Origin: Verrucomicrobiota bacterium
GTDB lineage: Bacteria; Verrucomicrobiota; Kiritimatiellia; SS1-B-03-39; UBA6053
Assembly (NCBI GenBank): GCA_020831635.1
Contig: JAFIGC010000012.1
Coordinates: 1-64,000 of the forward strand
DNA length: 64,000 bases
Direction of reading: 5' to 3'
Part shown: piece by piece, positions 1 through 64,000 of the stretch
Position numbering within the stretch: position 1 is the stretch's first letter
Layout: each line of letters begins with the position of its first letter
Program-made: the position numbers and the translations under genes
The notes under the pieces: generated by a model
The model's database searches: none
Told to the model about the DNA's origin: nothing
What the model saw: the letters and a program-made list of their open reading frames with translations, nothing else

Positions 1-21
1 AAACGGACTTACAGTCCGTTT
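1..21. terminator. Perfect hairpin at the end of the leftmost gene
   Basis: A 9-base arm AAACGGACT pairs perfectly with AGTCCGTTT across a TAC loop, followed by TTTTC on the plus strand. The TAA stop of the minus-strand remnant ending at position 9 lies inside it. It could work as a terminator in either direction; whatever lies left of the window is unknown. Confidence 0.5.
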
Positions 22-483
22 TCGGACCGGGCTGGTATCGGCTCGGACCTTCGGCCCGAACTAAAGAAGGGCACATGGCACATCACCAGGGCACCGCGGG
101 TCATGGTTTTGGCTGGGTCGACTTCCCACCAGTCCCCGTCGATCATTTGTTGAATGCTGTCATCCGGAAATGTCGTCAAAAACCTCTCCCCTCCGACTGG
201 CCGATTTCCATACGTCATCCGAAAAATGCACCGTGGCCCCTTCGGCGGGGAAATTCGGTCCAGCCAGGTGATCGAGCCAGTCGGTGACATCGGCCAGTTC
301 TTCCGAATTCTCCCGGGTGCGAAGTCGGTGCCGATCCGCTTGGGCGGCTTCAAAATTTCGTCTGCAGTTTTTCCTCAGCTCCGCCATGCGGCTCTTCAGC
401 TGGGTTTGCTTCTTTTTGCTTAACCGGGTGGCGGATCTTTCGGCGGGGGCTGTGGGATAGACCGCTTGAGGCTCCCTTATCAA
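9..483 (-). pseudogene. Hypothetical gene, apparently frameshifted
   Basis: Two minus-strand reading frames join into one plausible protein. The first (start near 483) gives a basic, charged N-terminal part ending in ...RRGEVFDDISG at 160. The second frame carries on with PDDSIQQMIDGDWWEVDP and ends at position 9. A run of five T in the coding sense, around 176-180, is the likely site of a single-base shift. I do not recognise the family. It sits at the edge of an island of decayed toxin-antitoxin genes, which fits a remnant. It may also be two overlapping spurious frames, so confidence is low. Confidence 0.3.
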
Positions 484-663
484 TATCGTGTAGGGAGCAT
501 GTTCATCAAAGAGAAAGTTTGTATAAGATGAAGGGGCTTCATGAGAGGGATGAGGGCTCTTGGTGGGTCGAGGAGTGGCGGGCGAAGGGAAGACGCGGAT
601 GTACCGTCCGTTCAGATCCCTTTCAGATATTGTGTCGCTACGCGACGCGTTTTACCCATTGGG

Positions 664-801
664 TCATTTGTAAACATTACGCCTGTGTCCGATGGTAACC
701 ACCAAGACGACAAGCTTGTCGTCATGGATTTCGTAGATGATCCGATAGTCGATTCCCGCCAGCTCTTTCTGCGCGGAGCGCAGGATCTGGACCGTGTACA
801 T
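664..801 (-). pseudogene. RelE/ParE-type toxin with internal deletion
   Basis: A 45-residue frame starts MYTVQILRSAQKELA and continues directly into GIDYRIIYEIHDDKLVV and IGHRRNVYK. These are the N-terminal strand/helix and the C-terminal beta-sheet of RelE-family mRNA interferases, which normally run about 85-90 residues. Roughly 40 residues of the middle are missing, with no frame change. The ATG overlaps the antitoxin stop by one base (TGATG), the usual antitoxin-toxin coupling. The catalytic fold is probably broken, so this is called a toxin remnant. A genuinely short peptide that still binds the antitoxin cannot be excluded. Confidence 0.75.
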
Positions 802-1007
802 CACGCCTCGTACTTTTCCCCGATTTCACGGACCGCTTGCGCGAAGGGCAAGATTTCCTCCGGAACGGATTTTGCCTGATCATAGGCGCGAATGTCGTCG
901 AGTTCTTCAAGTTCATCCACGATCTGCGTCCACTCGGTCAGAGTCAAAAGCACCGCTTGGGGTTGTTTTTGATTGTCGATGACAAATTGGGGATGAAGTT
1001 GTACCAT
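801..1007 (-). CDS. RelB/Phd-like antitoxin
   Basis: A 68-residue acidic protein beginning MVQLHPQFVIDNQKQPQAVL. The LHPQ-x-x-x-D start and the LTLTEWTQIVDELEELDDI helix are typical of Phd/YefM-like antitoxins that accompany RelE-type toxins: an N-terminal DNA-binding and dimerising half, then a toxin-wrapping helix. It lies upstream of, and overlaps, the deleted toxin at 664-801. Antitoxins of this class normally repress their own operon. Here the partner looks inactive, so this copy may be a relic or may titrate a toxin encoded elsewhere. Confidence 0.75.
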   Translation of the reverse strand: MVQLHPQFVIDNQKQPQAVLLTLTEWTQIVDELEELDDIRAYDQAKSVPEEILPFAQAVREIGEKYEA

Positions 1008-1382
1008 TTAGTTTGTACCTTGAAGTTGCTTCCACTATGCACCTATCGTCTGATTTGGTCAACCGAATTTTTTGAACAGGAGGACGCGAAAGAAGGGAAG
1101 CGTTACTGTGGCACTCCTGTACCCATTCGCCGCAGAGTTGCAGAACGCTGCGGGCGCGCCGTGAGACGGGAGAGAGCGGATCGCTCCGATCCGCCGGATT
1201 TTCCGGGCGGTTGGGGTAAAAATAGGGAGTTATCGCAATCTATGGCTTGATTTGCGGATGGATTCGGGGTTTCCTGTACATACGGGTTGCATCTGCAACT
1301 CTCTGCTCGGACTGATCCGACCGATCAGTCGGATCAGTCCGAGAAAGAACCCGAGAAAGAAACCAAAGAAAGGAGTTCAACC
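1008..1382. other. Intergenic, repeat-containing
   Basis: No convincing gene. Around 1071-1100 is a degenerate copy of the dispersed motif AACAGgAGgacGCgaAGg, also seen near 23229, 54243 and 54331. A 38-base near-palindrome lies at 1306-1343. GAAAGGAG at 1368-1375 is a good ribosome-binding site for the ATG at 1383. Confidence 0.5.
1306..1343. repeat. GATC-centred palindromic repeat (38 bases)
   Basis: Starts CTCGGACTGATCCGACC and ends GTCGGATCAGTCCGAG. The two halves are inverted copies with a mismatch pair only near the centre. It belongs to the 9-base GATCNGNCN family found at seven other places in the window. Confidence 0.8.
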
Positions 1383-1680
1383 ATGGAAGAGGATTTTTAC
1401 CCCATCGAGCTGAGTGCCTGGACGGAGGAGGTTGCGGAAGTTGCGGGGGAATACCGTCGGATTCGGCCGGGGGGCGGGTATCTGCGCAAAATGCGGCAAG
1501 CCCATGCGCCTGCAAACGGCGCGTAGGGGCCGTAACGCGGGCAGTCGGTTTTGGGGATGCTCGGAGTTTCCTTCGTGCCGGGAGACCGCGGCGTATCGGT
1601 CCGATCCGACGGATCTGACTGATCCGTCTGATCAGACCGATCCGTCGGACCCAAGAGGTACCTATGAAGGCAATATATAA
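1383..1680 (+). pseudogene. Topoisomerase-type C4 zinc-finger protein, frameshifted
   Basis: ATG at 1383 follows a good ribosome-binding site and reads MEEDFYPIELSAWTEEVAEV, but that frame closes at 1526. The +1 frame carries a clear zinc ribbon, GICAKCGKPMRLQTARRGR, then FWGCSEFPSC (C-x2-C ... C-x5-C). This matches the C-terminal zf-C4 modules of topoisomerase I and of nuclease/NERD-type proteins. The frames meet at a run of six G at 1469-1474, where a one-base change would fuse them. The last ~25 residues (RSDPTDLTDPSDQ...) are translated GATC repeat. Sequencing error, slippage or true decay are all possible. Confidence 0.65.
1598..1651. repeat. GATC-centred 9-base repeat array
   Basis: GGTCCGATCCGACGGATC opens and GATCCGTCGGACC closes the array. 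GATC recurs at 9-base steps and the ends are inverted copies. In the plus frame it is read as DPTDLTDPSDQTDPSD, the tail of the zinc-finger ORF. Confidence 0.8.
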
Positions 1681-1682
1681 AG

Positions 1683-1722
1683 TATAACCATCTATAGCCT
1701 GATCCGCTTATAGATGGTTATA
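1683..1722. promoter_or_regulatory. Perfect 14-base inverted repeat upstream of toxin-antitoxin pair
   Basis: TATAACCATCTATA (1683-1696) and TATAGATGGTTATA (1709-1722) are perfect inverted copies separated by 12 bases, in an AT-rich segment unlike the GC-rich repeats nearby. It lies 75-115 bases ahead of the antitoxin ATG at 1797. It could be the autoregulatory operator of that pair or a terminator for the gene before it; no T-run favours an operator. Confidence 0.5.
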
Positions 1723-1796
1723 TTTGGGTATAAACCAGCGGTAAATACCGTGAAAACCTCCTTGAATGTTTCGAATATTTCGTTTACGGTGGTTGC

Positions 1797-2255
1797 ATGA
1801 TGAAAACAGAAAGCAAAACAAAATCCCCCGGTTCCCGTGAGGACCGGGAGTTGCTGGAGAAGCTGTACGATGTGATCAACGGGGAAGAGCGCCCGGTGCT
1901 GCTGGGGCGCGAGGGGGCGCATGTGCAGTTCCCGGAGCCGGTATTCCATCTGCTGACGGAAATCGTTCGCAAGATGCACCGGGGTCAGTCTGTTGTCCTG
2001 CTGCCGGAAAACGAGGAACTGACTACCCAGGCGGCCGCAAATCAGTTGGGGGCCTCCCGTCCGCATGTGGTCAAACTGTTGGAGGAGGGGGCCATGCCTT
2101 ATCACATGGTGGGTTCGCACCGGCGCATCTATCTGCGGGATCTTCTCTCCTATCAGAAACAGCGGGACCGTGACCGCCGGGAAGCGATGGACGCGTTGAA
2201 CGAGGAGCTGCTGGAGGCGGATCTGTATGATTCAGACTACACGGGTGAGGGATGA
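1797..2255 (+). CDS. Excisionase/HTH-type antitoxin of a PIN toxin
   Basis: A 152-residue protein. Residues ~85-120 carry a MerR/excisionase-like helix-turn-helix: ELTTQAAANQLGASRPHVVK followed by LLEEGAMPYHMVGSHRRIY. The acidic C-terminal tail (EELLEADLYDSDYTGEG) would cover the toxin. This layout is known for antitoxins paired with PIN-domain RNases. The next gene starts on its stop (ATGA overlap) and begins like such a PIN toxin. ATGATG gives starts at 1797 or 1800. Likely autoregulated through a palindrome upstream (see 1683-1722). The cognate toxin is truncated, so this may be an orphaned antitoxin. Confidence 0.75.
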   Translation: MMKTESKTKSPGSREDRELLEKLYDVINGEERPVLLGREGAHVQFPEPVFHLLTEIVRKMHRGQSVVLLPENEELTTQAAANQLGASRPHVVKLLEEGAMPYHMVGSHRRIYLRDLLSYQKQRDRDRREAMDALNEELLEADLYDSDYTGEG

Positions 2256-2473
2256 CCGCTGATTTCAAGGTCTGCCTGGATGCCTGCGTGCTGGCGAATC
2301 AGTCCGTTTGCGACCTGTTGCTCCGTTTGGCGGATAAATGGCAACGGGAGGTGAGAGCGCATTTCCCGGAAGACTTGGTGGAAGAATTACGAATTTCCCG
2401 CTTGCGTTTGCCAAGGAAAACAGGCTATTTTTCCTTGGTGAAGACTGGTGAACCAAATGACGCAAACACTTGA
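2252..2473 (+). pseudogene. PIN-domain toxin remnant
   Basis: A 73-residue frame. VCLDACVLAN is the first beta-strand of PIN nucleases, with the first catalytic Asp. It is followed by LLLRLADKWQREVRAHFPED. In full-length relatives (about 180 residues) the LLLRLA helix and the W-x-REV-x-x-x-FPE helix are separated by 35-40 residues, absent here, and the later acidic active-site residues are missing too. After VEE the sequence becomes unrelated and runs into the AbiEi start. The ATG overlaps the antitoxin stop. Interpreted as an inactive toxin formed by internal deletion plus replacement of the C-terminus. Confidence 0.7.
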
Positions 2474-3074
2474 AAACAAAATATCTGCGCGAATATATGG
2501 AAATGGGAGGGGTTGGGCCTTTTCCCAGAAAGATTTCGTGGACCTGGCCAAGACCCCGACCATTCATTGGGCGTTGTATGAACTTGCCCAGGCAGACACG
2601 ATTCGTCGGGTGTTGAGGGGGATTTACGATTACCCTCGCCACAGCAAGCTGCTTGAGCAGACGATGCCGCCGGATCTTCATCAGGTGGCGATGGCGTTGG
2701 CCCGAAAATTCGGTTGGCGGATTCAGCCCGGCGGTGCGGCGGCTTTGAATCTGTTGGATCTTTCCACCCAAGTTCCGGGTCGGATCGAATATCTGTCGGA
2801 TGGGCCGGACCGGGAATACAAGGTGGGCAACACCGGCTTACGGTTCCGTCACCAGGCCTTGAAGGACGCGGGTTTGAAGCACGAGGCCAGCGCGGTGCTG
2901 GTGCAGGGGCTGAAGGAACTGGGGGCGAACGGGGTTACGGAGAAGGTGATCGCACGCATGCGCGACTGGTTGCCGTCCGGGAAGCGGGCGCAGGTGCTGC
3001 GGGACGCCAAGGGGGCCACGGACTGGGTGTACGACGCACTGAAGCAAATCTGCCGGGAAGAGAACGATGGATAA
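2457..3074 (+). CDS. Type IV antitoxin, AbiEi/DUF6088 family
   Basis: About 205 residues. The N-terminal winged helix (GWAFSQKDFVDLAKTPTIHW and LRGIYDYPR) is the hallmark of DUF6088/AbiEi antitoxins. The C-terminal half (YKVGNTGLRFRHQALK) matches the same family. AbiEi binds inverted repeats at its promoter and represses the operon; it neutralises AbiEii without a stable complex. The ATG at 2457 is preferred over GTG at 2448. The stop overlaps the toxin start by eight bases, so the genes are translationally coupled. The 5' end overlaps the PIN remnant, so no separate promoter is visible immediately upstream. Confidence 0.85.
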   Translation: MTQTLENKISARIYGNGRGWAFSQKDFVDLAKTPTIHWALYELAQADTIRRVLRGIYDYPRHSKLLEQTMPPDLHQVAMALARKFGWRIQPGGAAALNLLDLSTQVPGRIEYLSDGPDREYKVGNTGLRFRHQALKDAGLKHEASAVLVQGLKELGANGVTEKVIARMRDWLPSGKRAQVLRDAKGATDWVYDALKQICREENDG

Positions 3075-4074
3075 GGTCGCAAAGCTTTCTCCAGCTAATC
3101 GGCGGGATCTTTTCGAAGCCGCCGCCGCAAAGCGGGGCCTGCATCCGGCGGTGGTGGAAAAAGATTTTTGGGTGTGCTGGTCATTGAAGCGTCTCTTTTC
3201 TCTTCCCGGATTGGCTGAGCATTTGGTGTTTAAGGGAGGGACCGCGCTGGCAAAGGTGGATGGCCTGATCGAACGGTTTTCGGAGGATATCGATTTGGTA
3301 CTGGATTGGGAACTGTTGGGGTACGGGGGCGGCGGGGCCGATCCCTGGGAACCGCAAGCCTCCAACACAAAACTGGACAAGCTGAGCAAGGAAATCAATG
3401 CTCATGCCGGGGAGTATTTGGAACAAACCCTTTGCCCGCTCCTCAATGAGAACATGGGGGATATTCCAGGGCTGCGGGCATCGGTTTCACCCCATGAGCA
3501 ATTGACGATCAATATCCATTATCCTGAAGTTTTCGGGTTGGAGGCTTTGCGCCCGGATGTGAAACTGGAAATCGGTCCGCTGGCATCCCGGGTTCCTTCG
3601 CGGCGGGCGGTGATTCGACCCTATGCGGCGGAGGAATTTCCGAAGGTATTCGACGATCCCGACTGCCACGTAACCGCGATTCGGGGTGAGCGCACCTTTT
3701 GGGAGAAGGCGACCATTTTGCATCGGGAAGCCCACCGTGTCGGCATCACACCCAAGAGGTATTCACGCCACTATTATGACTTGTTTCAAATGAGGTCCCA
3801 TCCGGTGGCTGCTTCGGCCATAAAGGATCTTGATTTACTGGCGGATGTGATACGCTTCAAGCAGCGGTTTTACCGTTCCGGCTGGGCTCTATATGAATTG
3901 GCAAAGCCGGGCAGTTTCCGTCTGCTGCCCACAGAAAAAGGGGGGCGTGAACTGGCGGCGGATTACCGTCGAATGCGCCCTATGTTTTTCTCGGAACCGC
4001 CGCCTTGGGATCGTATCTTAAAGGGGCTTGGACAACTGGAACTGGCGATCAACCAGTTGGAACCGCAACCCTGA
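3067..4074 (+). CDS. Type IV toxin, AbiEii nucleotidyltransferase
   Basis: 335 residues. FKGGTALAKVDGLIERFSED contains the GG-T motif (residues 57-59), followed by the Asp pair D74/D76 in SEDIDLVLDW: the nucleotidyltransferase (DNA-polymerase-beta-like) active site. VVEKDFWVCW near residue 30 and RTFWEKATILHREAH around residue 215 are the other conserved AbiEii motifs. Members use GTP or other NTPs to modify targets such as tRNA acceptor ends, arresting growth in phage-infected cells. All key motifs are present, so this looks like the one intact pair in the island. It is followed 22 bases later by hsdR, with which it is probably co-transcribed. Confidence 0.9.
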   Translation: MDKVAKLSPANRRDLFEAAAAKRGLHPAVVEKDFWVCWSLKRLFSLPGLAEHLVFKGGTALAKVDGLIERFSEDIDLVLDWELLGYGGGGADPWEPQASNTKLDKLSKEINAHAGEYLEQTLCPLLNENMGDIPGLRASVSPHEQLTINIHYPEVFGLEALRPDVKLEIGPLASRVPSRRAVIRPYAAEEFPKVFDDPDCHVTAIRGERTFWEKATILHREAHRVGITPKRYSRHYYDLFQMRSHPVAASAIKDLDLLADVIRFKQRFYRSGWALYELAKPGSFRLLPTEKGGRELAADYRRMRPMFFSEPPPWDRILKGLGQLELAINQLEPQP

Positions 4075-4096
4075 CCCCTCGATTGGAGCAAAACCC

Positions 4097-7000
4097 ATGA
4101 CCGAATCCGAAATGAAAACCCAGAAGCGGGTGCTGGCGCTGTTCGAGCAAGAACTGGGCTACCGTTCCTTGGGCGACTGGCGGGCGCGGGAGGGCAATTC
4201 CTGTATTGAGGAGGGGTTGCTGTCGGCCAATTTGCAGGCGCGGGGGGTTCGTGCGGAGACTTGCGGGCGGGGGATCTATCTGCTGCGGCTGGCGGCGGAG
4301 AACCCGGGGATGTCGCTGATGCGGCGCAATCGGGAGGTGTACGATTTGCTGCGATACGGGGTGCCGGTGAAAACCAAGGCGGGGGAACTGACGGACACGG
4401 TGCATCTGGTGGATTGGGCGCATCCGGAGCGCAACGATTTCGCGGTGGCGGAGGAGGTGACGCTGCCGGGTGTGGCGGAACGGCGTCCGGATGTGGTGCT
4501 GTATGTGAACGGCATTGCGGTGGGGGTGCTGGAACTGAAGCGGGGCTCCAAGGACGTGGGCGAGGGCATCCGCCAGTTGTGCTCCAATCAGGACGAACGC
4601 TTTCACGCGGATTTTTTCAGCACCGCGCAACTCCTGATGGCGGGCAACAATTCCCAGGGACTGCGCTACGGCAGCGTGGGTACCCCGGCGAAATATTATC
4701 TGACCTGGAAAGAGGACGAGGCGGACAACGAGGGCTACAAGCTGGACAAGTATCTGCGCAAGCTCTGCGACAAAACGCGTCTGCTGGAGCTGATGCATGA
4801 TTTCGTGCTCTTCGACGGCGACACCAAAAAGCTGCCGCGGGTGCACCAGTATTTCGGCATCCAGGCGGCACGGGACTTTGTGCGGCGGCGGGAGGGCGGG
4901 ATCATCTGGCACACCCAGGGGAGCGGCAAGAGCATCGTGATGGTGATGCTGGCGCGGTGGATTCTGGAAAACCATCCGCACGCGCGGGTGGCAATTGTCA
5001 CGGACCGGGACGAACTGGACAAGCAGATCGAGCGGGTGTTCCGGGATGCGGGGGAAACGATTTCCCGCTGTCGCAGCGGGAAGGAACTGATGAAGCAACT
5101 GGGTCGGCCGAGCCCGCGCCTGATCTGTTCGCTGGTGCACAAGTTCGGTCGGCGGGATTTGTCCTCGGAAAAGGACTACGAGGCCTTTTTGCAATCGCTG
5201 GCGGGCAAGCCGAGTGTGACCCAAGGGGAGGTGTTCGTGTTTGTGGACGAGTGTCACCGTACCCAGAGCGGCAAGCTACACCGTCTGATGAAGGCGGTGA
5301 TGCCGCACGCGGTGTTCGTGGGTTTCACGGGCACGCCGCTGTTGAAGGCGGATGAGAAAACCTCGGTGGAGGTGTTCGGCAAATACATTCACACCTACAA
5401 GTTTGACGAGGCGGTGGACGACGGCGTGGTCCTCGATCTGGTGTACGAGGCCCGGGACGTGGATCAGGAGATGGGTTCGCAGGAAAAGATCGACGCTTGG
5501 TTCGACGCCAAGACCCGGGGACTGAACGCCTGGCAGAAGGATGAGCTGATGAAACGCTGGGGGACCCTGCAAAAGCTGCGCAGTTCGCGTTCGCGCATGC
5601 AGCGGGTGGTGGCGGACATCGCGTGCGATTTCGGCACCAAACCCCGGCTCGCCTCGGACCGGGGCAACGCCATGCTGGTCGCGTCCAGCATCTACGAGGC
5701 CTGCCGCTATTACGAATTGTTTCAGGACGGCTCCAATCCGCTGCGGGGGTGTTGCGGGTTGGTGACCTCCTACGATCCGTATGTGGGCGATTTGAGCAAA
5801 GAGGAAACCGGGGAAATGAGTTCCACGGACAAAAAGCGGGTCTTCGAAATTTACGAGGCACTGCTGGAAAAGGTCAAGCCCGCTGCGGGCAAATCGAAGG
5901 CGGAAACCTACGAGGACCAGTGCAAGGCGCGGTTTATCGACAACCCCGGTCAGATGAAACTGCTGATTGTGGTGGACAAGTTGCTGACCGGTTTCGACGC
6001 GCCGAGTTGCACCTATTTGTACATCGACAAGACCATGCGGGATCACGGACTCTTCCAGGCCATCTGCCGCACCAACCGTCTGGACGGCGACGACAAGGAA
6101 TTCGGCTACATCGTGGATTACAAGGATTTGTTCACCAGCGTGGAGGACGCCATGGCGGTGTACACCTCCGAACTCGCGCAAACCCAGGGGGAGAGCGATC
6201 CCAACATTCTCCTCAAGGACCGCCTCAAAAAAGGCCGGGACAAGCTGGAGGACGCCTTCGAGCAGTTGGCCCTGATTTGCGAGCCCATCGCCCCGCCCAA
6301 ACGGGAGTTGGAATGGATTCAGTATTTCTGCGGCAACACCGAGATCCCCACCGATCAGGTGGAGCGGGAGCCCCAGCGGGTCAGCCTCTACAAAGCCGTG
6401 GCCTCGCTGGTGCGGGCCTTCGCCAATGTGTCGGACGACCTGGAACGCGCGGGATATACGCCGGAAGAGATCACGGCCATGCGGCACAAAATCAACGAGA
6501 CGGTTTCCCTGCGGGACGCGGTGAAGCTGGCCGCGAACGAGACGTTGGATTTGAAGCCGTTTGAGGCGGACATGCGGCATTTGATCGACACCTACCTCGA
6601 GGCCAGCGCCCCGCGGGTTCTGTCCGAGTTCGGCAACGCTTCCCTGCTGGAGTTGATTGTGAAATCCGGGGTTGCGGATGCGATTGCCGAGAAGATGGGC
6701 GACAAAGGGCAAAACCGGGAGGCGGTGGCGGAAACCATTGAGAACAACATCCGCAGCAAAATCGTGCGGGAGCACATGCTCGATCCCGTTTTTTACGACC
6801 GCATGTCGGCGCTGCTGGAGGAGGTCATTCAAAAACGGCGGCGGCAGGCGTTGGACTACGAGGCCTACCTCAAGGAAATCGAAAAAATCGCCCGCGACAC
6901 GCAGCGGGGTCATCGGGAGGATTTGTCGCCCCGTCTCAGCAGTCCCGGCAAAAAAGCCTTGTACAACCGACTTTTGCAGCCCGTGCAGGCGCGTCTGGCG

Positions 7001-7216
7001 GCGGAGCCGGATCCGGAATTGCTTCGGGCGGGCGAAAAGGAGGCGGAGGAACTGACCCTGCGCATTGATGAAACCGTGCGGAAGGTGAAACCGGACGACT
7101 TCCGGGGCAACAAGAGCAAAGAGCGGGTGGTCAAAGCGGCGCTGTACGGAATCCTGCGGGATGACCGGCAGGTGGAGGATGTGTTCGGCATCATTGTGGC
7201 GCAAAAGGAGTATTGA
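4097..7216 (+). CDS. hsdR: Type I restriction enzyme R subunit
   Basis: 1039 residues from ATG 4097; an in-frame upstream ATG at 4028 lies inside abiEii and is disfavoured. Order: PD-(D/E)-x-K nuclease core (RPDVVLYV near 130, LELK near 145), helicase Walker A QGSGKSIV near 275, DECH box (FVDECHR near 385), FTGTPLL near 410, LLTGFDAP in the second RecA domain, then a long helical C-terminus expected to bind HsdM. HsdR cleaves DNA after ATP-driven translocation, but only with the HsdM and HsdS subunits. Neither is present in this window, so the partners are either left of position 1, elsewhere, or lost. The stop overlaps the next gene (TGATG). Confidence 0.93.
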   Translation: MTESEMKTQKRVLALFEQELGYRSLGDWRAREGNSCIEEGLLSANLQARGVRAETCGRGIYLLRLAAENPGMSLMRRNREVYDLLRYGVPVKTKAGELTDTVHLVDWAHPERNDFAVAEEVTLPGVAERRPDVVLYVNGIAVGVLELKRGSKDVGEGIRQLCSNQDERFHADFFSTAQLLMAGNNSQGLRYGSVGTPAKYYLTWKEDEADNEGYKLDKYLRKLCDKTRLLELMHDFVLFDGDTKKLPRVHQYFGIQAARDFVRRREGGIIWHTQGSGKSIVMVMLARWILENHPHARVAIVTDRDELDKQIERVFRDAGETISRCRSGKELMKQLGRPSPRLICSLVHKFGRRDLSSEKDYEAFLQSLAGKPSVTQGEVFVFVDECHRTQSGKLHRLMKAVMPHAVFVGFTGTPLLKADEKTSVEVFGKYIHTYKFDEAVDDGVVLDLVYEARDVDQEMGSQEKIDAWFDAKTRGLNAWQKDELMKRWGTLQKLRSSRSRMQRVVADIACDFGTKPRLASDRGNAMLVASSIYEACRYYELFQDGSNPLRGCCGLVTSYDPYVGDLSKEETGEMSSTDKKRVFEIYEALLEKVKPAAGKSKAETYEDQCKARFIDNPGQMKLLIVVDKLLTGFDAPSCTYLYIDKTMRDHGLFQAICRTNRLDGDDKEFGYIVDYKDLFTSVEDAMAVYTSELAQTQGESDPNILLKDRLKKGRDKLEDAFEQLALICEPIAPPKRELEWIQYFCGNTEIPTDQVEREPQRVSLYKAVASLVRAFANVSDDLERAGYTPEEITAMRHKINETVSLRDAVKLAANETLDLKPFEADMRHLIDTYLEASAPRVLSEFGNASLLELIVKSGVADAIAEKMGDKGQNREAVAETIENNIRSKIVREHMLDPVFYDRMSALLEEVIQKRRRQALDYEAYLKEIEKIARDTQRGHREDLSPRLSSPGKKALYNRLLQPVQARLAAEPDPELLRAGEKEAEELTLRIDETVRKVKPDDFRGNKSKERVVKAALYGILRDDRQVEDVFGIIVAQKEY

Positions 7217-7932
7217 TGTCCGATCATCTGCAACTTGGCGATCTGGAGATCGAGGTGGTGCGCAAGGACATCAAGAACGTGCACCTGAGTGTGTATCCGC
7301 CGGCGGGGCGGGTGCGGATTTCGGCTCCGTCGCATATGAAGCTGGAAACGCTTCGGCTGTATGCCATTTCCAAGCTGAGTTGGATTCGGCAGCAGCAGCG
7401 CAAGATTCTGGCCCAGGAACGGGATACGCCCCGGGAATATCTGGAGCGCGAAAGCCATTGGCTGTGGGGGCGGCGGTATTTGCTGGAGATCGAGGAAGTG
7501 GACGCGGTCCCGGAAGTTTTGCGCCAACACAAGACCTTGATCCTGCGGGTGCGTCCCGGGGCGGACGCCAACAAAAAAGCCGAAGTGATGGAGGCGTGGT
7601 ACCGGAGTCAGTTGCACGAAAAAGTTCCCGCGAACATTCAAACTTGGGAGCCGAAACTACACGTGAACCTGGCGCGGGTTCAGGTACGCCGCATGAAAAC
7701 CCGCTGGGGAAGTTGCACCCCGGCCAAGGGGAGCATTTTGCTGAACACCGAGTTGGCCAAAAAACCCGTCGCCTGTTTGGAGTACATTCTCGTGCACGAG
7801 ATGATCCACCTGCTGGAGCCGACCCACAACGAGCGTTTCCGCACCCTGATGGACCTGCATTATCCCCGCTGGCGGTTGGCAAGGGAGCAGCTCAACCGCC
7901 TGCCGGTGCGGCATGAGCATTGGCGGTATTGA
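7216..7932 (+). CDS. YgjP-like metallopeptidase (DUF45/SprT-type)
   Basis: 238 residues. VHEMIHLLEPTHNERF supplies the HExxH zinc site (H194, E195, H198) and the third His (TH-N-E-R-F). The preceding RRMKTRWGSCTPAKGSILLN is the other signature of YgjP/DUF45 proteins. ATG 7216 overlaps the hsdR stop and is preceded by AAAAGGAG. This family is frequently encoded next to hsdR, and a role in restriction-enzyme turnover has been suggested; that is inference from context. A GATC-type repeat begins about 19 bases after the stop. Confidence 0.88.
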   Translation: MSDHLQLGDLEIEVVRKDIKNVHLSVYPPAGRVRISAPSHMKLETLRLYAISKLSWIRQQQRKILAQERDTPREYLERESHWLWGRRYLLEIEEVDAVPEVLRQHKTLILRVRPGADANKKAEVMEAWYRSQLHEKVPANIQTWEPKLHVNLARVQVRRMKTRWGSCTPAKGSILLNTELAKKPVACLEYILVHEMIHLLEPTHNERFRTLMDLHYPRWRLAREQLNRLPVRHEHWRY

Positions 7933-8160
7933 AAGCAGCGCGTCTCCGACGGATCTGACGGATCGGACTGATTCGTCGTAAGCCGGGAAGTGACCGAACT
8001 GGAGTATAAGAGTATAGCAACAGGTATTTTCTTTTTTCCAGCACGAATAAAAATTAACCACTGATAACACTGATTCACACTGATATTTAATAAATTTAAG
8101 TTAATAAAAAGTGTAGCCACAGGTGTTTTCTTTTATTTCGGTATATTCTTTTTACCTTGG

Positions 8161-8216
8161 GCTCTGGAATCCCGGACCGTGAACAGTCCTCAGGACTTCC
8201 GACTGAAGTCGGGACT
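8161..8216 (+). repeat. Composite hairpin element, ACCGT + CCGACT type
   Basis: CCCGGACCGTGAACAGT (ACCGT-GA-ACaGT hairpin) is followed by GACTTCCGACTGAAGTCGGG (CCGACT-GA-AGTCGG hairpin). The same two-hairpin arrangement recurs at 25774-25836 and, with a different first hairpin, at 25532-25578 and 51873-51920. Confidence 0.75.
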
Positions 8217-8236
8217 ACTACATGCTGGCAAAAAAA

Positions 8237-8268
8237 CGACCGATCAGACGGATTCGTCTGATCGGTCG
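8237..8268. terminator. Perfect 14-base stem GATC hairpin
   Basis: CGACCGATCAGACG pairs perfectly with CGTCTGATCGGTCG around a GATT loop. It lies 43 bases past the stop of the minus-strand PEP-CTERM gene. On the minus strand it is followed by a T-rich stretch (TTTTTTGCC), so it should end that transcript. It belongs to the GATC repeat family. Confidence 0.7.
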
Positions 8269-8311
8269 GAGGTGTCGGAGCAACCCGGAGGAAGCCCGAT
8301 TTTCGCCTGGG

Positions 8312-9013
8312 TTAGCGGCGTCGGCGGAAGATCGCCAGAGAGCCCAGCGTGATTCCCAACAAGAGAATGGTGCTTGGCTCGGGGATGGCGGTGACGTTGA
8401 GATTATCAACCAAGTGGTGACCTTCTCCAGTGGTGCTGATGCGCAACCAAAGGGTTTCTCCAACAAGTGCACTTACATTGCCTGAATTCAATGTGAAGCT
8501 GGGCACCACATAATTTTCCGCAACACCAGCGGCACTGAAAACATTCTGATTGATTGTTTCAGAATCCAGAAATGTGGCATTCAGGGGCGTATTATTTTCA
8601 CCACTAAAATCACCGGCATAGATCGCGACAGTCACGCCAACAAAAGGCTGATTGCTTCGTTGGCTGACCGTAAAGTCATTAAACGTGTAGGCCCAATCTT
8701 CACTGTAGGTACCCACAGCTTGGTAAATCCCAGCGGTTGCACTCGACTGATTCAAATTGGCCCATTGATCTCCATCGGGAACTGTAGGCATATTGTTCTC
8801 GTTGCGACGTTGTGCAACTTCAGTGTTATTCGCGGTGAAGTCAGACCCATCGTGGTTTTCCATAAACCAATTGTCGATGACAGTGTCCCAGATTGAACCT
8901 GAATCAGGGCCAACAGTGGAGTCTTCAAAACTGGGGTTGGAAATCGTCATGGGCCCCGCAAAAATTTGCAAGGGAATCAGGCCGGTGAGGGCGAGGATCG
9001 TTAATTTCTTCAT
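8312..9013 (-). CDS. Secreted PEP-CTERM protein
   Basis: 233 residues. N-terminal signal peptide (MKKLTILALTGLIPLQIFA), a body of ~190 residues that reads like a lectin/carbohydrate-binding beta-sandwich (NPSFEDSTVG start, ETLWLRISTTG), then the sorting tail: PEPSTILLLG, a hydrophobic helix and a terminal RRRR. PEP-CTERM tails are processed by exosortase for export to the outer surface or matrix; no exosortase gene is in this window. The function of the body is unknown. It is divergent from the XylR-type regulator at 9339. Confidence 0.85.
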   Translation of the reverse strand: MKKLTILALTGLIPLQIFAGPMTISNPSFEDSTVGPDSGSIWDTVIDNWFMENHDGSDFTANNTEVAQRRNENNMPTVPDGDQWANLNQSSATAGIYQAVGTYSEDWAYTFNDFTVSQRSNQPFVGVTVAIYAGDFSGENNTPLNATFLDSETINQNVFSAAGVAENYVVPSFTLNSGNVSALVGETLWLRISTTGEGHHLVDNLNVTAIPEPSTILLLGITLGSLAIFRRRR

Positions 9014-9338
9014 AGGGTTCTCCGGTTGGAATGTGGGGTTGCTGCTGTCGTCATTCGAAATTTTGGATCACGGTAACAAAAAATGACTCGGAGTGATTGA
9101 CGCAGAAAAGCAAACATTTAACATTTCGCATCAAATCTGGATTTGAATGGTGACTGCGAGCCCATTTGTCCGCTTTTGTGGTTTTCGGGCCTTATTGAGG
9201 ATGAAAAATTTGCCTTTCAGAGCCTATTTTTTGGTTTTTTAGAGAGGGTTGCCGTGATTTTTCTTTTCATTTACGAGCTATTATGGTGCTTGACGCATAG
9301 CGTTAAGCTTTTATCCTTAAGATGCACGCCGGTTGCTC
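9014..9338. other. Divergent intergenic region
   Basis: An AT-rich region between the minus-strand PEP-CTERM gene and the plus-strand regulator, without repeats. It should hold both promoters. The inverted repeat at 9288-9308 is the only clear regulatory candidate. Confidence 0.5.
9288..9308. promoter_or_regulatory. Inverted repeat, possible XylR-type operator
   Basis: GCTTGACGC-ATA-GCGTTAAGC: nine-base arms with one mismatch and a three-base centre, 31 bases before the regulator ATG at 9339. The size and position suit an autoregulatory operator. It also contains TTGACG, a possible -35 element. Confidence 0.45.
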
Positions 9339-10496
9339 ATGTCTACCTCTTCCCTCATCTATTTTGACGCCGATCCCATGAACCCATGGGTAGCGGATAT
9401 TTATCGCGCTTTTTCGCTTTCCGAGGAAATGGCGGAGATGGATATTCGTCTCACGACCTATCATGGTCATGCCTTGGCGCATCCGGATGACGTGTTCTTG
9501 CCGACGCGTGCCGCGCCCGCCGGGGTCATTACCGATTACGAGCCCCGGTGGCGGCGCTGCCTGCACGCCAACATCCCCTGCGTGTTGCTGAATCAGGTGC
9601 TTCCCCGGGATTGTCGCGCGGGGGAGCGGGTGGTTCGCAGCGATTATCTGAAAATGGGGGAACAAGCGGCTGAAGTCTTGCTGGCCAGGGGGGTGGCGAA
9701 TCTGGCATTTCTGGGCTGCGGGAACCGCGGGAATCCCACCATGGAGTTGAAGCGGAAGGGCTTTGAACGCAAGATCGGGGAAGGAGAGGGGACCCTGGTG
9801 GAAATTCCCAGCTTTGCCCATGATCAGCGTTGGCTGACCCCGCAGGCGGTGGACCAATTGGCCGCGTGGTTTCGCACCGCTCCGAAAAGTCTGGCCGTTG
9901 CCGCCGTGAACATCTATTTCGCCTGGGGCGCCTGGAAGGCCTTGAAGCTGGCCGGGCGGCGTCTTCCCGAGGAGGTGCTCCTGTTGGCGGTAGGGGACGA
10001 TCCGGTGTTGTTGGAGATGGCCAGTCCTTCGGTCTCCGGGATTCCGGAAAACAGCACGGAAATCGGACGCGTCTGCGCCCGGGATTTGCGGGCGCTGATC
10101 GATGGGGAGCGCACCCCTTGCGAAACCCTGATCGCGCCGTTGCGGGTGGTGCATCGGGACAGCACCGCCCGGGTTTTCAGTGAGGACCCCGTGGTCGCCC
10201 GGGCCTTGGCGTATATGCGCGACACCTTGGCCGAGAACCCGAGCATGGATGAAATCGCCCGCCATGCCTTCGTCTCGCGGGCCACCCTGCTGCGCCGTTT
10301 TCGGGAGCATCGCGGACGCACGCCTTCCGCCGAACTGGCCCAGTTGCGGGTGGAACATGCCATCGACCTGATTCTCCACACCGACCAGAGTTTCGCGGCC
10401 ATCGCCGATGCCGCCGGCTACGGACTCCAGTCCGCCCTCAGCCGCGCCATCCGCCAAGCCACCGGGAAAACCCCCACCGAACTGCGGCGGAGGTGA
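9339..10496 (+). CDS. XylR-family regulator (PBP-like sensor + AraC HTH)
   Basis: 385 residues. Residues 1-~270 form a LacI/periplasmic-binding-like sensor (YLKMGEQAAEVLLARGVANL, GDDPVLLEMASPSVSGI). The last ~100 residues are an AraC-type double helix-turn-helix (MDEIARHAFVSRATLLRRF; FAAIADAAGYGLQSALSRA). E. coli XylR has this layout and activates sugar-utilisation genes on ligand binding; Verrucomicrobiota carry many paralogues. ATG 9339 is preferred over TTG 9333. Neighbouring sulfatase and glycoside hydrolase genes suggest a polysaccharide-derived sugar ligand, but this is inference. The stop is followed at seven bases by the GATC array. Confidence 0.85.
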   Translation: MSTSSLIYFDADPMNPWVADIYRAFSLSEEMAEMDIRLTTYHGHALAHPDDVFLPTRAAPAGVITDYEPRWRRCLHANIPCVLLNQVLPRDCRAGERVVRSDYLKMGEQAAEVLLARGVANLAFLGCGNRGNPTMELKRKGFERKIGEGEGTLVEIPSFAHDQRWLTPQAVDQLAAWFRTAPKSLAVAAVNIYFAWGAWKALKLAGRRLPEEVLLLAVGDDPVLLEMASPSVSGIPENSTEIGRVCARDLRALIDGERTPCETLIAPLRVVHRDSTARVFSEDPVVARALAYMRDTLAENPSMDEIARHAFVSRATLLRRFREHRGRTPSAELAQLRVEHAIDLILHTDQSFAAIADAAGYGLQSALSRAIRQATGKTPTELRRR

Positions 10497-10502
10497 GGCT
10501 GG

Positions 10503-10591
10503 GGATCCGACCGATCCGACCGATCCGACCGATCCGTCTGATCAGACCGATCCGACCGATCCGACTGATCCGACTGATCCGACGGATCGAG
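10503..10591. repeat. GATC 9-base tandem array between convergent genes
   Basis: About ten consecutive 9-base units of form GATCNGNCN (GATCCGACC x3, GATCCGTCT, GATCAGACC, GATCCGACC, GATCCGACT x2, GATCCGACG). Read in frame it gives repeated D-P-T, D-P-S, D-Q-T. It fills the gap between the regulator stop (10496) and the convergent sulfatase stop (10600), where a two-way terminator would be expected. Confidence 0.88.
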
Positions 10592-10599
10592 TAGCCCCC

Positions 10600-11988
10600 T
10601 CAATCCGCGGCGGGGCCCGATCCGCCCGGGTCGTCCACGGTGCGTTGGCCGGAGGAGTGGTTGGCGTCCGTGGAGACAATTTCGGTTTCCGCCTCGCCGA
10701 TTTCCGCCATGCGTTCCAGCAGGCGGGCGCGCAGGGTTGCGGTGACGGGCCGATAGACGGAGAGATGCACGAGGTTGCTCAGTTCGTAGGGGTCGTTTTG
10801 CAGATCGTAGAGGTGGGTTTCCTCGTAGCGGGGCGCGTGGGGGGGGCCGGCAAATTGTTCGGGCGCGGTGACCGCGTATTTCCAGCGCGGGGTTCGCAGG
10901 GCGCGTCCGGGCGGCAGCCAGCTATCGCCAAACTGAATGAGACTGTCCTCCGGCCAGGGTTCCGTCGGGTTGCGGGTGAGCGGTTTGAGGGAGCGGCCCT
11001 GCACTTCGGGCGGAATTTCGATGCCGGCGCTGTCGAGCAGGGAGGGCATCAGGTCGACGAGGCTGACGCATTCTTCCCGTTGTCCGCCGCCGTTCCAGCC
11101 CGGCCCCCAAAAGGCGAAGGGAACCCTGACCGAACTTTCGTGGGGACTGCGTTTGTATTCGGCGTTGCGGGTCTTGAAATGGCAGCCGTGGTCGCTGAGG
11201 AACACCACTACGGTGTTGTCGGCCAAGCCCAACGACTCCAGGGCATCCATGGTGCGTCCGAGGGCTTCGTCGATGCGCCGGATCATGCCGCAGTAACCGG
11301 GCCAATGTTGGGCGGTGGTGCCGCCCAGGGCCTGGAGATCGGGGGGAGGGGGAATGTGGCGCACCAGGTTCTCGACTCCGCGGGGGGCGGGATCGGAGTC
11401 GCTGGTGTTTTGGTGATGCGGTTCCAGGAGGGAATGAAAGAGTAAAAAGGGTTGGGTGGGCGAGGCGGCCCGTTCGGTCAGCCAGCGAATCGAGGCATCC
11501 ACCTGCGCGTCCACCCGGTAGCCGGGCAGGCGCACCTCCTTGTCTTCTTCGTCCCACAGCACGCTGTTGTAGGGTCCGCTGACCAATTCCACGCAGTTCG
11601 CCCCCAGCCAGTCCCGGTAGCCGCCCCGGTTCTCTCGGGGCACCGGGCCTTCGCCGGTTTTTTCGGACAGATGCCATTTGCCGATGTACCCGGTGTGATA
11701 GCCCGCCTGGTTGAACAATTCCGCGAGGCGGGGGCTGTCCGCTTTGAGGCCCGGCCCGTTTTTCCACACCCCGGTGGTGGTGGCGTATTGGCCGGTTTGC
11801 AGACAGCTTCGCGCCGGACCGCACACGGGTTGGGGGGTGACCGCCTGACGAAAAAACGTCCCCTGTCTGGCCAGTCGGTCAAAATGCGGGGTCAAGCCCG
11901 GACAAACCCCGTTCAGTCCCAAGGTGTCCCAGCGTTGCTGGTCGGTGAAAAAAACGAGAAAGTTGGGGCGTGAACTCATGATGGCCAT
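10600..11988 (-). CDS. Type I sulfatase, apparently cytoplasmic
   Basis: 462 residues from ATG 11988 (MSS at 11979 is an alternative). RPNFLVFFTDQQRWDTLG holds the first metal ligands. CGPAR at residues 56-60 is the C-x-P-x-R sulfatase signature, whose Cys is converted to formylglycine. GKWHLSE and FLSDHGCHFK are the other active-site motifs. It hydrolyses sulfate esters, probably on algal or host glycans. There is no signal peptide, so it may act on imported oligosaccharides, or a start is mis-set. No anaerobic or aerobic formylglycine-generating enzyme is in this window. It faces the XylR-type regulator and lies downstream of the GH43-like gene on the same strand. Confidence 0.9.
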   Translation of the reverse strand: MAIMSSRPNFLVFFTDQQRWDTLGLNGVCPGLTPHFDRLARQGTFFRQAVTPQPVCGPARSCLQTGQYATTTGVWKNGPGLKADSPRLAELFNQAGYHTGYIGKWHLSEKTGEGPVPRENRGGYRDWLGANCVELVSGPYNSVLWDEEDKEVRLPGYRVDAQVDASIRWLTERAASPTQPFLLFHSLLEPHHQNTSDSDPAPRGVENLVRHIPPPPDLQALGGTTAQHWPGYCGMIRRIDEALGRTMDALESLGLADNTVVVFLSDHGCHFKTRNAEYKRSPHESSVRVPFAFWGPGWNGGGQREECVSLVDLMPSLLDSAGIEIPPEVQGRSLKPLTRNPTEPWPEDSLIQFGDSWLPPGRALRTPRWKYAVTAPEQFAGPPHAPRYEETHLYDLQNDPYELSNLVHLSVYRPVTATLRARLLERMAEIGEAETEIVSTDANHSSGQRTVDDPGGSGPAAD

Positions 11989-12020
11989 CGTTGTGTTTTT
12001 TTGGCGTGAAATCAAGGACA

Positions 12021-12075
12021 GACTGATCCGACCGATCAGACGGATCGGTCGGATCGGTCGGATCCGACTGATCGA
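12021..12075. repeat. GATC 9-base repeat overlapping a gene end
   Basis: Starts GACTGATCCGACCGATC and ends GATCCGACTGATC, with GATC about every nine bases and inverted ends. The minus-strand gene at 12036-12986 has its stop inside this array. Confidence 0.85.
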
Positions 12076-12986
12076 CTTGCTGTTTCAAGCACCAATCCGA
12101 TGTTTTGCTGGAGCCGACGGCCCACGTTGACATAGAGATAGCGTTTTCCCTCCATCTCCAGCAGACAGGGATCATTGATGCGTCGGTTTTCCGGACCGGC
12201 GGCGGTGTGGGGGAGGAGGATGCCTTGGTAGTCAACCTGGGCAAGATCGGGGCTGAGCTGGTAGAGCAGCAGGTCGGAGACGGGTTCGAATTCGGGTGCG
12301 TCGGACACATTGCCGAAGCAGATGAGCCAGGGGCTGTGGTTCCATTCCATCAGCGAGCCGGGGCCCATCTGGCCGTAGCCGGGGGGCGGGGAGATCCAGG
12401 CTTCCGGGGCGGTCCGCCAACGGCGCGCGTCCTCGGAAAAGGCTTTGTATATTTTGCGGGTGCCCTGGTGATTGCCCATGAGGAACATCACATAGCCGTC
12501 CCGCCAGGGGAAAACCCGCGCATAGGAGGCCTCGGTGACCCCGGATTCCAGCATGGCGGTGTCGACGGCAATGCCGCCGTAGGTGAAATGCACCCCGTCG
12601 ACGGAGACCGCATAGCGGGTGGTGTCGTTTTCACCGTGATAATAGAGGAAGACGCGTTGTTCCTTTTCATGCCAGACCGCATGGGGGCTGCTGACATGGG
12701 AGACGGCATGATGCGGGGGCCAGGCGGCGTGAATCAACGGATTGCCGTCCACTTCCCGCCAGGGGCCTTCCGGCCGATCGGCCAGGGCCAGGCAAATGCC
12801 GCCGGGGGCGTCGTGCGGGGCGTAATACATCAGGTATGGCGCGACCGCGTTCGGAATGCGCCCGGCAGTGGACAGCACCGAAGGATGGATGATATCCGGA
12901 TGGGGGGCGTAACGGAGGTCCTTGGCTTCGAGCACAAGGCCGGAAAAATCAAAACGCGGGAATGAACAGGGTGATGACGGAGACAT
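12036..12986 (-). CDS. Five-bladed beta-propeller glycosidase-like protein (GH43/GH32 fold)
   Basis: 316 residues. It reads as a GH43/GH32-type propeller: LRYAPHPDIIHPSVL, YLMYYAPHD, PHAVWHEKEQRVFLYYHG, MLESGVTEASYARVFPW, YGQMGPGSLMEWNHSPWLIC, RINDPCLLEMEGKRYLYV. Repeated hydrophobic-aromatic strand pairs with periodic Asp and Glu are consistent with arabinanase or fructosidase-like enzymes. The exact family and substrate cannot be assigned. No signal peptide. The last ~12 residues (SVGSDRSDRSV) are translated GATC repeat, so the original C-terminus may be altered. It lies upstream of the sulfatase, perhaps in one unit. Confidence 0.7.
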   Translation of the reverse strand: MSPSSPCSFPRFDFSGLVLEAKDLRYAPHPDIIHPSVLSTAGRIPNAVAPYLMYYAPHDAPGGICLALADRPEGPWREVDGNPLIHAAWPPHHAVSHVSSPHAVWHEKEQRVFLYYHGENDTTRYAVSVDGVHFTYGGIAVDTAMLESGVTEASYARVFPWRDGYVMFLMGNHQGTRKIYKAFSEDARRWRTAPEAWISPPPGYGQMGPGSLMEWNHSPWLICFGNVSDAPEFEPVSDLLLYQLSPDLAQVDYQGILLPHTAAGPENRRINDPCLLEMEGKRYLYVNVGRRLQQNIGLVLETASRSVGSDRSDRSV

Positions 12987-13047
12987 GATAGATGCTTATT
13001 CTGTTCGCCGATGTTTTCAAACCTTTGTGGGGATGCAGTAGACGGGG

Positions 13048-13797
13048 CTATTCACGCGGGTGCGAGAGGTGCAGGACCCGGGGTCTGCCGTTGGCCTGGG
13101 CATGGATAAGATAGAGATTTCCCGCGGTGTTTTCCCGCCAGACCGCCGTGGTGTGTATCATCCGGACGTCATCGCGTTGGTCATCCCGGGCATGGATATT
13201 GAGTCGGAAGCGGTCCCCGGCACTTCGCGGGGGCGGGGGAAGTAAAATTTCACCCCCGGGGGGGATCGCATGGACATTCCCCGCCATTTCAATGACCAGC
13301 GCCTGGTCGGTGAGGTTCAGAAAGCGAGAGGCTCCGTCGGGGATCTCCATCCGGGAGCTGGGAACCGCCAGCGTGGCCCAGGTCCCGTCGCTCTCCCGTC
13401 GCTCGGGGTAGACAATTACCGTGGCTTCCGTCCAGGAGGGATCGATGTTTGCCCGGATCAGGGGCACCGCCCGTTGCCGCGGCGGGCCTTCCTCCCGGTC
13501 CTGCGTTTCCACGCGGAACAGCACCGGAGGCTCCATGCCCTGATACCGCAGCGGCGGACTGAAGCCCGAGCGTTGCAATCCCACCCGCCGCATGCCGTTG
13601 AGATCCCGGACGAACACGGGAGGCAGTCCCTGCAAGTCCGCGTCGCCATGCAAAATCCCCGTCACCGGCCACGTGTACACCACCAGGGTAAGATCGTAGG
13701 TGGGCGGCGGCGGTTCCTCTTCGGGTTCCACCTCCGGCCTTGCCGGCAACAACCCGAGCAGGACGAAAGCCAAGAGCGCAAAACGAGGGTGCATCAT
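13048..13797 (-). CDS. Secreted hypothetical protein, partner of Verru_Chthon A
   Basis: About 249 residues. A signal-like N-terminus (MMHPRFALLAFVLLGLLPA) is followed by a Pro/Glu linker (EPEEEPPPPTYDL) and a beta-rich body. It overlaps the stop of the upstream Verru_Chthon A gene (ATGATG: start 13797 or 13794), with GGAGGAGG just before; 13794 gives better spacing. The tight overlap points to a shared job. I recognise no domain. Related pseudopilin cassettes in this phylum encode secretion-type complexes, so an accessory periplasmic protein is a reasonable guess. Confidence 0.6.
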   Translation of the reverse strand: MMHPRFALLAFVLLGLLPARPEVEPEEEPPPPTYDLTLVVYTWPVTGILHGDADLQGLPPVFVRDLNGMRRVGLQRSGFSPPLRYQGMEPPVLFRVETQDREEGPPRQRAVPLIRANIDPSWTEATVIVYPERRESDGTWATLAVPSSRMEIPDGASRFLNLTDQALVIEMAGNVHAIPPGGEILLPPPPRSAGDRFRLNIHARDDQRDDVRMIHTTAVWRENTAGNLYLIHAQANGRPRVLHLSHPRE

Positions 13798-16700
13798 ACC
13801 TCCTCCGGGTTCAGCCATCGGAAGGATATCACCTCGAAGCGCCTGCCGAAATTCCGGTTCACGGGGTTGACGTTTTCCGGATGCGTTTCCGGGGAATCCT
13901 CCGGATCCAAATAATCACCCGAACGGCGCACAATGAACTCACAATACGCGACGGCACCGGAATGGTGGCGGCCTTGGGCCCGGACCGTGAACGTGTCGGA
14001 GCGTGTCGTCAGCACGGCCCCAATGCGGGCGAGGAGATCGGCCTGGGTGAACGATCCGGGCGCGGAGTGATTGCGGGCCACCGAGGCGGCGGTGAGATCG
14101 TACCCCCGGAATATGGGCTGACCGTTGGTATGGGTTCCTGGAAAATCGGCGGACACGATTCGCGAGGAAGGATCGGCGGGGTGTTGCTGGCTGTCATTGA
14201 TGCCGGAACGCTCGATGGCGGCCTGCAACGCGCCCATCAGTCGGTGTCCCCGCGGATCCTGTTCGGGACGCAGCAGGCGGCGGTTCACGAAATCCCCCAA
14301 CGAAAGAAAGGGGCCGCGGCTTTGCACCTCCCGCACAATTTCCGCGGCAAGCGCGTCAATCTCCGTCGGGGAGAGCCGCCGGTAGCCGCTGTAGTTTTCC
14401 GTGTCGTCGTAGCGGTCGCCGGCGGCGGGGCTGAAGGCGGGGCCATGGGGACGGAGGAAGCGCGCGAAGGGAATCCGCTCCTCGTCGGGCGCGGCCTCGG
14501 CCCGCCCGGCCTGGTTCGGGATCTCCACGTCCAGCAGGCTGTAGAGCAGGGCCCGCCAGGCGTCCACGGACGTGGAGTTCACATTGAACGCCCCCGCGAT
14601 GTGTGCCCGGGTTCCGGAAAGGTCGAGGTCCCGTTCCGCAACGCCGTTCCCCCAGACGACGCGGCTGTTGGACGCGGGCGTGAAAAAGAAGTCGTCCCAA
14701 AACAGATGGTTCAAAATCCAGGAATGGTCGTAGAAGGCGCGGAAAGTGACAAAAACATCGTTGCCGCTGCCTCCGAAACCGTCGGAACCGCTCAAATGCT
14801 CCCGGGTGTAGGGGATGGAGGCGGGCGGGGTCTCCTCATCGCCGGGATAATGCGGGGTCGCGAAAAACGAGCGGACCACCCGATGGGCGTGCATCAGGGG
14901 GGGCTGCAGGGAGTTCCCGAACGCGTACGCCGGCGCGGCGGCGTTGTTCAGCCAGTGCTGGCGGGTGAGGCGGCTGTCCAGATCGATCCCGTTGCCCGGG
15001 TTTCCGTGGGACTGCGGATTGGCGTGCGCGAGTGAGGCCACGCTGACCACCTCGTCCGCGGAGCGGGGGATCTCATACAGGACGGCACGGGGGATTTCTC
15101 CCGTGGCCAACCCGCCTGACACGCCGTCGCTGTGGCCGATGAAGGCGTGACGGTCGTCAGGCGTGTGCTCCGCCAGGTCAAAGTAGGAGGGATCGATGGT
15201 GAAACCGCCGATATAATTCGCGGGGGCGTCGAACTCGAAACTGCCCCGGTCATAGCCCTGTTCCCGTCCGAGACCGCTGCGCGTTTGGTGGGCGGCGGCG
15301 GGATTGGAATGGGCCAGCCAAGCGACGGGCGCCTCCAAATTCAGGCGGTCCCCGCCCCCGGAGGCGGCGGCGTATTCATAGATGTTGTCCGGCAGCCGCA
15401 AACCCCAGGAGAGCCCCCACATGGGGAATCCCGGTGAAAATCCGGGGGAATTGAAGCGGAAGGGCGCGGAGGGGTTGAACGAAGGCGGGGGCCCCACGAT
15501 CTCCGGAAAGAGACCGGGATGGAAATGGGGGGTGGCGTGGTGCAGAACCTTGGGAACGTTATTGTGCAGACTGTGGGTGTAGGTCCAGGGACGGCGGGTA
15601 ATGTCGTTGGAGTTGGCGTTGGTCTCCAGCGTGTTTCCCCCCAGCATCAGGTGTGCCTGCCCGAGGCTGGTGTGGCTCACGAGGTTTGCCGCCCGGCGCG
15701 GGGATCCCATGCCGCGGATCATGATGGCGGCGGTGCGGTGGATTTCCCATCCGTTGTTCAGGTCCAGCCCCCCCTCGTTGAAGCACATCGCGCGGTAGGC
15801 GGGATCCAGCCCCCCGTTGGCGTCCGTGACGGCGTTGGTCCAGGTCGCGTCAGGATCGGAAAAGTACAGAGGGGCTCCGGCGTGGTCCCACCAGTTGTAA
15901 TGCCCCTGCGCGTAGCCGCTGTCCTGCGTGGAGGCGGAGTTGATGATTTTGGGCCGGATGTCGGGCTCCTCCACATAGAAACTGTATCCGCCCCCGTCAT
16001 GCAGGCCCGGGGTGAGCTGAATCCATTTGTTCTCCACATGTCCCAGAACCCCGGTGTCGATCCGGTGCGGCCAGAAGGTGTAGCCGGCCTGTCCGTCGTT
16101 GCGGACCACCTCGAACCGTTCGTGCGCGGGAAGACTGAAAATGACCGCGCCCCCCGCCGGAATTTCCGTGGCGGCCAGGCGGAAACGGAAGGAGTGTTCC
16201 CCCTCCACATGGAATTCCATCTTGTAGGGCGGAGTCCAGAACCGGCTCCCGCTGTTCCAGTTGGGATGGCTGACTTGAAAACTCAAACTGAAGCCACCCC
16301 CGTGCGTGCTTTCGGGCGCCATTTCCGCCACCAGAAAGTAATCCCGGGCGGACAGCGGCACCGAATAGGGATTCCACAGGATCACCGACGGCACAAGATG
16401 CAGACGGATGCGGGGGAAATCCATGGTGTGGTAGACCCCGAGATTGAATTTCGCGATCACCGGCATGGGGTTGCTCACGGTCGCGGTCTGGCGCGCGGGC
16501 AGCACCCCCTGGCCTTGCGATTGCCGGGCATGTACACTCGCCCAGGACATCAACTGTTCCCAGCGGGGACCTCCCGGATCCCGGGCCACCGTCAAATCGG
16601 AAAAAGGCGGAAAGAGCTGGACCCGATGCGCGTTCCCCCGCTGATCCGCCCGCGTCCCGATGGCGTTGAGCGCGTTCCACTCATGGGCGGGAAGTAGTCC

Positions 16701-17807
16701 CGGGTTTGCGGCGGGCAGCGCGTCCTGCTCGGCGGCCATCCGCTGCATCCGCTCCCCGTGAAAGTCGAGCAGGGCCTCAAACTGGGGGCCGCCGGGCAAA
16801 CGGTTCGCATTCCCCAGCGTCTCGTCAAAGACCGCGGTCAAATCCCGCTTCAGCCCTCCCCGGGCCGGCTGGGTGGGCAGTCCGTGCGCCAACAGCGCGA
16901 AATCATGGAAATGGTTCCGCACATCGGACGGCGCGTCCAAGCGGGCCAGGTGGAACTGCGAACGGGTCAGGGCCCGCATCAAATCCGTTTGATGAAGCGC
17001 GTTGTCCGGATCCGCGCCGGGAAGAAAGACCTCCGCGGCGGTGCGTTGCGCCGTGTGCGAGCGCCAGGGCGTGGTCTCGGGCTGCCCGTCCAGATGGAAC
17101 GGATCCACCAAATTCATCTGCGCTTTGGTGTTCTCCTGTCCCACCCAGTAGGCAAAACTCCCCCGAAGTTCTTGATCGGGGCCCCGCACTGCCTGCTCCG
17201 GAAGCGCGATGGCATCCTCCGGGGCGTTGACCGATCCCGGCCCCACCAGCAGGACGTGTCCCGGAAGCGGCTGGAAAGGCGCGTGAAACGTCGCCGCCTC
17301 TGGGTCCGGGTTTTCGCCCGAAACCAGCCAGCCAAGTGGAGTTGCATAGTCCGGATTCAGCAACAGCGAAGCTTCGTCATCTCTCCGGAACCTGGCGGTG
17401 TCCACAATCCCGGTCCAAAACCGGTTGTTCTCATGCGGTGTCCCCGCGCCGAAGGCATCCGGAGGAAAGGATGCCCGCGTGTCCGGTCCGGCAAGCTCCT
17501 GCAAACGCGCGATCGCCAGCTCCCCGCCCAGGCGGGCGTGCGCCCGTGCTTGCAACTGTTGTTGATGCTGCACCACGTTCCGCAGTTCCATGCGAACCAC
17601 CGTCACAAAGGTCAGAACCATGACCAGCAGCAGGCTGATCACCAGCAAGGTCACCAGTAGGGCGGAACCTTTGCGAGTGCGGAGTTCGGAGTTCGGAGTG
17701 CGGAGTGGGGGGGGACAGGAGCGCCGATCGCCGCATCGGCAGGGGCGAAGGGGGCTGGAGGTGCGTTGCGAATGCGGAGTGGGGATTGTGGCGTTTGGCG
17801 TTTTCAT
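13794..17807 (-). CDS. Verru_Chthon cassette protein A (pseudopilin-like)
   Basis: 1337 residues. After a ~45-residue lead there is KGSALLVTLLVISLLLVMVL, a type IV pilin-like membrane helix, then VVRMELRNVVQHQQQLQARA and HARLGGELAIARLQELAGPD. This is the conserved N-terminal signature of Verru_Chthon A proteins. The long remainder is beta-rich and aromatic (EYAAASGGGDRLNLEAPVAW). A surface or secretion role with pseudopilins is assumed for the family; no B, C or D cassette partners are visible here. Residues ~20-45 (RPCRCGDRRS, LRTPNSELRTRK) are translated intergenic repeats (see 17711-17754), and no other ATG precedes the membrane helix. Confidence 0.8.
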   Translation of the reverse strand: MKTPNATIPTPHSQRTSSPLRPCRCGDRRSCPPPLRTPNSELRTRKGSALLVTLLVISLLLVMVLTFVTVVRMELRNVVQHQQQLQARAHARLGGELAIARLQELAGPDTRASFPPDAFGAGTPHENNRFWTGIVDTARFRRDDEASLLLNPDYATPLGWLVSGENPDPEAATFHAPFQPLPGHVLLVGPGSVNAPEDAIALPEQAVRGPDQELRGSFAYWVGQENTKAQMNLVDPFHLDGQPETTPWRSHTAQRTAAEVFLPGADPDNALHQTDLMRALTRSQFHLARLDAPSDVRNHFHDFALLAHGLPTQPARGGLKRDLTAVFDETLGNANRLPGGPQFEALLDFHGERMQRMAAEQDALPAANPGLLPAHEWNALNAIGTRADQRGNAHRVQLFPPFSDLTVARDPGGPRWEQLMSWASVHARQSQGQGVLPARQTATVSNPMPVIAKFNLGVYHTMDFPRIRLHLVPSVILWNPYSVPLSARDYFLVAEMAPESTHGGGFSLSFQVSHPNWNSGSRFWTPPYKMEFHVEGEHSFRFRLAATEIPAGGAVIFSLPAHERFEVVRNDGQAGYTFWPHRIDTGVLGHVENKWIQLTPGLHDGGGYSFYVEEPDIRPKIINSASTQDSGYAQGHYNWWDHAGAPLYFSDPDATWTNAVTDANGGLDPAYRAMCFNEGGLDLNNGWEIHRTAAIMIRGMGSPRRAANLVSHTSLGQAHLMLGGNTLETNANSNDITRRPWTYTHSLHNNVPKVLHHATPHFHPGLFPEIVGPPPSFNPSAPFRFNSPGFSPGFPMWGLSWGLRLPDNIYEYAAASGGGDRLNLEAPVAWLAHSNPAAAHQTRSGLGREQGYDRGSFEFDAPANYIGGFTIDPSYFDLAEHTPDDRHAFIGHSDGVSGGLATGEIPRAVLYEIPRSADEVVSVASLAHANPQSHGNPGNGIDLDSRLTRQHWLNNAAAPAYAFGNSLQPPLMHAHRVVRSFFATPHYPGDEETPPASIPYTREHLSGSDGFGGSGNDVFVTFRAFYDHSWILNHLFWDDFFFTPASNSRVVWGNGVAERDLDLSGTRAHIAGAFNVNSTSVDAWRALLYSLLDVEIPNQAGRAEAAPDEERIPFARFLRPHGPAFSPAAGDRYDDTENYSGYRRLSPTEIDALAAEIVREVQSRGPFLSLGDFVNRRLLRPEQDPRGHRLMGALQAAIERSGINDSQQHPADPSSRIVSADFPGTHTNGQPIFRGYDLTAASVARNHSAPGSFTQADLLARIGAVLTTRSDTFTVRAQGRHHSGAVAYCEFIVRRSGDYLDPEDSPETHPENVNPVNRNFGRRFEVISFRWLNPEEV
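17711..17754 (+). repeat. Covarying hairpin element, in-gene copy
   Basis: Core GCCGATCGCCGCATCGGC at 17723-17740 flanked by GGAGC and AGGGGCGAAGGGGG. Immediately to its left (17677-17705) is the 7-base repeat CGGAGTT/CGGAGTG. Both lie inside the N-terminal coding region of the Verru_Chthon A gene. Confidence 0.85.
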
Positions 17808-17808
17808 A

Positions 17809-20800
17809 TCAGGCGTTCTCCGGAATAGACCGTTCCCGGGGTTCGCCGAGGCCGGTCAGGGGGGTGCCATCTTCCTCAAACGGAATCAGGGTCAACATGC
17901 GAAAATAGCGGATGGCTTGGGCGACATCCAAATCCACCAGCTTGGCTTGAATCCGGTGATGGCCCGGTTGCAGTTCGATCACGGGGGTGAAGTTTTTCTC
18001 GTCCAGCGGGAGTTCCCGTCCATTCACGGCGATGCTCAGGGTCTTGGTCAGGGCTTTGGCCTGGAACTTCACACGAACAGTTTCGACCACCTCGACTTCC
18101 GTGACCGCGGCCACATGAATCAACTCCTCCCGCAGCGCATCCTCCTGCATTTTGCCGTTGGGGGCGAACATGCCGATGTTTCGGCCAAACCGGTGGGCCA
18201 GCTTTGAGTCGCACCAGAGCCGGGGACCGTCCAGCAACGATTCCTCGCGCAAGTCGCGGTAGCGTTGCGGGAACCATTCGGAGGCGCCGAGAACCGGTCT
18301 TTGCGGGTCCAGGTCCGTGACCTGGGCCGCATCCGGGTTCCTCAGCAGGGCGATGTCCCATTCCCCCAGACCCGTGTAGAGATCCCAGGCGCAGGCGCTT
18401 TTGTCGGTGCGTTCCTCTTTGCCCCAGGTCCAGGTGACTTCCACCTCCCAGCGGATCGCCCCCGCCTCTTCGTTCCAGGAAAAGGGACAGGGCATGACCA
18501 CCGGGCGGGAAATCGAGCCGGTGCATTGGCTGATCCGCTCCGTGCGTACCTGTTGCGCGGTCCAGGTCACCACCGCCTCCGCGCCGTCCGCCGGGGGCAG
18601 GAGCACCAGATCCGCGAGGGAAACCCGCGCCTGGCGGCGGTCGTAGCGGGGACTCAATTCGGTGCGGGGCTCGCGCAGCGCAACCGGTGCGTTCGAACTG
18701 GCTGCAACCGTTGCGTGAATGCGGATTTCCGCCCCTTCCGACACCAACCGCGTCGGCAAGACAAGATGCAAGGTTCTGTCCGCCCATGTCCACTCCATGC
18801 CCTCCGGACCCTCAACGCGCTTCGGTTTGCCGGTGTTACGCAGATGAATGTGAGTGGCGCGCCGCGCGGGCAGTCCGGGGAAACGCCCCTCGGTGCCGTG
18901 CAGGGTCAGGGTGACCTCATCGCCGGTGCGCGCCTGTTGTAGGCGGGTGCGGGCGATCTCGCCGCGTTGCCAGCCGTCGCCCTCGCCGGCGTCTTCGATG
19001 GCCACGCCTTGACCCGATCCGGGCCAACACTCGAAATGAAGTTCGGAGGGGTCGAGATCGGCGATGGCCCCGCGCGGACGCGGATCGATGGGGAGCACCG
19101 CGCCCTCGCGGACAAAAACCGGAACGCGGTTCAGGTCGCCCTCGACCACGACAAAGGTGTCGCCCTCGTGCCGCAGGCCGGTTTGCAGATCGACCCAAGC
19201 ACCCGGCGGCAGCCAGACGCTGCGTTCGGCGCGTCCGCCCGTCATGGGCGCGACGATGGGGGCGATGAGCAGGTCTTCGCCCAGCATCGCCTGATGGCGG
19301 GCCGCGTGGGCGGCCGGGGCGGTCGGGTGCGCGAACCACATGGGGGCGAGCGGGGCTACGCCGGTTTCGGTAAAGCGATGACTGGCGGCGATCCAAACCG
19401 GGAAATAGCGCAGGCGCATTTCCACGGCCACCCGGCAGGCCGTCTCCACCTCGGGACTGTAGGCCCAGGGACGGCGTTCGTGTTTGGGATTGTTGGAGGA
19501 ATGCAGGCGTAGGGTGGGCGACCAGCAGCCCCACTGCACCCAGCGGGTGTAAAGTTCCGGCGGGGTGGGCTGCAGGTGACCGCCGATGTCATGACTCCAC
19601 CAGCCCGCCATGGAGGCGGCGCTGTTGGCGGTGAAATCCACCTGTGAGGCCAGGGTTTCCCATTTGGTGTGGGTGTCGCCCGAAAATTGAATCGGATAGC
19701 GGTGCCCGCCCAGACCGCCCCAGCGGGAAAGCATCACCCCGCGGCGGTCGGCGCGGTCGTGATCGAGGTGATGCAGATGGTTCAGCCAGGCCAGCGGATC
19801 AAGGCCGTGCATTTCACAGACATCGCCCTGTTGCCAGTCCATCCACCAGAAATCCACGCCTTCGTCCTCGCGGGGATGGTGGAGACGACGGAAATACTGC
19901 TCCATAAAGGCGGGGTCGGAGCAGCGGAACGCCACGCGAGAGCCGTCCGCCGGATGCCCCAGCGCCTTGGCGAAGTCGGCATAATCCGCCTCAAAAGCCT
20001 GCACGCCGTTGGAGGGATGCAGATTGAGGGTGACCTTGAGTTCCTGGCGGTGACACCATTGAAGAAAGGCGGGCGGATCGGGAAAGAGGTCTTTGTTCCA
20101 GGTGTAGCCCGACCAATCCTTGGCCAGATGCCAGTCCATGTCCAGCACCAACACATCCAAGGGGAAATCGTGGGCGCGGAATTCCGCCACGATGTCCTTC
20201 AGATCCTGATCGCTGTAGCGCCAGTAACGGCTCCACCACATGCCCAGCACCGCGCGAGGCGGCGGCGGGGGGCGACCGGAAAGTTTGATCACATCCGCAA
20301 GCGCCCCCGCGAAGTCGTGGCCATGAAGAAGCAGATAGAAATCCTGCCCCCTGGGATCGCCAGGACTAATGACGAATGACGAGTGACGAGTGACGGGAGC
20401 GCCGATCGCCGTATCGGCAGGGGCCGGGGGGGCGGGATCGCGTGAGGCAAATCGGACCGTCCCCGAATCGTCCACCACCGCCCAGCCGTCCCGGGAGAGA
20501 TAGCCGGGGGATGTGGGCGGATCGCCGGCGGTGCCGTCGAGGGTGCGGGTGGTACCGCCGAGGGCGCCGAGCGGGGTCATGCCCGGCCGCCAGGTGCCCA
20601 TGGGGAATTTCACCTCGGTGTTTTCGGCGGTGAAGGGGCCGTCACCGTTTACCCGGATTTCCACGGCGTCGGTGCGGTACACGCCGTCCGCGTCCGCAGT
20701 CAGTTCCCGCCCGTGCTCGCGGTGTTGGGCGAAAAACGAGGGACGGTCGTCAAAGGAGCCCTGCGGATGATACTGGAAGCGGATGAGACGGTTGGAATAG

Positions 20801-20817
20801 GCGGTGATGCGAAACAT
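17809..20817 (-). CDS. Glycoside hydrolase family 31 enzyme
   Basis: 1002 residues from ATG 20817 (MFRITAYSNRLIRFQYH); the frame is open further upstream through repeats but has no credible start. An N-terminal galactose-mutarotase-like domain is followed by the (beta/alpha)8 barrel: LDVLVLDMDWHLAKDW, then VDFWWMDWQQG with predicted nucleophile D327, and FSGDTHTKWETL with predicted acid/base D381. GH31 enzymes are retaining alpha-glucosidases, alpha-xylosidases and relatives. The extra ~300-residue C-terminal region is beta-rich and unassigned. A dispersed hairpin repeat is read in frame around residues 129-152, in the linker before the barrel. The stop is two bases from the next gene's start region, suggesting one operon with Verru_Chthon A. 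Confidence 0.88.
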   Translation of the reverse strand: MFRITAYSNRLIRFQYHPQGSFDDRPSFFAQHREHGRELTADADGVYRTDAVEIRVNGDGPFTAENTEVKFPMGTWRPGMTPLGALGGTTRTLDGTAGDPPTSPGYLSRDGWAVVDDSGTVRFASRDPAPPAPADTAIGAPVTRHSSFVISPGDPRGQDFYLLLHGHDFAGALADVIKLSGRPPPPPRAVLGMWWSRYWRYSDQDLKDIVAEFRAHDFPLDVLVLDMDWHLAKDWSGYTWNKDLFPDPPAFLQWCHRQELKVTLNLHPSNGVQAFEADYADFAKALGHPADGSRVAFRCSDPAFMEQYFRRLHHPREDEGVDFWWMDWQQGDVCEMHGLDPLAWLNHLHHLDHDRADRRGVMLSRWGGLGGHRYPIQFSGDTHTKWETLASQVDFTANSAASMAGWWSHDIGGHLQPTPPELYTRWVQWGCWSPTLRLHSSNNPKHERRPWAYSPEVETACRVAVEMRLRYFPVWIAASHRFTETGVAPLAPMWFAHPTAPAAHAARHQAMLGEDLLIAPIVAPMTGGRAERSVWLPPGAWVDLQTGLRHEGDTFVVVEGDLNRVPVFVREGAVLPIDPRPRGAIADLDPSELHFECWPGSGQGVAIEDAGEGDGWQRGEIARTRLQQARTGDEVTLTLHGTEGRFPGLPARRATHIHLRNTGKPKRVEGPEGMEWTWADRTLHLVLPTRLVSEGAEIRIHATVAASSNAPVALREPRTELSPRYDRRQARVSLADLVLLPPADGAEAVVTWTAQQVRTERISQCTGSISRPVVMPCPFSWNEEAGAIRWEVEVTWTWGKEERTDKSACAWDLYTGLGEWDIALLRNPDAAQVTDLDPQRPVLGASEWFPQRYRDLREESLLDGPRLWCDSKLAHRFGRNIGMFAPNGKMQEDALREELIHVAAVTEVEVVETVRVKFQAKALTKTLSIAVNGRELPLDEKNFTPVIELQPGHHRIQAKLVDLDVAQAIRYFRMLTLIPFEEDGTPLTGLGEPRERSIPENA
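20362..20430 (+). repeat. Hairpin element plus 7-base repeat inside GH31
   Basis: Core GCCGATCGCCGTATCGGC at 20401-20418, preceded by the 7-base repeat GACGAAT/GACGAGT (20371-20396) and followed by AGGGGCCGGGGGGGCG. The insert length keeps the GH31 frame open; it is translated on the minus strand as PADTAIGAPVTRHSSFVIS. Confidence 0.85.
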
Positions 20818-20820
20818 GGG

Positions 20821-20895
20821 GAGTGAGGAGTGCGGAGTGAGGAATGCGGAGTGCCGATCAGACGGATCAGTCGGATCGGTCTGATCCGTCGGATG
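20821..20895. repeat. 7-base GAGTGCG repeat followed by GATC palindrome
   Basis: GAGTGAGGAGTGCGGAGTG-type heptamers at 20821-20852, then GATC repeats at 20856-20893 (CGATCAGACGGATCAGTC ... GATCCGTCGG). It begins four bases upstream of the GH31 ATG, leaving no obvious ribosome-binding site except GGAGTG itself. Confidence 0.8.
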
Positions 20896-20948
20896 AGTGC
20901 GCGTTTCCGAGTGTCGGAAGCGCGCCAAAAACTTTTTCCGAGGGTCGG

Positions 20949-20988
20949 AAAAAAACACCCGGCAGGGGAGATCCGTGCCGGGTGTTTG
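20949..20988 (-). terminator. Rho-independent terminator of PEP-CTERM gene
   Basis: On the minus strand AACACCCGGCA pairs with TGCCGGGTGTT across ~11 bases, followed directly by TTTTTTTCC. It lies 20-60 bases past the stop at 21008. The strongest classical terminator in the window. Confidence 0.85.
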
Positions 20989-21007
20989 GTTTCGGGGAAA
21001 GAGGCGC

Positions 21008-21868
21008 TTACTTCCGGCGATGGAAGAGGGCCAGCGCACCTAACGCGATTCCCAGCAGCATCAAAGTGCCGGGTTCGGGGATGACGGTGACCGCTTCAAG
21101 ACCCGCGTCTCCTGAAAGCGTGCTCAGGCGCAGGGCATCAAAATAGGTTGTGCCTCCGGTGTTGCCGCGTTTTCCGATCCAAAGGGTGGTCACATCACTC
21201 AGAAGGGCCGAAGAGGTACTGACGGTTGGGGCTCCCAAATCTCCGGCGGTTAAGGGAATGGTGTCCGATTCTTCAAAAATCCAGACATCCAAACTGTTGG
21301 TTGTGGTATTGCCACGGGCAAGGAAGAGATAGGTGATGTCGGCGGTTGCCGAACCGGTCGTTGGGGCCGACCATGTCGAGGCATTCCCGGTGGCAATGAA
21401 AGGACGCAGTGTGGAACCTTCATTGTGCAAGCCAAAGGAAGTGGAAGTGTTGAAACTGGTGTTGGTGGGTTCTATGCTATTAACCGTTCCAAGGTTAAAG
21501 ATCGAGTAGCTATCAACGGTATCGTTTACATTCCGTTGGTGCAGGGCACTAAACCAGAACTCCCCGGACAAGGCGGTGCCTGAAACCGTGGTGTATGAGC
21601 CTCGGCCGTTCGCTTCACTTGCATTCGTCCTGGCAGCCCCAGTGTCCGCATTCCCCTGGGGGTTGTAGTTTGCGTTTGAAAAGCTGAGATTCACAGTGTC
21701 CACAAAACGAAGTTGATTCGTTCCACCGCCCCAATTCGTTCCGTTCGCCAAGTTGGAATCATTGGCCTCAAAATCATCGGGATGGAAATACTCTTCAAAA
21801 ATCAAGGTTGCGGAGGCGGTGGTCAGGGCGGTCAGTGCCGCGAGAAGTGTGATGATTCTTGTTTTCAT
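21008..21868 (-). CDS. Secreted PEP-CTERM protein
   Basis: 286 residues from ATG 21868, preceded by GGAGAAAAAGAAC. The signal peptide is MKTRIITLLAALTALTTASA. The body is Asn/Thr/Ser/Gly-rich beta-sandwich (EYFHPDDFEANDSNLANGTN; YFDALRLSTLSGD, a laminin-G/LamG-like ending). Sorting tail: VIPEPGTLMLLG, hydrophobic helix, HRRK. Expected to be exported and processed by exosortase. The open frame continues upstream to 21991, but that part has no signal and is rejected. It is divergent from the XylR-type regulator at 22064, which may control it. Confidence 0.88.
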   Translation of the reverse strand: MKTRIITLLAALTALTTASATLIFEEYFHPDDFEANDSNLANGTNWGGGTNQLRFVDTVNLSFSNANYNPQGNADTGAARTNASEANGRGSYTTVSGTALSGEFWFSALHQRNVNDTVDSYSIFNLGTVNSIEPTNTSFNTSTSFGLHNEGSTLRPFIATGNASTWSAPTTGSATADITYLFLARGNTTTNSLDVWIFEESDTIPLTAGDLGAPTVSTSSALLSDVTTLWIGKRGNTGGTTYFDALRLSTLSGDAGLEAVTVIPEPGTLMLLGIALGALALFHRRK

Positions 21869-22063
21869 GTTCTTTTTCTCCTGGTTTTGGGTATTCTTCG
21901 GTTTACACTGTTGCGTGGGGATGGATGTGGGTCGGATTGACTTGAGCAATGTGTCCGTTTCTTGATGTTTACATGATAAAGTGTCCCACAAAACCCGGAT
22001 TCTGACAATCCGCCCCAGCGAAAAACTTATTGTGTTTCAGCGCAAATCAGGTAGTTTGTCGGG

Positions 22064-23209
22064 ATGAGTGGCAAACAGATCTATTTTCTGGTGAACATGA
22101 CGACCTCGTTTGAGGAGCGGATTTTGCGGGGCATGGCCCGCTTCGCGCGGGCGCAAAACCCCCGTTGGAGGCTGAGGTGGGGGGCCAAGCTCGATGAGGA
22201 TATTTCAAAAGATTGTAACGGCATTGTGATGTTTGCGGTGAATCCAGACGCCTTGGCTCTGGTTCGGGACTGCGGTCTGCCGGTGGTGGCCACCAGCACC
22301 CGGCATTTGAAAGATGGCTTCCCCTGCGTGGTGACGGATGACCAGGCGATCGGAGAACTGGCCGCCACCCACTTTCGGGAAAGGTTCTACCGGTCGTTTG
22401 CGTATTTGGGCCCCGACAATGTCGCCTTCGGCGTGGCCCGTCAGCAGGCCTTCGCGCGGGCCCTGACCCCGGAGCCGGTGAGGGTGTTGCACCTGCGGGA
22501 GGGGGTCGCCCTTGAGGTGCGGCTGCGGGATCTGCGGAGGGATTTGGAACGGCTTCCGCCGCAAACGGCGGTGTTCTGCGCCAATGATGTGTTTGCGCGC
22601 ATGGTGCTGACGGTCCTCGAACACAGCGCCCGCAAGGTGCCGGGGGATCTGTCGGTGATGGGGGTGGATGCGGATGAACTGGTCGGCCTGAGCTGTCCGG
22701 TGGATTTGACCAGCATTGATTCCGCCCCGGAACGGATCGGGGAGCGGGCCATTGAACTCCTGGGACGCATGATCGACCGGCCCGGCCATGTGCCCGCGGA
22801 CCGGGTGGAGCGCGTGCGGCCCGCCGGCGTCGTCGAAGGCTCTTCCACGGATGCCCTCGCGACAGAGGACGCGTTGGTGGAGCGGGCCGGACAGTTGATT
22901 CGTCAGCACGCCTTCGACCGCGACTACAGCATCGACCAACTCGCGCGGGACACGGGGTGTTCGCGCCGTTCCCTGGAAGTCCGGTTTTCGGAGGTGACCG
23001 ATATGGGTATTTCCCGTCACATTTGGAAGCTGCGGATGGACCGGGCCAAGGAATTGTTGCTCACCACGCCCCGAACCCTCACGGAGATCGCGGAGGCCGC
23101 CGGGTTTTCCAGCGCCTACCATTTGTGCGAGAAATTCAAAAAAGAAACCGGGATCACGCCGGGGCGGTTTCGGAAAAAGAAGTCAGAGGCAAAAATGGAT
23201 CTGGGCTAA
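22064..23209 (+). CDS. XylR-family regulator (PBP-like sensor + AraC HTH)
   Basis: 381 residues. Residues ~5-265 are a LacI-like sensor (CNGIVMFAVNPDALALVRDC, TAVFCANDVFARMVLTVLE, LSVMGVDADELVG). Residues ~275-375 are an AraC-type DNA-binding domain (SIDQLARDTGCSRRSLEVRF; LTEIAEAAGFSSAYHLCEKF; ETGITPGRFR). The second such regulator in the window, a weak paralogue of the one at 9339. It is divergent from a PEP-CTERM gene, across a 195-base gap that must contain both promoters. The ligand is unknown. Confidence 0.87.
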   Translation: MSGKQIYFLVNMTTSFEERILRGMARFARAQNPRWRLRWGAKLDEDISKDCNGIVMFAVNPDALALVRDCGLPVVATSTRHLKDGFPCVVTDDQAIGELAATHFRERFYRSFAYLGPDNVAFGVARQQAFARALTPEPVRVLHLREGVALEVRLRDLRRDLERLPPQTAVFCANDVFARMVLTVLEHSARKVPGDLSVMGVDADELVGLSCPVDLTSIDSAPERIGERAIELLGRMIDRPGHVPADRVERVRPAGVVEGSSTDALATEDALVERAGQLIRQHAFDRDYSIDQLARDTGCSRRSLEVRFSEVTDMGISRHIWKLRMDRAKELLLTTPRTLTEIAEAAGFSSAYHLCEKFKKETGITPGRFRKKKSEAKMDLG

Positions 23210-23313
23210 CCTCAAAACACGGAGGATTCGAACAGAAGCACGCAAAGGGAGCGAAGGTTTTTCCATCGTGCTGGCTCTGCTCCCTCCGCGGCCTCCTGTT
23301 CAAAAATCCCGAT

Positions 23314-23357
23314 TTTCAAAAGCGCACCTTGCTTTTTGATATTTTTTGTGAAGTTTG
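23314..23357 (+). repeat. 44-base dispersed repeat, copy 1
   Basis: ATTTTCAAAAGCGCACCTTG followed by CtTTTTGATATTT and TGAAGTtTGAA. A second copy lies at 25432-25475 with only a few differences. Upstream, 23225-23262 holds an AACAGAAGCACGCAAAGG-type dispersed motif. Confidence 0.75.
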
Positions 23358-23406
23358 AATGGAGAACTCGTACCTCTACACGCAACCCGTCAACCTACAG
23401 AAAAAC

Positions 23407-24417
23407 ATGAAAACCATCGTCTTCAGCGCGGAGTCTTATGAACGGCCTTTTTTTGAGCGGATCAATGCGGCATACGGTCATGATCTGGGCTTTATCGAGG
23501 CCCAGCTCAATGCGGACACGGTGAGCCTGGCCAAGGGGATCGATTGCGTCTGTGCGTTTGTGAATGACCGCTTGAACGCGGAGATCCTCGAAAAGCTTTC
23601 CGAGGGGGGCACCCGCCTGATCGCCCTGCGGAGCGCCGGGTTCAATCACGTGGATTTGGAAGCCGCCGAACGCTTGGGGCTGCAAGTGGTGCGGGTCCCG
23701 GCCTATTCGCCCCACGCGGTGGCCGAACATGCCATTTGTCTGATGATGTCCTTGAACCGGAAAGTTCACCGGGCCTACAACCGGGTGCGGGAAGGGAATT
23801 TTCAACTGCACGGATTGATGGGGTTCGATGTGCATGGCAAAACCGTCGGGATTGTCGGCACCGGCAAAATCGGGGAATGCGCGGCCACGATTCTCAAGGG
23901 CTTCGGCTGTCGATTGCTGGGATTCGATCCGTATGTGAATCCCGCATGCCAAGCCCTGGGCATGGAATACGTGGACCTGAAAACGCTGTTCGCCGAGTCC
24001 GACATCATCAGTCTGCACTGTCCGCTGACTCCCGACACCAAACATCTCATCGATGCGGAGGCGATTGCCACCATGAAAGACGGTGTGCAAATTCTCAACA
24101 CCAGCCGGGGGGCGGTGGTGGACACGGCGGCGGTGATCGAGGCGCTCAAAAAAGGAAAAATAGGCAGCGTTGGTCTGGATGTGTACGAAGAAGAGGGCGA
24201 TTTCTTTTTTCGAAATCTGTCCAATACCGTGCTTCAGGATGATCAACTGGCCCGATTGCTGACCTTTCCCAACGTGATCATCACCGGACATCAGGCCTTT
24301 TTCACCGAGGAGGCCCTACATGGGATCGTGGACACCACCTTGGCGAACATTCAAAAAGTGGAGCGGGACGGGAAATCGGGGAACGAGGTTTCGATTCAAA
24401 AACATGTGGTTGGGTGA
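23407..24417 (+). CDS. D-isomer 2-hydroxyacid dehydrogenase (D-lactate dehydrogenase-like)
   Basis: 336 residues from ATG 23407 (an upstream in-frame ATG at 23359 lies next to a dispersed repeat and lacks a ribosome site). Motifs: LRSAGFNHVDL near residue 77, NAD-binding GIVGTGKIGECAATILKGFG near 150, SLHCPLTPDTKHLID, NTSRGAVVDTAAVIEALKKG with the catalytic Arg, GLDVYEEEGDFFF, and ITGHQAFFTEEAL with the catalytic His. The DVYE-x-E-x-x-FF segment is typical of fermentative LdhA. It would reduce pyruvate to D-lactate with NADH. It stands alone after a XylR-type gene. Confidence 0.88.
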   Translation: MKTIVFSAESYERPFFERINAAYGHDLGFIEAQLNADTVSLAKGIDCVCAFVNDRLNAEILEKLSEGGTRLIALRSAGFNHVDLEAAERLGLQVVRVPAYSPHAVAEHAICLMMSLNRKVHRAYNRVREGNFQLHGLMGFDVHGKTVGIVGTGKIGECAATILKGFGCRLLGFDPYVNPACQALGMEYVDLKTLFAESDIISLHCPLTPDTKHLIDAEAIATMKDGVQILNTSRGAVVDTAAVIEALKKGKIGSVGLDVYEEEGDFFFRNLSNTVLQDDQLARLLTFPNVIITGHQAFFTEEALHGIVDTTLANIQKVERDGKSGNEVSIQKHVVG

Positions 24418-24600
24418 GGGGTTGTGGGTTGCCAGTTGCTGGTTGCCAGTTGCCGGTTGAAAACCGTAGATCGGCAGTCCCTTGCCGATGATTTGTTTTC
24501 GGAGTAACGAGCGCGGCGAAGCCGCTTTGGAGTGCGTGTAGCGAGCTCTGCGAAGCTACCGCTTTGGGGCTGGAAGGGGCACCCAAACATTTCATCCGCC
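24418..24600. repeat. Repeat cluster after the dehydrogenase
   Basis: Begins at the stop codon with a heptamer array of form GTTGCCAGTTGCTGG (24421-24465), the same family as the array between nrdB and nrdA in reverse orientation. Then GATCGGCAGTCCCTTGCCGAT and an element containing CGCTTTGGAGTGCG and GCTACCGCTTTGGGG, which recurs near 58498-58560. Confidence 0.7.
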
Positions 24601-24610
24601 CATTCGAATA

Positions 24611-24853
24611 TTATAAATTTCTTTGGGCATTGAACCGTTCCACACTGGCGATGTAGACGAATGGGGCAAAGACAGGCGCACAAAGGAACAGCACAACCCA
24701 CAAGATCTTGTCATGCTTTGCGGGGAACTGATCGTCCTCTGATACCATGACACTGGTCAATGCCCTGAACCAGACCTTGCACAAGAACCAGATGAATCCG
24801 ATGATTCCTATGAACATCAGTAAGGGCAGGTATGGCAGTAAGCTGAAAATCAT
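24611..24853 (-). CDS. Small two-helix membrane protein
   Basis: 80 residues with two predicted membrane helices (MIFSLLPYLPLLMFIGIIGF and ILWVVLFLCAPVFAPFVYIA) joined by a polar loop. The second helix resembles PLD_N-type small membrane proteins, where a W-x-x-x-x-L-x-x-P pattern is common. Function unknown. It lies upstream of a repeat cluster and downstream of the lipoprotein-like gene on the same strand. Confidence 0.5.
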   Translation of the reverse strand: MIFSLLPYLPLLMFIGIIGFIWFLCKVWFRALTSVMVSEDDQFPAKHDKILWVVLFLCAPVFAPFVYIASVERFNAQRNL

Positions 24854-24945
24854 TCTATTTCTCCTTGGAAAGTTTTGGAGGTTTCAAAGCAGAGTGTAAG
24901 TGGGCGGTTGGAAAATCACAAGATGATTTGGAGTGATACTTTCAG

Positions 24946-25251
24946 TCAGAAGTTCGCGCTGGAAATGCGAAATATGAATGGTTCATTCTTCCGAACGCCA
25001 AACCGGATCATCCAAGTAGAATACCACCTCAAGGATTTCCTGGATTCGTTCTTCCGTTGCCCGCAAAATTTATATATGGTCCACGTGCCATCCGGGTTTT
25101 CGGTGGCATGAAACGCTCCATCATCCGAGTTTTCGCCGGCATGATACTCTTCTTCAGAGAGTTGGGGGCGAGGAGAACAGCCATTGTGCACCAACAGAAT
25201 CAGGGCACAAATGAGTGATAAAAAAAACGGGATGGGAGACTGAGTCGGCAT
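24946..25251 (-). CDS. Small putative lipoprotein
   Basis: 101 residues. A hydrophobic N-terminus FFLSLICALILLVHNGCS ends in a lipobox-like NGC with Cys at residue ~25, so membrane anchoring as a lipoprotein is likely. The mature part is short and charged (EEEYHAGENSDDGAF, DGTWTIYKFCGQR). No family recognised. ATG 25251 is preferred over a TTG at 25260. Confidence 0.5.
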   Translation of the reverse strand: MPTQSPIPFFLSLICALILLVHNGCSPRPQLSEEEYHAGENSDDGAFHATENPDGTWTIYKFCGQRKNESRKSLRWYSTWMIRFGVRKNEPFIFRISSANF

Positions 25252-25431
25252 GACTGACAATTTTCAGAGGATGATATCCGCTGTCAAATTTTATAGTGGG
25301 AATTTAACATGGGATGTGCGAATGGGCAAGCGGGCTTTTTATCTCCATCACGGAAGGGGGGGAGGGGGTATCGGTCCGATCCGACGGATCGGACGGATCC
25401 GTCTGACTCTCTTCACTTCCTATGCCGCATA

Positions 25432-25475
25432 ATTTTCAAAAGCGCACCTTGCGTTTTGATATTTATATGAAGTCT
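25432..25475 (+). repeat. 44-base dispersed repeat, copy 2
   Basis: ATTTTCAAAAGCGCACCTTG, then CgTTTTGATATTT and TGAAGTcTGAA; matches 23314-23357 at nearly every position. Confidence 0.75.
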
Positions 25476-25531
25476 GAAGGATCCAATATCACAACAGGAA
25501 TTTTCCGAAACGACAGGCGAGTAAAGGCCAA

Positions 25532-25578
25532 AGTCCCGACTTTAGTCGGAAGTCTACGAGCACCCTTCAGGGTGCGAT
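25532..25578 (-). repeat. Composite double-hairpin element, GCACCCT type
   Basis: On the minus strand: GCACCCTgaAGGGTGC hairpin, a short spacer, then CCGACTaaAGTCGG hairpin and GACT. About 47 bases, nearly identical to the plus-strand copy at 51873-51920. Confidence 0.8.
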
Positions 25579-25773
25579 ACGCGGCGGTAGAGGTCGAACA
25601 GGGAAGCCATAGCCTCTATCTTCATCATTCTCTGTATTCCTCTCGACTTCCGAGGAGATAGAGATCGAATCCACGCGAACAATGACCTCTGGCTCTGAAA
25701 TCCCGGACCGTGAACGGTCATAGAAAGTTTTGGGGAGATAGGGCGATAGAATGAAAAACCATGCAGGCGAAGG

Positions 25774-25836
25774 CCTCTGGCTCTGAAATCCCGGACCGTG
25801 AACGGTACTCTAGACTTCCGACTCAAGTCGGGACTT
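25774..25836 (+). repeat. Composite double-hairpin element, ACCGT type
   Basis: CCCGGACCGTGAACGGT (perfect ACCGT-GA-ACGGT) followed by GACTTCCGACTCAAGTCGGG. Same order and spacing as 8161-8216. The first half is also repeated alone at 25686-25718. Confidence 0.8.
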
Positions 25837-25851
25837 TGACGCGGGTTTCGT

Positions 25852-26613
25852 TTAGCTGCCGACTTTGATGAGTTCGACCTCGAAATCGAGCACTTGGTTG
25901 GGGCCGATGGCGGGCGGGGCGTTTTGGCCGTAGGCGAGGTTGGCGGGAATCCAGAAGCGGTATTTGGCGCCGGGGGACATGAGTTGCAGGCCTTCGGTCC
26001 AGCCGGAAATGACGCGGTCGAGGGGGAAGTTGACGGGTTCGCCGCGTTGTACGGAGCTGTCGAATACGGTGCCATCCAGGAGGCGTCCGGTGTAGTGGAC
26101 GGTGACTTCGTCGGTGGCATTGGGCTTGTCGCCGACGCCGGATTCGAGGATCTCGAACTGCAATCCGCTGTCGGTGGTGGTCACGGCTTCTTTGTCGGCA
26201 TTGCTTTTGAGGAAGGCCTGGCCCATTTCCAAATTGTCTTGGGCGGCTTGGGCGTTGTTGTCGTTGCCCGCGCCGGATTGTGCTTGCTGTTGCAGGGCCT
26301 GAAAGGCTTGGAAGGCGGCGGCAATTTCCTCTTGGGAATAGGCGGCGGGTTTTTCGGAGAGCTGATCTTCCATGCCTTGCAACATTTTGGGGGCGTCGAG
26401 ACCCTGTTGCATGGCCTGCCGGGCGCTGTGTCCGCCGGCGGCGTACAGCATGGCTTCTTCATCGAGGGTGGAGGTGGTGGCGGCCCGGAATCCTTCGAGA
26501 AATTTTCCGCGCAGTTCTTCGGGAATCTTTTCGGCCATTTGGGTGCCCTGGGAGAAGCCTTCCTGATAGCTGAGGGTTTCGAGTACGGGTTTGGGCAATG
26601 CGGTTAAATCCAT
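25852..26613 (-). CDS. FKBP-type peptidyl-prolyl isomerase
   Basis: 253 residues. The N-terminal ~130 residues are helical (FKBP_N/Mip-like dimerisation region, SYQEGFSQGTQMAEKI). The C-terminal ~105 residues are an FKBP domain: DEVTVHYTGRLLDGTVFDSS, PLDRVISGWTEGLQLM, PGAKYRFWIPANLAYG, NQVLDFEVELIKV. It catalyses cis-trans isomerisation at proline and helps protein folding. No signal peptide is visible, unlike most Mip proteins, so it is predicted cytoplasmic. It is followed by a repeat cluster and preceded by a 310-base repeat gap. Confidence 0.9.
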   Translation of the reverse strand: MDLTALPKPVLETLSYQEGFSQGTQMAEKIPEELRGKFLEGFRAATTSTLDEEAMLYAAGGHSARQAMQQGLDAPKMLQGMEDQLSEKPAAYSQEEIAAAFQAFQALQQQAQSGAGNDNNAQAAQDNLEMGQAFLKSNADKEAVTTTDSGLQFEILESGVGDKPNATDEVTVHYTGRLLDGTVFDSSVQRGEPVNFPLDRVISGWTEGLQLMSPGAKYRFWIPANLAYGQNAPPAIGPNQVLDFEVELIKVGS

Positions 26614-26923
26614 GGTTTTCCTTGTGGTTTATTGGGTAGGGGAGGGGTGACTTTCCTATGAAAGTCCACGAAATGGGGTTTGCACTTACCAGTCTTGGGA
26701 CGGGATTACAACCTTTTGCCCCGCCCGTATTCGTTCGAAGTTCGAAGTTCGAAGTTGGACGTTCAATGTTCGGCGTTCGGTTTCATTTCCCCCTTCGCCC
26801 CTGCCGATGCGGAGATCGGCGCTCCCGTCCCCCTTCGCCCCTGCCGATGCGGAGATCGGCGCTCCCGTCCCCCTTCGCCCCTGCCGATGCGGAGATCGGC
26901 GCTCCCGTCTGCCCCGAATTTCC
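26614..26923. other. Intergenic region with tandem hairpin elements
   Basis: Between FKBP start and UvrC stop. It contains GTTCGAA heptamer repeats (26733-26760), then three hairpin elements in tandem (26789-26910). Confidence 0.7.
26789..26910 (-). repeat. Three tandem 40-base copies of the covarying hairpin element
   Basis: Cores GCCGATGCGGAGATCGGC (plus-strand reading) at 26803-26820, 26843-26860 and 26883-26900, exactly 40 bases apart. The second and third 40-base units are identical, which suggests recent duplication. The array ends about 14 bases before the uvrC stop codon region. Confidence 0.9.
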
Positions 26924-28423
26924 TCAAAGCGCGGGATCTTGGGGTTTTTTAGCGGCGCGGTGCAGGGCCGCGTACACGGTTTCCGCAAAGGAGGGGCCGA
27001 TGCCGGGGGCGAGGGTGATTTCCTCCCGGGTGGCTTTCTGCAGACGCTGTACGGAGCCGAAATGTTGTAGCAAAATCCGTTTGCGCTTTTCGCCGATGCC
27101 GGGGATGTCGTCCAACAGCGATTCGCGGATGCGGCGATCCCGGAGGGAGCGATGATAGGTGAGGGCGAAGCGGTGGGCTTCGTCCCGAATGCCGCGCAAG
27201 ACCCGGAGTCCGGGGGAATTCATGGGCAATCGTACCGGGGGTTCGCGGTTGGTGACGTCCCAGACGATTTCCTCGAATCGTTTGGCGAGTCCCACGGCGG
27301 GCAGATCGGTCAGCCCCAAATCGTCGAGGGCCTTGCGTCCGGCGCGGAGTTGGGTGATTCCGCCGTCAAAGACGACCAAATCGGGCATGGGTTTGTTTTC
27401 CTTGAGCAGGCGGGCATAGCGGCGGTGCGCGGCCTCGGCGATCATGGCCGGGTCGTCGGGTCCCTCGGTGAACTTCATTTTGAAGCGTTTGTAGCGGGTG
27501 CGGTTGGGGCGTCCGTCCACGGCGCAGACCATGGAGGCGACGGCTTGGAGGCCCATGGTATTGGAGATGTCGAAGGTTTCGATGACCCGGGGGGTGACCT
27601 TGAGATGGAGGGCTTCGCGCAGTTCGCGCAGGCCCTGTCGGGCGTCTTCGCGGTCCCGGTCCAGATCGCGGGTGCCGGAGGCCCGCTGCCGCACGGCCCG
27701 GCGGAGTTGGGTCAGGGTGTCCCGCAAGTGCGCCGCTTTTTCGAAATCCAGTTTTTGGGCGGCGGCTTCCATTTCGCGCTGGAGGTCTTTGAGGATATTC
27801 GGACGTTCCCCCCGCAAAAACGCCACCGCTTCGGTGGCCCGTTCGCGGTAGGCTTCCAGGGAAATTTTGGCGATGCAGGGGGCGGAGCAAAAGCTGATGA
27901 TGTCCGCGAGGCAATGGCGATGCTGTTCGGGTCCGGGAAGGGTGGGGGCGCAGCGGCGCAGTCCGAAGTGTCGTTCCGCGAATTCTTTCGCGGTGCGGGC
28001 CGCGGTTGCGGAGGCGTAGGGGCCCAAATAGGTGGCGCCGTCGTTTTTGCGCAGGCGGACCACTTTGATGGCTGGGACGGGATCCTCGAGGTGAATGCGC
28101 AGGAGGATAAAGCGTTTGTCATCCTTGAAGAGGGTGTTGTAGTAGGGTTTGTATTCCTTGATCAGGCGGCCCTCGGTGAGAATCGCCTCCGCCTCGTTGT
28201 GCACGACGATGACGTCCAGATCGGCGATGCTGTTGATGAGTCCCCTGATTTTCGGATCGGCCCGGCGTTTGGTGGCTTGTTGAAAGTAATTGCGCACCCG
28301 GTTTCGCAGGGATTTGGCTTTGCCCACATAGACCACCCGTCCATTCCGGTCGCGCATGAGATACACGCCCGGTTTTGCCGGAAGTTCGGCCAGTTTGGTC
28401 TTGAGGGGTTCGGGGAGCTGCAT
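26924..28423 (-). CDS. uvrC: Excinuclease ABC subunit C, compact form
   Basis: 499 residues; most UvrC proteins have about 600. GIY-YIG nuclease: PAKPGVYLMRDRNGRVVYVG near residue 16. RRCAPT ... HRHCLADIISFCSAPC gives the four-Cys cluster pattern. UVR motif: LDFEKAAHLRDTLTQLRRAV. RNase-H-like second nuclease: IETFDISNTMG. Tandem HhH: DDIPGIGEKRKRILLQHFGS and LAPGIGPSFAETVY. It makes the dual incisions of nucleotide excision repair with UvrA and UvrB. The shortening lies between the UVR motif and the RNase-H-like domain; all catalytic parts remain. Confidence 0.94.
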   Translation of the reverse strand: MQLPEPLKTKLAELPAKPGVYLMRDRNGRVVYVGKAKSLRNRVRNYFQQATKRRADPKIRGLINSIADLDVIVVHNEAEAILTEGRLIKEYKPYYNTLFKDDKRFILLRIHLEDPVPAIKVVRLRKNDGATYLGPYASATAARTAKEFAERHFGLRRCAPTLPGPEQHRHCLADIISFCSAPCIAKISLEAYRERATEAVAFLRGERPNILKDLQREMEAAAQKLDFEKAAHLRDTLTQLRRAVRQRASGTRDLDRDREDARQGLRELREALHLKVTPRVIETFDISNTMGLQAVASMVCAVDGRPNRTRYKRFKMKFTEGPDDPAMIAEAAHRRYARLLKENKPMPDLVVFDGGITQLRAGRKALDDLGLTDLPAVGLAKRFEEIVWDVTNREPPVRLPMNSPGLRVLRGIRDEAHRFALTYHRSLRDRRIRESLLDDIPGIGEKRKRILLQHFGSVQRLQKATREEITLAPGIGPSFAETVYAALHRAAKKPQDPAL

Positions 28424-28488
28424 GGACAGGACTATACAACAATTTTGCCGACCCGCACAAATGAAATGGGTTTGGGCTGTTTCCCGTT

Positions 28489-28821
28489 TCAGTGGGCGAG
28501 TTTCACGGTTGCCAAGCGATTCAGGCTCACACCCGCCTCCGCCGCCTCAACCGTAAGATCACGATGCACATCAGGAGGTATCCTCACCATAAATTTTCCG
28601 CTGAACTTGCGACTGGCAAGTGGTTTCGGAACCGGATCATGTGATGCTTCCAAATCAGCCACAACCTCGGCAACGACACCTCTGATTCCCCGCAGTGCGG
28701 CTTCGGGTGAGTTCGACAACCAACTTAGGCTTGGGAATTCCGCACACAGGCCCACATATTCCTGGTCATCTTCCGACCAAGTCACTCGATAGGTATAACG
28801 ATCATTTTGAATGGTTTTCAT
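28489..28821 (-). CDS. hicB: HicB-family antitoxin
   Basis: 110 residues. The N-terminal part (YTYRVTWSEDDQEYVGLCAE, FPSLSWLSNSPEAALRGI) is the partial RNase-H-like HicB fold. The C-terminal part (GKFMVRIPPDVHRDLTVEAA, GVSLNRLATVKLAH) is a ribbon-helix-helix DNA-binding domain. It neutralises HicA and represses the operon. It overlaps the toxin gene by 20 bases; toxin-first order is the rule for hicAB. Confidence 0.9.
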   Translation of the reverse strand: MKTIQNDRYTYRVTWSEDDQEYVGLCAEFPSLSWLSNSPEAALRGIRGVVAEVVADLEASHDPVPKPLASRKFSGKFMVRIPPDVHRDLTVEAAEAGVSLNRLATVKLAH

Positions 28822-29059
28822 ATTCCAACCTCTCGATAGCTTTCAGAATCTGTTTTACTTGATAGGCTTTTGCTTTGCCTTTGGCGTTTTGGATATTGAC
28901 CCTGGGGTCTCCCTGCCAAGGTGTCTTGTAGACCTTGTGGCTTGATTTGTTCTGGCGGGATTCGCCAAAGTAATGATCGCAGACACGGCAGGCGTCCACA
29001 AACCGGATTCCTTTGGGGTTTCGACGCATCTGATCGATGATGTCATCAATTTTCGACAT
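28802..29059 (-). CDS. hicA: HicA-family mRNA interferase toxin
   Basis: 85 residues. NPKGIRFVDACRVCDHYFGE, then SSHKVYKTPWQGDP with the catalytic His, and KAKAYQVKQILKAIERLE. This is a double-stranded-RNA-binding-like fold that cleaves mRNA independent of ribosomes. The core is complete, so unlike the two decayed toxins at the left end of the window this pair appears functional. A promoter with a TTGACA box and repeated TGATAC lies directly upstream. Confidence 0.9.
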   Translation of the reverse strand: MSKIDDIIDQMRRNPKGIRFVDACRVCDHYFGESRQNKSSHKVYKTPWQGDPRVNIQNAKGKAKAYQVKQILKAIERLEYENHSK

Positions 29060-29068
29060 AATAAAAAA

Positions 29069-29093
29069 GTATCACTATTGGTATCAATGTCAA
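29069..29093 (-). promoter_or_regulatory. hicAB promoter/operator candidate
   Basis: On the minus strand TTGACA (29093-29088) is followed by TGATACCAATAGTGATAC (29086-29069), a direct repeat of TGATAC with 12-base spacing, ending ten bases before the hicA ATG. It could bind HicB's ribbon-helix-helix dimers. A perfect -10 box is not obvious. Confidence 0.5.
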
Positions 29094-29671
29094 GAAAAGT
29101 ATTTCCGAGTGGATCGCTGGGTTTTTCCATGGGGTTCGGCAATTCGATCCGCTTTTCCCCTGGATTTTCCGTTCAGCGACGAATCCATCGTCGAATGGCC
29201 AGAATGATCTTGTCGTGAAATTTCGGTGGGGTGGTATCCAAATACAGGCCCCGGGTTTTTGCGTACCCATTTGAGGCGCCCCGAAGGGGTGCGGGCGACC
29301 AGTGGTTAAAGGGTTTCGTTTGAGTCTCCGTACCGCCCGGACCCCTTCGGGGCCCATCATTTATTTTATCGTGATTCCCGGGGTTGCGCTCCTCCGTCGC
29401 TTACCCCGGGCTTACCGCGTTAGCCCCCTCCGGGGCTTCCATAATACCTAAAGATAGCGCCATTCAAGTCTGGACCCATTTCTGCAAAAACTGGTAATAC
29501 AAATTCAAATAAACAATTACCTGACCCCTCCTCTCCCCGGACAATGCAAAAAATTGCCGCTTTGGGTTGCGACATCATGAATCCGATTTAGTGTAACCCT
29601 GTACTGTTAATCCTGAATATTGGACCCATTATGATAAAATTCCATTCACGCTACCACCTGCGCCCCGCCGA
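29094..29671. other. Intergenic, palindromic dispersed elements
   Basis: No gene seen in 578 bases. 29273-29290 holds GCGCCCCGAAGGGGTGCG. 29338-29358 holds CGGACCCCTTCGGGGCC. 29378-29442 holds CCGGGGTTGCGCTCCTCC, CTTACCCCGGGCTTACCGC and CCCCTCCGGGGCTTCC: several short CCCC-TCGG-GGGG-type hairpins of the sort found dispersed in environmental genomes. The final 200 bases are AT-rich and should contain the TonB receptor promoter. Confidence 0.55.
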
Positions 29672-31741
29672 ATGAACCTCCCCGAAAAACGCGGGGTCCT
29701 GCATCGGTGTTCATGCGCGGTCTTTTTTCTGCTGTCCGCATGGTCCCGGGCGGAATCGGACGACCCGCCTCCCGCGCCTCCCATGGCCCCGCTGGTGGTG
29801 ACCGCCAGCCGCCATGCCCAGACGCCGGAAGACGTTCCGGTTGGATTGACCGTTTTGGATTCGACGGACATACAAGCTTCTCCGGCCCTGACCGCCGACG
29901 ATTTTCTGCGGCAGGTTCCCGGATTCAGCCTCTTCCGCCGCACCGGCAGCCTCACCGCCAATCCCACCGCACAGGGCTTCACCCTGCGCGGCATCGGACC
30001 CTCGGGCACCAGTCGCGGGCTGGTACTTTACGATGGCGCGCCGCTGAATGACGCCTTCGGCGGCTGGGTCGCCTGGAGCAAAATCGATTTGCAAAACGCC
30101 GAGCGCATCGAAGTGGTGCGGGGTGGCGGCAGCACCGCTTGGGGACACGCCGCCTTGAGCGGGGTGGTGCAGATACTTCCCGCCCCCATCGATCACACCG
30201 GCGGCAACGTCTCCATGCGGGCCGGCAACCGCGGCACCCTCGAAACCCGGGGGCGTACCCAGGCACAACAAGGCAACTGGGCCGCTGCCGTCGAAGGCCG
30301 CGCCTTTCGGACCGACGGATATGTCCGCATCCGCGGCGACCGGCGCGGGGAAATCGACACTCCCGCCGACAGCAGACATGAAAGCCTCTCCGCCCTCCTC
30401 GAACACCGTTCCCCCGAGGGCGCGTTTTTCCGGGGCCGTCTCTCCTACTTCACCGAACGTCGAAACAACGGCACCCCGCTCACCGCCAACGACACCGAAT
30501 CCTGGCGCTGGCAGCACCGCTACCGGTTTGAACCTGACGGAGACGGGATCACCACCTGGACCGGTTTCGCCGAATCGTCGCGCTACGCCAGCACCTTTTC
30601 CAGTGTTTCCGAAGACCGAAGCTCCGAACAATTGGTGCTGGACCAGTTCCGCGTGCCCGCCATCACGGTTGGCAGCGGCCTCACCCACGAACGCGCCTGG
30701 GGAACGGACCAACGGGCCACCCTCGGCACGGACGTCCGCTGGATTCGGGGCGAAACCCGGGAGCGCGTCATCATCCCCGACCTGCTGCGGAAAGCCGGAG
30801 GCGAGCAAGTTTTCGCGGGATTTTTTGCCGAAAACAATTCCCACCTCACCGCCCAAACCACTCTCATCTCCGGTCTGCGGGCGGATCTGTGGCACAACCG
30901 GGACGGCTTTCTTTCCACCCGCCCCTTTGAACGGCCCGGAAGCGGATCCCGCGAGGATTTCGAGGACCGCACCGAATGGCTCTTCAGTCCCCGGCTCGGG
31001 CTCGTCACCGCAGTGAACCCAACCAACCGCCTGCGGGGCTCCGTTTATCAGGGTTTTCGCGCGCCCACCCTGAACGAACTCTACCGTCCCTTTCAAGTTG
31101 GCGCGGACCGGACCTTTGCCAATGAAAACCTCGACCCCGAAAAGCTCACCGGCGCGGAAATCGGATGGACCTGGACCCCCAACGAATCCGTCTCCTCGGA
31201 TCTGACCCTGTTCTGGAATGAGATACAAGACGCCGTCGCCAACGTCACCCTCGAAGCCAATCCCCTTGGCGGGGAGGACCGCCAGCGACAGAACTTGGAC
31301 CGCACCCGCGTGCGCGGCATCGAGTGGGAGGGTCGCTACCGCCCCGTCGCCCCCTTGGAATTTTTCTCCCGCCATGCCATTCTCGATTCGGAAATCCGCC
31401 GCGTCCCCCGGCAACCCGAGTTGGAAGGCAACCGGATCGCGCAGGTCCCCCGGCATCAGGGAACCGTCGGTCTGCGGGCCGAGGTCACGGAACGCGCCCG
31501 CCTCACCGCGCAAATCCGCTACGAAAGCGCCCGTTACGAAAACGACACCAACACCCGCCGACTGGCCGGATTTTATGTCGTCGATCTTCATTACCGCCAC
31601 ACCCTTGGCGAAACCCTCCAACTGCGCGCCGGCGTCGAAAACCTACTCGACCGCCGCTACGCCGACGGCATCATTGGCGACGACCTCACCACCCTCGGCC
31701 ACCCCCGTCTCATCACCCTCGCCGCGACGCTTAGTTTTTAG
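29672..31741 (+). CDS. TonB-dependent outer-membrane receptor
   Basis: 689 residues. An N-terminal signal (CSCAVFFLLSAWSRAES) and TonB box-like PLVVTASR near residue 40 are followed by a plug domain (LTADDFLRQVPGFSLF, FTLRGIGPSGTSRG, IEVVRGGGSTAWGHAALSGV) and a 22-strand-type barrel. Conserved late motifs: VYQGFRAPTLNELYRPFQ, NLDPEKLTGAEIGW, LQLRAGVENLLDRRYADG; it ends in Phe. It imports siderophores, cobalamin or oligosaccharides using TonB energy. No adjacent binding or transport genes reveal the ligand, and no riboswitch is recognisable upstream. Confidence 0.92.
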   Translation: MNLPEKRGVLHRCSCAVFFLLSAWSRAESDDPPPAPPMAPLVVTASRHAQTPEDVPVGLTVLDSTDIQASPALTADDFLRQVPGFSLFRRTGSLTANPTAQGFTLRGIGPSGTSRGLVLYDGAPLNDAFGGWVAWSKIDLQNAERIEVVRGGGSTAWGHAALSGVVQILPAPIDHTGGNVSMRAGNRGTLETRGRTQAQQGNWAAAVEGRAFRTDGYVRIRGDRRGEIDTPADSRHESLSALLEHRSPEGAFFRGRLSYFTERRNNGTPLTANDTESWRWQHRYRFEPDGDGITTWTGFAESSRYASTFSSVSEDRSSEQLVLDQFRVPAITVGSGLTHERAWGTDQRATLGTDVRWIRGETRERVIIPDLLRKAGGEQVFAGFFAENNSHLTAQTTLISGLRADLWHNRDGFLSTRPFERPGSGSREDFEDRTEWLFSPRLGLVTAVNPTNRLRGSVYQGFRAPTLNELYRPFQVGADRTFANENLDPEKLTGAEIGWTWTPNESVSSDLTLFWNEIQDAVANVTLEANPLGGEDRQRQNLDRTRVRGIEWEGRYRPVAPLEFFSRHAILDSEIRRVPRQPELEGNRIAQVPRHQGTVGLRAEVTERARLTAQIRYESARYENDTNTRRLAGFYVVDLHYRHTLGETLQLRAGVENLLDRRYADGIIGDDLTTLGHPRLITLAATLSF

Positions 31742-31977
31742 AGGTCACATCTGGTTCACTTGATTGACGTAGCATCATGTGGGCCTTTTTGCTTTTCGGC
31801 TGCCATGTCGGACGAGGTCGATTTGTCGATCAAAGCAAATGGGATTTCCTATGGCACACCGGTTGCAAAATTATTTTTTCGGTGGGTATATCGACCCGAA
31901 ACCTGCGATTTGTCATGGGTTTATGAAGAAAAACAACCACTATGGGATGATGAAAAATGACCTTTTTGAGGTGAATC

Positions 31978-31992
31978 ACACAATATATAGTG
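31978..31992. promoter_or_regulatory. NrdR box
   Basis: ACACAATATATAGTG closely matches the NrdR-box pattern (ACAC-AATATAT-GTG). NrdR is the universal ATP/dATP-sensing repressor of ribonucleotide reductase operons and usually binds two boxes; a weaker second candidate lies about four helical turns upstream. It sits about nine bases ahead of the -35 element. Confidence 0.75.
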
Positions 31993-32000
31993 GTTCTGTG

Positions 32001-32029
32001 TTGACAGGGGGCCTGTGTTGGGTTTAAGT
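32001..32029 (+). promoter_or_regulatory. Candidate nrdB promoter
   Basis: TTGACA at 32001-32006, a 17-base spacer, then TTAAGT as a weak -10. Placed 67 bases before the nrdB ATG and right after the NrdR box. Confidence 0.5.
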
Positions 32030-32095
32030 CGAAAATCCATTTGCGATTCGTATCCCCCATTTCAAAAACAAACATTCAGAGGAGAAAACAGGACC

Positions 32096-33187
32096 ATGGC
32101 CAATGAGAAAGCATTTACAGTAGGCGCGCGGACTTTCATGTTGGACCGCGAAAAGGCCGAGCAGGCCTTTGCAGACAAGAAGGTGATCAATGGTCGGGAA
32201 TCCGTGTTTTTCAATCTGCTGCCCTTGAAGTATCCGTGGGCCTACGATTTGTATCGGACCATGAAGACCAACCACTGGGAACCGGAAGACATTCCCATGC
32301 AGAAGGACATCGAGCAGTGGCAGAGTTCGGATGAACTGAGCGACGTGGAGCGGTGGATCATTCGCATGGGCATCGGCTATTTCAGCGCGGCGGAGGGGAT
32401 TGTCGGGGACAATGTGCTGCACGTGATTCGCGAGCGGGTCACGGCACCGGAATTGAAGCTGGTGCTGGGTCGTCATGCCCACGAGGAAAACATTCACGCC
32501 GACAGTCTCCTGTACATGATCAGTTCTTTGGGCATCAATCCCCACGAGTGCGAGGCCATGTTCGAAGACGTGCCCACCATCACCCGCAAAAACGAATTCG
32601 TGATGAAGGTATCCCGTCAATTGCGCCGGGATTTGGACCTGACCCTGTTGGAAAACAAGCAGTTGTTTGCCAAAAACATGTTTTTGTTCGGCCAATGCAT
32701 GGAAGGCACCCAGTTTTACGGGCTGTTCGGGATGATTTTGGCGTTGTATCGGCAGAACAAATTTCCGGGCATCGGCCAGATGTTCCGGTACACGCTGCGG
32801 GACGAATCCAACCACATCGAACTGCTGCGCAGTTTGCTGATGGCGTTGAAAGAGGAAAACCCCGAGATTTGGACCCCCGAATTCAAAGAGGAATTGCGGG
32901 CCATCATGGGCGAAGCCAAGGAATTGGAAAAGAGTTTCATTGCGGATTGTCTGCCCGTCAACGCGGTGGGCCTGAGTGTGGACGAATTTTCCCAATACAT
33001 TGATTATATCGCCGACCGGCGACTGGAAGGCTGTGAGTTGGCGCCCCTCATGCCGGGGGTGGGCAATCCCTTCCCCTGGCTGGCGGAAATGATGGATATT
33101 CAGAAAGAGCAGAACTTCTTCGAAGGCCGCGTGACTGAATATCAAAAATCCTCCGCCCTCGCCGCCGTCAGCGACGACGAACTCTAA
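32096..33187 (+). CDS. nrdB: Ribonucleotide reductase R2, subclass Ic (no radical Tyr)
   Basis: 363 residues from ATG 32096 with AGAGGAG upstream. Metal ligands by pattern: E100 (FSAAEG), E131 and H134 (ENIH), E203 (MEGTQF), E237 and H240 (ESNH). Spacings of 31, 72 and 34 residues match the Chlamydia trachomatis R2 rather than E. coli. The radical-tyrosine position, four residues after H134, is Leu138 (HADSL). This, with Glu rather than Asp as the first ligand, marks class Ic enzymes, which use a Mn/Fe cofactor in place of a tyrosyl radical. It is encoded ahead of nrdA, separated by a 230-base repeat array. Confidence 0.93.
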   Translation: MANEKAFTVGARTFMLDREKAEQAFADKKVINGRESVFFNLLPLKYPWAYDLYRTMKTNHWEPEDIPMQKDIEQWQSSDELSDVERWIIRMGIGYFSAAEGIVGDNVLHVIRERVTAPELKLVLGRHAHEENIHADSLLYMISSLGINPHECEAMFEDVPTITRKNEFVMKVSRQLRRDLDLTLLENKQLFAKNMFLFGQCMEGTQFYGLFGMILALYRQNKFPGIGQMFRYTLRDESNHIELLRSLLMALKEENPEIWTPEFKEELRAIMGEAKELEKSFIADCLPVNAVGLSVDEFSQYIDYIADRRLEGCELAPLMPGVGNPFPWLAEMMDIQKEQNFFEGRVTEYQKSSALAAVSDDEL

Positions 33188-33189
33188 AC

Positions 33190-33418
33190 ACGCCCAACCG
33201 GCACCCCACAACCCGCAACCGGCCACCCCCAACAAGCAACCCGCAACCCGCAACCCCCCACACGCAACCCCCAAACCCCCACCACCAACACCAAACCAAC
33301 CACCCCCGAACCGCAACCCCCAACCAGCAACCCGCAACCAGCAACCCGCAACCAGCAACCAGCAACCCGCAACCAGCAACCCGCAACCAGCAACCCGCAA
33401 CCAGCAACCAGCAATCCC
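33190..33418 (+). repeat. Heptamer array between nrdB and nrdA
   Basis: A ~230-base stretch built from 7-base units CAACCCG, CAACCAG and close variants (GCAACCCGCAACCAGCAACC), with A/C-rich degenerate units in the middle. It starts three bases after the nrdB stop and ends ~17 bases before the nrdA ATG. Unit order is irregular. Similar short arrays occur at 24421-24465 (reverse) and 54551-54582. Confidence 0.9.
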
Positions 33419-33434
33419 ATTCCCCGAAACCATT

Positions 33435-36400
33435 ATGATCCGCGCCAATACCCTCGAAGAAGATCAATTGCTCAAGCAATTCGCCTCCCGCAGCCGTGAC
33501 ACCACCGTCCGATTTGATTGGGCGGAAGTGGTCGCCGGCCACGAGCAGGACTCCACCCTGAAGTTGTCCGCCTTCGGGTCGGAGAAAGATTTTTCGCCCG
33601 CCGATGTCGCCGAGATTGTCGGGGAGGCGCTGACCACCCTGCTGATGTCCCGTGAGCAGGAGCAGGAAATTTACAGCGAGGAAAACCGTCGTTTGGTGGC
33701 CGACATTTCCCTGGGGGTGACCGAGATGTTGCAGGCATTGGCCCAGAAGCGCGAGGGGAATCGCATCAGCCGTCAGGAATTGCACTTGGCCATCGAAAAA
33801 GCCTTGATCCGGCAGGATGCTTATGACGTTGCCCGCAGTTTGGTGACCAATCGCGCCCACGAAATGCATGGGGAGATGCGTGGAGAAGTGCGCGAGGACC
33901 TTCGCGGGGATCTGCGCGGCGACCTTCGGGAAGGCGTGGGCATTGGCAGCGTCGGGACCCAATTGCTGCGCCGCAACGGGCAAGTGGTGCCTTGGATTCC
34001 CAACAAAGTGGAAATCGCGGTACGCAAGTCGTTTTTGGCCCTGCACATGGACTCCGATCCCGCCAAAGAGATCGCCCGGGCCGTGAGCGACCGGGTCCGC
34101 AACACCAAGGCCGCCTTCATCCACATCGAGGACGTGCAGGACATGGTGCAGGAAGAACTGATGAAAGCCGGTCATTTCAAGGTGGCCGAAGCCTACATCC
34201 TCTACCGCGCCCGCCGCGCCGAGCAGCGTAGCCTGCAGGCACCCGTGGAAAGCACCGAACATCAGGAAGTTTTGGTATCCGTTACCCGCAAAGACGGCAC
34301 CTCCTTTCTTTGGAACGGCGCCGACCTCAAGGCCCGCATTCAATACGCGTCCATTGGCTTGGATCTGGAATTGAGCGTCGAAGAGATCAACGACGAATTG
34401 CGCCGCTCGGTATTTGACGAGCTTTCCGAATCCGATCTCAAGAAAACGATTTTGTTGAACGCCAAGGCGCTGATCGAACGGGACGCCGATTTCGCGAAAT
34501 TCGCCGGACGCATGTTGCTGACGTATCTGTACGAAGAAGTGTTGGACTGGGATATTGTCCATGACGGGGTCGGCGCTTTGCGCGAAGCCCATCGCAAAGG
34601 ATTCCGCACCTATCTGGAGCGGGCCATTTCCTTGGAACGCCTTTCTCCCAAATTGTTGGATTACGATCTGGATCGTCTGGCCGATTCCTTGGACCCCAGC
34701 GCCGACCTTGGCTTTGATTATCTTGGCATTCAAACCCTCTACGACCGGTATTTGATTATCGACAAAAGCGGACCCGTCCGCCGTCTGGAAACGCCGCAGT
34801 TTTTCTGGATGCGCGTGGCCATGGGCCTTTTTCAACAGGAGCCGGAGGACCGCGAGGGCTGGGTGGTGCGTTTGTACGAACTGTACAAAAACCGCCGCTT
34901 TTGCAGCAGCACTCCGACCCTGTTCAACTCCGGCACCCTGCACAGCCAGTTGTCCTCCTGCTATCTTTACAAAGTGGACGACAGCATTGAGAGCATCATG
35001 ACCCGCGGCATCGCCGAAAACGCCTTCCTGTCCAAATGGGCGGGCGGACTCGGCGGCTCCTGGACGTCGGTGCGGGGCACGGGCGGATACATCAAAGGCA
35101 CCAACGGCGAGAGCCAGGGCGTGATTCCTTTCCTCAAATTGCACAACGATCAGTTGGTGGCCGTGAATCAGGGCGGCAAACGCCGCGGTTCCGGTTGCGC
35201 CTATCTGGAAACCTGGCACAACGATGTGTTCGACTTTTTGGAATTGCGCAAGAACACCGGGGACGAACGTCGCCGCACCCACGACATGAACACCGCCAAC
35301 TGGATTCCCGACTTGTTCATGAAACGCATGGAGGCCCGGGAAAACTGGACCCTCTTCCGCGCCAATGAAACCCCGGATCTGCATGATCTCTACGGCAAGG
35401 CCTTCGAAGAACGCTATTTGCATTACGAAAAACTGGCCGCCGCCGGTAAAATATTCTCCCGGTCGGTCCCCGCGATCGAATTGTGGAAATCGATGCTGAA
35501 AATGCTCTTTGAAACCGGGCATCCCTGGATCACCTTCAAGGATCCCTGCAATTTGCGGAGTCCCCAGGATCACTGCGGGGTCATTCATTCCTCGAACTTG
35601 TGCACGGAAATCACCCTGAACACCGGCGCCGACGAAACCGCGGTGTGCAATTTGGGTTCCGTGGTGCTCGACCAGCATCTCAAGGCCGACGGCACCCTGG
35701 ACCACGACAAACTGCGCGACACCATTCGCGTGGCCGTTCGGGCCCTCGACAACGTCATCGACATCAATTTTTATCCCACCGAAGCGGCGCGCACCTCCAA
35801 CTTGCGTCACCGTCCCATCGGGCTCGGCATCATGGGCTTGGCGAACGCGCTCTACAAAAAGGACATCAGCTTTGCCTCCGAGGAAGCCGTGGCCTTTAAC
35901 GACGAGTTCATGGAAGCGATCGCCTATTACGCCTACGAAACCTCCAGCGATCTCGCCAAGGAGCGGGGCACCTACAGCAGCCACACCGGATCCAAATGGG
36001 ACCGCGGACTGTTGCCGCAGGATACCCTTGAGATCCTCGAAAAAGAGCGCGGGGTTCCCGTGGAAGTGCCGCGGGGTGGGAAAATGGATTGGAAACCCGT
36101 CCGCGAAAAAATCGCCAAGCACGGCATGCGCAACAGCAACGTGCTCGCCATCGCCCCCACGGCCACCATCAGCAACATCATGGGCACCAGCCCCTGCATC
36201 GAACCCGTGTACAAAAACCTCTTCGTGAAGAGCAACCTGTCCGGCGATTTCATCGTCCTGAACGCGGAATTGGTGCGCGATTTGAAAGACCGCGGGCTTT
36301 GGATCAAAGAGATGCGTGACGACCTCAAGTATTTCGACGGCGAACTGACCGACATTCCCAACATGCCCGAAGACTTGAAGCGCAAATACGCCACCGCCTT

Positions 36401-36737
36401 TGGCATCAGCTACGAATACATCATTCGTGCGGCCGCGCGACGTCAGAAATGGATCGACCAATCCCAATCCGTGAACCTGTTCCTCGGCAGTCCCGACATG
36501 AAGACCCTGAGTCACATGTACCGCGCCGCTTGGAGACAAGGGCTGAAGACCACCTATTATTTGCGCACCCTGGGGGCCTCCAACATTGAGAAAGCCACCG
36601 TGAGCGTGAAAAAACAGGTGGCCGCGCCCGGCGGTACACCCGGGGAAGGCGAAAAACCCGTCTACACCGAAGCCCAAAAAGCCGCCTGCAGCCTCGATGC
36701 CCTTTTGAACGGCGGCGAGTGCGAGGCTTGTCAGTAG
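33435..36737 (+). CDS. nrdA: Ribonucleotide reductase R1, multi-ATP-cone form
   Basis: 1100 residues; E. coli NrdA has 761 and Chlamydia NrdA about 1050. A canonical ATP-cone begins VVPWIPNKVEIAVRKSF near residue 187. Divergent cone-like segments precede (residues ~25-110) and follow it (~280-380). A short DLRGDLRGDLRE repeat lies near residue 155. Catalytic features: SSCYLYKVDD (redox Cys), SNLCTEITLN (Asn-x-Cys-x-Glu radical site), RHRPIGLGIMGLANALY, and a C-terminal CEACQ pair for re-reduction. The multiple cones support dATP feedback control. The product would pair with the Ic-type NrdB. Transcription from the NrdR-controlled promoter must pass the heptamer array. Confidence 0.95.
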   Translation: MIRANTLEEDQLLKQFASRSRDTTVRFDWAEVVAGHEQDSTLKLSAFGSEKDFSPADVAEIVGEALTTLLMSREQEQEIYSEENRRLVADISLGVTEMLQALAQKREGNRISRQELHLAIEKALIRQDAYDVARSLVTNRAHEMHGEMRGEVREDLRGDLRGDLREGVGIGSVGTQLLRRNGQVVPWIPNKVEIAVRKSFLALHMDSDPAKEIARAVSDRVRNTKAAFIHIEDVQDMVQEELMKAGHFKVAEAYILYRARRAEQRSLQAPVESTEHQEVLVSVTRKDGTSFLWNGADLKARIQYASIGLDLELSVEEINDELRRSVFDELSESDLKKTILLNAKALIERDADFAKFAGRMLLTYLYEEVLDWDIVHDGVGALREAHRKGFRTYLERAISLERLSPKLLDYDLDRLADSLDPSADLGFDYLGIQTLYDRYLIIDKSGPVRRLETPQFFWMRVAMGLFQQEPEDREGWVVRLYELYKNRRFCSSTPTLFNSGTLHSQLSSCYLYKVDDSIESIMTRGIAENAFLSKWAGGLGGSWTSVRGTGGYIKGTNGESQGVIPFLKLHNDQLVAVNQGGKRRGSGCAYLETWHNDVFDFLELRKNTGDERRRTHDMNTANWIPDLFMKRMEARENWTLFRANETPDLHDLYGKAFEERYLHYEKLAAAGKIFSRSVPAIELWKSMLKMLFETGHPWITFKDPCNLRSPQDHCGVIHSSNLCTEITLNTGADETAVCNLGSVVLDQHLKADGTLDHDKLRDTIRVAVRALDNVIDINFYPTEAARTSNLRHRPIGLGIMGLANALYKKDISFASEEAVAFNDEFMEAIAYYAYETSSDLAKERGTYSSHTGSKWDRGLLPQDTLEILEKERGVPVEVPRGGKMDWKPVREKIAKHGMRNSNVLAIAPTATISNIMGTSPCIEPVYKNLFVKSNLSGDFIVLNAELVRDLKDRGLWIKEMRDDLKYFDGELTDIPNMPEDLKRKYATAFGISYEYIIRAAARRQKWIDQSQSVNLFLGSPDMKTLSHMYRAAWRQGLKTTYYLRTLGASNIEKATVSVKKQVAAPGGTPGEGEKPVYTEAQKAACSLDALLNGGECEACQ

Positions 36738-36992
36738 GTCCCGTCTCCCTGCATATTCAAGGAGGGCTTGGAAGAAGATGTTTTGCCCCAAAAGGGCAAA
36801 GCATTCTTCAAATCGGGCCGGACCCTTCACCCGGATTGATCCTTAATGGCCCCCCACAAGCGGCAACACCCTTCTCCCATCCCTTATCCAGCGAGCTTGC
36901 CTCGCGATTATCCCATATTTCCGCTTGGACGGATCGTTGCCCTCTTTCAATCGAGGCTTGACGAGAGGGAAGCGGCGGTGCACTAGAACGGC
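36738..36992. other. nrdA downstream region
   Basis: No gene seen. It contains the hairpin at 36774-36809 and otherwise no repeat family. The promoter of the transporter operon should be here. Confidence 0.4.
36774..36809 (+). terminator. Stem-loop after nrdA
   Basis: GAAGATGTTTTGCCC and GGGCAAAGCATTCTTC form a long stem with one bulge around CAAAA, 37 bases past the nrdA stop. No T-run follows, so it may stabilise the 3' end rather than terminate. Confidence 0.4.
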
Positions 36993-37925
36993 GTGATCCG
37001 ATTTCTCTTCCATCGTTTGTTTCTGCAAGCTTTGCCCACTTTGTTGGCGCTGAGCATGCTGAGCTTTTTGTTGGTGCGTTTGGCACCGGGGAGTCCGTTT
37101 GCCAGTGAAAGGGAGTTGCCGCAACAAACCGTGGACGCTTTGAATCGCGCCTATGGTTTGGATCAGCCGATCCCGGTGCAGTACGTCCGCTATTTATCGG
37201 GGGTGCTCAGGGGAGATTTGGGACCGAGCATGAGCAAACCGGGCCGCAGCGTGGCCGAATTGATCGGCAATACGCTCCCGGTCTCCTTGGTACTGGGTTC
37301 GTTGGCTTTGGGGTTCGGACTCCTGGTGGGGCTGGCCTTGGGAATTTTGGCGGCGGTGAAACCGAATGGGCGCGGGGACCGTTTGGCCATGGCGGTGGCG
37401 CTGATCGGCATTTGCCTGCCCAGCATGGTCATGGGACCGATTCTGGTTCTGATTTTCGGCTTGGAACTGGGCTGGCTGCCGGTGGTGGGGTGGGGGCGTC
37501 CTGAAAATCTGGTGCTGCCGGTGATTACCCTCGGCTCCACATACGCGGCCTATATTGCCCGTTTGGCCCGCGGGGGCATGCTGGAGGAATTGTCGCGGGA
37601 CTATATCCGCACCGCCAGAGCCAAAGGCCTTTCCGAAGCTTCGGTCATTCTCAAGCACGCCTTGCGCGGCGGCGTGCAACCGGTGGTCAGTTTTCTGGGT
37701 CCCGCCGCCGCGGGACTGCTGACAGGGGCTTTTGTGGTGGAGAAAATCTTCCAAATTCCGGGACTTGGGGAGGAAATTGTCAATGCGGCGCAGAATCGGG
37801 ATCAGTTCATGATTCTTGGCTGCGTGCTGTTGTTTGGCGGACTCATGGTCATTTTCAATACCTTGGTGGACGTGGTTTTGGCGTTTCTCAATCCCCGCAT
37901 CCGCGAACAGGGAGGGTCGGTTTGA
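36993..37925 (+). CDS. Peptide-type ABC transporter permease (DppB/OppB-like)
   Basis: 310 residues, GTG start at 36993 with no strong ribosome site. Six membrane helices are expected. N-terminal FLLVRLAPGSPFASE and YGLDQPIPVQYVRYLSG are the DppB/OppB signature. The EAA loop is RDYIRTARAKGLSEASVILK, where it contacts the ATPases. FVVEKIFQIPGLGEEIV is also family-typical. First gene of a four-gene operon (permease, permease, ATPase, ATPase) with overlapping stops and starts. Confidence 0.92.
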   Translation: MIRFLFHRLFLQALPTLLALSMLSFLLVRLAPGSPFASERELPQQTVDALNRAYGLDQPIPVQYVRYLSGVLRGDLGPSMSKPGRSVAELIGNTLPVSLVLGSLALGFGLLVGLALGILAAVKPNGRGDRLAMAVALIGICLPSMVMGPILVLIFGLELGWLPVVGWGRPENLVLPVITLGSTYAAYIARLARGGMLEELSRDYIRTARAKGLSEASVILKHALRGGVQPVVSFLGPAAAGLLTGAFVVEKIFQIPGLGEEIVNAAQNRDQFMILGCVLLFGGLMVIFNTLVDVVLAFLNPRIREQGGSV

Positions 37926-38794
37926 AGTCGAAGTCGACTCCTTCATATTCCTTGGGCAAGGACGCCTTTGCCCGCCTCATGCGCAATCCGGGGGCGCGGC
38001 TGGGGCTGGTGATTCTCGTACTCATGGTTGTGGCGTGTTTGGCGGAACCGATTTTAACCCCGTACTCCTATCGTCAACAAAATTTGGACCATACCTACAT
38101 GCCGCCCAGTCGCGCCCATTGGTTGGGAACGGATGATTTGGGGCGCGACATGCTGACCCGTATCCTCGTGGGGGGACGGGTGTCGTTTGCCGTGGCCTTG
38201 GCGGCCACCGCCGTTTCGCTGGTCATTGGCGTGACCTACGGCGGAATCAGCGGGTATATGGGCGGACGTTTGGATGTGTTCATGATGCGGGTGGTGGACG
38301 TGCTTTACGGGCTGCCGTTTACGTTGTTCGTGATTTTGCTGATCAGTGTGTTCGGGCGCAGTCTGCTCCTGCTGTTCGTGGCCATTGGTGCGGTGGAGTG
38401 GTTGACCATGGCCCGGATCGTGCGGGGTCAGGTGATGGGCCTGCGCAAACAGGAATTCATCGAAGCCTGTATGGTGTTGGGATACGGGAAAATTCGCATC
38501 CTGTTTCGCCATTTGTTGCCCAACACGCTGGGCACCATTATTATTTACATGACCCTCACCATTCCCGGGATCATGTTGTTGGAGGCGTTTTTGAGCTTTC
38601 TGGGGCTGGGCGTGCAACCGCCCACCCCCTCCTGGGGCGGACTGATCAAGGACGGGGTGGGACAGATGGAGGATTCGCCTTGGATGTTGATGGGTCCCGG
38701 AATGGCGTTGTCGTTGACCTTGTTCGCGCTGAATTTTCTCGGGGACGGACTGCGGGATGCCCTCGATCCCCGCCAACGGGAGAACCGCACATGA
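37922..38794 (+). CDS. Peptide-type ABC transporter permease (DppC/OppC-like)
   Basis: 290 residues. A TTG start at 37922 overlaps the previous stop (TTGA). Motifs: HWLGTDDLGRDMLTRILVGG, EFIEACMVLGYGKIRILFRH (EAA loop), FLSFLGLGVQPPTPSWG, LFALNFLGDGLRDALDPR. It forms the membrane channel with the DppB-like partner. The short basic N-terminus precedes a first helix at residues ~25-45. Confidence 0.92.
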   Translation: MKSKSTPSYSLGKDAFARLMRNPGARLGLVILVLMVVACLAEPILTPYSYRQQNLDHTYMPPSRAHWLGTDDLGRDMLTRILVGGRVSFAVALAATAVSLVIGVTYGGISGYMGGRLDVFMMRVVDVLYGLPFTLFVILLISVFGRSLLLLFVAIGAVEWLTMARIVRGQVMGLRKQEFIEACMVLGYGKIRILFRHLLPNTLGTIIIYMTLTIPGIMLLEAFLSFLGLGVQPPTPSWGGLIKDGVGQMEDSPWMLMGPGMALSLTLFALNFLGDGLRDALDPRQRENRT

Positions 38795-39633
38795 ATTTGC
38801 TCGAAGTCGAGGACCTGTGCGTCACCTTTCCCACCCGCGAGGGGGAGTTGCTGGCCGTGGACCATGTGGGCTTTCAATTGAAAGCCGGCGAAACCCTGGG
38901 CATCGTGGGCGAAAGCGGCAGCGGAAAGTCGGTGACGGTCTCCAGTTTGATGGGCCTGTTGCCGACACCGCCGGCGCGGGTATCCGGGCGTGCGCGCTTT
39001 GCCGGAACGGATTTGCTGTCCTGTCCCCCGGCGACCCTGCGCAAGATCCGGGGGCGAAAAATTTCCATGATTTTCCAGGATCCGATGACCTCCCTGAATC
39101 CCTATCAGCGAGTGGTGGATCAGGTGGCCGAACCCTTGCGGATCCATCAAAAGCTGTCCGCCGCCGCCGCGAGAAAACGAGCGGTCGCGGCATTGGAGGC
39201 GGTGGGTATTCCCGATGCCGCCCGCCGCGCCCGTTGTCATCCCCACGAATTCTCCGGCGGCATGAGGCAACGGGTGATGATTGCCATGGCCATGATCACG
39301 GAACCGGAATTGCTCATCGCCGACGAACCCACCACGGCCTTGGACGTGACCGTGCAGCGGCAAATTCTGGATTTGATTCAAACTCTCCAGCGGGAACACG
39401 GCACCGCCGTGATTTTCATCAGCCATGACCTCGCCGTGGTCGCGGAGGTGTGCCGACATTTGGCGGTGATGCGCAACGGGGTCATGGTGGAGCAGGGTAC
39501 GACCGTGGACATCATGCGGAACCCCAAACATCCCTACACGCGCGGACTATTGAAATGCCATCCGGCCCTGCACGAAGCCGGCGAACGCCTGCAGACCCTG
39601 GAGGAATGGATGGCGGCGGAGGAAATGGAATGA
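38791..39633 (+). CDS. Peptide-type ABC transporter ATPase (DppD/OppD-like)
   Basis: 280 residues from ATG 38791, overlapping the previous stop (ATGA). Walker [11 protein letters not shown]-loop [10 protein letters not shown], signature FSGGMRQRV, Walker [13 protein letters not shown], switch His ISHD. The C-terminal oligopeptide domain is shorter than usual: [13 protein letters not shown] is present, but the Cys-rich [4Fe-4S] tail of DppD is absent. One of the two ATPases powering uptake. Confidence 0.92.
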
Positions 39634-40478
39634 TCGAATCGCGCGAAACCACTCGCGACGTTCCTCCCGAGGACATGCTCCGCGTGGAAAACATGCGGGT
39701 CAGCTTTGCCCAAGGCCGCCGAGAGCCGGTGCGGGCGGTGCGGGACGTGTCGTTTGCGATTCCGCCGGGCAAGACCCTGGGGCTGGTGGGCGAATCCGGC
39801 TGTGGCAAAACCACCTTGTCCCGGGCCTTGTTGGGGTTGATTCCCTGCGAAGGAAGCATTTATTTGCAGGGGAAACGGGTGGATTGGCGGAAATCGGGCC
39901 GGGAAATGCGCCAAAAAATGCAGTTGATCTTTCAGGATCCCTACGCCTCGCTCAATCCCCGTTTCACCGTGGAGCAAACCCTGCACGAACCCCTGTGGGT
40001 CCATTTTCAATGGAAGCGGACCCAACGCGCGACCCGGGTGCGGCGCATCATGGACCTCACCGGATTGGCCGACGCCTGGCGCGGCAAATATCCCCACGAA
40101 TTTTCCGGTGGACAGCGTCAGCGCATCGCCATCGCCCGTGCCCTGATCCTCGAACCCGCTTTTGTCATCGCCGACGAACCCGTGTCCTCTCTGGACGTCT
40201 CCATTCAGGCGCAGATTCTCAATTTGCTCCGCGACATGAAACGGGAACTCGGGCTGACCATGCTTTTCATTTCCCACGACCTGGCCGTGGTGCGGCACGT
40301 CGCCGATGAAGTTGCGGTGATGCGCACGGGAGAAATGTTGGAAAGCGGCCCCACCCGGAAGGTCCTGGTCCATCCCGAGCACCCTTATACGCGCGCTCTT
40401 CTCGCGGCCATGCCGCAAACACGCAGGCAGACTGATGACGAGGAGGGTAGGGGACAGAATGATGGGATGACAGAATGA
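39630..40478 (+). CDS. Peptide-type ABC transporter ATPase (DppF/OppF-like)
   Basis: 282 residues from ATG 39630, overlapping the previous stop. Walker A GESGCGKTT, Q-loop FQDPYASLNP, signature FSGGQRQRI, Walker B FVIADEPVSSLD, ISHD, and HPEHPYTRALLAAMPQ near the end. The last ~18 residues (DDEEGRGQNDGMTE) are encoded by a short intergenic-type repeat (GACAGAATGATGG), so the natural end may be just after MPQTR. No substrate-binding protein gene accompanies the operon. Confidence 0.92.
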   Translation: MIESRETTRDVPPEDMLRVENMRVSFAQGRREPVRAVRDVSFAIPPGKTLGLVGESGCGKTTLSRALLGLIPCEGSIYLQGKRVDWRKSGREMRQKMQLIFQDPYASLNPRFTVEQTLHEPLWVHFQWKRTQRATRVRRIMDLTGLADAWRGKYPHEFSGGQRQRIAIARALILEPAFVIADEPVSSLDVSIQAQILNLLRDMKRELGLTMLFISHDLAVVRHVADEVAVMRTGEMLESGPTRKVLVHPEHPYTRALLAAMPQTRRQTDDEEGRGQNDGMTE

Positions 40479-40515
40479 TGAGGTGAAACTCCGCACTCCG
40501 AACTCCGCACTCTTC
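40455..40515 (+). repeat. Short repeats at end of transporter operon
   Basis: GACAGAATGATGGGATGACA (40453-40480) is followed by the 7-base ACTCCGC/ACTCCGA repeat (40488-40512). The latter is the same family that encodes the Verru_Chthon A N-terminus and precedes GH31. Confidence 0.65.
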
Positions 40516-40532
40516 ATACTTGATTTTTTGTA

Positions 40533-40550
40533 ATGATAATGCATTCTCAT
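40533..40550. promoter_or_regulatory. Fur/Zur-type operator
   Basis: ATGATAATG-CATTCTCAT: an inverted repeat matching at 8 of 9 positions, rich in the ATAAT pattern of Fur-family sites. It lies upstream of a small unknown ORF and the CobW-family gene at 41161. Zinc control by Zur is the better guess given the CobW neighbour, but the sequence alone does not separate Fur from Zur. Confidence 0.55.
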
Positions 40551-40681
40551 AAAATGCACCTCGCTCTTCAAACCCCTTCACACGATCAAGCCATGAATTC
40601 GGACACCATCCGTATTCGAATGCCGTATGTGTTGAAAAAAACGGGGCGGTTTTCCTGCGTCGATATGGCTTTTTTCCGCAA

Positions 40682-40975
40682 ATGCGGTCCGAATATGCAT
40701 TGGATGTCGATTGTTGGAGCCTGAAGGAATTGCCGCGTTTTTCCTCGCCACGGGGTAGTGGAGATTGTTGGGCCTGTCTTTCCATGATGACGCGATTGGC
40801 GGAATTTTTCGCTGACTATGAAGCTTGGGTACTCCCGCGTGCGGGGCTGGCGTTCCGGGAAAAAAGCGTGAACGCCTGGCATCGGAACACACACGCCATT
40901 CCCGCCGATGAAATGTCGATGACCTGGCGGGGCATGGCGGAGGAATTTCGGAGATTGTCTTGGGAAATGTCTTAA
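40682..40975 (+). CDS. Hypothetical small protein, possible 5' extension
   Basis: 97 residues from ATG 40682 with a protein-like composition: CWACLSMMTRLAEFFADYEA, WVLPRAGLAFREKSV, MTWRGMAEEFRRLSWEMS. The frame is open upstream to 40553 and has a His-rich stretch (SHEFGHHPYSNAVC) but no ATG there; a competing frame starts at ATG 40593. The order Fur/Zur-like box, this ORF, CobW GTPase suggests a metal-stress role. I recognise no family. Confidence 0.4.
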   Translation: MRSEYALDVDCWSLKELPRFSSPRGSGDCWACLSMMTRLAEFFADYEAWVLPRAGLAFREKSVNAWHRNTHAIPADEMSMTWRGMAEEFRRLSWEMS

Positions 40976-41018
40976 CCTTGGGAGCTGGATAGGGTCATGC
41001 GCTTTATAGGAATTCGGG

Positions 41019-41065
41019 GTGGACGGGAGCGCCAATCGCCGCATTGGCTGGGCAAAGGGGCGAAT
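41019..41065 (+). repeat. Covarying hairpin element, AAT/ATT stem
   Basis: Core GCCAATCGCCGCATTGGC at 41031-41048 with flanks GACGGGAGC and GGGCAAAGGGG. Differs from the consensus by a compensated G-C to A-T stem pair. Confidence 0.85.
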
Positions 41066-41160
41066 TCGGGCTGGAATTCCTTCAAAGCGTGTGACCCTGC
41101 TCCATTTTTCTCGCATGATGCGCCTTTCTGCTTTACAACCCTTTTTATTATTCCGTAACC

Positions 41161-42354
41161 ATGACCGATTCCCAATTTCAATTTTTAGGCTGGAAGCCTG
41201 ACGCCCCCATCGCCGAAGCGGACAAGACGCCCGTGACGATTCTTTCCGGATTTTTGGGAGCCGGAAAAACGTCTTTGATGCGGCATCTGCTTGCAAACAG
41301 CGGTGGAAAACGGCTGGGGTTGATCGTCAATGACGTGGGCAGTGTGAATTTGGACGCCGATCTGTTGCGGCGTCACTTTCCCGAAGGGGAGGGCGTTGTG
41401 GGGGGCATGCGGGAATTGACCCGGGGATGCATCTGCTGTTCCATCACCAACGAACTGGGGGACGCGCTGCTTCATTTGGTGCGCAACGTCAAACCCGACC
41501 ACATTTTGGTGGAGTCCAGTGGTGTGGCCGAGCCCCGCAATATTCTGGAGACCCTGTGTCGCCGCAATCTCGCGGGTCATCACGCCTTGGAGCTGGTGCG
41601 GATCTTCAACATGGTCACGGTGGTGGGCGGCCCCGAATTTCTGGAGCAGTGGGCGGGCATGCGGCAAACTCGGAAACGGCGGCAGCACATCTTTTTTCAG
41701 GATCCCCGTCGTCCGCTGTCGGAACTGATGATGGAACAGGTGGAATTGGCAGACGTGCTGGTGCTCAACAAAACCGACGTGTTGAGTCCGGAAGAACTCG
41801 AAAAAGCGGTCAACCTGCTCCGGGGGATCAATCCCCGCGCCGATCTTTTCACCACGGTGGAGGGATGTCTGGAAACGGAACCGTTGTTGGAGACGTCCCG
41901 GTTTTCCCTCAAGGACACGCAGCGCGGCAGTCTGCTGCGTTCCCGCTTGGAAATGTTGCCCGGGCAAAAACCACCTGCCGACCATCACGCCGGGTTTGGA
42001 TTGACGGCATTCACCTACACCGCCCGCAAACCTTTTCGGGAGCGCGATTTTTTCCGAGTGATGCGTACGGAGCTTCCGGAAGTGCTGCGGGCCAAGGGAT
42101 TTTACTGGGTGGCGGAACATCCCGACCGCTGCGGCATGCTTTCCCTGGCCGGTCACTTGTTGCGCGCCGACCTGATGGGCAAGTGGTTTCTCGATTTCAT
42201 GGAAGCGGGGGAGTCTACCGAAGAAGAGATGCCCGAAACCGTGCGGCGGGTGTGGGACGATGTCCACGGCGACCGTCGCCAGGAGATCGTGCTGATCGGC
42301 ATCGATTTGGATGAAACCGCCATCCGGGAAAAGCTGGATGCTTGTCTGGGTTAG
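41161..42354 (+). CDS. CobW/COG0523-family GTPase (metal chaperone)
   Basis: 397 residues. Walker A GFLGAGKTS at residues 30-38, metal-binding GCICC at 89-93 (within TRGCICCSITNEL), a V-E-SSG-VAEP segment, and guanine-specificity VLNKTD near 198. The C-terminal CobW_C domain reads LTAFTYTARKPFRERDFFRV. COG0523 GTPases deliver zinc or other metals to client proteins; many are in Zur regulons. A Fur/Zur-like site lies ~610 bases upstream, with a small ORF between. It is followed closely by two hairpin repeat elements. Confidence 0.9.
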   Translation: MTDSQFQFLGWKPDAPIAEADKTPVTILSGFLGAGKTSLMRHLLANSGGKRLGLIVNDVGSVNLDADLLRRHFPEGEGVVGGMRELTRGCICCSITNELGDALLHLVRNVKPDHILVESSGVAEPRNILETLCRRNLAGHHALELVRIFNMVTVVGGPEFLEQWAGMRQTRKRRQHIFFQDPRRPLSELMMEQVELADVLVLNKTDVLSPEELEKAVNLLRGINPRADLFTTVEGCLETEPLLETSRFSLKDTQRGSLLRSRLEMLPGQKPPADHHAGFGLTAFTYTARKPFRERDFFRVMRTELPEVLRAKGFYWVAEHPDRCGMLSLAGHLLRADLMGKWFLDFMEAGESTEEEMPETVRRVWDDVHGDRRQEIVLIGIDLDETAIREKLDACLG

Positions 42355-42384
42355 TTTGGGGCATGGCTTTGACGGGGCCACGGG

Positions 42385-42469
42385 GACAGGAGCGCCAATC
42401 GCCGAATTGGTGGGGCGAAGGGGGACGGGAGCGCCGGTCGCCGCACCGGCAGGGGCGAAGGGGGCTGTC
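42385..42469 (+). repeat. Two adjacent covarying hairpin elements with different stems
   Basis: First core GCCAATCGCCGAATTGGT (42394-42411); second core GCCGGTCGCCGCACCGGC (42433-42450), 39 bases apart in the same orientation. Flanks GGGGCGAAGGGGG are the same. Neighbouring copies with AAT/ATT and GGT/ACC stems show that pairing, not sequence, is kept. Confidence 0.9.
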
Positions 42470-42522
42470 TTTGTCAAACCGTAAGGATTTTCGAAAGGGG
42501 GCGGGCAAGAGTAAGGGGGAAT

Positions 42523-42792
42523 TTAAAACAGATCGCTGTGGCTACCGGTTCTTTCGAGAAAAAGGGTGTCATCCTGAACGCGGAAAACTTTACCGCTTCT
42601 GGAGTCATTCAGCGCCTGAATGGTTGTTTCGTTCGGTAATTCGACATCGAAGGGGAGGCCGTTCCTTAGAGTGATTTGTGCATAGAACATACGGATCGCC
42701 TCCGTGGGGCTGAGGCCGAGTCGATGCAAAATGCGTTCGGCTTGTTCTTTGATTTCTGGCTGGATACGACTGTGTACTACTGCTGTTTTCAT
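42523..42792 (-). CDS. RelB/DinJ-family antitoxin, orphan
   Basis: 89 residues from ATG 42792. MKTAVVHSRIQPEIKEQAER is the ribbon-helix-helix start. LGLSPTEAIRMFYAQITLRN and GLPFDVELPNETT are the DinJ/RelB signature. Such antitoxins normally precede a YafQ/RelE toxin on the same strand. Downstream (42360-42520) there are only hairpin repeats and no toxin frame, so it is an orphan. Confidence 0.85.
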   Translation of the reverse strand: MKTAVVHSRIQPEIKEQAERILHRLGLSPTEAIRMFYAQITLRNGLPFDVELPNETTIQALNDSRSGKVFRVQDDTLFLERTGSHSDLF

Positions 42793-43056
42793 GCTTTCAT
42801 TGTGTTGCATCTGCAACACAAAGTCAAAAGAATTTTACATTTTTTAATGCTTGATTCAGACCCTTAGTAGAGGCTCTCTCCCTCTTTCCTTCTCCCCTTC
42901 TGATTCTTCACAACTCGAAAACCAGCACTTTCCCCTGAATTTCCGCTTGTCTGTTGTCCAGGCTTGGGGTAGCCTCCCGCGAAGATGATCAACGGAACCG
43001 CACGGGATATGTAACCCGAACTCGAACTTTCAACACTTACTTTAGGAGACTGAATC

Positions 43057-44223
43057 ATGAAAACACGGAAAATTCGCATGGGCATGGTTGGCGGGGGTGA
43101 AGGCGCGTTTATTGGTGAAGTTCACCGCATGGCCGCTCGGTTGGATGGCCGCATCGAATTGGTGTGCGGGGCGTTCAGTTCCAATGCCAAGCGTTCCAAA
43201 GCCTCCGGCGAGGCCCTGGGCTTGGATCCCGATCGCGTGTACGGCAGTTTTGAAGAGATGTTCAAAAGCGAGGCCGCGCTGCCCGAGGACGAACGTATGC
43301 AGTTCGTGTCCATCGTCACCCCCAACGTCACCCATTTTCCGGTGGCCAAGCTGGCCTTGCAAAACGGCTTTCACGTAATGTCCGACAAGCCCGCCACCTT
43401 CAGTCTGGCCGAGGCCCGTCAATTGCAGAAGCTGGTGGAGAAATCGGGATTGCAGTACGGGCTTACCCACAACTACACCGGCTATCCGTTGGTGAAAGAA
43501 GCCCGCAACATGGTTCGCAAAGGCAAGCTCGGCGAGATCCGCAAGGTCGTGGTCGAATATCCGCAGGGTTGGCTGGCCACGGCTTTGGAAGCGGATGGGC
43601 AGAAGCAGGCGGATTGGCGCACCGACCCGGCCCGGGCGGGCATCTCCTGCTGCATGGGCGATATCGGGACCCACGCCGAAAACCTGGCCGAATACATCAC
43701 CGGGCTGAAAATCACCGAACTTTGCGCCGATCTGACCACCTTCGTGCCGGGGCGTTTGTTGGAAGACGACGGCAACGTCTTGTTGCGATTTGAAAATGGC
43801 GCCCGGGGCGTGCTGCACGCCAGCCAGATCAGCGTGGGGGAAGAAAACGGCCTCAACATCAGGGTGTACGGCACCAAAGGCGGACTCAAATGGGTGCAGG
43901 CCGAACCGAACACCCTCACCCTGTTGTGGCTCGACAAACCCATGCAAATTCTCAAGCCCGGGTTGAATCACGGACATCTTTCCAAAACCGCCCAACATAA
44001 CACCCGGCTCCCCGCCGGACATCCCGAGGCCTTTTTGGAGGCGTTTGCAAACCTGTACCGCAACTATGCCGATGCCCTGGCGGCCCGCCTCGAAGGCAAA
44101 AAGCCCAAAAAACAGGATTTGGATTTCCCCACCATCGAGGATGGGGTTCGCGGCATGGCCTTCGTCGAAACCGTGGTCAAAAGCAGCAACTCCAAACAAA
44201 AATGGGTGAAAATGCCCGGGTGA
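43057..44223 (+). CDS. Gfo/Idh/MocA-family oxidoreductase
   Basis: 388 residues, ribosome site TTAGGAGA at 43041-43048. N-terminal Rossmann fold (RKIRMGMVGGGEGAFIGEVH), VSIVTPNVTHFPVAKLALQN, MSDKPATFSLAEA (substrate-side Lys), then the C-terminal substrate domain with GISCCMGDIGTHAENLAEYI (GD-x-G-x-H). These NAD(P)-dependent enzymes act on sugars, inositols and related compounds; the substrate is not predictable here. Single-gene unit between an orphan antitoxin and a nucleotidyltransferase pair. Confidence 0.92.
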   Translation: MKTRKIRMGMVGGGEGAFIGEVHRMAARLDGRIELVCGAFSSNAKRSKASGEALGLDPDRVYGSFEEMFKSEAALPEDERMQFVSIVTPNVTHFPVAKLALQNGFHVMSDKPATFSLAEARQLQKLVEKSGLQYGLTHNYTGYPLVKEARNMVRKGKLGEIRKVVVEYPQGWLATALEADGQKQADWRTDPARAGISCCMGDIGTHAENLAEYITGLKITELCADLTTFVPGRLLEDDGNVLLRFENGARGVLHASQISVGEENGLNIRVYGTKGGLKWVQAEPNTLTLLWLDKPMQILKPGLNHGHLSKTAQHNTRLPAGHPEAFLEAFANLYRNYADALAARLEGKKPKKQDLDFPTIEDGVRGMAFVETVVKSSNSKQKWVKMPG

Positions 44224-44276
44224 GGCATCCCAAAATGGTGTAGAATGATTTACGAACCCAACCCCCCACCTTGCTT

Positions 44277-44495
44277 ATGCGAATTTCCGACCAATTGAGA
44301 ATTGACCGTTCCGTGATGGAGGTCCGAACGCTTCACGATTTGGATGATCGTGAGGATGTGGACTATTGGCGTTCACGCCCGCCGATCGAGCGGATGATGG
44401 GACTTGAAGCACTTAGACAGGCCATGTACGATTATGATCCCGATACCGCACGACTTCCTCGCGTTTTTGAAGTGCTTGACCGATCACCGCGTTAA
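44277..44495 (+). CDS. Small partner of nucleotidyltransferase
   Basis: 72 residues from ATG 44277. MEVRTLHDLDDREDVDYWRS, then PPIERMMGLEALRQAMYDYD and RLPRVFEVLDRSPR. Small proteins with a YW-x-x-R-x-P-x-ER ... LR-x-x-x-Y pattern are often encoded just ahead of, and overlapping, nucleotidyltransferases of toxin-antitoxin type. Its 3' end overlaps the next gene by 62 bases. A role as antitoxin or accessory is inferred only from this arrangement. Confidence 0.6.
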   Translation: MRISDQLRIDRSVMEVRTLHDLDDREDVDYWRSRPPIERMMGLEALRQAMYDYDPDTARLPRVFEVLDRSPR

Positions 44496-44910
44496 ATACC
44501 TGTTGATTGGCGGGTATGCGGTGGCTTATCATGGTTACGTCCGCACCACGGGTGATTTGGATGTTTTCGTGGAATGTTCGGAAGAGAACGCTGAAAAACT
44601 TGTTGATGCTTGTGTGGCGTTCGGTTTGGGGTCAACCGTTAACCCGGCCCTTTTTCTTACACCAGGAAACATTCTCCGCTTTGGTCTGCCTCCAATGCGG
44701 TTGGAAATTCTCAACGAGATCAGCGGGGTGAGCTTTGAAGAATGCTGGGACTCACGCGAGGTGTTGAAGGTTGGTGAGATGGAAGTTCCCGTGATGAGTA
44801 TCGGGAAGTTGATGCAAAACAAAGAGGCTTCCGGCAGGCAGAAAGACCTTTTGGACCTTCAAATGCTTCGGGACCCAGACACCGACCCCACCCAAACAAA
44901 GGGCGGATGA
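44434..44910 (+). CDS. Nucleotidyltransferase, AbiEii/MNT-like
   Basis: 158 residues from ATG 44434. YLLIGGYAVAYHGYVRTTGD followed by LDVFVE provides the GG and D-x-D catalytic pattern of the minimal nucleotidyltransferase fold. RLEILNEISGVSFEECWDSR and MSIGKLMQNKEASGRQKDLL match the DUF6036-like branch. Probably a toxin or stress enzyme together with the 44277 product. The last 52 bases overlap, tail to tail, the coding end of the L,D-transpeptidase on the other strand. Confidence 0.75.
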   Translation: MIPIPHDFLAFLKCLTDHRVKYLLIGGYAVAYHGYVRTTGDLDVFVECSEENAEKLVDACVAFGLGSTVNPALFLTPGNILRFGLPPMRLEILNEISGVSFEECWDSREVLKVGEMEVPVMSIGKLMQNKEASGRQKDLLDLQMLRDPDTDPTQTKGG

Positions 44911-45419
44911 TCAGCGGCGGTGTCCGCGAGTCGGGCCAGCGCTTCGTTGGCCATGCGGATGCAACCGTGGGAGGCGGGCTGTCCGAGCCGTTCCTCCTGA
45001 TGGGTGCCGTGAATGTAGATATGGCGCTTCAGGCTGTTGCCGTTCATTGTGGGCACAAGCCCACGCAGGGGCAGGACCCGGGTGAGAATGGCGTCGCCCT
45101 CGCCTTTGGTCCAGATCTCGAACGGGGACCCCACGGGTTTTCGGGAAACAAAAGGTTGTCCCAAGGGTCCGCCGCGTCCGATCACTTCGGTGACCTCGTG
45201 CCAGCCCAAGGGCGTCTGCCCTGAATCCGGGGTGTTGCCCAATCCGAAGCGGCTGGTGGACACGGGTTGAATTTCCGTGCACTCGCCCAGGCTGAAAATC
45301 TGCATGCGTTGCCGGGGCAGGTCCACAATCCAGAGATGACGGCTTGGGTCGGGAAGGGCGGACACCAATTGCCGGGGCGTGGCGGTGATGTCCGGGAAAA
45401 GGTGGGCGGAGGTTTGCAT
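44859..45419 (-). CDS. L,D-transpeptidase (YkuD family)
   Basis: 186 residues from ATG 45419. The catalytic motif is SHGCIRMANEALARLA (H151, G152, C153, R155), with HIYIHGTHQEERLG ahead of it supplying the family His. YkuD enzymes form 3-3 cross-links in peptidoglycan or attach lipoproteins through the active Cys. No signal peptide is visible; the upstream frame begins with TTG and does not add one, so export is uncertain. It overlaps the convergent nucleotidyltransferase by 52 bases. Confidence 0.9.
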   Translation of the reverse strand: MQTSAHLFPDITATPRQLVSALPDPSRHLWIVDLPRQRMQIFSLGECTEIQPVSTSRFGLGNTPDSGQTPLGWHEVTEVIGRGGPLGQPFVSRKPVGSPFEIWTKGEGDAILTRVLPLRGLVPTMNGNSLKRHIYIHGTHQEERLGQPASHGCIRMANEALARLADTAADHPPFVWVGSVSGSRSI

Positions 45420-45650
45420 GGGGCATTCTTCGGGTTTTTGGGGGCGTTCGTCAATGTTCAAATATTTCAGAAACCCGTTGTTTTGTAAGTTCGTCGCCTT
45501 GAAACAGTCGTGTATATTCGAAAGTTATACAGTGATTTCGATATGGAGTTTCATGGATCGAGAGCCGCGCGAGCTTGTCCTGCTCACGGTTGATTTTTTG
45601 AAGAAACCACGCATGGCTTCGACCAACCACCGGGCCTCAAATGATGGAAG

Positions 45651-45737
45651 AACCACGAAAGGCACGAAAGGGCACGAAAAAGGTTCTCAAGATGTGTGAG
45701 CTTTTTGATTTCGTGAAATTTCGTGCTTTTCGTGGTT
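45651..45737. repeat. 19-base inverted repeat of CACGAAA type
   Basis: AACCACGAAAGGCACGAAA (45651-45669) and TTTCGTGCTTTTCGTGGTT (45719-45737) are inverted copies with one mismatch around a 49-base loop that itself has partial CACGAAA units. The layout resembles the inverted repeat at 63150-63219. Confidence 0.75.
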
Positions 45738-45925
45738 GAAAAAGGAACCACGAGAGGTTTTATAAGAGCAGACTTTTGGCCTAAGCGCCGTCAGTCGTTG
45801 CGACACCCCCGCGGCAAGCACGGGGGCGGCAAACTTCCCGTGGGAAATGATTCGTGCACAGAGTCGTCGCCCCACCGTGGCAAGCACGGAGGCGGCGTAA
45901 CGAATACGGCAAAAAACGACATCCC

Positions 45926-45990
45926 CTTTCGTCCCCCCTTTGCCCCAGCCGATGCGGCGATCGGCGCTTCTTTCCCCCTTCGCCCCTTCT
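45926..45990 (-). repeat. Covarying hairpin element
   Basis: Core GCCGATGCGGCGATCGGC (45948-45965), flanked by CCCCCCTTTGCCCCA and GCTTCTTTCCCCCTTCGCCCC; the second CCCCCTTCGCCCC is the edge of an incomplete adjoining copy. Confidence 0.8.
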
Positions 45991-46071
45991 TTCAACGTTC
46001 GGTGTTGGAAGTTCGATGTTCAAATCCCATTGCATCCCGCCGGAATTCGGGTAAGTTCTTCGCCAACAATT

Positions 46072-46815
46072 ATGAACACGACCCCCGCCGAAGAAACCGA
46101 CCCGCCCAGCCGCAAAGAAGTCTGGAAAATGTTTGACCGGATCGCGCATCGATATGATGTGCTCAACCGTTCCCTATCCTTTGGACGGGACGTGGCCTGG
46201 CGTAAACGTCTGCGCAAACATTTGCCCACGGACCGGGATTTGCTGTTGGTGGATTTGGCCACGGGCACCGCCGATCAAATTCTGTTTTTGTTGGATGGTC
46301 CCGCCAACATTGCCGAAGCCAAAGGCTACGACTTGTCCGAGGAAATGCTGTCCATCGGGCGCGAAAAAATTGCCAAGAAAGGGTTGGGGGAGATTGTCAG
46401 CCTGCACACCGGGGACGCGATGAAATCCCCGCAGCCGGACGGCACCGCCGACGTGATTACCATCAGCTTCGGCATCCGCAATGTCGAGGATGTGCCCACG
46501 GCCCTGGCGGACATGCGCCGCACCCTGAAACCGGGCGGCAAACTGTTGATTCTGGAATGCTCTCTCCCGGAAAACCGGTTCATGCGCAAAGCCTACCTGC
46601 TGTATTTCCGTCATATTCTGCCCAAGCTTGGCGGGATGGTGAGCGGGGACAGCCATGCCTACAATTACCTCAACAAAACCGTGGAAACCTTTCCCTGCGG
46701 GGAAGCGTTTTGTCAATTGATGCGGGATGCCGATTTCGCGGAGGTGAAGGCGGAGCCCATGACCTTCGGCGTGGCCACCTTGTATATCGGAACGAAACCG
46801 GAGGACGCGGCGTGA
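46072..46815 (+). CDS. ubiE/menG: Demethylmenaquinone methyltransferase
   Basis: 247 residues from ATG 46072. WKMFDRIAHRYDVLNRSLSF GRD-start is the UbiE/MenG signature. SAM-binding DLATGTADQILFL and ITISFGIRNVEDVPTALADM follow, and LKPGGKLLILECSLPENRFM is typical. It carries out the C-methylation that makes menaquinone from demethylmenaquinone. Its stop overlaps the next start (GTGA), coupling it to menF, so the cluster points to menaquinone rather than ubiquinone. Confidence 0.9.
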   Translation: MNTTPAEETDPPSRKEVWKMFDRIAHRYDVLNRSLSFGRDVAWRKRLRKHLPTDRDLLLVDLATGTADQILFLLDGPANIAEAKGYDLSEEMLSIGREKIAKKGLGEIVSLHTGDAMKSPQPDGTADVITISFGIRNVEDVPTALADMRRTLKPGGKLLILECSLPENRFMRKAYLLYFRHILPKLGGMVSGDSHAYNYLNKTVETFPCGEAFCQLMRDADFAEVKAEPMTFGVATLYIGTKPEDAA

Positions 46816-48260
46816 AGACGGAAGCAAACGCGGAAGCGCCTCCCGCGGGGTGCCCAAGCATGACCGAAGCGGTTTCCGAGCTTCGGAACAAAATTTTGCA
46901 AGCCTTCCGAGACTCGGAAAATGCCCCCGAGCACATCGACCGCCGCGGGCGGCGTCTGGAAATTTCCCTGGGGGAGGTGGATCCCTTTCATTGGCTTCTG
47001 GCGCAACCCCATCTTGAGAAAGCCCTCTGGTCTTGTCGGGACAGCGGGGATATCACCGCCGGGGTGGGGTGCTGTCACTTGCTGAACGGCGCTTCGGTGG
47101 AGGATCCGGGTCGTTTGCTGGAGCGGGGGCGGGAAATTTTGGCGGATTTTGAAGGGGTCTGTCCCCGTTATTTTGGCGGATTTTCGTTTTCGTCCGCCTC
47201 GGTGGATGAAGCACCTTGGCCGAGGTTCGGTCGGTCGCGTTTTTTGATCCCGCGTTTTGAGTTGGTGCGGAAAAAGGGACAGACCTCTTTGGTCTGCAAT
47301 CTGCTTTTCCAGCGTCACGTGCATTTGGACCGGGAACAGCTTTTGGCGGAATTGGATGCGTTGGTTTCGCGGGTCGTGCCGCCAGAGGCGCTGCCGCCGA
47401 TCACGGGTCGCGCGGATTTTCCGAATCAGGTGGGATGGGAGGCGAATGTGCGGGCGGGACTGGATCTGATTGCTTCGGGCATTCTCGACAAGGTGGTGCT
47501 GGCCCGAAAGGCGGTGTACAGCTTCGCGGAACGGGTGGATCCCATTCATATTCTCTCGGTGCTGCGTCCGGTGACATCGAACTGTTATCACTTTTTGTTT
47601 CAGCCTTCCGCGGAGGCGGCTTTTATGGGGACCACCCCGGAATGTCTCTATCGCCGCGTGGGGCGCGAATTGAATACCGAAGCGCTTGCGGGGACCCGTC
47701 CCCGGGAAAAGGATGAAGAAAAAGACGCGGCCCTGGCGGCGCAGTTGATGGAAAATCCCAAGGAACGCCGGGAACAGGAGCTGGTGCGCCGGGATGTGCT
47801 GCGTCAGTTGCATTTGCTGTCGACAAGTGTGGACGCGGATGAAACGCCGTCGTTGCTGCGCTTGGAGCGCAAGCAGCATTTGATCAGCCGGATTCGCGCC
47901 CATTTGCGGGCGGAGGTGGGGGATGCCGATTTGTTGCGGGCCCTGCATCCGACTCCGGCGGTGGGAGGATCGCCCCGGGGGAACGCGCTCAAGGAAATTC
48001 CGCGGCTGGAACCTTTTTCGCGGGGCTGGTACGCGGCGCCGGTGGGGTGGTTCGGGCCGGATGCGGCCGAGTTTGCGGTGGCCATTCGTTCGGGCCTGGT
48101 GCGGGACCATCGGGTGAATGTCTATTCGGGTGCCGGGATTGTCGAGGGCTCGGATCCTGCCGCCGAATGGGCGGAAATTGAAAACAAAATCAGCGATTTT
48201 GTGAAGGTGACGCAATACCGTCCCCAGTCGAAAACACAGGCTTCGGCGGAGGAGGTCTGA
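46812..48260 (+). CDS. menF: Isochorismate synthase
   Basis: 482 residues from GTG 46812; ATG 46860 (MTEAVSELRNKI) is an alternative. Chorismate-binding domain in the C-terminal half: GILDKVVLARKAVYSF (catalytic Lys), FMGTTPECLYRR, NTEALAGTRPREKDE, LHPTPAVGGSPRGNAL, and VNVYSGAGIVEGSDPAAEWA-E-IENK. It converts chorismate to isochorismate, the first committed step of menaquinone synthesis. Together with ubiE it forms a small menaquinone operon; menD/menB and the rest are not here. The following hyuA gene begins three bases after the stop. Confidence 0.9.
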   Translation: MKTEANAEAPPAGCPSMTEAVSELRNKILQAFRDSENAPEHIDRRGRRLEISLGEVDPFHWLLAQPHLEKALWSCRDSGDITAGVGCCHLLNGASVEDPGRLLERGREILADFEGVCPRYFGGFSFSSASVDEAPWPRFGRSRFLIPRFELVRKKGQTSLVCNLLFQRHVHLDREQLLAELDALVSRVVPPEALPPITGRADFPNQVGWEANVRAGLDLIASGILDKVVLARKAVYSFAERVDPIHILSVLRPVTSNCYHFLFQPSAEAAFMGTTPECLYRRVGRELNTEALAGTRPREKDEEKDAALAAQLMENPKERREQELVRRDVLRQLHLLSTSVDADETPSLLRLERKQHLISRIRAHLRAEVGDADLLRALHPTPAVGGSPRGNALKEIPRLEPFSRGWYAAPVGWFGPDAAEFAVAIRSGLVRDHRVNVYSGAGIVEGSDPAAEWAEIENKISDFVKVTQYRPQSKTQASAEEV

Positions 48261-48263
48261 GCG

Positions 48264-50234
48264 ATGGCGGGCGCGCGGCTTCGGGTGGGGGTGGACACCG
48301 GCGGCACGTTTACGGATGTGTTGGCGTTGGAGGACGGGGTCCTGCGGTCCTATAAGTTGAGTTCCACCCCCGGAAATTTTGAACAAGCGGTTTTGGAGGG
48401 CGCGGGAGAAGTGACGCGGGGAGAAGCTTTCGATTTGGTGCACAGCACCACCGTGGCCACCAACGCGCTGCTGGAGCGAAAGGGGGCGAAAACCGCGCTC
48501 ATTACCACGGGCGGATTCAAGGATTTGTTGGAAATCGGACGGCAGGCTCGTCCCAAGTTATATGACCTCATGCCCCGTCCGGTGGCACCTTTGGTCCCCC
48601 GGGAGTTGCGCTTCGAGTTGCCGGAACGAGTGGGGGCGGACGGGTCGGTTCTGGTGCCGCTGGATTTGGACCCGCTGAACGAAATCATTGCCACCCTCCG
48701 GCGCGAACAGGTGGCGTCCGTGGCGGTATTGTTTTTGTTTTCGTTTTTGGCGCCGGAACATGAGTGCCGCGTGGGAGAGAAACTGGAGGCGGCTGGGTTT
48801 TCGGTTTCGCTGTCCCATCGGGTGTTACCGGAATTTCGGGAAGTGGAGCGGGGATCGACCACGGTGGTGAACGCGTATGTGCGCCCGGTCATGGAGGTCT
48901 ATCTGAAGCAATTGGCGGAGGGGGCGGGGCAGTTGGGGGCGAAAAGCCTGCGTATCGTGCAATCGAATGGGGGATGTTTGACGCCGGAACGCGCCGGGTC
49001 GGAGGCGGTGCAAACGCTGTTGTCGGGTCCGGCGGCGGGGGTGTTGGGGGCGTGTACCGCCGCCAAGGCAGGCGGTCAGGACTTGAATTTGATAACCTTT
49101 GACATGGGGGGAACCTCCACGGACGTGGCCCTGATTCGCGGCGAGCCCGTGGTGTCCACCGAGCAGGTGCTGGGCGGATTTCCGGTGGGGGTGCCGATGG
49201 TGGACGTGCATACGGTGGGGGCGGGCGGGGGATCGATCGCGGCGGTGGATTCCGGGGGCGCGTTGACGGTGGGGCCGGGAAGCGCGGGGGCATATCCGGG
49301 TCCGGCCTGTTATGGGAACGCGGAGGATCCGACGGTGACGGACGCGCATGTGGTGTTGGGGCATCTGCGTCCGGAGGCTTTTTTGCAGGGGCGCATGCAC
49401 TTGGATGCGGCGCGTTCGCGGACCGCATTGGCGAAGCTCGGGGAACACATGGGGTCGCTCGATGCCGAGGCTGCGGCCCGGGATGTGCTTCGTTTGGTGA
49501 ACACCACCATGGAGGCGGCGATTCGGGTGATTTCGGTGCAGCGCGGGCACGATCCGGTTGATTTCACCTTGGTGGGTTTTGGCGGGGCGGGCGGATTGCA
49601 TGTGTTTGCCCTGGCGGAAGCGTTGAACATGAAACGGGTGCTGGTGCCGTGTCATCCCGGCGTGCTCAGCGCGTTGGGGGCGGTGGCCACGCCGATGCGG
49701 CACGAAACGAGTCAAACGGTGATGCAAGCTTGGACCCCGGAGACGGTGGCGGATTTGCAGGGGATTCTGGATGGGTTGAAAAATGATTTGGTGGACCGTT
49801 TTTCCGCGGATGGGGTGGATGTGTCGGTGCTTGATTTCGTGCCCATGCTGGAAATGCGGTACCGGGGTCAATCGCACGAGCTGTGCGTGAGCTTGGGTTC
49901 CGGGGAATTGTCGGAGGCCGCCGAGGCTTTCCACAAATTGCATCGCAAGCGGTACGGGCACGCCGATCCCGATGAACCCGTGGAGGTGGTGACCCTGCGA
50001 TTACGGGGACAGGCCCCGAATCCCGAGGTGCCGCTGCCGGAGCTGGCGGAAAGACGTGAGGGTGATTCGCTCCCGGAGGTTTCGTCGGGGGTGGTGCGTC
50101 GGGATCGGTTGCGAAGAAGGGACGTGGTGGAAGGCCCGGCGCTGATTTTGGAGGATTTTTCCACGATTCTTGTGCCCGCCGGGTGGCGGGTCTTTCCGGA
50201 TCGGGTGGGCAATTTGGTGGGGGAACGCATATGA
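48264..50234 (+). CDS. hyuA: Hydantoinase/5-oxoprolinase subunit A
   Basis: 656 residues. An actin-like ATPase fold: N-terminal GVDTGGTFTDVLAL, HSTTVATNALLERKGAKTAL, LITFDMGGTSTDVALIRGEP, VHTVGAGGGSIA and GPGSAGAYPGPACYG. The last ~130 residues form the C-terminal accessory domain. With subunit B it performs ATP-dependent opening of 5-oxoproline, hydantoins or related rings, or carboxylation in acetone-carboxylase-like members. It starts three bases after menF and overlaps hyuB, so all may be co-transcribed although the pathways are unrelated. Confidence 0.9.
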   Translation: MAGARLRVGVDTGGTFTDVLALEDGVLRSYKLSSTPGNFEQAVLEGAGEVTRGEAFDLVHSTTVATNALLERKGAKTALITTGGFKDLLEIGRQARPKLYDLMPRPVAPLVPRELRFELPERVGADGSVLVPLDLDPLNEIIATLRREQVASVAVLFLFSFLAPEHECRVGEKLEAAGFSVSLSHRVLPEFREVERGSTTVVNAYVRPVMEVYLKQLAEGAGQLGAKSLRIVQSNGGCLTPERAGSEAVQTLLSGPAAGVLGACTAAKAGGQDLNLITFDMGGTSTDVALIRGEPVVSTEQVLGGFPVGVPMVDVHTVGAGGGSIAAVDSGGALTVGPGSAGAYPGPACYGNAEDPTVTDAHVVLGHLRPEAFLQGRMHLDAARSRTALAKLGEHMGSLDAEAAARDVLRLVNTTMEAAIRVISVQRGHDPVDFTLVGFGGAGGLHVFALAEALNMKRVLVPCHPGVLSALGAVATPMRHETSQTVMQAWTPETVADLQGILDGLKNDLVDRFSADGVDVSVLDFVPMLEMRYRGQSHELCVSLGSGELSEAAEAFHKLHRKRYGHADPDEPVEVVTLRLRGQAPNPEVPLPELAERREGDSLPEVSSGVVRRDRLRRRDVVEGPALILEDFSTILVPAGWRVFPDRVGNLVGERI

Positions 50235-51847
50235 GTACGGATCCGGCCATGCATTCGCGGATGGACGAAGGGGTTTCGGCGACGGATCTTTCCGTGTTTC
50301 ATCATCTGTACACGTCCATTGCCGATGAAATGGGGGCGGTGTTGGCGCGTACGGCGTATTCGCCGAACATCAAGGAGCGCAAGGATTTCAGTTGCGCTTT
50401 GTTCGATGAGCAGGGACGTCTGTTGGCCCAGGCGGCCCATATCCCCGTGCATCTGGGGGCGATGCCGCGCAGCGTGGCCGCCGCTTGCAAGGCGTTTCCC
50501 CGGATGGGGCCGGGGGATGTGGTGATGTTGAACGATCCTTTCGAAGGGGGCACGCATTTGCCGGACGTGACTCTGGTGAGTCCGGTGTTCGCGGGGTCGG
50601 ACTGTGTCGGCTACGCGGCCACCCGGGCCCATCATGCGGATGTGGGGGGGATGACCCCCGGGTCGTTGCCCAACAGTCGGACCATTCATCAGGAAGGGCT
50701 GCGGATTCCACCGGTGCGTTTGGTCCGGGGCGGGGAAATGGAAGAGGATTTGATGCGGATTTTCTGCGCGAACAGTCGGAATCCCGGCGAGCGCCGCGGG
50801 GACATGCGGGCACAGCTTCATGCGCATCATATCGGCGAAACCCGCTGGCTGGAACTGGGAAAACGGGTGGGTTTCGGGAAACTTCGCGAGATGAATGAGG
50901 CGTTGATGGACTACGCGGATCGTCGGATGCGCGCGGCCTTGGTGCAACTGCCGCATGGCCGTTGGTCTTGCGAGGAGGAGATTGAAGACGAAGCCGGGAC
51001 GGGTGTGGCGGCGGTGTTGCGGGGGACGCTGACGGTTTCGGAGTTGGGGGTTTGCGTGGATGTGCGCGGGAGCGATGACCGGGTGCCGGGCAGTCTCAAC
51101 GCGGTGCGGGCGATCACGGAGTCGGCGGTGTGTTATGTGTTTTTGTGTTGGATGTGCCGGGATTCCGGGGGCGCGAGTCTACCGATCAATGGCGGCTGTT
51201 TTCGGTGCATCGATTTGCAGACGCGTCCGGGGTCGGTTTTGGACGCGCAATGGCCGGCGGCGGTGGCGGGGGGGAATGTGGAAACCTCGCAACGGGTGGT
51301 GGATTTGGTGTTGGGATTGTTGGATCAGGCGCTGCCGGGGTCTGTCCCCGCTCAGTCACAAGGTACCATGAACAATGTGACGCTTGGCGGAATTTTGGGC
51401 GGGAGAATTCCCGGGGGTGGGTTTGCGTATTACGAGACCCTGGGCGGCGGCGCGGGCGGCGGGCCGGGAGTGCCGGGGGCCTCGGCGTTGCAGACGCATA
51501 TGACCAATACCTTGAATACGCCGGTGGAGGCGATTGAGTTCGCTTATCCGTTGCGGGTGCGGCGTCTGGAAATTCGGCACGGCAGTGGTGGCGCGGGCAC
51601 GTTTCCCGGCGGCGACGGTCTGGTGCGGGAATGGGAGGCATTGGCACCGATGGAGGTGACGGTGCTGACGGAGCGGAGACGAGTGGGGCCGAAGGGGTCG
51701 GGCGGCGGAGATGCCGGAAAACCGGGACGTCAGGAAATTCGAATGGCTTCCGGGGAAATCCGTCCCTTGCCGGGGAAGGGGAGTGGGCAGTTGTCGCCCG
51801 GGGACGTCCTGCGGGTGGAAACGCCGGGAGGGGGCGGCTTTGGGTAA
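50231..51847 (+). CDS. hyuB: Hydantoinase/5-oxoprolinase subunit B
   Basis: 538 residues; the ATG overlaps the hyuA stop. Motifs: ARTAYSPNIKERKDFSCALF, DEQGRLLAQAAHIPVHLGAM, LNDPFEGGTHLPDVTLVSPV, AATRAHHADVGGMTPGSLP (metal-binding His and Asp), YETLGGGAGGGPGVPGAS and GGDGLVREWEAL. It is the catalytic partner of HyuA. Full family length and no anomalies. A composite hairpin repeat follows 25 bases after the stop, between convergent genes. Confidence 0.92.
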   Translation: MSTDPAMHSRMDEGVSATDLSVFHHLYTSIADEMGAVLARTAYSPNIKERKDFSCALFDEQGRLLAQAAHIPVHLGAMPRSVAAACKAFPRMGPGDVVMLNDPFEGGTHLPDVTLVSPVFAGSDCVGYAATRAHHADVGGMTPGSLPNSRTIHQEGLRIPPVRLVRGGEMEEDLMRIFCANSRNPGERRGDMRAQLHAHHIGETRWLELGKRVGFGKLREMNEALMDYADRRMRAALVQLPHGRWSCEEEIEDEAGTGVAAVLRGTLTVSELGVCVDVRGSDDRVPGSLNAVRAITESAVCYVFLCWMCRDSGGASLPINGGCFRCIDLQTRPGSVLDAQWPAAVAGGNVETSQRVVDLVLGLLDQALPGSVPAQSQGTMNNVTLGGILGGRIPGGGFAYYETLGGGAGGGPGVPGASALQTHMTNTLNTPVEAIEFAYPLRVRRLEIRHGSGGAGTFPGGDGLVREWEALAPMEVTVLTERRRVGPKGSGGGDAGKPGRQEIRMASGEIRPLPGKGSGQLSPGDVLRVETPGGGGFG

Positions 51848-51872
51848 CCCCTGTTTACCTTTGGTTTTGGAA

Positions 51873-51920
51873 ATCGCACCCTGAAGGGCGCTCGAAGACC
51901 ATCCGACTAAAGTCGGGACT
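51873..51920 (+). repeat. Composite double-hairpin element, GCACCCT type
   Basis: GCACCCTgaAGGGcGC hairpin, spacer, CCGACTaaAGTCGG hairpin, then GACT. It matches the reverse of 25532-25578 over 47 bases with about six differences. It sits between the convergent hyuB and cupin genes, where a two-way terminator is expected. Confidence 0.8.
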
Positions 51921-51971
51921 TCGGCGCATTCATTCGATTTGCGAAATCCGCCGGGAATGAAGCACGGATCA

Positions 51972-52433
51972 TTACAAAAAGCGATCCAGGCCGTGGCGGA
52001 TGACTTGGGTGCGGACGGGATGGGTTTCGGAGATGAGGGTGAAATCGGCGAAGTCAAATCCGGGGGCCACGCTGCAGCCGACCAAGGCTTCGTCTTCCAT
52101 GGGTTCGGCGGCTTGCCAGACCCCGGCGGGAACCACGGCGGAAAAGGTGGCGGTGGCGGGCGTGAGTTCGGTTCGGGTGAGGTCCCCGTCTTCGGTCAGC
52201 ATCCAAAGGCAGAGACGTCCGTGGTAGAGGTTCCAGACTTCGTCCTGGGCCACGCGGTGAAAACGGCTGAACTCTCCGTAGGCCAAATGAAAATGGATGT
52301 GGGTCAGGGCGGAACGGTCGCGTCCGTCATCGGTTTTCACGCCCTGCGGAGAACGCCACAACTCGCGAAAGCGTCCGCCTTCGGGATGGGAGGTGAAGGT
52401 TTTGATCCATGTTTCGAGGGGAGAATTATGCAT
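51972..52433 (-). CDS. DUF985-type cupin protein
   Basis: 153 residues from ATG 52433. FTSHPEGGRFRELWRS is the DUF985 start. ALTHIHFHLAYGEFSRFHRV and WQAAEPMEDEALVGCSVAPG and DFADFTLIS are the cupin barrel and conserved end. Most members are uncharacterised; a small-molecule epimerase or sugar-binding role is possible from fold alone. It overlaps the end of era by eight bases. Confidence 0.85.
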   Translation of the reverse strand: MHNSPLETWIKTFTSHPEGGRFRELWRSPQGVKTDDGRDRSALTHIHFHLAYGEFSRFHRVAQDEVWNLYHGRLCLWMLTEDGDLTRTELTPATATFSAVVPAGVWQAAEPMEDEALVGCSVAPGFDFADFTLISETHPVRTQVIRHGLDRFL

Positions 52434-53349
52434 ATCCAAGCTTTCTGAGAATCCAAAAGTTTTTGTCCCAATCCTTGAGGACTTTGATGACGAGGGTGAG
52501 TTTGACGCGTACGCCGTAGATTTCCGCGATTTCGGAGGCGGCCTCGCCGCGCACTTCTTTCATCAATCGGCCCTTGTTGCCGATGACCATGCCTTTTTGG
52601 GAGTTTTGGAGGACGTACACGTGGGCCTCGATTTTCCACTCGCCCGGGGTTTCCTGGAGATGTTCCACCCAAACCGCGAGGGAGTGGGGCAATTCCTGAT
52701 GCAGGCGCATGAAATATTTTTCCCGGATCACATCTCCGATGGCCAGTTTGCGGGGAAAATCGGAGACGATGTCCTCCGGGAACAGGGCCGGACCCACGGG
52801 GGAATGCGCAAACAGGCGGCTCAACAGTTCGTCCACCCCGGCGCCGGTTTCGGCGGAGGTGACGTGCCATTCGGGTTCCGGACCTTCGGGAAGTTCGGCG
52901 GCAATGGTCGCGAAGAGATCGCGGATCTCTTTTTCGTGGTTGTCGTGGCAATCGCATTTGTTGAGTACGATGAGCACCGGCGGAATCTCGGGTTGACGCA
53001 GTTTTCGCATCCATCCATCCACCTCCAGGGCGGGGGCGCTGGCGCGGTCGATGACGAGCATCACCGCGTCGGTGCCTTCGGTGGCCCCGCGCGCGACTTT
53101 GTTCATCTGCTTGTTGAGCGCCTTTTTGCCGCGGTGGACCCCGGGGGTGTCGAGGAACACCACTTGTCCGCGTTCCTCGGTGTGGATGGCTCGCACCAGA
53201 TTCCGGGTGGTTTGGGCCACGGGGCTGACAATGGAGATTTTCTCATCCATCATTCGGTTGATGAGCGAGGATTTTCCCGCGTTCGCGGCCCCGACCACGG
53301 CAATCATGCCCGCTTTTTTTGTGAAAGTTTCTTCCGTGTTGTTGTCCAT
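52426..53349 (-). CDS. era: Ribosome-maturation GTPase Era
   Basis: 307 residues. G1 GAANAGKSS (residues 20-28), G2 area VSPVAQTTRN, G3 FLDTPGVHRG, G4 VLNKCD, and G5 TSAETG. The C-terminal KH domain contains GMVIGNKGRLMKEVRGEAA. It binds the 3' end of 16S rRNA and helps assemble the small ribosomal subunit. Full length. It runs minus-strand into the DUF985 gene with an eight-base overlap; the gene on the other side is divergent. Confidence 0.95.
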   Translation of the reverse strand: MDNNTEETFTKKAGMIAVVGAANAGKSSLINRMMDEKISIVSPVAQTTRNLVRAIHTEERGQVVFLDTPGVHRGKKALNKQMNKVARGATEGTDAVMLVIDRASAPALEVDGWMRKLRQPEIPPVLIVLNKCDCHDNHEKEIRDLFATIAAELPEGPEPEWHVTSAETGAGVDELLSRLFAHSPVGPALFPEDIVSDFPRKLAIGDVIREKYFMRLHQELPHSLAVWVEHLQETPGEWKIEAHVYVLQNSQKGMVIGNKGRLMKEVRGEAASEIAEIYGVRVKLTLVIKVLKDWDKNFWILRKLGYA

Positions 53350-53435
53350 GGTCGAACCCTACCGCATTTTTCCGGGATTGACGAGATGGATTTGATTGTA
53401 TTGCCCATCCGCCGATGGCAAGGTGGGTTTTCCAC

Positions 53436-53999
53436 ATGAAAATTTTTCTACAAATGTTCGCGCCCTGGCTTTCGGTGCTGATCTTCTGGTTGGGATTTCG
53501 GAATGCCTGGGCGGCCATTCTGGGCTATCACGCGCAAGTCTTGCTTTGGCATCGGCGTGAGGATCTCTGGCGCTGGTTTCGTCAACCCCGTCCGGGCGCG
53601 CGTTGGACGCTGCCGCTTTTGTTGACCGCCCCGGTGATGATTGCGTTTCTGCCTTGGTTTTTGGAGACGGAGATTTCGGCTTGGATGGCGGCGCACGGGT
53701 TGTCCGCTATCGGTTTTGTGTTCATGGTGCCGTATTTCGGCATTGTGCATCCGGTGTTGGAGCAAGGGCATTGGGGGCCGCTGCGCCTAAGAACCCGCTG
53801 GGCGCATCCGATGTTTGCGGGGTATCATCTGCTGGTGTTATCTTCCCTGCTGACGTCGCTCGGGCTGCTGCTGGCGTTTGTGGTGCTCTATGGCGCGTCC
53901 CTGTTTTGGCAACGCATCCCCCGCGGCACCGCGATCCTCAGTCATCAGCTCGCGGACACCGGTGTGGCGTTGGCGGGATTGTGGATGATGTTTCATTGA
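53436..53999 (+). CDS. Hypothetical integral membrane protein
   Basis: 187 residues from ATG 53436. Four or five membrane helices: FAPWLSVLIFWLGFRNAWAA, TLPLLLTAPVMIAFLPWFL, LSAIGFVFMVPYFGIVHPVL, LLVLSSLLTSLGLLLAFVVL and a C-terminal helix. Conserved-looking polar residues (EQGHWGPLRL, AGYHLLVL) are buried in helices, suggesting a CPBP-like protease or a small-molecule channel, but I cannot assign a family. Confidence 0.7.
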   Translation: MKIFLQMFAPWLSVLIFWLGFRNAWAAILGYHAQVLLWHRREDLWRWFRQPRPGARWTLPLLLTAPVMIAFLPWFLETEISAWMAAHGLSAIGFVFMVPYFGIVHPVLEQGHWGPLRLRTRWAHPMFAGYHLLVLSSLLTSLGLLLAFVVLYGASLFWQRIPRGTAILSHQLADTGVALAGLWMMFH

Positions 54000-54582
54000 A
54001 GCTTGTGGGCTCGGCTTCTGGTTGATGAGTCAGATTGTGGTGGTAGAGCTAGAATATGGGGAAAAGCCTTCGGGGGAGACCGGACTCTTGATCTCACGCC
54101 GCCTTTCGCTGTATTGCAACAGGTATTTTCCAGTGCGTTTGCGCTGTATTGCAACAGGTATTTTCCAGTGCGTTTGAGCTGAGGAGCTGAGGGTCGGATG
54201 GATAGAGCTACATGTCTTCCGTTCCAGTCCGCCGATTTTTTTAAACAGGAGAACGCAGAGGGCGCAGAGGGAAATGGCGGTGGATTTGCCTTTGCTCTCT
54301 TTGCTTGCTTCTGTTCCAATCCTTTTGGTTTTTGAACAGAAGGTCGCGAAGGAAGCGAAGAGTTTCAGAGGGTTTGCCGCCATGCAAAGCCCCTTTGGAG
54401 TGTATTGCAACAGTATTTTCTGGTGAGCAACAAGTTTTTGTTTCTGGCGCTTTGGGTCGGACTCGTCTGACTCGTGGGACCCGTAGGACTGGGAAATAGG
54501 CTTTCCTCTGACGGGTCGGACGGGTCTGACGTGTCCGACTGAAAGTGAGGCAACCCACAACCAGCAACCAACAACCAACCGC
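54000..54582. other. Intergenic repeat cluster before cysI
   Basis: No gene seen. Two 35-base tandem copies at 54107-54176, AACAGgAGAACGCAGAGGG at 54246-54264, an AACAGAAGGTCGCGAAGG variant at 54337-54356, TATTGCAACAGTATTTTC at 54402-54419, GTCGGACTCGTCTGACTCG (54453-54472) and its relatives to 54540, and CAACCAGCAACCAACAACC (54556-54575) directly after the cysI stop. Confidence 0.7.
54107..54176 (+). repeat. Two tandem 35-base units
   Basis: CGCTGTATTGCAACAGGTAT followed by TTTCCAGTGCGTTTg, repeated once with a single change. The inner motif GCAACAGGTATTTTC is dispersed (8017, 8116, 54405, degenerate at 25494). Confidence 0.85.
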
Positions 54583-56328
54583 TTAGTCGTGAAAATCCCG
54601 TCCTTCGACGGTGGCTTTGACGTAGCCGGCGCGGATGGTGAAATCTCCGAAACGTTCCCCGTCTTTCCGCTCTTTGGCGTAGCGTTCTAGAATGGGTTTG
54701 AGTTCGTTCAGGATTTCGGTTTCGTCGATATTCTCGCGGTACATCTTGTTGAGGCGTTCGCCGGAAAAACCGGCGCCCAGATACAGGTTGTACTTGCCGG
54801 GCGCTTTGCCGACGAAACCAATTTCACCGAGGTAGGGGCGTCCGCAGCCGTTCGGGCATCCGGTCATGCGGATGACGATCTCGTCGTCCCGCAATCCGGA
54901 CGCTTCCGCCAAGGCTTCGATTTTGGTGATCAAGGTGGGCAGGTAGCGTTCCGATTCGGCCATGGCCAAGGCGCAGGTGGGCAGGGCCACGCAGGCGATG
55001 GAGTTGCGGCGCAGTCCGCTCAGTCCCGCGTATTCGCCGACCTTGTGCTTCTTCAAAATCTCGTCCACGGTCTTCTTTTTCGCGGCGGTGACGTTGCCGA
55101 TCATGAGGTTTTGGTTGCCGGTGAGGCGGAAATCGGCGTTGCCGCAGTTGCCCGCCACTTCGCGCAGGGCCGTCATGAGCGGATGGCCTTTGGTGTCCTT
55201 GACGCGTCCGCCTTCAATGAAGAGGGTGAGGAACCATTTTCCGTTCGTGCCCTGGGTCCATCCGTAGGTGTCGCCATTGCGTTCAAAAACAAATTTCTTC
55301 TCTTTCTTGAGGGCATATCCGCAGCGTTTGGCCAGTTCTTCTTTGATGAAGTCGAGGCCATAGTCGTCGATGGTGTATTTGAAACGGGCGTGTTTGCGGT
55401 TGCTGCGGCAGCCGTAGTCCCGCTGGATGGTCATGAGTTTTTCGACGACATCCACGATCTTGTTGGTTTCAATGAAGCCGATGACGGATGCGAGGCGGGG
55501 ATAGGTGTCCGTTTCCCCGTGGGTCATGCCCATGCCGCCGCCCACGGCGACGTTGAAGCCCTTGAGTTTGCCTTTGTCTTCGATGGCGACGAGGCCAATG
55601 TCGTTGGCAAAAATATCCACGTCGTTGTAAGGCGGAATGGCCACCGCGATTTTGAATTTCCGGGGCAAATACCGGTGGGTGTAGAGGGGTTCTTCGTCTT
55701 TGGTATCGCCCTGGATTTCTTTGGGGGTGCCCCCGGCTTTTTCCCCGTTGAGCCAAATCTCGTAGTAGGCGCTGGTTTTGGGGGTGAGATGTTCGCTGAT
55801 GGCGCAGGAAACGCCATACACTTCCTCGTGGACCTTGGATTGGTAGGGGTTGGGATTGCACATCACATTGCGGTTGACGTCTCCGCAGGCGGCAATGGAG
55901 TCCAAAGAGGATTCGATGATTTCCCGCATGGTTTGACGCAGGTTGCGTTTCAACACCCCGTGAAACTGAAACGCCTGGCGGGTGGTGAGCTTCATGGTGC
56001 CGTTGGCGAGGCTGTTGGCGATGCGGTCCATTTCCAAATATTGTTTGGCGGTGCAAATGCCGCCGGGGACGCGGACGCGGATCATGAAGGAAAACGCGGG
56101 TTCGAGCTTGGATTTGCGACGTTCGTTGCGCAAATCGCGGTCGTCCTGCATGTAGGTGCCGTGGAACTTGGTCAACTGGGTGTCATCGTCGGCGATGGCG
56201 CCCGTGATCGGGTCGCGCAAGCCCTCTTCGATGGTGCCGCGCAGATAGTTGCTGGCGTCTTTGATGTGTTCCACGTGCACGTGGTCTTTCGGCACGGGCT
56301 TGGTCAGGTCGAGAATGGGAGTGGGCAT
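54583..56328 (-). CDS. cysI: Assimilatory sulfite reductase hemoprotein
   Basis: 581 residues from ATG 56328. Two ferredoxin-like repeats plus siroheme and [4Fe-4S] sites: [19 protein letters not shown] and [17 protein letters not shown] (C-x5-C ... C-x3-C). [20 protein letters not shown] and [20 protein letters not shown] are typical. It reduces sulfite to sulfide with six electrons from CysJ. Full length for the family (E. coli 570). Two bases separate its start from the cysJ stop, so cysJ-cysI form one operon transcribed leftward. Confidence 0.95.
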
Positions 56329-56330
56329 GT

Positions 56331-58157
56331 TCAATATACGTCGCGTTGATAACGACGGTCCTTTTGAAGTTGTTTCACATAGGTGTCCGCGTCTTCGGGG
56401 GACAGGCCCCCTTGTTCGCGGGCGATGTTGATGAGGGCGTGATGCACGTCGTGGGCCATGCGGCTTTCGTCACCGCACACGTAGAAATGCGCCCCTTCCT
56501 GCAACCAGGCCCACAGGTCCTTGGCCTTTTCTTTCATGCGGTGCTGCACGTACAGTTTTTGGGCCTGATCCCGGCTGAAGGCCACGTCCACATGATCGAG
56601 GATGCCGTTTTTCAGCCATTGTTGCCATTCGACTTGATAGAGGAAGTCGGTATCGAAATGGCGGTCGCCGAAGAAAAGCCAGTTTTTGCCGCCGCCCTGC
56701 AATTCGCGTTCCTCGACAAAGGCGCGGAACGGAGCGATGCCGGTGCCCGGACCCACCATGATCACCGGGGTGTCCAGCGAGGCGGGCAACTTGAAGTTTT
56801 TGTTCACATCCACGTAAACGGGGATGGTTTCGTCTTCGGCCACGCGGTCGGAAAGATAAGTGGAGCAAACCCCCTTGCGCTTGCGTCCGTGCGCCTCATA
56901 GCGGGTGACGCCCACGCACAAATGCACCTCGTCGGGATGGGCGTTCAGGCTGGAGGCGATGGAATACAAACGCGGCGGCAGCTTCCGCAGCAAATCCAAG
57001 AAATCATTCGGTGCCAGGCCTTTCACCGGCCAGGTGCTCAGCACGTCCACGATTTCGCGGCCGTAGAGCCATTGGTTGAGCTTGTCGTTGTCGGCCAGAA
57101 GGTCGTTGAGCTTTTTGCTGTTGGCCAATTCGGCGTATCCCCGCAAAAACGGGCGGGTGATGGTGGTAATCTCGCATTGCTTGAACAAGACCTCGCGGAG
57201 GGAGTCCTTGCCTTTGGGGCCCGTGACTTCCATGGCGGGGTCCGCATCCAGCAGCGAGATGATTTCATCGACGTATTCGATGTCGTTGGTGGAGACGATC
57301 CCCAGGGCATCGCCCGGTTCGTAAACCAGTCCGCTGCCTTCCAGCAACAACTCCATATGCACGGTTTCTTTGTCCGAACCACGGCCATTGAGATGGATTC
57401 GCTCCAGGAGCGTGGCCGGGAAGGGGTTCTTTTTGTCAAAAGCGCTGGCGGGCATCGGCGCGGCCATCCCGGGGGAGAATACGGTCGATGCCGGAGCGGA
57501 AGCGGCGCGGGTTTCGGCGATTTTTTCCACCACCGAGGCAATCCAAGCGTCGGCATCGTCGTCGTAATCCACATCGCAGTCCACCCGATCCAACAGGCGT
57601 TTGCCGCCGAGTTCGCCGAGGCGGGTGTCGAAATCCTTGCCCGTCTGACAGAAATGTTCGTAACTGGTATCCCCGAGGGCGAGCACTGCAAATGAAGTGT
57701 TTTCCAGTTTGGGGGCGCGTTTTCCATTGAGGAACGCATGCAATTCCATGGCCGTGTCCGGGGGATCGCCCTCGCCATGGGTGCTTACGACCACGCACAA
57801 GGTTTCCTCCTGCTTCAATTGTTGGGTCTTGTAGACCCCCATGTCTTTCATTTCCGCGGGAATGCCCTTTTCCTTCAATGCATGGGCCAACTTGCCCGCG
57901 ATGCCCTCGCCGTTCCCGGTCTGCGAGCCGTACAGCACCGAAACCGGCGCTTGCTCACCACCCGCGGTGCCTGGCAACGCGGCCGTGCCAGCGGCAGGTA
58001 TGGCCGCGCCACCGCCGTGCAGTTGGTTGATTGCGGCCACATAGCCACAGAGCCACGCGCCCTGTTCGGGCGTCATCGTGGGCAGAATTTCATTGAGGCG
58101 TTGGACTTGGTCCGGGGTTAAGGGGCCGGAACCGGGTTGGATGGGAGGAATGTGCAT
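56331..58157 (-). CDS. cysJ: Assimilatory sulfite reductase flavoprotein
   Basis: 608 residues. Flavodoxin domain ([58 protein letters not shown]) for FMN at ~75-210. FAD domain with a helical insert ([34 protein letters not shown]) and NADPH domain ([40 protein letters not shown]), ending [11 protein letters not shown] as in E. coli. It passes electrons from NADPH to CysI. A strong promoter with an overlapping inverted repeat lies just upstream. A divergent SulP transporter is across the gap. Confidence 0.95.
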
Positions 58158-58181
58158 GCAGGTTTAATCCCTATTAAGTTG

Positions 58182-58222
58182 ATAGACTTTGTGGTCTATA
58201 CTGAAAAAAATGGCTTTGTCAA
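58182..58222 (-). promoter_or_regulatory. cysJI promoter with overlapping inverted-repeat operator
   Basis: On the minus strand TTGACA (58222-58217), a 16-base spacer and TATAGA (58200-58195) form a good sigma-70 promoter, 38 bases before the cysJ ATG. ATAGAC-CACAAA-GTCTAT (58199-58182) is a perfect 6-6-6 inverted repeat overlapping the -10. A repressor, for example an Rrf2/CymR-like sulfur sensor, is a natural candidate; the regulator is not in the window. Confidence 0.65.
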
Positions 58223-58384
58223 CCGGGATGAGCGGGATTTCATAGCTGGAAAACGAAGAAAATCCAGCTCACAATGTAAAAATGGCAGGGTAGCTCGCTT
58301 CGCGAGCGCGGGGTTGCCGCTGACGCGGCGCGGGGTTGCTCACTTCGTGCGCGCAGGGCGGCTCGCTTCGCGAGCGCAGGGATT

Positions 58385-58430
58385 GCAGGGAAAGGAGCGC
58401 CGATCGCCGCATCGGCTGGGGCGAAGGGGG
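58385..58430 (+). repeat. Covarying hairpin element
   Basis: Core GCCGATCGCCGCATCGGC at 58399-58416, with AAAGGAGC and TGGGGCGAAGGGGG flanks. A degenerate copy (GCTGGTCTCCGCAGGGG) follows at 58439-58455. Confidence 0.85.
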
Positions 58431-58654
58431 ACGGGAGCGCTGGTCTCCGCAGGGGGGCGAACCTCGAACACCGAACGTCGAACACCTCCCCAAGCCCCAA
58501 AGCGGTAGCTCTGGTCGTTCCTCCCGGCGCTACCGCACTCCAAAGACGCTTCGCGTCCGCGCGTGGTGAGCTGTGGAGGCATGTTTTTTTGAGTGCGGAT
58601 CAGAGTGAAGCGGTAATTCGACAAAGTTTGAGACAAAGGGAAAGTCAAAGCCAT

Positions 58655-58700
58655 GCCCCCTTCGCCACTGCCGGTGCGGAGACCGGCGCTCCCGTCCCCG
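58655..58700 (-). repeat. Covarying hairpin element, GGT/ACC stem
   Basis: Core GCCGGTGCGGAGACCGGC at 58670-58687 (minus orientation), flanked by CCCCTTCGCCACT and GCTCCCGTCCCCGT. Confidence 0.85.
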
Positions 58701-58756
58701 TGCCCCCCCGAAAACGTGCGCTTGAAATTTTGAATCGGAAACCGTATGGGGGCATC

Positions 58757-60415
58757 ATGATTTCCGCGTCACGTTTTCCATTGACTCATCTTCGCGCCGA
58801 CGTGTTGGGAGGCCTCACAACCGCGATTGTTTCGCTTCCTTTGAGTCTGGCCTTTGGCATTGCCTCGGGAGCGGGGGCGGAGGCGGGCTTGTACGGGGCG
58901 ATTTTCGTGGGGTTGTTTTCTTTGCTTTTTGGCAGCGCCACCCGGTTGGTCTCGGAACCCACCGGTCCCATGACCGTGTTCATGGCCGCTCTCATCACCT
59001 CGTTGCAAGCCGAATTCCCGGATACGGGACTGGCCATGGCTTTTGGGGTGGTTGTGGCGGCGGGCTTTTTTCAAATCATGCTCGGGGCCCTGAAATTGGG
59101 GCAGTTTGTCACCCTCATGCCGTACGGGGTGATATCCGGATTTATGTCCGGCATCGGCATTCTTCTGATGATCATGCAAGTGCCCTCGCTTTTGGGACAC
59201 CGTATGCCTGCCAGCGGCACTTTGGACATCCTTCGGGGCATTCCCGACTTTTTGCAAAACATACAGGGACCGGAGGCCATCATCGCGTTTGGCGCCTTGT
59301 TGATTCTTTGGTTGTATCCAGCCAAATGGAAGACCGTCTGTCCGCCCCAGTTGTTTGTGATGGTGCTGGCGGGTTTGGTGTCCGCGTTTGTTTTTGGCGA
59401 CGAGGCCCTGCGTCGCGTCGGCGAAATCCAATTTTCCATGCCCAAAATCCAACTCCCGATTTTCGAGGCCCATCTCATCACCCGAATCTTGTTGGACGGC
59501 ATGGTGTTGGCCTTGCTGGGGAGCATCGACGCCTTGCTCACCGCAATGATCAGTGACGGTCTCACCCGCGAATATCACGACAGCAACCGGGAGTTGATTG
59601 GCCAAGGGGTTGGCAACCTGATTTCCGGATTGTTTGGCGGCTTGCCGGGCGCGGGCGCCACCCTGCGCACCGTCCTCAATATTCAAGTGGGATCTCGCAC
59701 CGCAACCTCGGGAATCTTGCGGGTAATTTTTCTCATTGGCATCCTCCTCGGCGCGGCGCCGCTGCTGTCCCCCGTCCCCATGGCCGTTTTGGCCGCGATT
59801 ACCTTCAAGATCGGATGGGACATTCTCGACTGGAGCTTCATCAAACGGGTGCATCATGTCAGCCTGTCCAGCACCGGCATGATGTATGCCGTGCTTTTGT
59901 TGACCGTGTTTTACGACATCGTTTTGGCCGTGGGGGTCGGGGTTTTCATTGCAAACATGCTGACCATCAAGCGCCTTTCGGATTTGCATTCCAAGAACGT
60001 CGGGGTGATTTCCGTGCCCCGGAACGAACATTTGCTCTCGCGTGAAGAGCAGGCGATCATGGCCCGAACCGGCAATAAAGTCCTGCTCTTTCATATGAGC
60101 GGTCCCATGATTTTCGGGGTGGCCAAAGCCATTTCCCGCGAGCACACGGCCATGGAACACACCGAGGTTTTGCTGTTGGACCTGAAAGAAGTGCCCCTGT
60201 TGGGGGTCACCGTTTGCCTGACCATCGAAAACATGGTCGCGGAAGCGTTCGAGAAGGGGGCCAAAGTGTACGTGATCGGCGCCGGCGGGCGAACCCGCGA
60301 ACGGTTGGAAAAATTCAAATTTTTCGAACGCCCCGGACTTTCCGAGTACCCCACCCGCCAAGAAGCCCTGGAAGCCGCCGAGGCCTGGTTGAATCGTGAC
60401 GATTCGACTCTGTAG
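58757..60415 (+). CDS. SulP-family anion transporter with STAS domain
   Basis: 552 residues from ATG 58757; the frame is open upstream but only through repeats. About 12-14 membrane helices: LTTAIVSLPLSLAFGIASGA is the SulP signature start, then ATRLVSEPTGPMTVFMAALI, MPYGVISGFMSGIGILLMIM and NRELIGQGVGNLISGLFGGL. The C-terminal STAS domain (~450-540) includes VLLFHMSGPMIFGVAK and LLLDLKEVPLLGVTVCLTIE. Adjacent to cysJI, so sulfate uptake is likely; SulP members also carry bicarbonate or other anions. Confidence 0.9.
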   Translation: MISASRFPLTHLRADVLGGLTTAIVSLPLSLAFGIASGAGAEAGLYGAIFVGLFSLLFGSATRLVSEPTGPMTVFMAALITSLQAEFPDTGLAMAFGVVVAAGFFQIMLGALKLGQFVTLMPYGVISGFMSGIGILLMIMQVPSLLGHRMPASGTLDILRGIPDFLQNIQGPEAIIAFGALLILWLYPAKWKTVCPPQLFVMVLAGLVSAFVFGDEALRRVGEIQFSMPKIQLPIFEAHLITRILLDGMVLALLGSIDALLTAMISDGLTREYHDSNRELIGQGVGNLISGLFGGLPGAGATLRTVLNIQVGSRTATSGILRVIFLIGILLGAAPLLSPVPMAVLAAITFKIGWDILDWSFIKRVHHVSLSSTGMMYAVLLLTVFYDIVLAVGVGVFIANMLTIKRLSDLHSKNVGVISVPRNEHLLSREEQAIMARTGNKVLLFHMSGPMIFGVAKAISREHTAMEHTEVLLLDLKEVPLLGVTVCLTIENMVAEAFEKGAKVYVIGAGGRTRERLEKFKFFERPGLSEYPTRQEALEAAEAWLNRDDSTL

Positions 60416-60433
60416 TTCCCCCGGACAAAGTTC

Positions 60434-60844
60434 TCAGGGAGTCAGGTCTGTGAAATGCGCGTTGAGGTAGTCCACCGCTTTTTCCAGCGAGGGGAGAATC
60501 TTGGTGCAGTACCGGACCATCCATGGGCTGCAATCCTGAAAAGCGAAGTCGCTGAAGGCGATGACGAATTTCCCGAGATCGTGGGCGGCGTAAAAGACTT
60601 CCATGGAAGTGCCGATGGAGGCTTTGTTGTAATTCACCAGCAGAATGTCGGCGTCGCGCACGTCCTGGAGGTCGAATTCGACGATCTCGTTGGCACTGTC
60701 GACTTCCCGGTCCTTGAAATTGCGGCGCATGGGGTCGAGCAGTCGGAAGTGTCCGGAGAGTTTGGCCTTGGCGGTTTCGCGCCATTCGCGGGCCGTGCCC
60801 AGATGTTCGTCCATGATGGGGCCGCTGAGATATACTGTTTTCAT
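60434..60844 (-). CDS. Nucleoside 2-deoxyribosyltransferase-like protein
   Basis: 136 residues from ATG 60844, with AAGGAAA upstream. VYLSGPIMDEHLGTAREWRE at the start, EFDLQDVRDADILLVNY in the middle, and ASIGTSMEVFYAAHDLGK with predicted nucleophile E82. These enzymes exchange bases on deoxyribonucleosides or hydrolyse them (DNPH1-like). The upstream frame continues to 61183 across the glgC promoter and is rejected. Convergent with the SulP gene, divergent from glgC. Confidence 0.82.
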   Translation of the reverse strand: MKTVYLSGPIMDEHLGTAREWRETAKAKLSGHFRLLDPMRRNFKDREVDSANEIVEFDLQDVRDADILLVNYNKASIGTSMEVFYAAHDLGKFVIAFSDFAFQDCSPWMVRYCTKILPSLEKAVDYLNAHFTDLTP

Positions 60845-61028
60845 TTTTTTCCTTATTTTCAGTGTCAAATTGGGGTTGGAGGCGCCTTTCCTGTGCCGAT
60901 TCGGGTGGAAAATCAAGCCTCTTTGCATTTTCATCGAATTTTCACATTCTTTTTCCTGACATTTCATGCGAAATCGTTCATAGTTACATCGTATTGAAAA
61001 CCCTCGCATGGAATAAGGAGAAACGCAT

Positions 61029-62261
61029 ATGAACGTGATTGGTGTGATTTTAGGTGGTGGAGCCGGAACCCGTTTGCAACCCCTGACGACGGAGCGTTCC
61101 AAACCCGCGGTCCCCATTGCCGGGAAATACCGGTTGGTGGACATCCCGATCAGCAATTGCATCAACAACGACATCAAGCGCATTTACGTGCTCACCCAGT
61201 TCAACAGCGAGTCCCTGCACCGTCACATTCAGACCACTTACCGATTCGATTCCTTTTCCCACAGTTTCGTGCGGATTCTCGCGGCCCAGCAAACTCCGGA
61301 CGGGGACAAGTGGTACACGGGCACGGCGGACGCGGTGCGCAAAACCTTGGTTCACTACGCGGACGAGAGTCCCGATTACGTGGTGATTCTCAGTGGCGAT
61401 CAGTTGTATGCCATGGATTTCAATACCATGCTCGAAGACCATGTCTCCCGGGGCGCTGAAGTCACCATTGCCACCAAACCCACGGACCGGCGGGACGCGG
61501 GTTCGCTCGGCATTCTTCAAGTCGACGAAAACGGGCGTATTATCAATTTCGTGGAAAAACCGGGGGACACCCCCGAATTGACCAAGCTCCGGGCCCCCAT
61601 GTACGAAGAGGAGCGTTACCTGGCCAGCATGGGCATTTACATCTTCAACACCGAAACCCTGAAACGCCTCTTGGACAGCGATGACCAGGATTTCGGCAAG
61701 GAGGTGATTCCCCAGGCGATTCACGACACCAAAGTCTACTCCCACATTTACGAAGGCTATTGGCGGGACATCGGGACCATTCGAAATTTTTGGGAAAGCA
61801 GCCTGCAATTGACCGACGACATGCCCGAATTCAACCTCTACGATCTGCACCACCGCATTTACACCCGCATGAGGTTTCTGCCGCCCTCAAAAGTGCTGGG
61901 TTGCGTGGTGAACCACTGTTTGCTCACCGAAGGGTGTATTTTGTCCGGACGCGAGGTGACCCGTAGCATTGTCGGGATCCGTGGGGTTATTGGTCAGGGC
62001 ACGGTGATGCGCAACACGGTGATGATGGGGGCGGATTATTATGAGAACGGGCGTCGGGACGTGAAATCTGATGTGCCCCTGGGCATCGGACGGGACTGCT
62101 ACATCGAAGATGCGATCATCGACAAAAACGCGCGCATCGGCGACCGCGTGGTCATCAGCCCCAAAGAAAAGAAAGATGGCGTTTACGACAATTATACCGT
62201 AAGCGATGGCGTCATCGTGGTGGCGAAAGGGGCGGTGATTCCGCCCGATACCGTTTTATAA
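61029..62261 (+). CDS. glgC: Glucose-1-phosphate adenylyltransferase
   Basis: 410 residues with ribosome site AATAAGGAG. GVILGGGAGTRLQPLTTERS KP-x-x-P start, IPISNCINNDIKRIYVLTQF, VVILSGDQLYAMDF, YWRDIGTIRNFWESSLQL and a left-handed beta-helix C-terminus (IGRDCYIEDAIIDKNARIGD). It makes ADP-glucose for glycogen synthesis. Sequence features (LTDDMPEFNLYDLHHRIYT) resemble the cyanobacterial/plant-like group. All motifs are intact. It is followed 33 bases later by the Bax-inhibitor-like gene. Confidence 0.95.
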   Translation: MNVIGVILGGGAGTRLQPLTTERSKPAVPIAGKYRLVDIPISNCINNDIKRIYVLTQFNSESLHRHIQTTYRFDSFSHSFVRILAAQQTPDGDKWYTGTADAVRKTLVHYADESPDYVVILSGDQLYAMDFNTMLEDHVSRGAEVTIATKPTDRRDAGSLGILQVDENGRIINFVEKPGDTPELTKLRAPMYEEERYLASMGIYIFNTETLKRLLDSDDQDFGKEVIPQAIHDTKVYSHIYEGYWRDIGTIRNFWESSLQLTDDMPEFNLYDLHHRIYTRMRFLPPSKVLGCVVNHCLLTEGCILSGREVTRSIVGIRGVIGQGTVMRNTVMMGADYYENGRRDVKSDVPLGIGRDCYIEDAIIDKNARIGDRVVISPKEKKDGVYDNYTVSDGVIVVAKGAVIPPDTVL

Positions 62262-62294
62262 CCTTTCAACCGTTTTCACAACAGGAGAAAACCC

Positions 62295-63023
62295 ATGCGC
62301 TCTGGAAATCCCGTTTTACAAGATCGAATTTTTGACAATGCCATCGGCGCGTCCGGCGAAAGGACGATGACCGTGGGCGGAACCGTCCAAAAAACCGCCT
62401 TTTTGCTGGCCTTGACGCTCGGAACCGCCATTTGGAGCTGGACCCGGGTTTCGCCCCAGAACATCGGCCCGCTGGTGATCGGCGGGGCCATTGCCGGATT
62501 GGTGGTGGCGATCATCATTTCCCTGAACCCGAAAACCGCCCCCATGCTTTCGCCGGTGTATGCCCTCGTGGAAGGGGTGGTCATCGGCACCCTGTCCATG
62601 GTGTTTGAGGCGCAATACCCGGGAATCGTGGTTCAGGCGGCGGGGTTGACCTTTGCCACCGCGTTCGCCCTTTTGGGGGCTTACAGCACCGGCATGATCA
62701 AGGTCACCCACAAATTCCGCATGGGGATCGTGGCCGCCACGGGCGGCATTTTCCTCATGTACATGGCGAGCATGATCATGGGATTTTTTGGCGGCGGGCT
62801 TCCGTTCCTGCATTCTTCCGGACCCATCGGCATCGGCGTGAGTTTGGTCATCGTGGTGGTGGCGGCCTTGAATCTGGTGCTTGATTTTGATTTCATCGAC
62901 CGGGGCGCCTCCCAGGGCGCGCCGCGATATTTGGAATGGTACGGCGCCTTTGCCCTGATCGTCACCCTCATTTGGCTCTATCTGGAAATGTTGCGGCTGC
63001 TGTCAAAATTACAGCGGCGGTAA
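62295..63023 (+). CDS. Bax inhibitor-1/YccA-family membrane protein
   Basis: 242 residues, ribosome site CAGGAGAAAA. Seven membrane helices are expected. MTVGGTVQKTAFLLALTLGT, LSPVYALVEGVVIGTLSMVF, TGMIKVTHKFRMGIVAATGG and LVLDFDFIDRGASQGAPRYL EWYGAFA (with the di-Asp typical of pH-sensing calcium-leak BI-1 proteins). Prokaryotic relatives interact with FtsH or act as calcium leak channels; the physiological role here is unknown. Confidence 0.9.
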   Translation: MRSGNPVLQDRIFDNAIGASGERTMTVGGTVQKTAFLLALTLGTAIWSWTRVSPQNIGPLVIGGAIAGLVVAIIISLNPKTAPMLSPVYALVEGVVIGTLSMVFEAQYPGIVVQAAGLTFATAFALLGAYSTGMIKVTHKFRMGIVAATGGIFLMYMASMIMGFFGGGLPFLHSSGPIGIGVSLVIVVVAALNLVLDFDFIDRGASQGAPRYLEWYGAFALIVTLIWLYLEMLRLLSKLQRR

Positions 63024-63045
63024 GCTGATCCCTTTCGAAGACCCC

Positions 63046-63063
63046 GCCAATACGGCGATTGGC
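63046..63063 (-). repeat. Covarying hairpin element core, AAT/ATT stem
   Basis: GCCAATACGGCGATTGGC with flanking GCTCATGTCTCCCTTCG; the downstream flank is more degenerate than in other copies. Confidence 0.8.
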
Positions 63064-63149
63064 GCTCATGTCTCCCTTCGTTCAACATTCAATGTTGGAC
63101 GTTTGGGCAGATTTCATCCGCAACCGGAAAGCCAGAATCGTGTAAAACC

Positions 63150-63219
63150 CCGTGCCTTTGTGCCTCCGTGAGAATATTAGTTGTTGGGTATTGGTTCTCA
63201 CAGAGGCACCAAGGCACGG
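63150..63219. repeat. 25-base inverted repeat
   Basis: CCGTGCCTTTGTGCCTCCGT + GAGAA (63150-63174) and TTCTCACAGAGGCACCAAGG + CACGG (63195-63219) are inverted copies with two mismatches around a 20-base loop. Confidence 0.85.
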
Positions 63220-63232
63220 AGAGAATTCGTAT

Positions 63233-63264
63233 AGGGATTGGGATTAGGATTGGGATTGGGATTT
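63233..63264 (+). repeat. GGGATT hexamer array
   Basis: AGGGATTGGGATTAGGATTG continues as GGATTGGGATT: five to six 6-base units with one A for G change. Confidence 0.85.
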
Positions 63265-63359
63265 CCGGCATGGTAAGTCACTGACCCAAAATTTCTTATG
63301 TTGAACATGAATGCTTTTCCGCATCATCTTCCTGCGGAAGATTCAAGCACGATCAGCCG

Positions 63360-64000
63360 CTACCCATCGCCCGGCGAAACGGTCTGCATGTGCGGAAAAA
63401 TTTCCTGGATCCGGGCTTCGCTTGGGGCCAAAAACAGCAGTTTCACGTTGGGTCCGGCGTCCATGGTCGCATAAACGTCCACCCCTTCGGCTCTCAGTTG
63501 ATGTACCGCGTGCAGCGCGGCCACGGTTTCCGGACGCCAGTAGAGCACCGGCGGCCAGGCCGCGATCATGGTGGCGTGCATGGCCAGGGCATTGTTTTCG
63601 GCGGTCCGCCCCAGGGCCGGAAAATCATGACACAGCACCGCCCGGCGAATTTCCGGGAGATCGCGGGCCACCTGCTCCGGCCAGGCGCGGTAGAGGGTGG
63701 CCGTTTCCACGGTGCGTTTCATGCCTTCGGAGGACCCCACCGCCTTTTCCGCCTCGGAGAGGGTGAGAATGCCCACCCGGAAATCCGGCCACACCGGCGC
63801 CACGGGTTCCGCAAAGCTGTCCATTCCCGTGGGATCGACGCCCTCATGCCATTCCACGAAACCCTCGTATACGCTGCGCGAGGCGCTGCCACTGCCCAGC
63901 CGCGCGAGAATGCTGAGGGTGCGTCCATCCAGTCCCCAGTCGTACAACGCGTCCATGGCCTTCACGGCGGCGGCAAAAGCGGAGGCGCTGCTGGCAAGTC
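63360..64000 (-). CDS. mvaD: Mevalonate diphosphate decarboxylase, 3' part
   Basis: The C-terminal ~213 residues are inside the window; the 5' end is cut at 64000. Just upstream of the internal Met at 63965 the frame reads LASSASAFAAAVKAMD, matching the GLASSAS-x-FAAL motif of GHMP-kinase-like decarboxylases. ARLGSGSASRSVYEGFVEWH and NALAMHATMIAAWPPVLYWR and YATMDAGPNVKLLFL confirm the family. It converts mevalonate diphosphate to isopentenyl diphosphate. Its presence implies a mevalonate pathway, less common than the MEP route in bacteria. Downstream is a repeat cluster. Confidence 0.9.
   Translation of the reverse strand, partial: LASSASAFAAAVKAMDALYDWGLDGRTLSILARLGSGSASRSVYEGFVEWHEGVDPTGMDSFAEPVAPVWPDFRVGILTLSEAEKAVGSSEGMKRTVETATLYRAWPEQVARDLPEIRRAVLCHDFPALGRTAENNALAMHATMIAAWPPVLYWRPETVAALHAVHQLRAEGVDVYATMDAGPNVKLLFLAPSEARIQEIFPHMQTVSPGDG

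Follow-up and report, generated by a model that had tools for sequence, protein, structure and literature searches.

The toxin-antitoxin locus

The window considered here, the whole stretch of DNA that was analysed, comprises bases 1-64,000 of a 67,493-base contig from a genome held in 308 contigs, and a toxin-antitoxin locus lies 664 bases from a contig end. The antitoxin gene (801..1007, minus strand) encodes 68 amino acids and is intact. Its product has weak RelB-like and Phd-YefM matches, under the Pfam cut-offs. The gene precedes and overlaps the toxin gene, as in type II systems, with a GTGA at 801-804 that joins the two frames. The toxin frame (664..804, minus strand) starts with GTG and runs for 46 codons to a TGA; it is a remnant of a RelE/ParE-superfamily toxin with a 114-bp in-frame internal deletion relative to related genes.

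The closest antitoxin relative found, L018, belongs to a Kiritimatiellae MAG (G009) of the same family, and is 68% identical to the antitoxin over its full length. It is followed by an 84-codon toxin in the same gene order and with the same GTGA overlap, in line with the earlier note's claim that start coupling and reading frame are intact. When the 11 genomes of the family (including this one) were searched, DNA matches spanning the module were confined, apart from this genome itself, to G009 (76% over 238 bases) and G003 (70% over 211 bases), so that the comparison is made above strain level. The remaining matches in these genomes are a dispersed repeat. This short repeat lies at about 1058-1110 in the window and is also present in two further genomes of the same genus; within its own genome, there are 43 matches to window positions 560-1110, the majority on query positions 499-551, which is again the dispersed repeat.

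Two further features concern the antitoxin. The heptamer TTGTACC occurs twice (999-1005 and 1013-1019), 14 bases apart and flanking the antitoxin start, and this pair is possibly an operator. Elsewhere in the genome, a solitary chimeric antitoxin (L002; G000:C290:3405-3560) has the C-terminal half of the same antitoxin family and an N-terminal half that resembles another antitoxin type, with no RelE seen downstream.

Extent of the deletion

The remnant corresponds to codons 1-19 and 58-84 of the 84-codon L018 toxin, with 38 codons, or exactly 114 bp, gone. An alignment to RelE orthologues, proposed in the earlier note as a check, was made at the nucleotide level with nine full-length relatives and contains a single 114-base gap, with the flanks and the start overlap kept. 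The same alignment places the deletion junction at 747..748 (minus strand), between the codons GGA ATC GAC and TAT CGG. The position is ambiguous by one codon (GAC, encoding a single D), since a parse into 18 and 28 codons is equally long; this ambiguity would also allow for a short repeat at the junction. The earlier note had described 15 residues joined to about 29, with about 40 missing; the in-frame internal loss stands, and the figures are replaced by 19, 27 and 38. A MAFFT alignment that paired KELAGI of the remnant with KKLTGR was dropped, because it needs two gaps where the nucleotide alignment needs one.

The remnant matches PF05016 (ParE_toxin) with an E-value of 2.4e-6 and 28.5 bits against a cut-off of 23, over profile positions 63-89 only, which is the C-terminal part. 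With TIGR02385 it scores 19.7 bits, under the cut-off of 27.9, and the L018 toxin scores 35.1 bits, over it. Because the start, the frame and both ends are common to the relatives, a chance resemblance is implausible. As in degraded toxin-antitoxin remnants, the toxin frame is disrupted relative to intact homologues (by 114 bp) beside an antitoxin of full length.

It is conceivable that the real gene is full-length and that 114 bp were dropped from the contig, given a 308-contig genome and a locus this close to a contig end. However, the rest of the assembly yielded no intact copy of this toxin subfamily with which the gene could have been collapsed, and the neighbouring PIN-type toxin (vide infra) is degraded as well. 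Assemblers also do not typically drop an exact in-frame segment where the junction has no long repeat, and an assembly error is considered distinctly unlikely.

Fold and conserved residues

The AlphaFold model of the L018 toxin (30-row alignment) has a pLDDT of 90.3 and a pTM of 0.77, and that of the remnant (31-row alignment) shows a helix and a hairpin at a pLDDT of 61.7 and a pTM of 0.32. On these models the remnant does not appear to have a stable fold. The deleted segment (residues 20-57) covers a helix at 20-32 (helix 2) and a strand at 51-55 (beta-2) of the L018 model, and the full RelE fold, with beta-1, two helices and beta-2 to beta-4, is not found in the remnant. In 30 intact relatives, 31 columns are at least 90% conserved, and the deletion takes 16 of these.

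An argument for inactivity from the deletion of catalytic residues was dropped. The HMMER alignment pairs R61 and R81 of Escherichia coli RelE with R59 and R79 in the full-length relative, and both are kept in the remnant; the equivalent of Y87 is probably Y83, by inspection, and is also kept. R52 and R54, which are lost, correspond to K52 and K54. In published work on E. coli RelE (PMC2807027), R61A, R81A and Y87A lowered cleavage, and no significant effect was seen with K52A or K54A. The case for inactivity rests therefore on the loss of fold and not on the loss of key residues.

The same observations could be read in favour of a short RNase that is still toxic, in which the kept R61, R81 and Y87 equivalents act on ribosome-bound mRNA, particularly as K52A and K54A of E. 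coli RelE, at the equivalents of lost positions, had little effect in vitro (PMC2807027). Against this, nearly half of the fold is gone, helix 2 and beta-2 among it, and model confidence is low. Furthermore, no active RelE toxin of such short length is known, and the probability of this reading is close to negligible.

Drift in the retained residues

All 15 of the retained columns conserved at 90% or more have the consensus residue in the remnant, and its profile score on the retained columns is beaten by 12 of the 30 intact relatives in a leave-one-out comparison. Against L018, the NG86 estimates are dN 0.181 and dS 1.483 for the remnant, and dN 0.193 and dS 1.275 for the antitoxin; as dS is saturated, the similar dN values alone are informative. 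The absence of drift would fit equally well with a young deletion and with a peptide that is still constrained. Because the remaining residues are undrifted, the event was probably recent.

Toxin state at related loci

Antitoxin relatives were collected from genome contigs, and the best 80 of 88 confirmed loci were kept. A profile built from 50 near-full-length toxins served to read the downstream toxin frames, and classes were assigned by eye. The toxin frame is intact at 49 of these 80 loci and broken by a frameshift, stop, truncation or deletion at 19 (L024, L026, L027, L030, L034, L041, L046, L048, L049, L051, L053, L056, L060, L062, L066, L072, L077, L089 and L092). No toxin was detectable at seven (L039, L064, L067, L070, L080, L084 and L086), and at five the contig stops too soon for a call (L029, L063, L065, L082 and L085). 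After removal of these last two classes the broken share is 19 of 68, with the caution that the genomes are mostly MAGs and that sequencing error may lie behind a few of the single-base lesions. In-frame internal losses account for two of the 19, with about 8 residues gone at L026 and about 57 at L092. The second of these, in a member of the Sumerlaeota (1456-1721), combines a large in-frame toxin loss, with breakpoints that differ from those of the remnant, with loss of the antitoxin N-terminus.

A phylum-wide search matched the antitoxin profile in 43 of 387 genomes. It yielded 14 close loci (L118-L131), overlapping in part with the 80 above, at which the toxin is intact in 11 and broken in three (L119, L124 and L131). 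The earlier note had suggested that the same locus be checked in relatives; L018 proved to have the full-length toxin of 84 residues, and the short form of the remnant was found neither at the 80 antitoxin-anchored loci (best 80 of 88) nor at the 14 close loci. In viral contigs, a degenerate DNA pattern of the junction gave 25 loci, none RelE-like when their frames were read, and a search for the antitoxin family gave 106 candidate stretches, none of which was confirmed. A search of plasmids with a 700-base DNA region returned no match. With the short peptide as query, 696 plasmid records match, and among the 20 matches listed these are mostly the C-terminal halves of RelE/ParE toxins.

These surveys bear on the suggestion, also made in the earlier note, that the gene is a retained mini-toxin or antitoxin-binding peptide. 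In this reading, the 46-residue peptide, of a helix and the beta-3/beta-4 hairpin, would still bind the antitoxin and tune its stability or operator binding, without RNase activity. The intact frame, start overlap, ends and highly conserved retained columns are all in keeping with this, as is the appearance of a helix and hairpin even in a low-confidence model. However, that model confidence is low, the short form is absent from all of the sets surveyed, including the viral contigs with the junction pattern, and the sole other large in-frame loss, at L092, has different breakpoints and a damaged antitoxin. The suggestion has thus gained no positive support, with no orthologous short form in the sets surveyed and no confident fold, though the retained residues are undrifted, and it is judged very unlikely. 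A related and very improbable version is that an antitoxin-binding shell was kept as a built-in regulator, with the peptide binding the C-terminal tail of the antitoxin, stabilizing it and modulating the promoter without toxicity. A peptide that had been retained for a purpose would illustrate a route from a toxin to a regulator of its own antitoxin.

Other toxins in the genome

A second toxin with an in-frame internal loss lies 1.2 kb from the RelE remnant. It follows an excisionase-type HTH gene, an intact antitoxin (1797-2255, plus strand), a homologue of which adjoins L176. The overlapping 73-codon frame (2252-2473, plus strand) aligns with the beginning of a PIN-domain toxin; relative to L176, its nearest relative, it has a 35-residue in-frame internal gap and then lacks the C-terminal half. 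The second block outscores all but 8 of 10,000 shuffles. Next to it is an AbiEi/AbiEii pair (2448-4074, plus strand), a type IV system that is apparently intact, with near-full profile coverage. On another contig, a further RelE-like toxin (G000:C82:2837-3058; L007, L177) is frameshifted and split between two frames, and adjoins a short intact upstream frame. Together, the PIN remnant and this broken RelE-like gene indicate that toxin decay is not isolated in this genome.

Interpretation

The locus is best explained as a degenerating type II module, in which a decaying toxin lies beside a surviving antitoxin, and the probability of this reading is put at roughly 85%. The ancestor was a full-length 84-codon toxin of the RelE/StbE type, translationally coupled to its antitoxin. 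Comparison with the relatives shows that it was hit by one 114-bp internal deletion, which happened to keep the frame, and the model of the full-length relative shows that this removed helix 2 and strand beta-2. With this segment of the fold gone, the product is probably an unfolded and inactive 46-residue peptide, and the surviving antitoxin may for now serve as a solitary antitoxin or autoregulator.

Decay most likely accounts for the remnant, and calls on nothing beyond what is common both among its relatives and within this 2-kb stretch. The decay that the earlier note had offered as one of two possibilities is supported by the 19 of 68 broken toxins, the nearby PIN remnant and the broken RelE-like gene on contig C82. 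Against decay, the remnant has no further damage, and the equivalents of R61, R81 and probably Y87 remain. As a case of decay, the locus is of low significance, being a further instance in which the toxin goes first and the antitoxin outlasts it; the survey does yield a rough breakage rate, 19 of 68 scorable loci, for one antitoxin-anchored family.

Comparison with known systems

The remnant resembles RelE/StbE type II modules (TIGR02385; PF05016) in its retained ends, gene order and GTGA overlap, and differs from them in lacking 38 of 84 residues and in falling under the TIGR02385 cut-off. Degraded toxin-antitoxin remnants are described as one source of orphan antitoxins in a Klebsiella study (PMC7192599) and in a review (PMC7354431). 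The locus is similar to the degraded modules and orphan antitoxins of those accounts in that the antitoxin is kept and the toxin is no longer functional. Compared with the modules described there, the toxin remnant here is still in frame and still coupled to its antitoxin, which would place it at an early stage of degradation.

Follow-up and report, generated by a model that had tools for sequence, protein, structure and literature searches.

An in-frame REP-type hairpin element beside a heptamer array in a GH31 gene of a Verrucomicrobiota bacterium

The GH31 gene and its insert

In the 64,000-nucleotide stretch analysed here (the window), the minus strand carries a gene for a GH31 alpha-glycosidase with a pseudopilin-like ORF as its neighbour, and both are accompanied by short hairpin elements and tandem heptamers:

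17809-20817, minus strand: GH31 alpha-glycosidase gene, 1002 aa from the Met at 20817 (Pfam PF01055, PF21365, PF17137)
20367-20394, plus strand: heptamer array of four units, TAATGAC GAATGAC GAGTGAC GAGTGAC (GARTGAC); the gene sense codes VTRHSSFVI, and contig C72 of the congener G003 (JAFIGD01, Verrucomicrobia bacterium isolate Super_Day4_Bin.15) has an array at the same place
20392-20432, plus strand: REP hairpin element with GACG border, GGAG tag, stem-loop and degenerate GGGGCGAAGGGGG 3' flank; minus-strand translation APADTAIGAPV
20396-20418, plus strand: hairpin core GGAGC-GCCGAT-CGCCGT-ATCGGC (tag, 6-bp stem, 6-nt loop), with stem covariation across copies
20821-20855, plus strand: heptamer array directly upstream of the GH31 start, then GATCNGACN nonamers to about 20897
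13794-17807, minus strand: pseudopilin-like ORF, Verru_Chthon_A / GspK N-terminus matched from residue 46-47
17674-17709, plus strand: heptamer array (GAGTGCG/GAGTTCG units) adjoining the second hairpin copy
17718-17740, plus strand: second copy of the hairpin, flanked on both sides by heptamers, within the N-terminal extension of the next ORF

The likely start of GH31 is the Met at 20817, which lies 74 codons into the open frame that ends at 17809. Inside the gene, the array is followed by one G, then by GGAGCGCCGATCGCCGTATCGGC at 20396-20418 and by a degenerate G-rich 3' flank to about 20432. An earlier note had described a complete hairpin copy with a heptamer array in this coding region, around residues 129-152, that leaves the frame intact, and the sequence from 20341 to 20440 agrees: the GH31 frame crosses hairpin and array without a stop and reads the element as ...PAPADTAIGAPVTRHSSFVIS...; numbered from the Met at 20817, residues 133-142 are PADTAIGAPV, with HSSFVIS from 145. 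The GH31 copy is single, not one of an inverted pair, and over 64 nt is 80% identical to copies at 17696 and 58372. A phase-variation role for heptamer slippage in GH31 was weighed but not adopted, since the array is made up of four imperfect units.

By sequence as well as by fold, the nearest solved structure is 7wj9, the GH31 alpha-1,3-glucosidase of L. lactis, and the phmmer alignment with it has 22 gap columns in the insert stretch. In an AlphaFold2 model of GH31 (mean pLDDT 88.3), residues 127-143 are the sole internal segment with pLDDT below 50 and are predicted to be disordered; the insert site belongs to a loop in the N-terminal beta domain, preceding its last strand (158-163), and a helix (169-180) leads to the barrel, which starts near residue 183. 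The earlier note had placed the element in the linker between the N-terminal domain and the barrel. It does lie on the N-terminal side of the barrel, but within a loop of the beta domain rather than in a strict interdomain linker. According to this model, the insert is an unstructured Ala/Pro-rich segment (PAPPAPADTAIGAPVTRHSSFVIS) situated away from the barrel; it is probably translated and would be neutral to catalysis.

Given that a randomly placed hairpin preserves the frame one time in three, it might be argued that GH31 is a decaying pseudogene, or unexpressed, and that the in-frame reading is accidental. We consider this very improbable: the frame is open over 1002 codons, the active-site blocks are conserved, and dN/dS between this genome and G003 is 0.10 over the 260 codons after the insert.

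The hairpin family and its candidate transposase

Matches to the hairpin core with at most 3 mismatches number 231 in the 6.0-Mb genome, whereas the reversed pattern, used as a control, gave none. Further copies in the window are as follows:

26789-26922, minus strand: three tandem copies, 40-nt unit, upstream of an ORF
41018-41067, plus strand: one copy
42381-42465, plus strand: two tandem copies with different stems, AAT/ATT and GGT/ACC
45934-45987, minus strand: one copy
58386-58451, plus strand: two tandem copies, the second degenerate
58655-58709, minus strand: one copy, GGT/ACC stem
63032-63085, minus strand: one copy, AAT/ATT stem

Comparison of the copies yields the family consensus GGGG.G.AGGGGGAC[AG]-GGAGCGCCGATCTCCGCATCGGC-AGGGGCGAAGGGGG. 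Despite three stem versions (CCGAT/ATCGG, 101 copies; CCGGT/ACCGG, 20; CCAAT/ATTGG, 15), the stems pair perfectly in 136 of 144 copies, against 77 on average and at most 93 when the partners are shuffled; this count, like the other genome-wide hairpin statistics given here, comes from 1.26 Mb of the organism's own DNA, largely around known hairpins, and from a sample biased to hairpin contigs. With its 23-nt core, 6-bp stem and 231 copies, the family fits the description of GTAG REPs (a 20-40 bp palindrome, a 6-9 bp stem and high copy number), and alternative complementary stem types, as in the GTAG REP superfamily, are present. An unpaired terminal GTAG tag was not found; instead, about 99% of the copies found bear GGAG, which is not among the degenerate tags (GYAG, GYRG, GTRG and GTMG) permitted in that superfamily (PMC3733652). 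We therefore call the element REP-type, not a strict GTAG REP.

Pairs within 200 nt comprise 30 direct tandem and 10 inverted ones (156 copies); the majority of copies occur singly or in direct tandem, and inverted pairs are present at the gene for the RAYT (REP-associated tyrosine HUH transposase) described below. A single 33-nt hairpin folds no better than its shuffles (z about 0), and an inverted pair from contig C51 folds at z = -6.8. The family extends beyond this genome: copy numbers are 23-87 in the three congeners searched, and the genomes G028 and G040, which belong to another family of the class, have a loop variant. Rfam gave no match in 17000-27500.

The genome has 21 Y1_Tnp matches; among the best 10 of the 21, only the one on C51 is bracketed by inverted pairs of the GGAG hairpin. 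This protein (C51, 310-951) exceeds the cut-off of the NCBIfam REP_Tyr_transpos family (NF047646; 84 versus 80 bits) and contains a PNHVHVL motif, and comparison with G003 revealed a 77% orthologue (contig C53) that is likewise bracketed by inverted pairs of the GGAG hairpin family. On the strength of the family cut-off, the motif, the bracketing and the bracketed orthologue, the hairpin is, as judged from sequence, a REP element with its own RAYT, and the C51 protein presumably moves the hairpin copies. The bracketing of a RAYT gene by inverted REP pairs is shared with REPIN/RAYT systems (PMC3116915, PMC8049555); unlike in those systems, the copies here are mostly single or in direct tandem. 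In the other family of the class, the RAYT homologue of G040 has GGAG-type hairpins inside its own open frame (L287, 1447-1955), read as NADQTVGAP (..SGSADRLVGSSNSNADQTVGAPAQIW..), and the frame of the RAYT homologue of G028 (L283, contig C91) both begins and finishes with translated repeats (GPSTEPRGPSAEPR..) of 7 residues, or 21 nt.

Inserts in GH31 and in other genes

The earlier note had proposed a comparison with GH31 orthologues lacking the insert, and had named identical linker residues in all of them as the outcome that would speak against it. No such uniformity was found. The LSRDGW-to-HGHDF segment is 41-57 residues long in 102 GH31 homologues, mostly 43-44, compared with 63 here. 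In G003, which like the other genomes including the present one is a draft in many contigs, the syntenic orthologue on C72 has 58 residues in this segment and the paralogue on C14 has 43; the 58-residue version contains the heptamer array without the hairpin (PDSSLDTRHSSLPNTRHSSFVIQPG), and the paralogue contains neither (PDASLNIFPG). On the sequences compared, then, the array is common to the GH31 genes of both congeners and the hairpin is not. Since the array is common to both, it is older than their split.

The simpler reading of this distribution is that the hairpin was gained in the present genome, for which one event suffices. It could also have been present in the GH31 of the common ancestor and been deleted inside the array in the G003 lineage. 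Such a loss is made possible by a small, 3-nt phase break in the G003 array (CTCCCCAAC) where the hairpin ends here (ACTCCCCAAC at the corresponding array position), and arrays do mediate deletions in G003. However, no recognisable hairpin remnant is found at the G003 site and a gain takes a single event, so that we regard loss as somewhat unlikely. The earlier note took the in-frame copy as direct evidence of movement. This goes too far, in that the array is common to the congener and the site by itself accommodates both a gain here and a loss there.

A second comparison of this kind, at 17718, was rejected because the site is not clean in G003, where the neighbouring genes have become joined through a deletion associated with an array. 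At this junction (C72, L072, about 31240-31310), the deletion at a heptamer array fuses the GH31 C-terminus (..YTPVIRHSTLVIRHSTL..) to the pseudopilin ORF in a different frame, and leaves that ORF no ATG, GTG or TTG in frame there. In the present genome, the ATG at 17807 is the sole standard in-frame start upstream of the helix of the pseudopilin-like ORF, and the array and hairpin at this site would therefore be translated.

Hairpin copies are depleted from genes, about 4% being intragenic in the hairpin-biased sample: a codon-usage score placed 5 of 126 hairpins within one coding frame (4 of them convincing on reading), as opposed to 899 of 2000 random positions (45%). L209, which this score had flagged as intragenic, was dropped, as no single frame spans both of its sides. 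The convincing in-frame copies are those in GH31, in two Eco57I-like methylase paralogues (C60 and C7; Pfam DUF7149/DUF7814/Eco57I) and in a copper-type P-type ATPase (C227); the GH31 peptide stretch PAPADTAIGAPVTR has counterparts in the ATPase and the methylases. The methylase insert is found in both paralogues of this genome and both of G003, in every case as an SPxAPAxAxxGAPV-like peptide beside translated heptamer arrays. In these orthologous methylases (L239, L240, L243 and L246) the site is the same and the hairpin is kept, and the unit families of the arrays differ by species, as if arrays had been exchanged or overwritten. The ATPase insert (NKGAPITASAGATGAIS) occurs in this genome and in G002 and is absent from all 14 other homologues, those of G001 and G003 included; dN/dS between the two carriers is 0.04 before the insert and 0.12 after it. 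For the methylase and ATPase copies that species have in common, dN/dS of the flanks is 0.04-0.14, with the exception of the second methylase pair (0.27-0.45). Of 79 scored copies in the congeners, 6 fall within one coding frame; among these is a complete inverted pair in a 372-codon frame of G003. The in-gene inserts may prefer the frame that reads PxAPADxxIGAPV; this is only suggestive, because independent in-gene events are few (about six in the genus).

Contact with heptamer arrays is frequent. Within 60 nt of a period-7 tract lie 46 of 156 hairpins (29%), compared with 2% of random and 6% of noncoding-scored positions. Heptamer arrays may be preferred landing or retention sites for hairpins, by attracting them, shielding them from selection or swapping them through recombination. 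The commonest units beside hairpins are of the GAACATC/GAACGTC and GAGTGCG types, which are stop-free in every frame of one strand. None of the six frames of the consensus element is interrupted by a stop, which is also true of 105 of 154 actual copies; in the GH31 orientation, 138 of the 154 have all three frames open. With arrays stop-free on one strand and the element mostly open, in-frame insertion requires only a length that is a multiple of three. Nonamer (GATCNGACN) arrays were found beside none of the 156 hairpins (period 9). These self-complementary nonamers are themselves dispersed in the window (1303-1660, 7941-7989, 8240-8279, 10502-10595, 12014-12071, 20854-20897 and 25367-25427), and such an array lies close upstream of the GH31 start in both species. 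A long GCAACCA/GCAACCC heptamer array overlaps the end of an ORF at 33169-33447.

Origin and significance

We think it likely that the GH31 hairpin is a RAYT-copied, nonautonomous REP element that settled in an already translated array and extended a surface loop. A small repeat of this kind would be copied by the RAYT encoded in the genome, and a copy would enter a heptamer array that was already translated as part of the GH31 surface loop. As the reverse-complement strands of element and array are mostly stop-free in three frames, a total length divisible by three would suffice, and the product would gain the unstructured PAPPAPADTAIGAPVTRHSSFVIS segment in its N-terminal beta domain. Selection would remove most copies landing in genes, the survivors sitting where an extra loop is tolerated. 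Transposition of the hairpin is what we infer from these comparisons. That the element can move into genes and add peptide, as the earlier note had it, is supported insofar as the in-frame insert is missing from GH31 homologues and comparable copies occur in other genes; this falls short of direct proof of movement, and in-frame REP insertion was known before.

Alternatively, the hairpin may have come by recombination or gene conversion between dispersed arrays, entering the existing GH31 array as a ready-made cassette of array plus hairpin. One heptamer family does occur at many loci, often with a hairpin, and the 5' border GACG of the hairpin merges seamlessly into the GAGTGACG array. We nevertheless hold this origin to be unlikely, in view of the cognate RAYT, of the approximately 70% of hairpin copies that have no period-7 tract nearby, and of the ATPase copy, which is one of these. 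A more speculative and still less likely possibility, which builds on RAYT copying or array recombination alike, is that translated arrays serve as safe landing pads, encoding the same heptapeptide in every frame with no stop on one strand, to which either process preferentially delivers hairpins. Such a two-step system would build disordered loops again and again, frequently using a preferred frame: GH31, the methylase and a G003 protein all read PxAPADxxIGAPV.

Intragenic REPs were described in 2013 by Di Nocera and colleagues, who found REPs in general to be mostly intergenic, with some translated as 20-30 residues; most intragenic GTAG repeats were in Opitutus terrae, a verrucomicrobium (PMC3733652). 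The present family resembles theirs in its small hairpin with a 4-nt unpaired tag, its hundreds of copies, its inverted dimers and RAYT genes, and its mostly intergenic, sometimes in-frame location. It differs in its GGAG tag, its 13-nt G-rich direct-repeat flanks and its frequent contact with heptamer arrays, and species-level comparison and dN/dS are added here to what that report offers (PMC3733652). In-frame palindromes in genes were known still earlier from Rickettsia, whose palindromic elements, reported by Ogata and colleagues in 2000 and 2002, likewise add peptide to unrelated genes (as described in PMC10969869). The same account gives those elements as about 150 bp (RPE-1 type) or CGTC-tagged, of other sequence and phylum, and mostly located in genes, whereas the hairpin here is short and about 4% intragenic and is thus not of that type. 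Heptamer repeats are described as over-represented in many bacteria and little studied, and the tandem 7-nt repeats of Xanthomonas and Nostoc, as portrayed in the portion of that report used here, are similarly dispersed and under-represented in genes; their unit is different (GGGAATC, quadruplex-forming), and that portion reports no REP link (PMC4692102).

The GH31 hairpin is therefore a well-documented further case of a known but uncommon phenomenon, and what is new is a family that bears the GGAG tag and is enriched next to heptamer tracts. REP insertion is thereby connected with a poorly studied class of repeats. The family also provides species-level examples of a mobile hairpin as part of working proteins, such as the ATPase insert, which is missing from 14 homologues and present in two species, with the gene under strong purifying selection in both. 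Whether inserts of this sort amount to tolerated noise or supply the raw material of new loops, a long-standing question, can now be tested.
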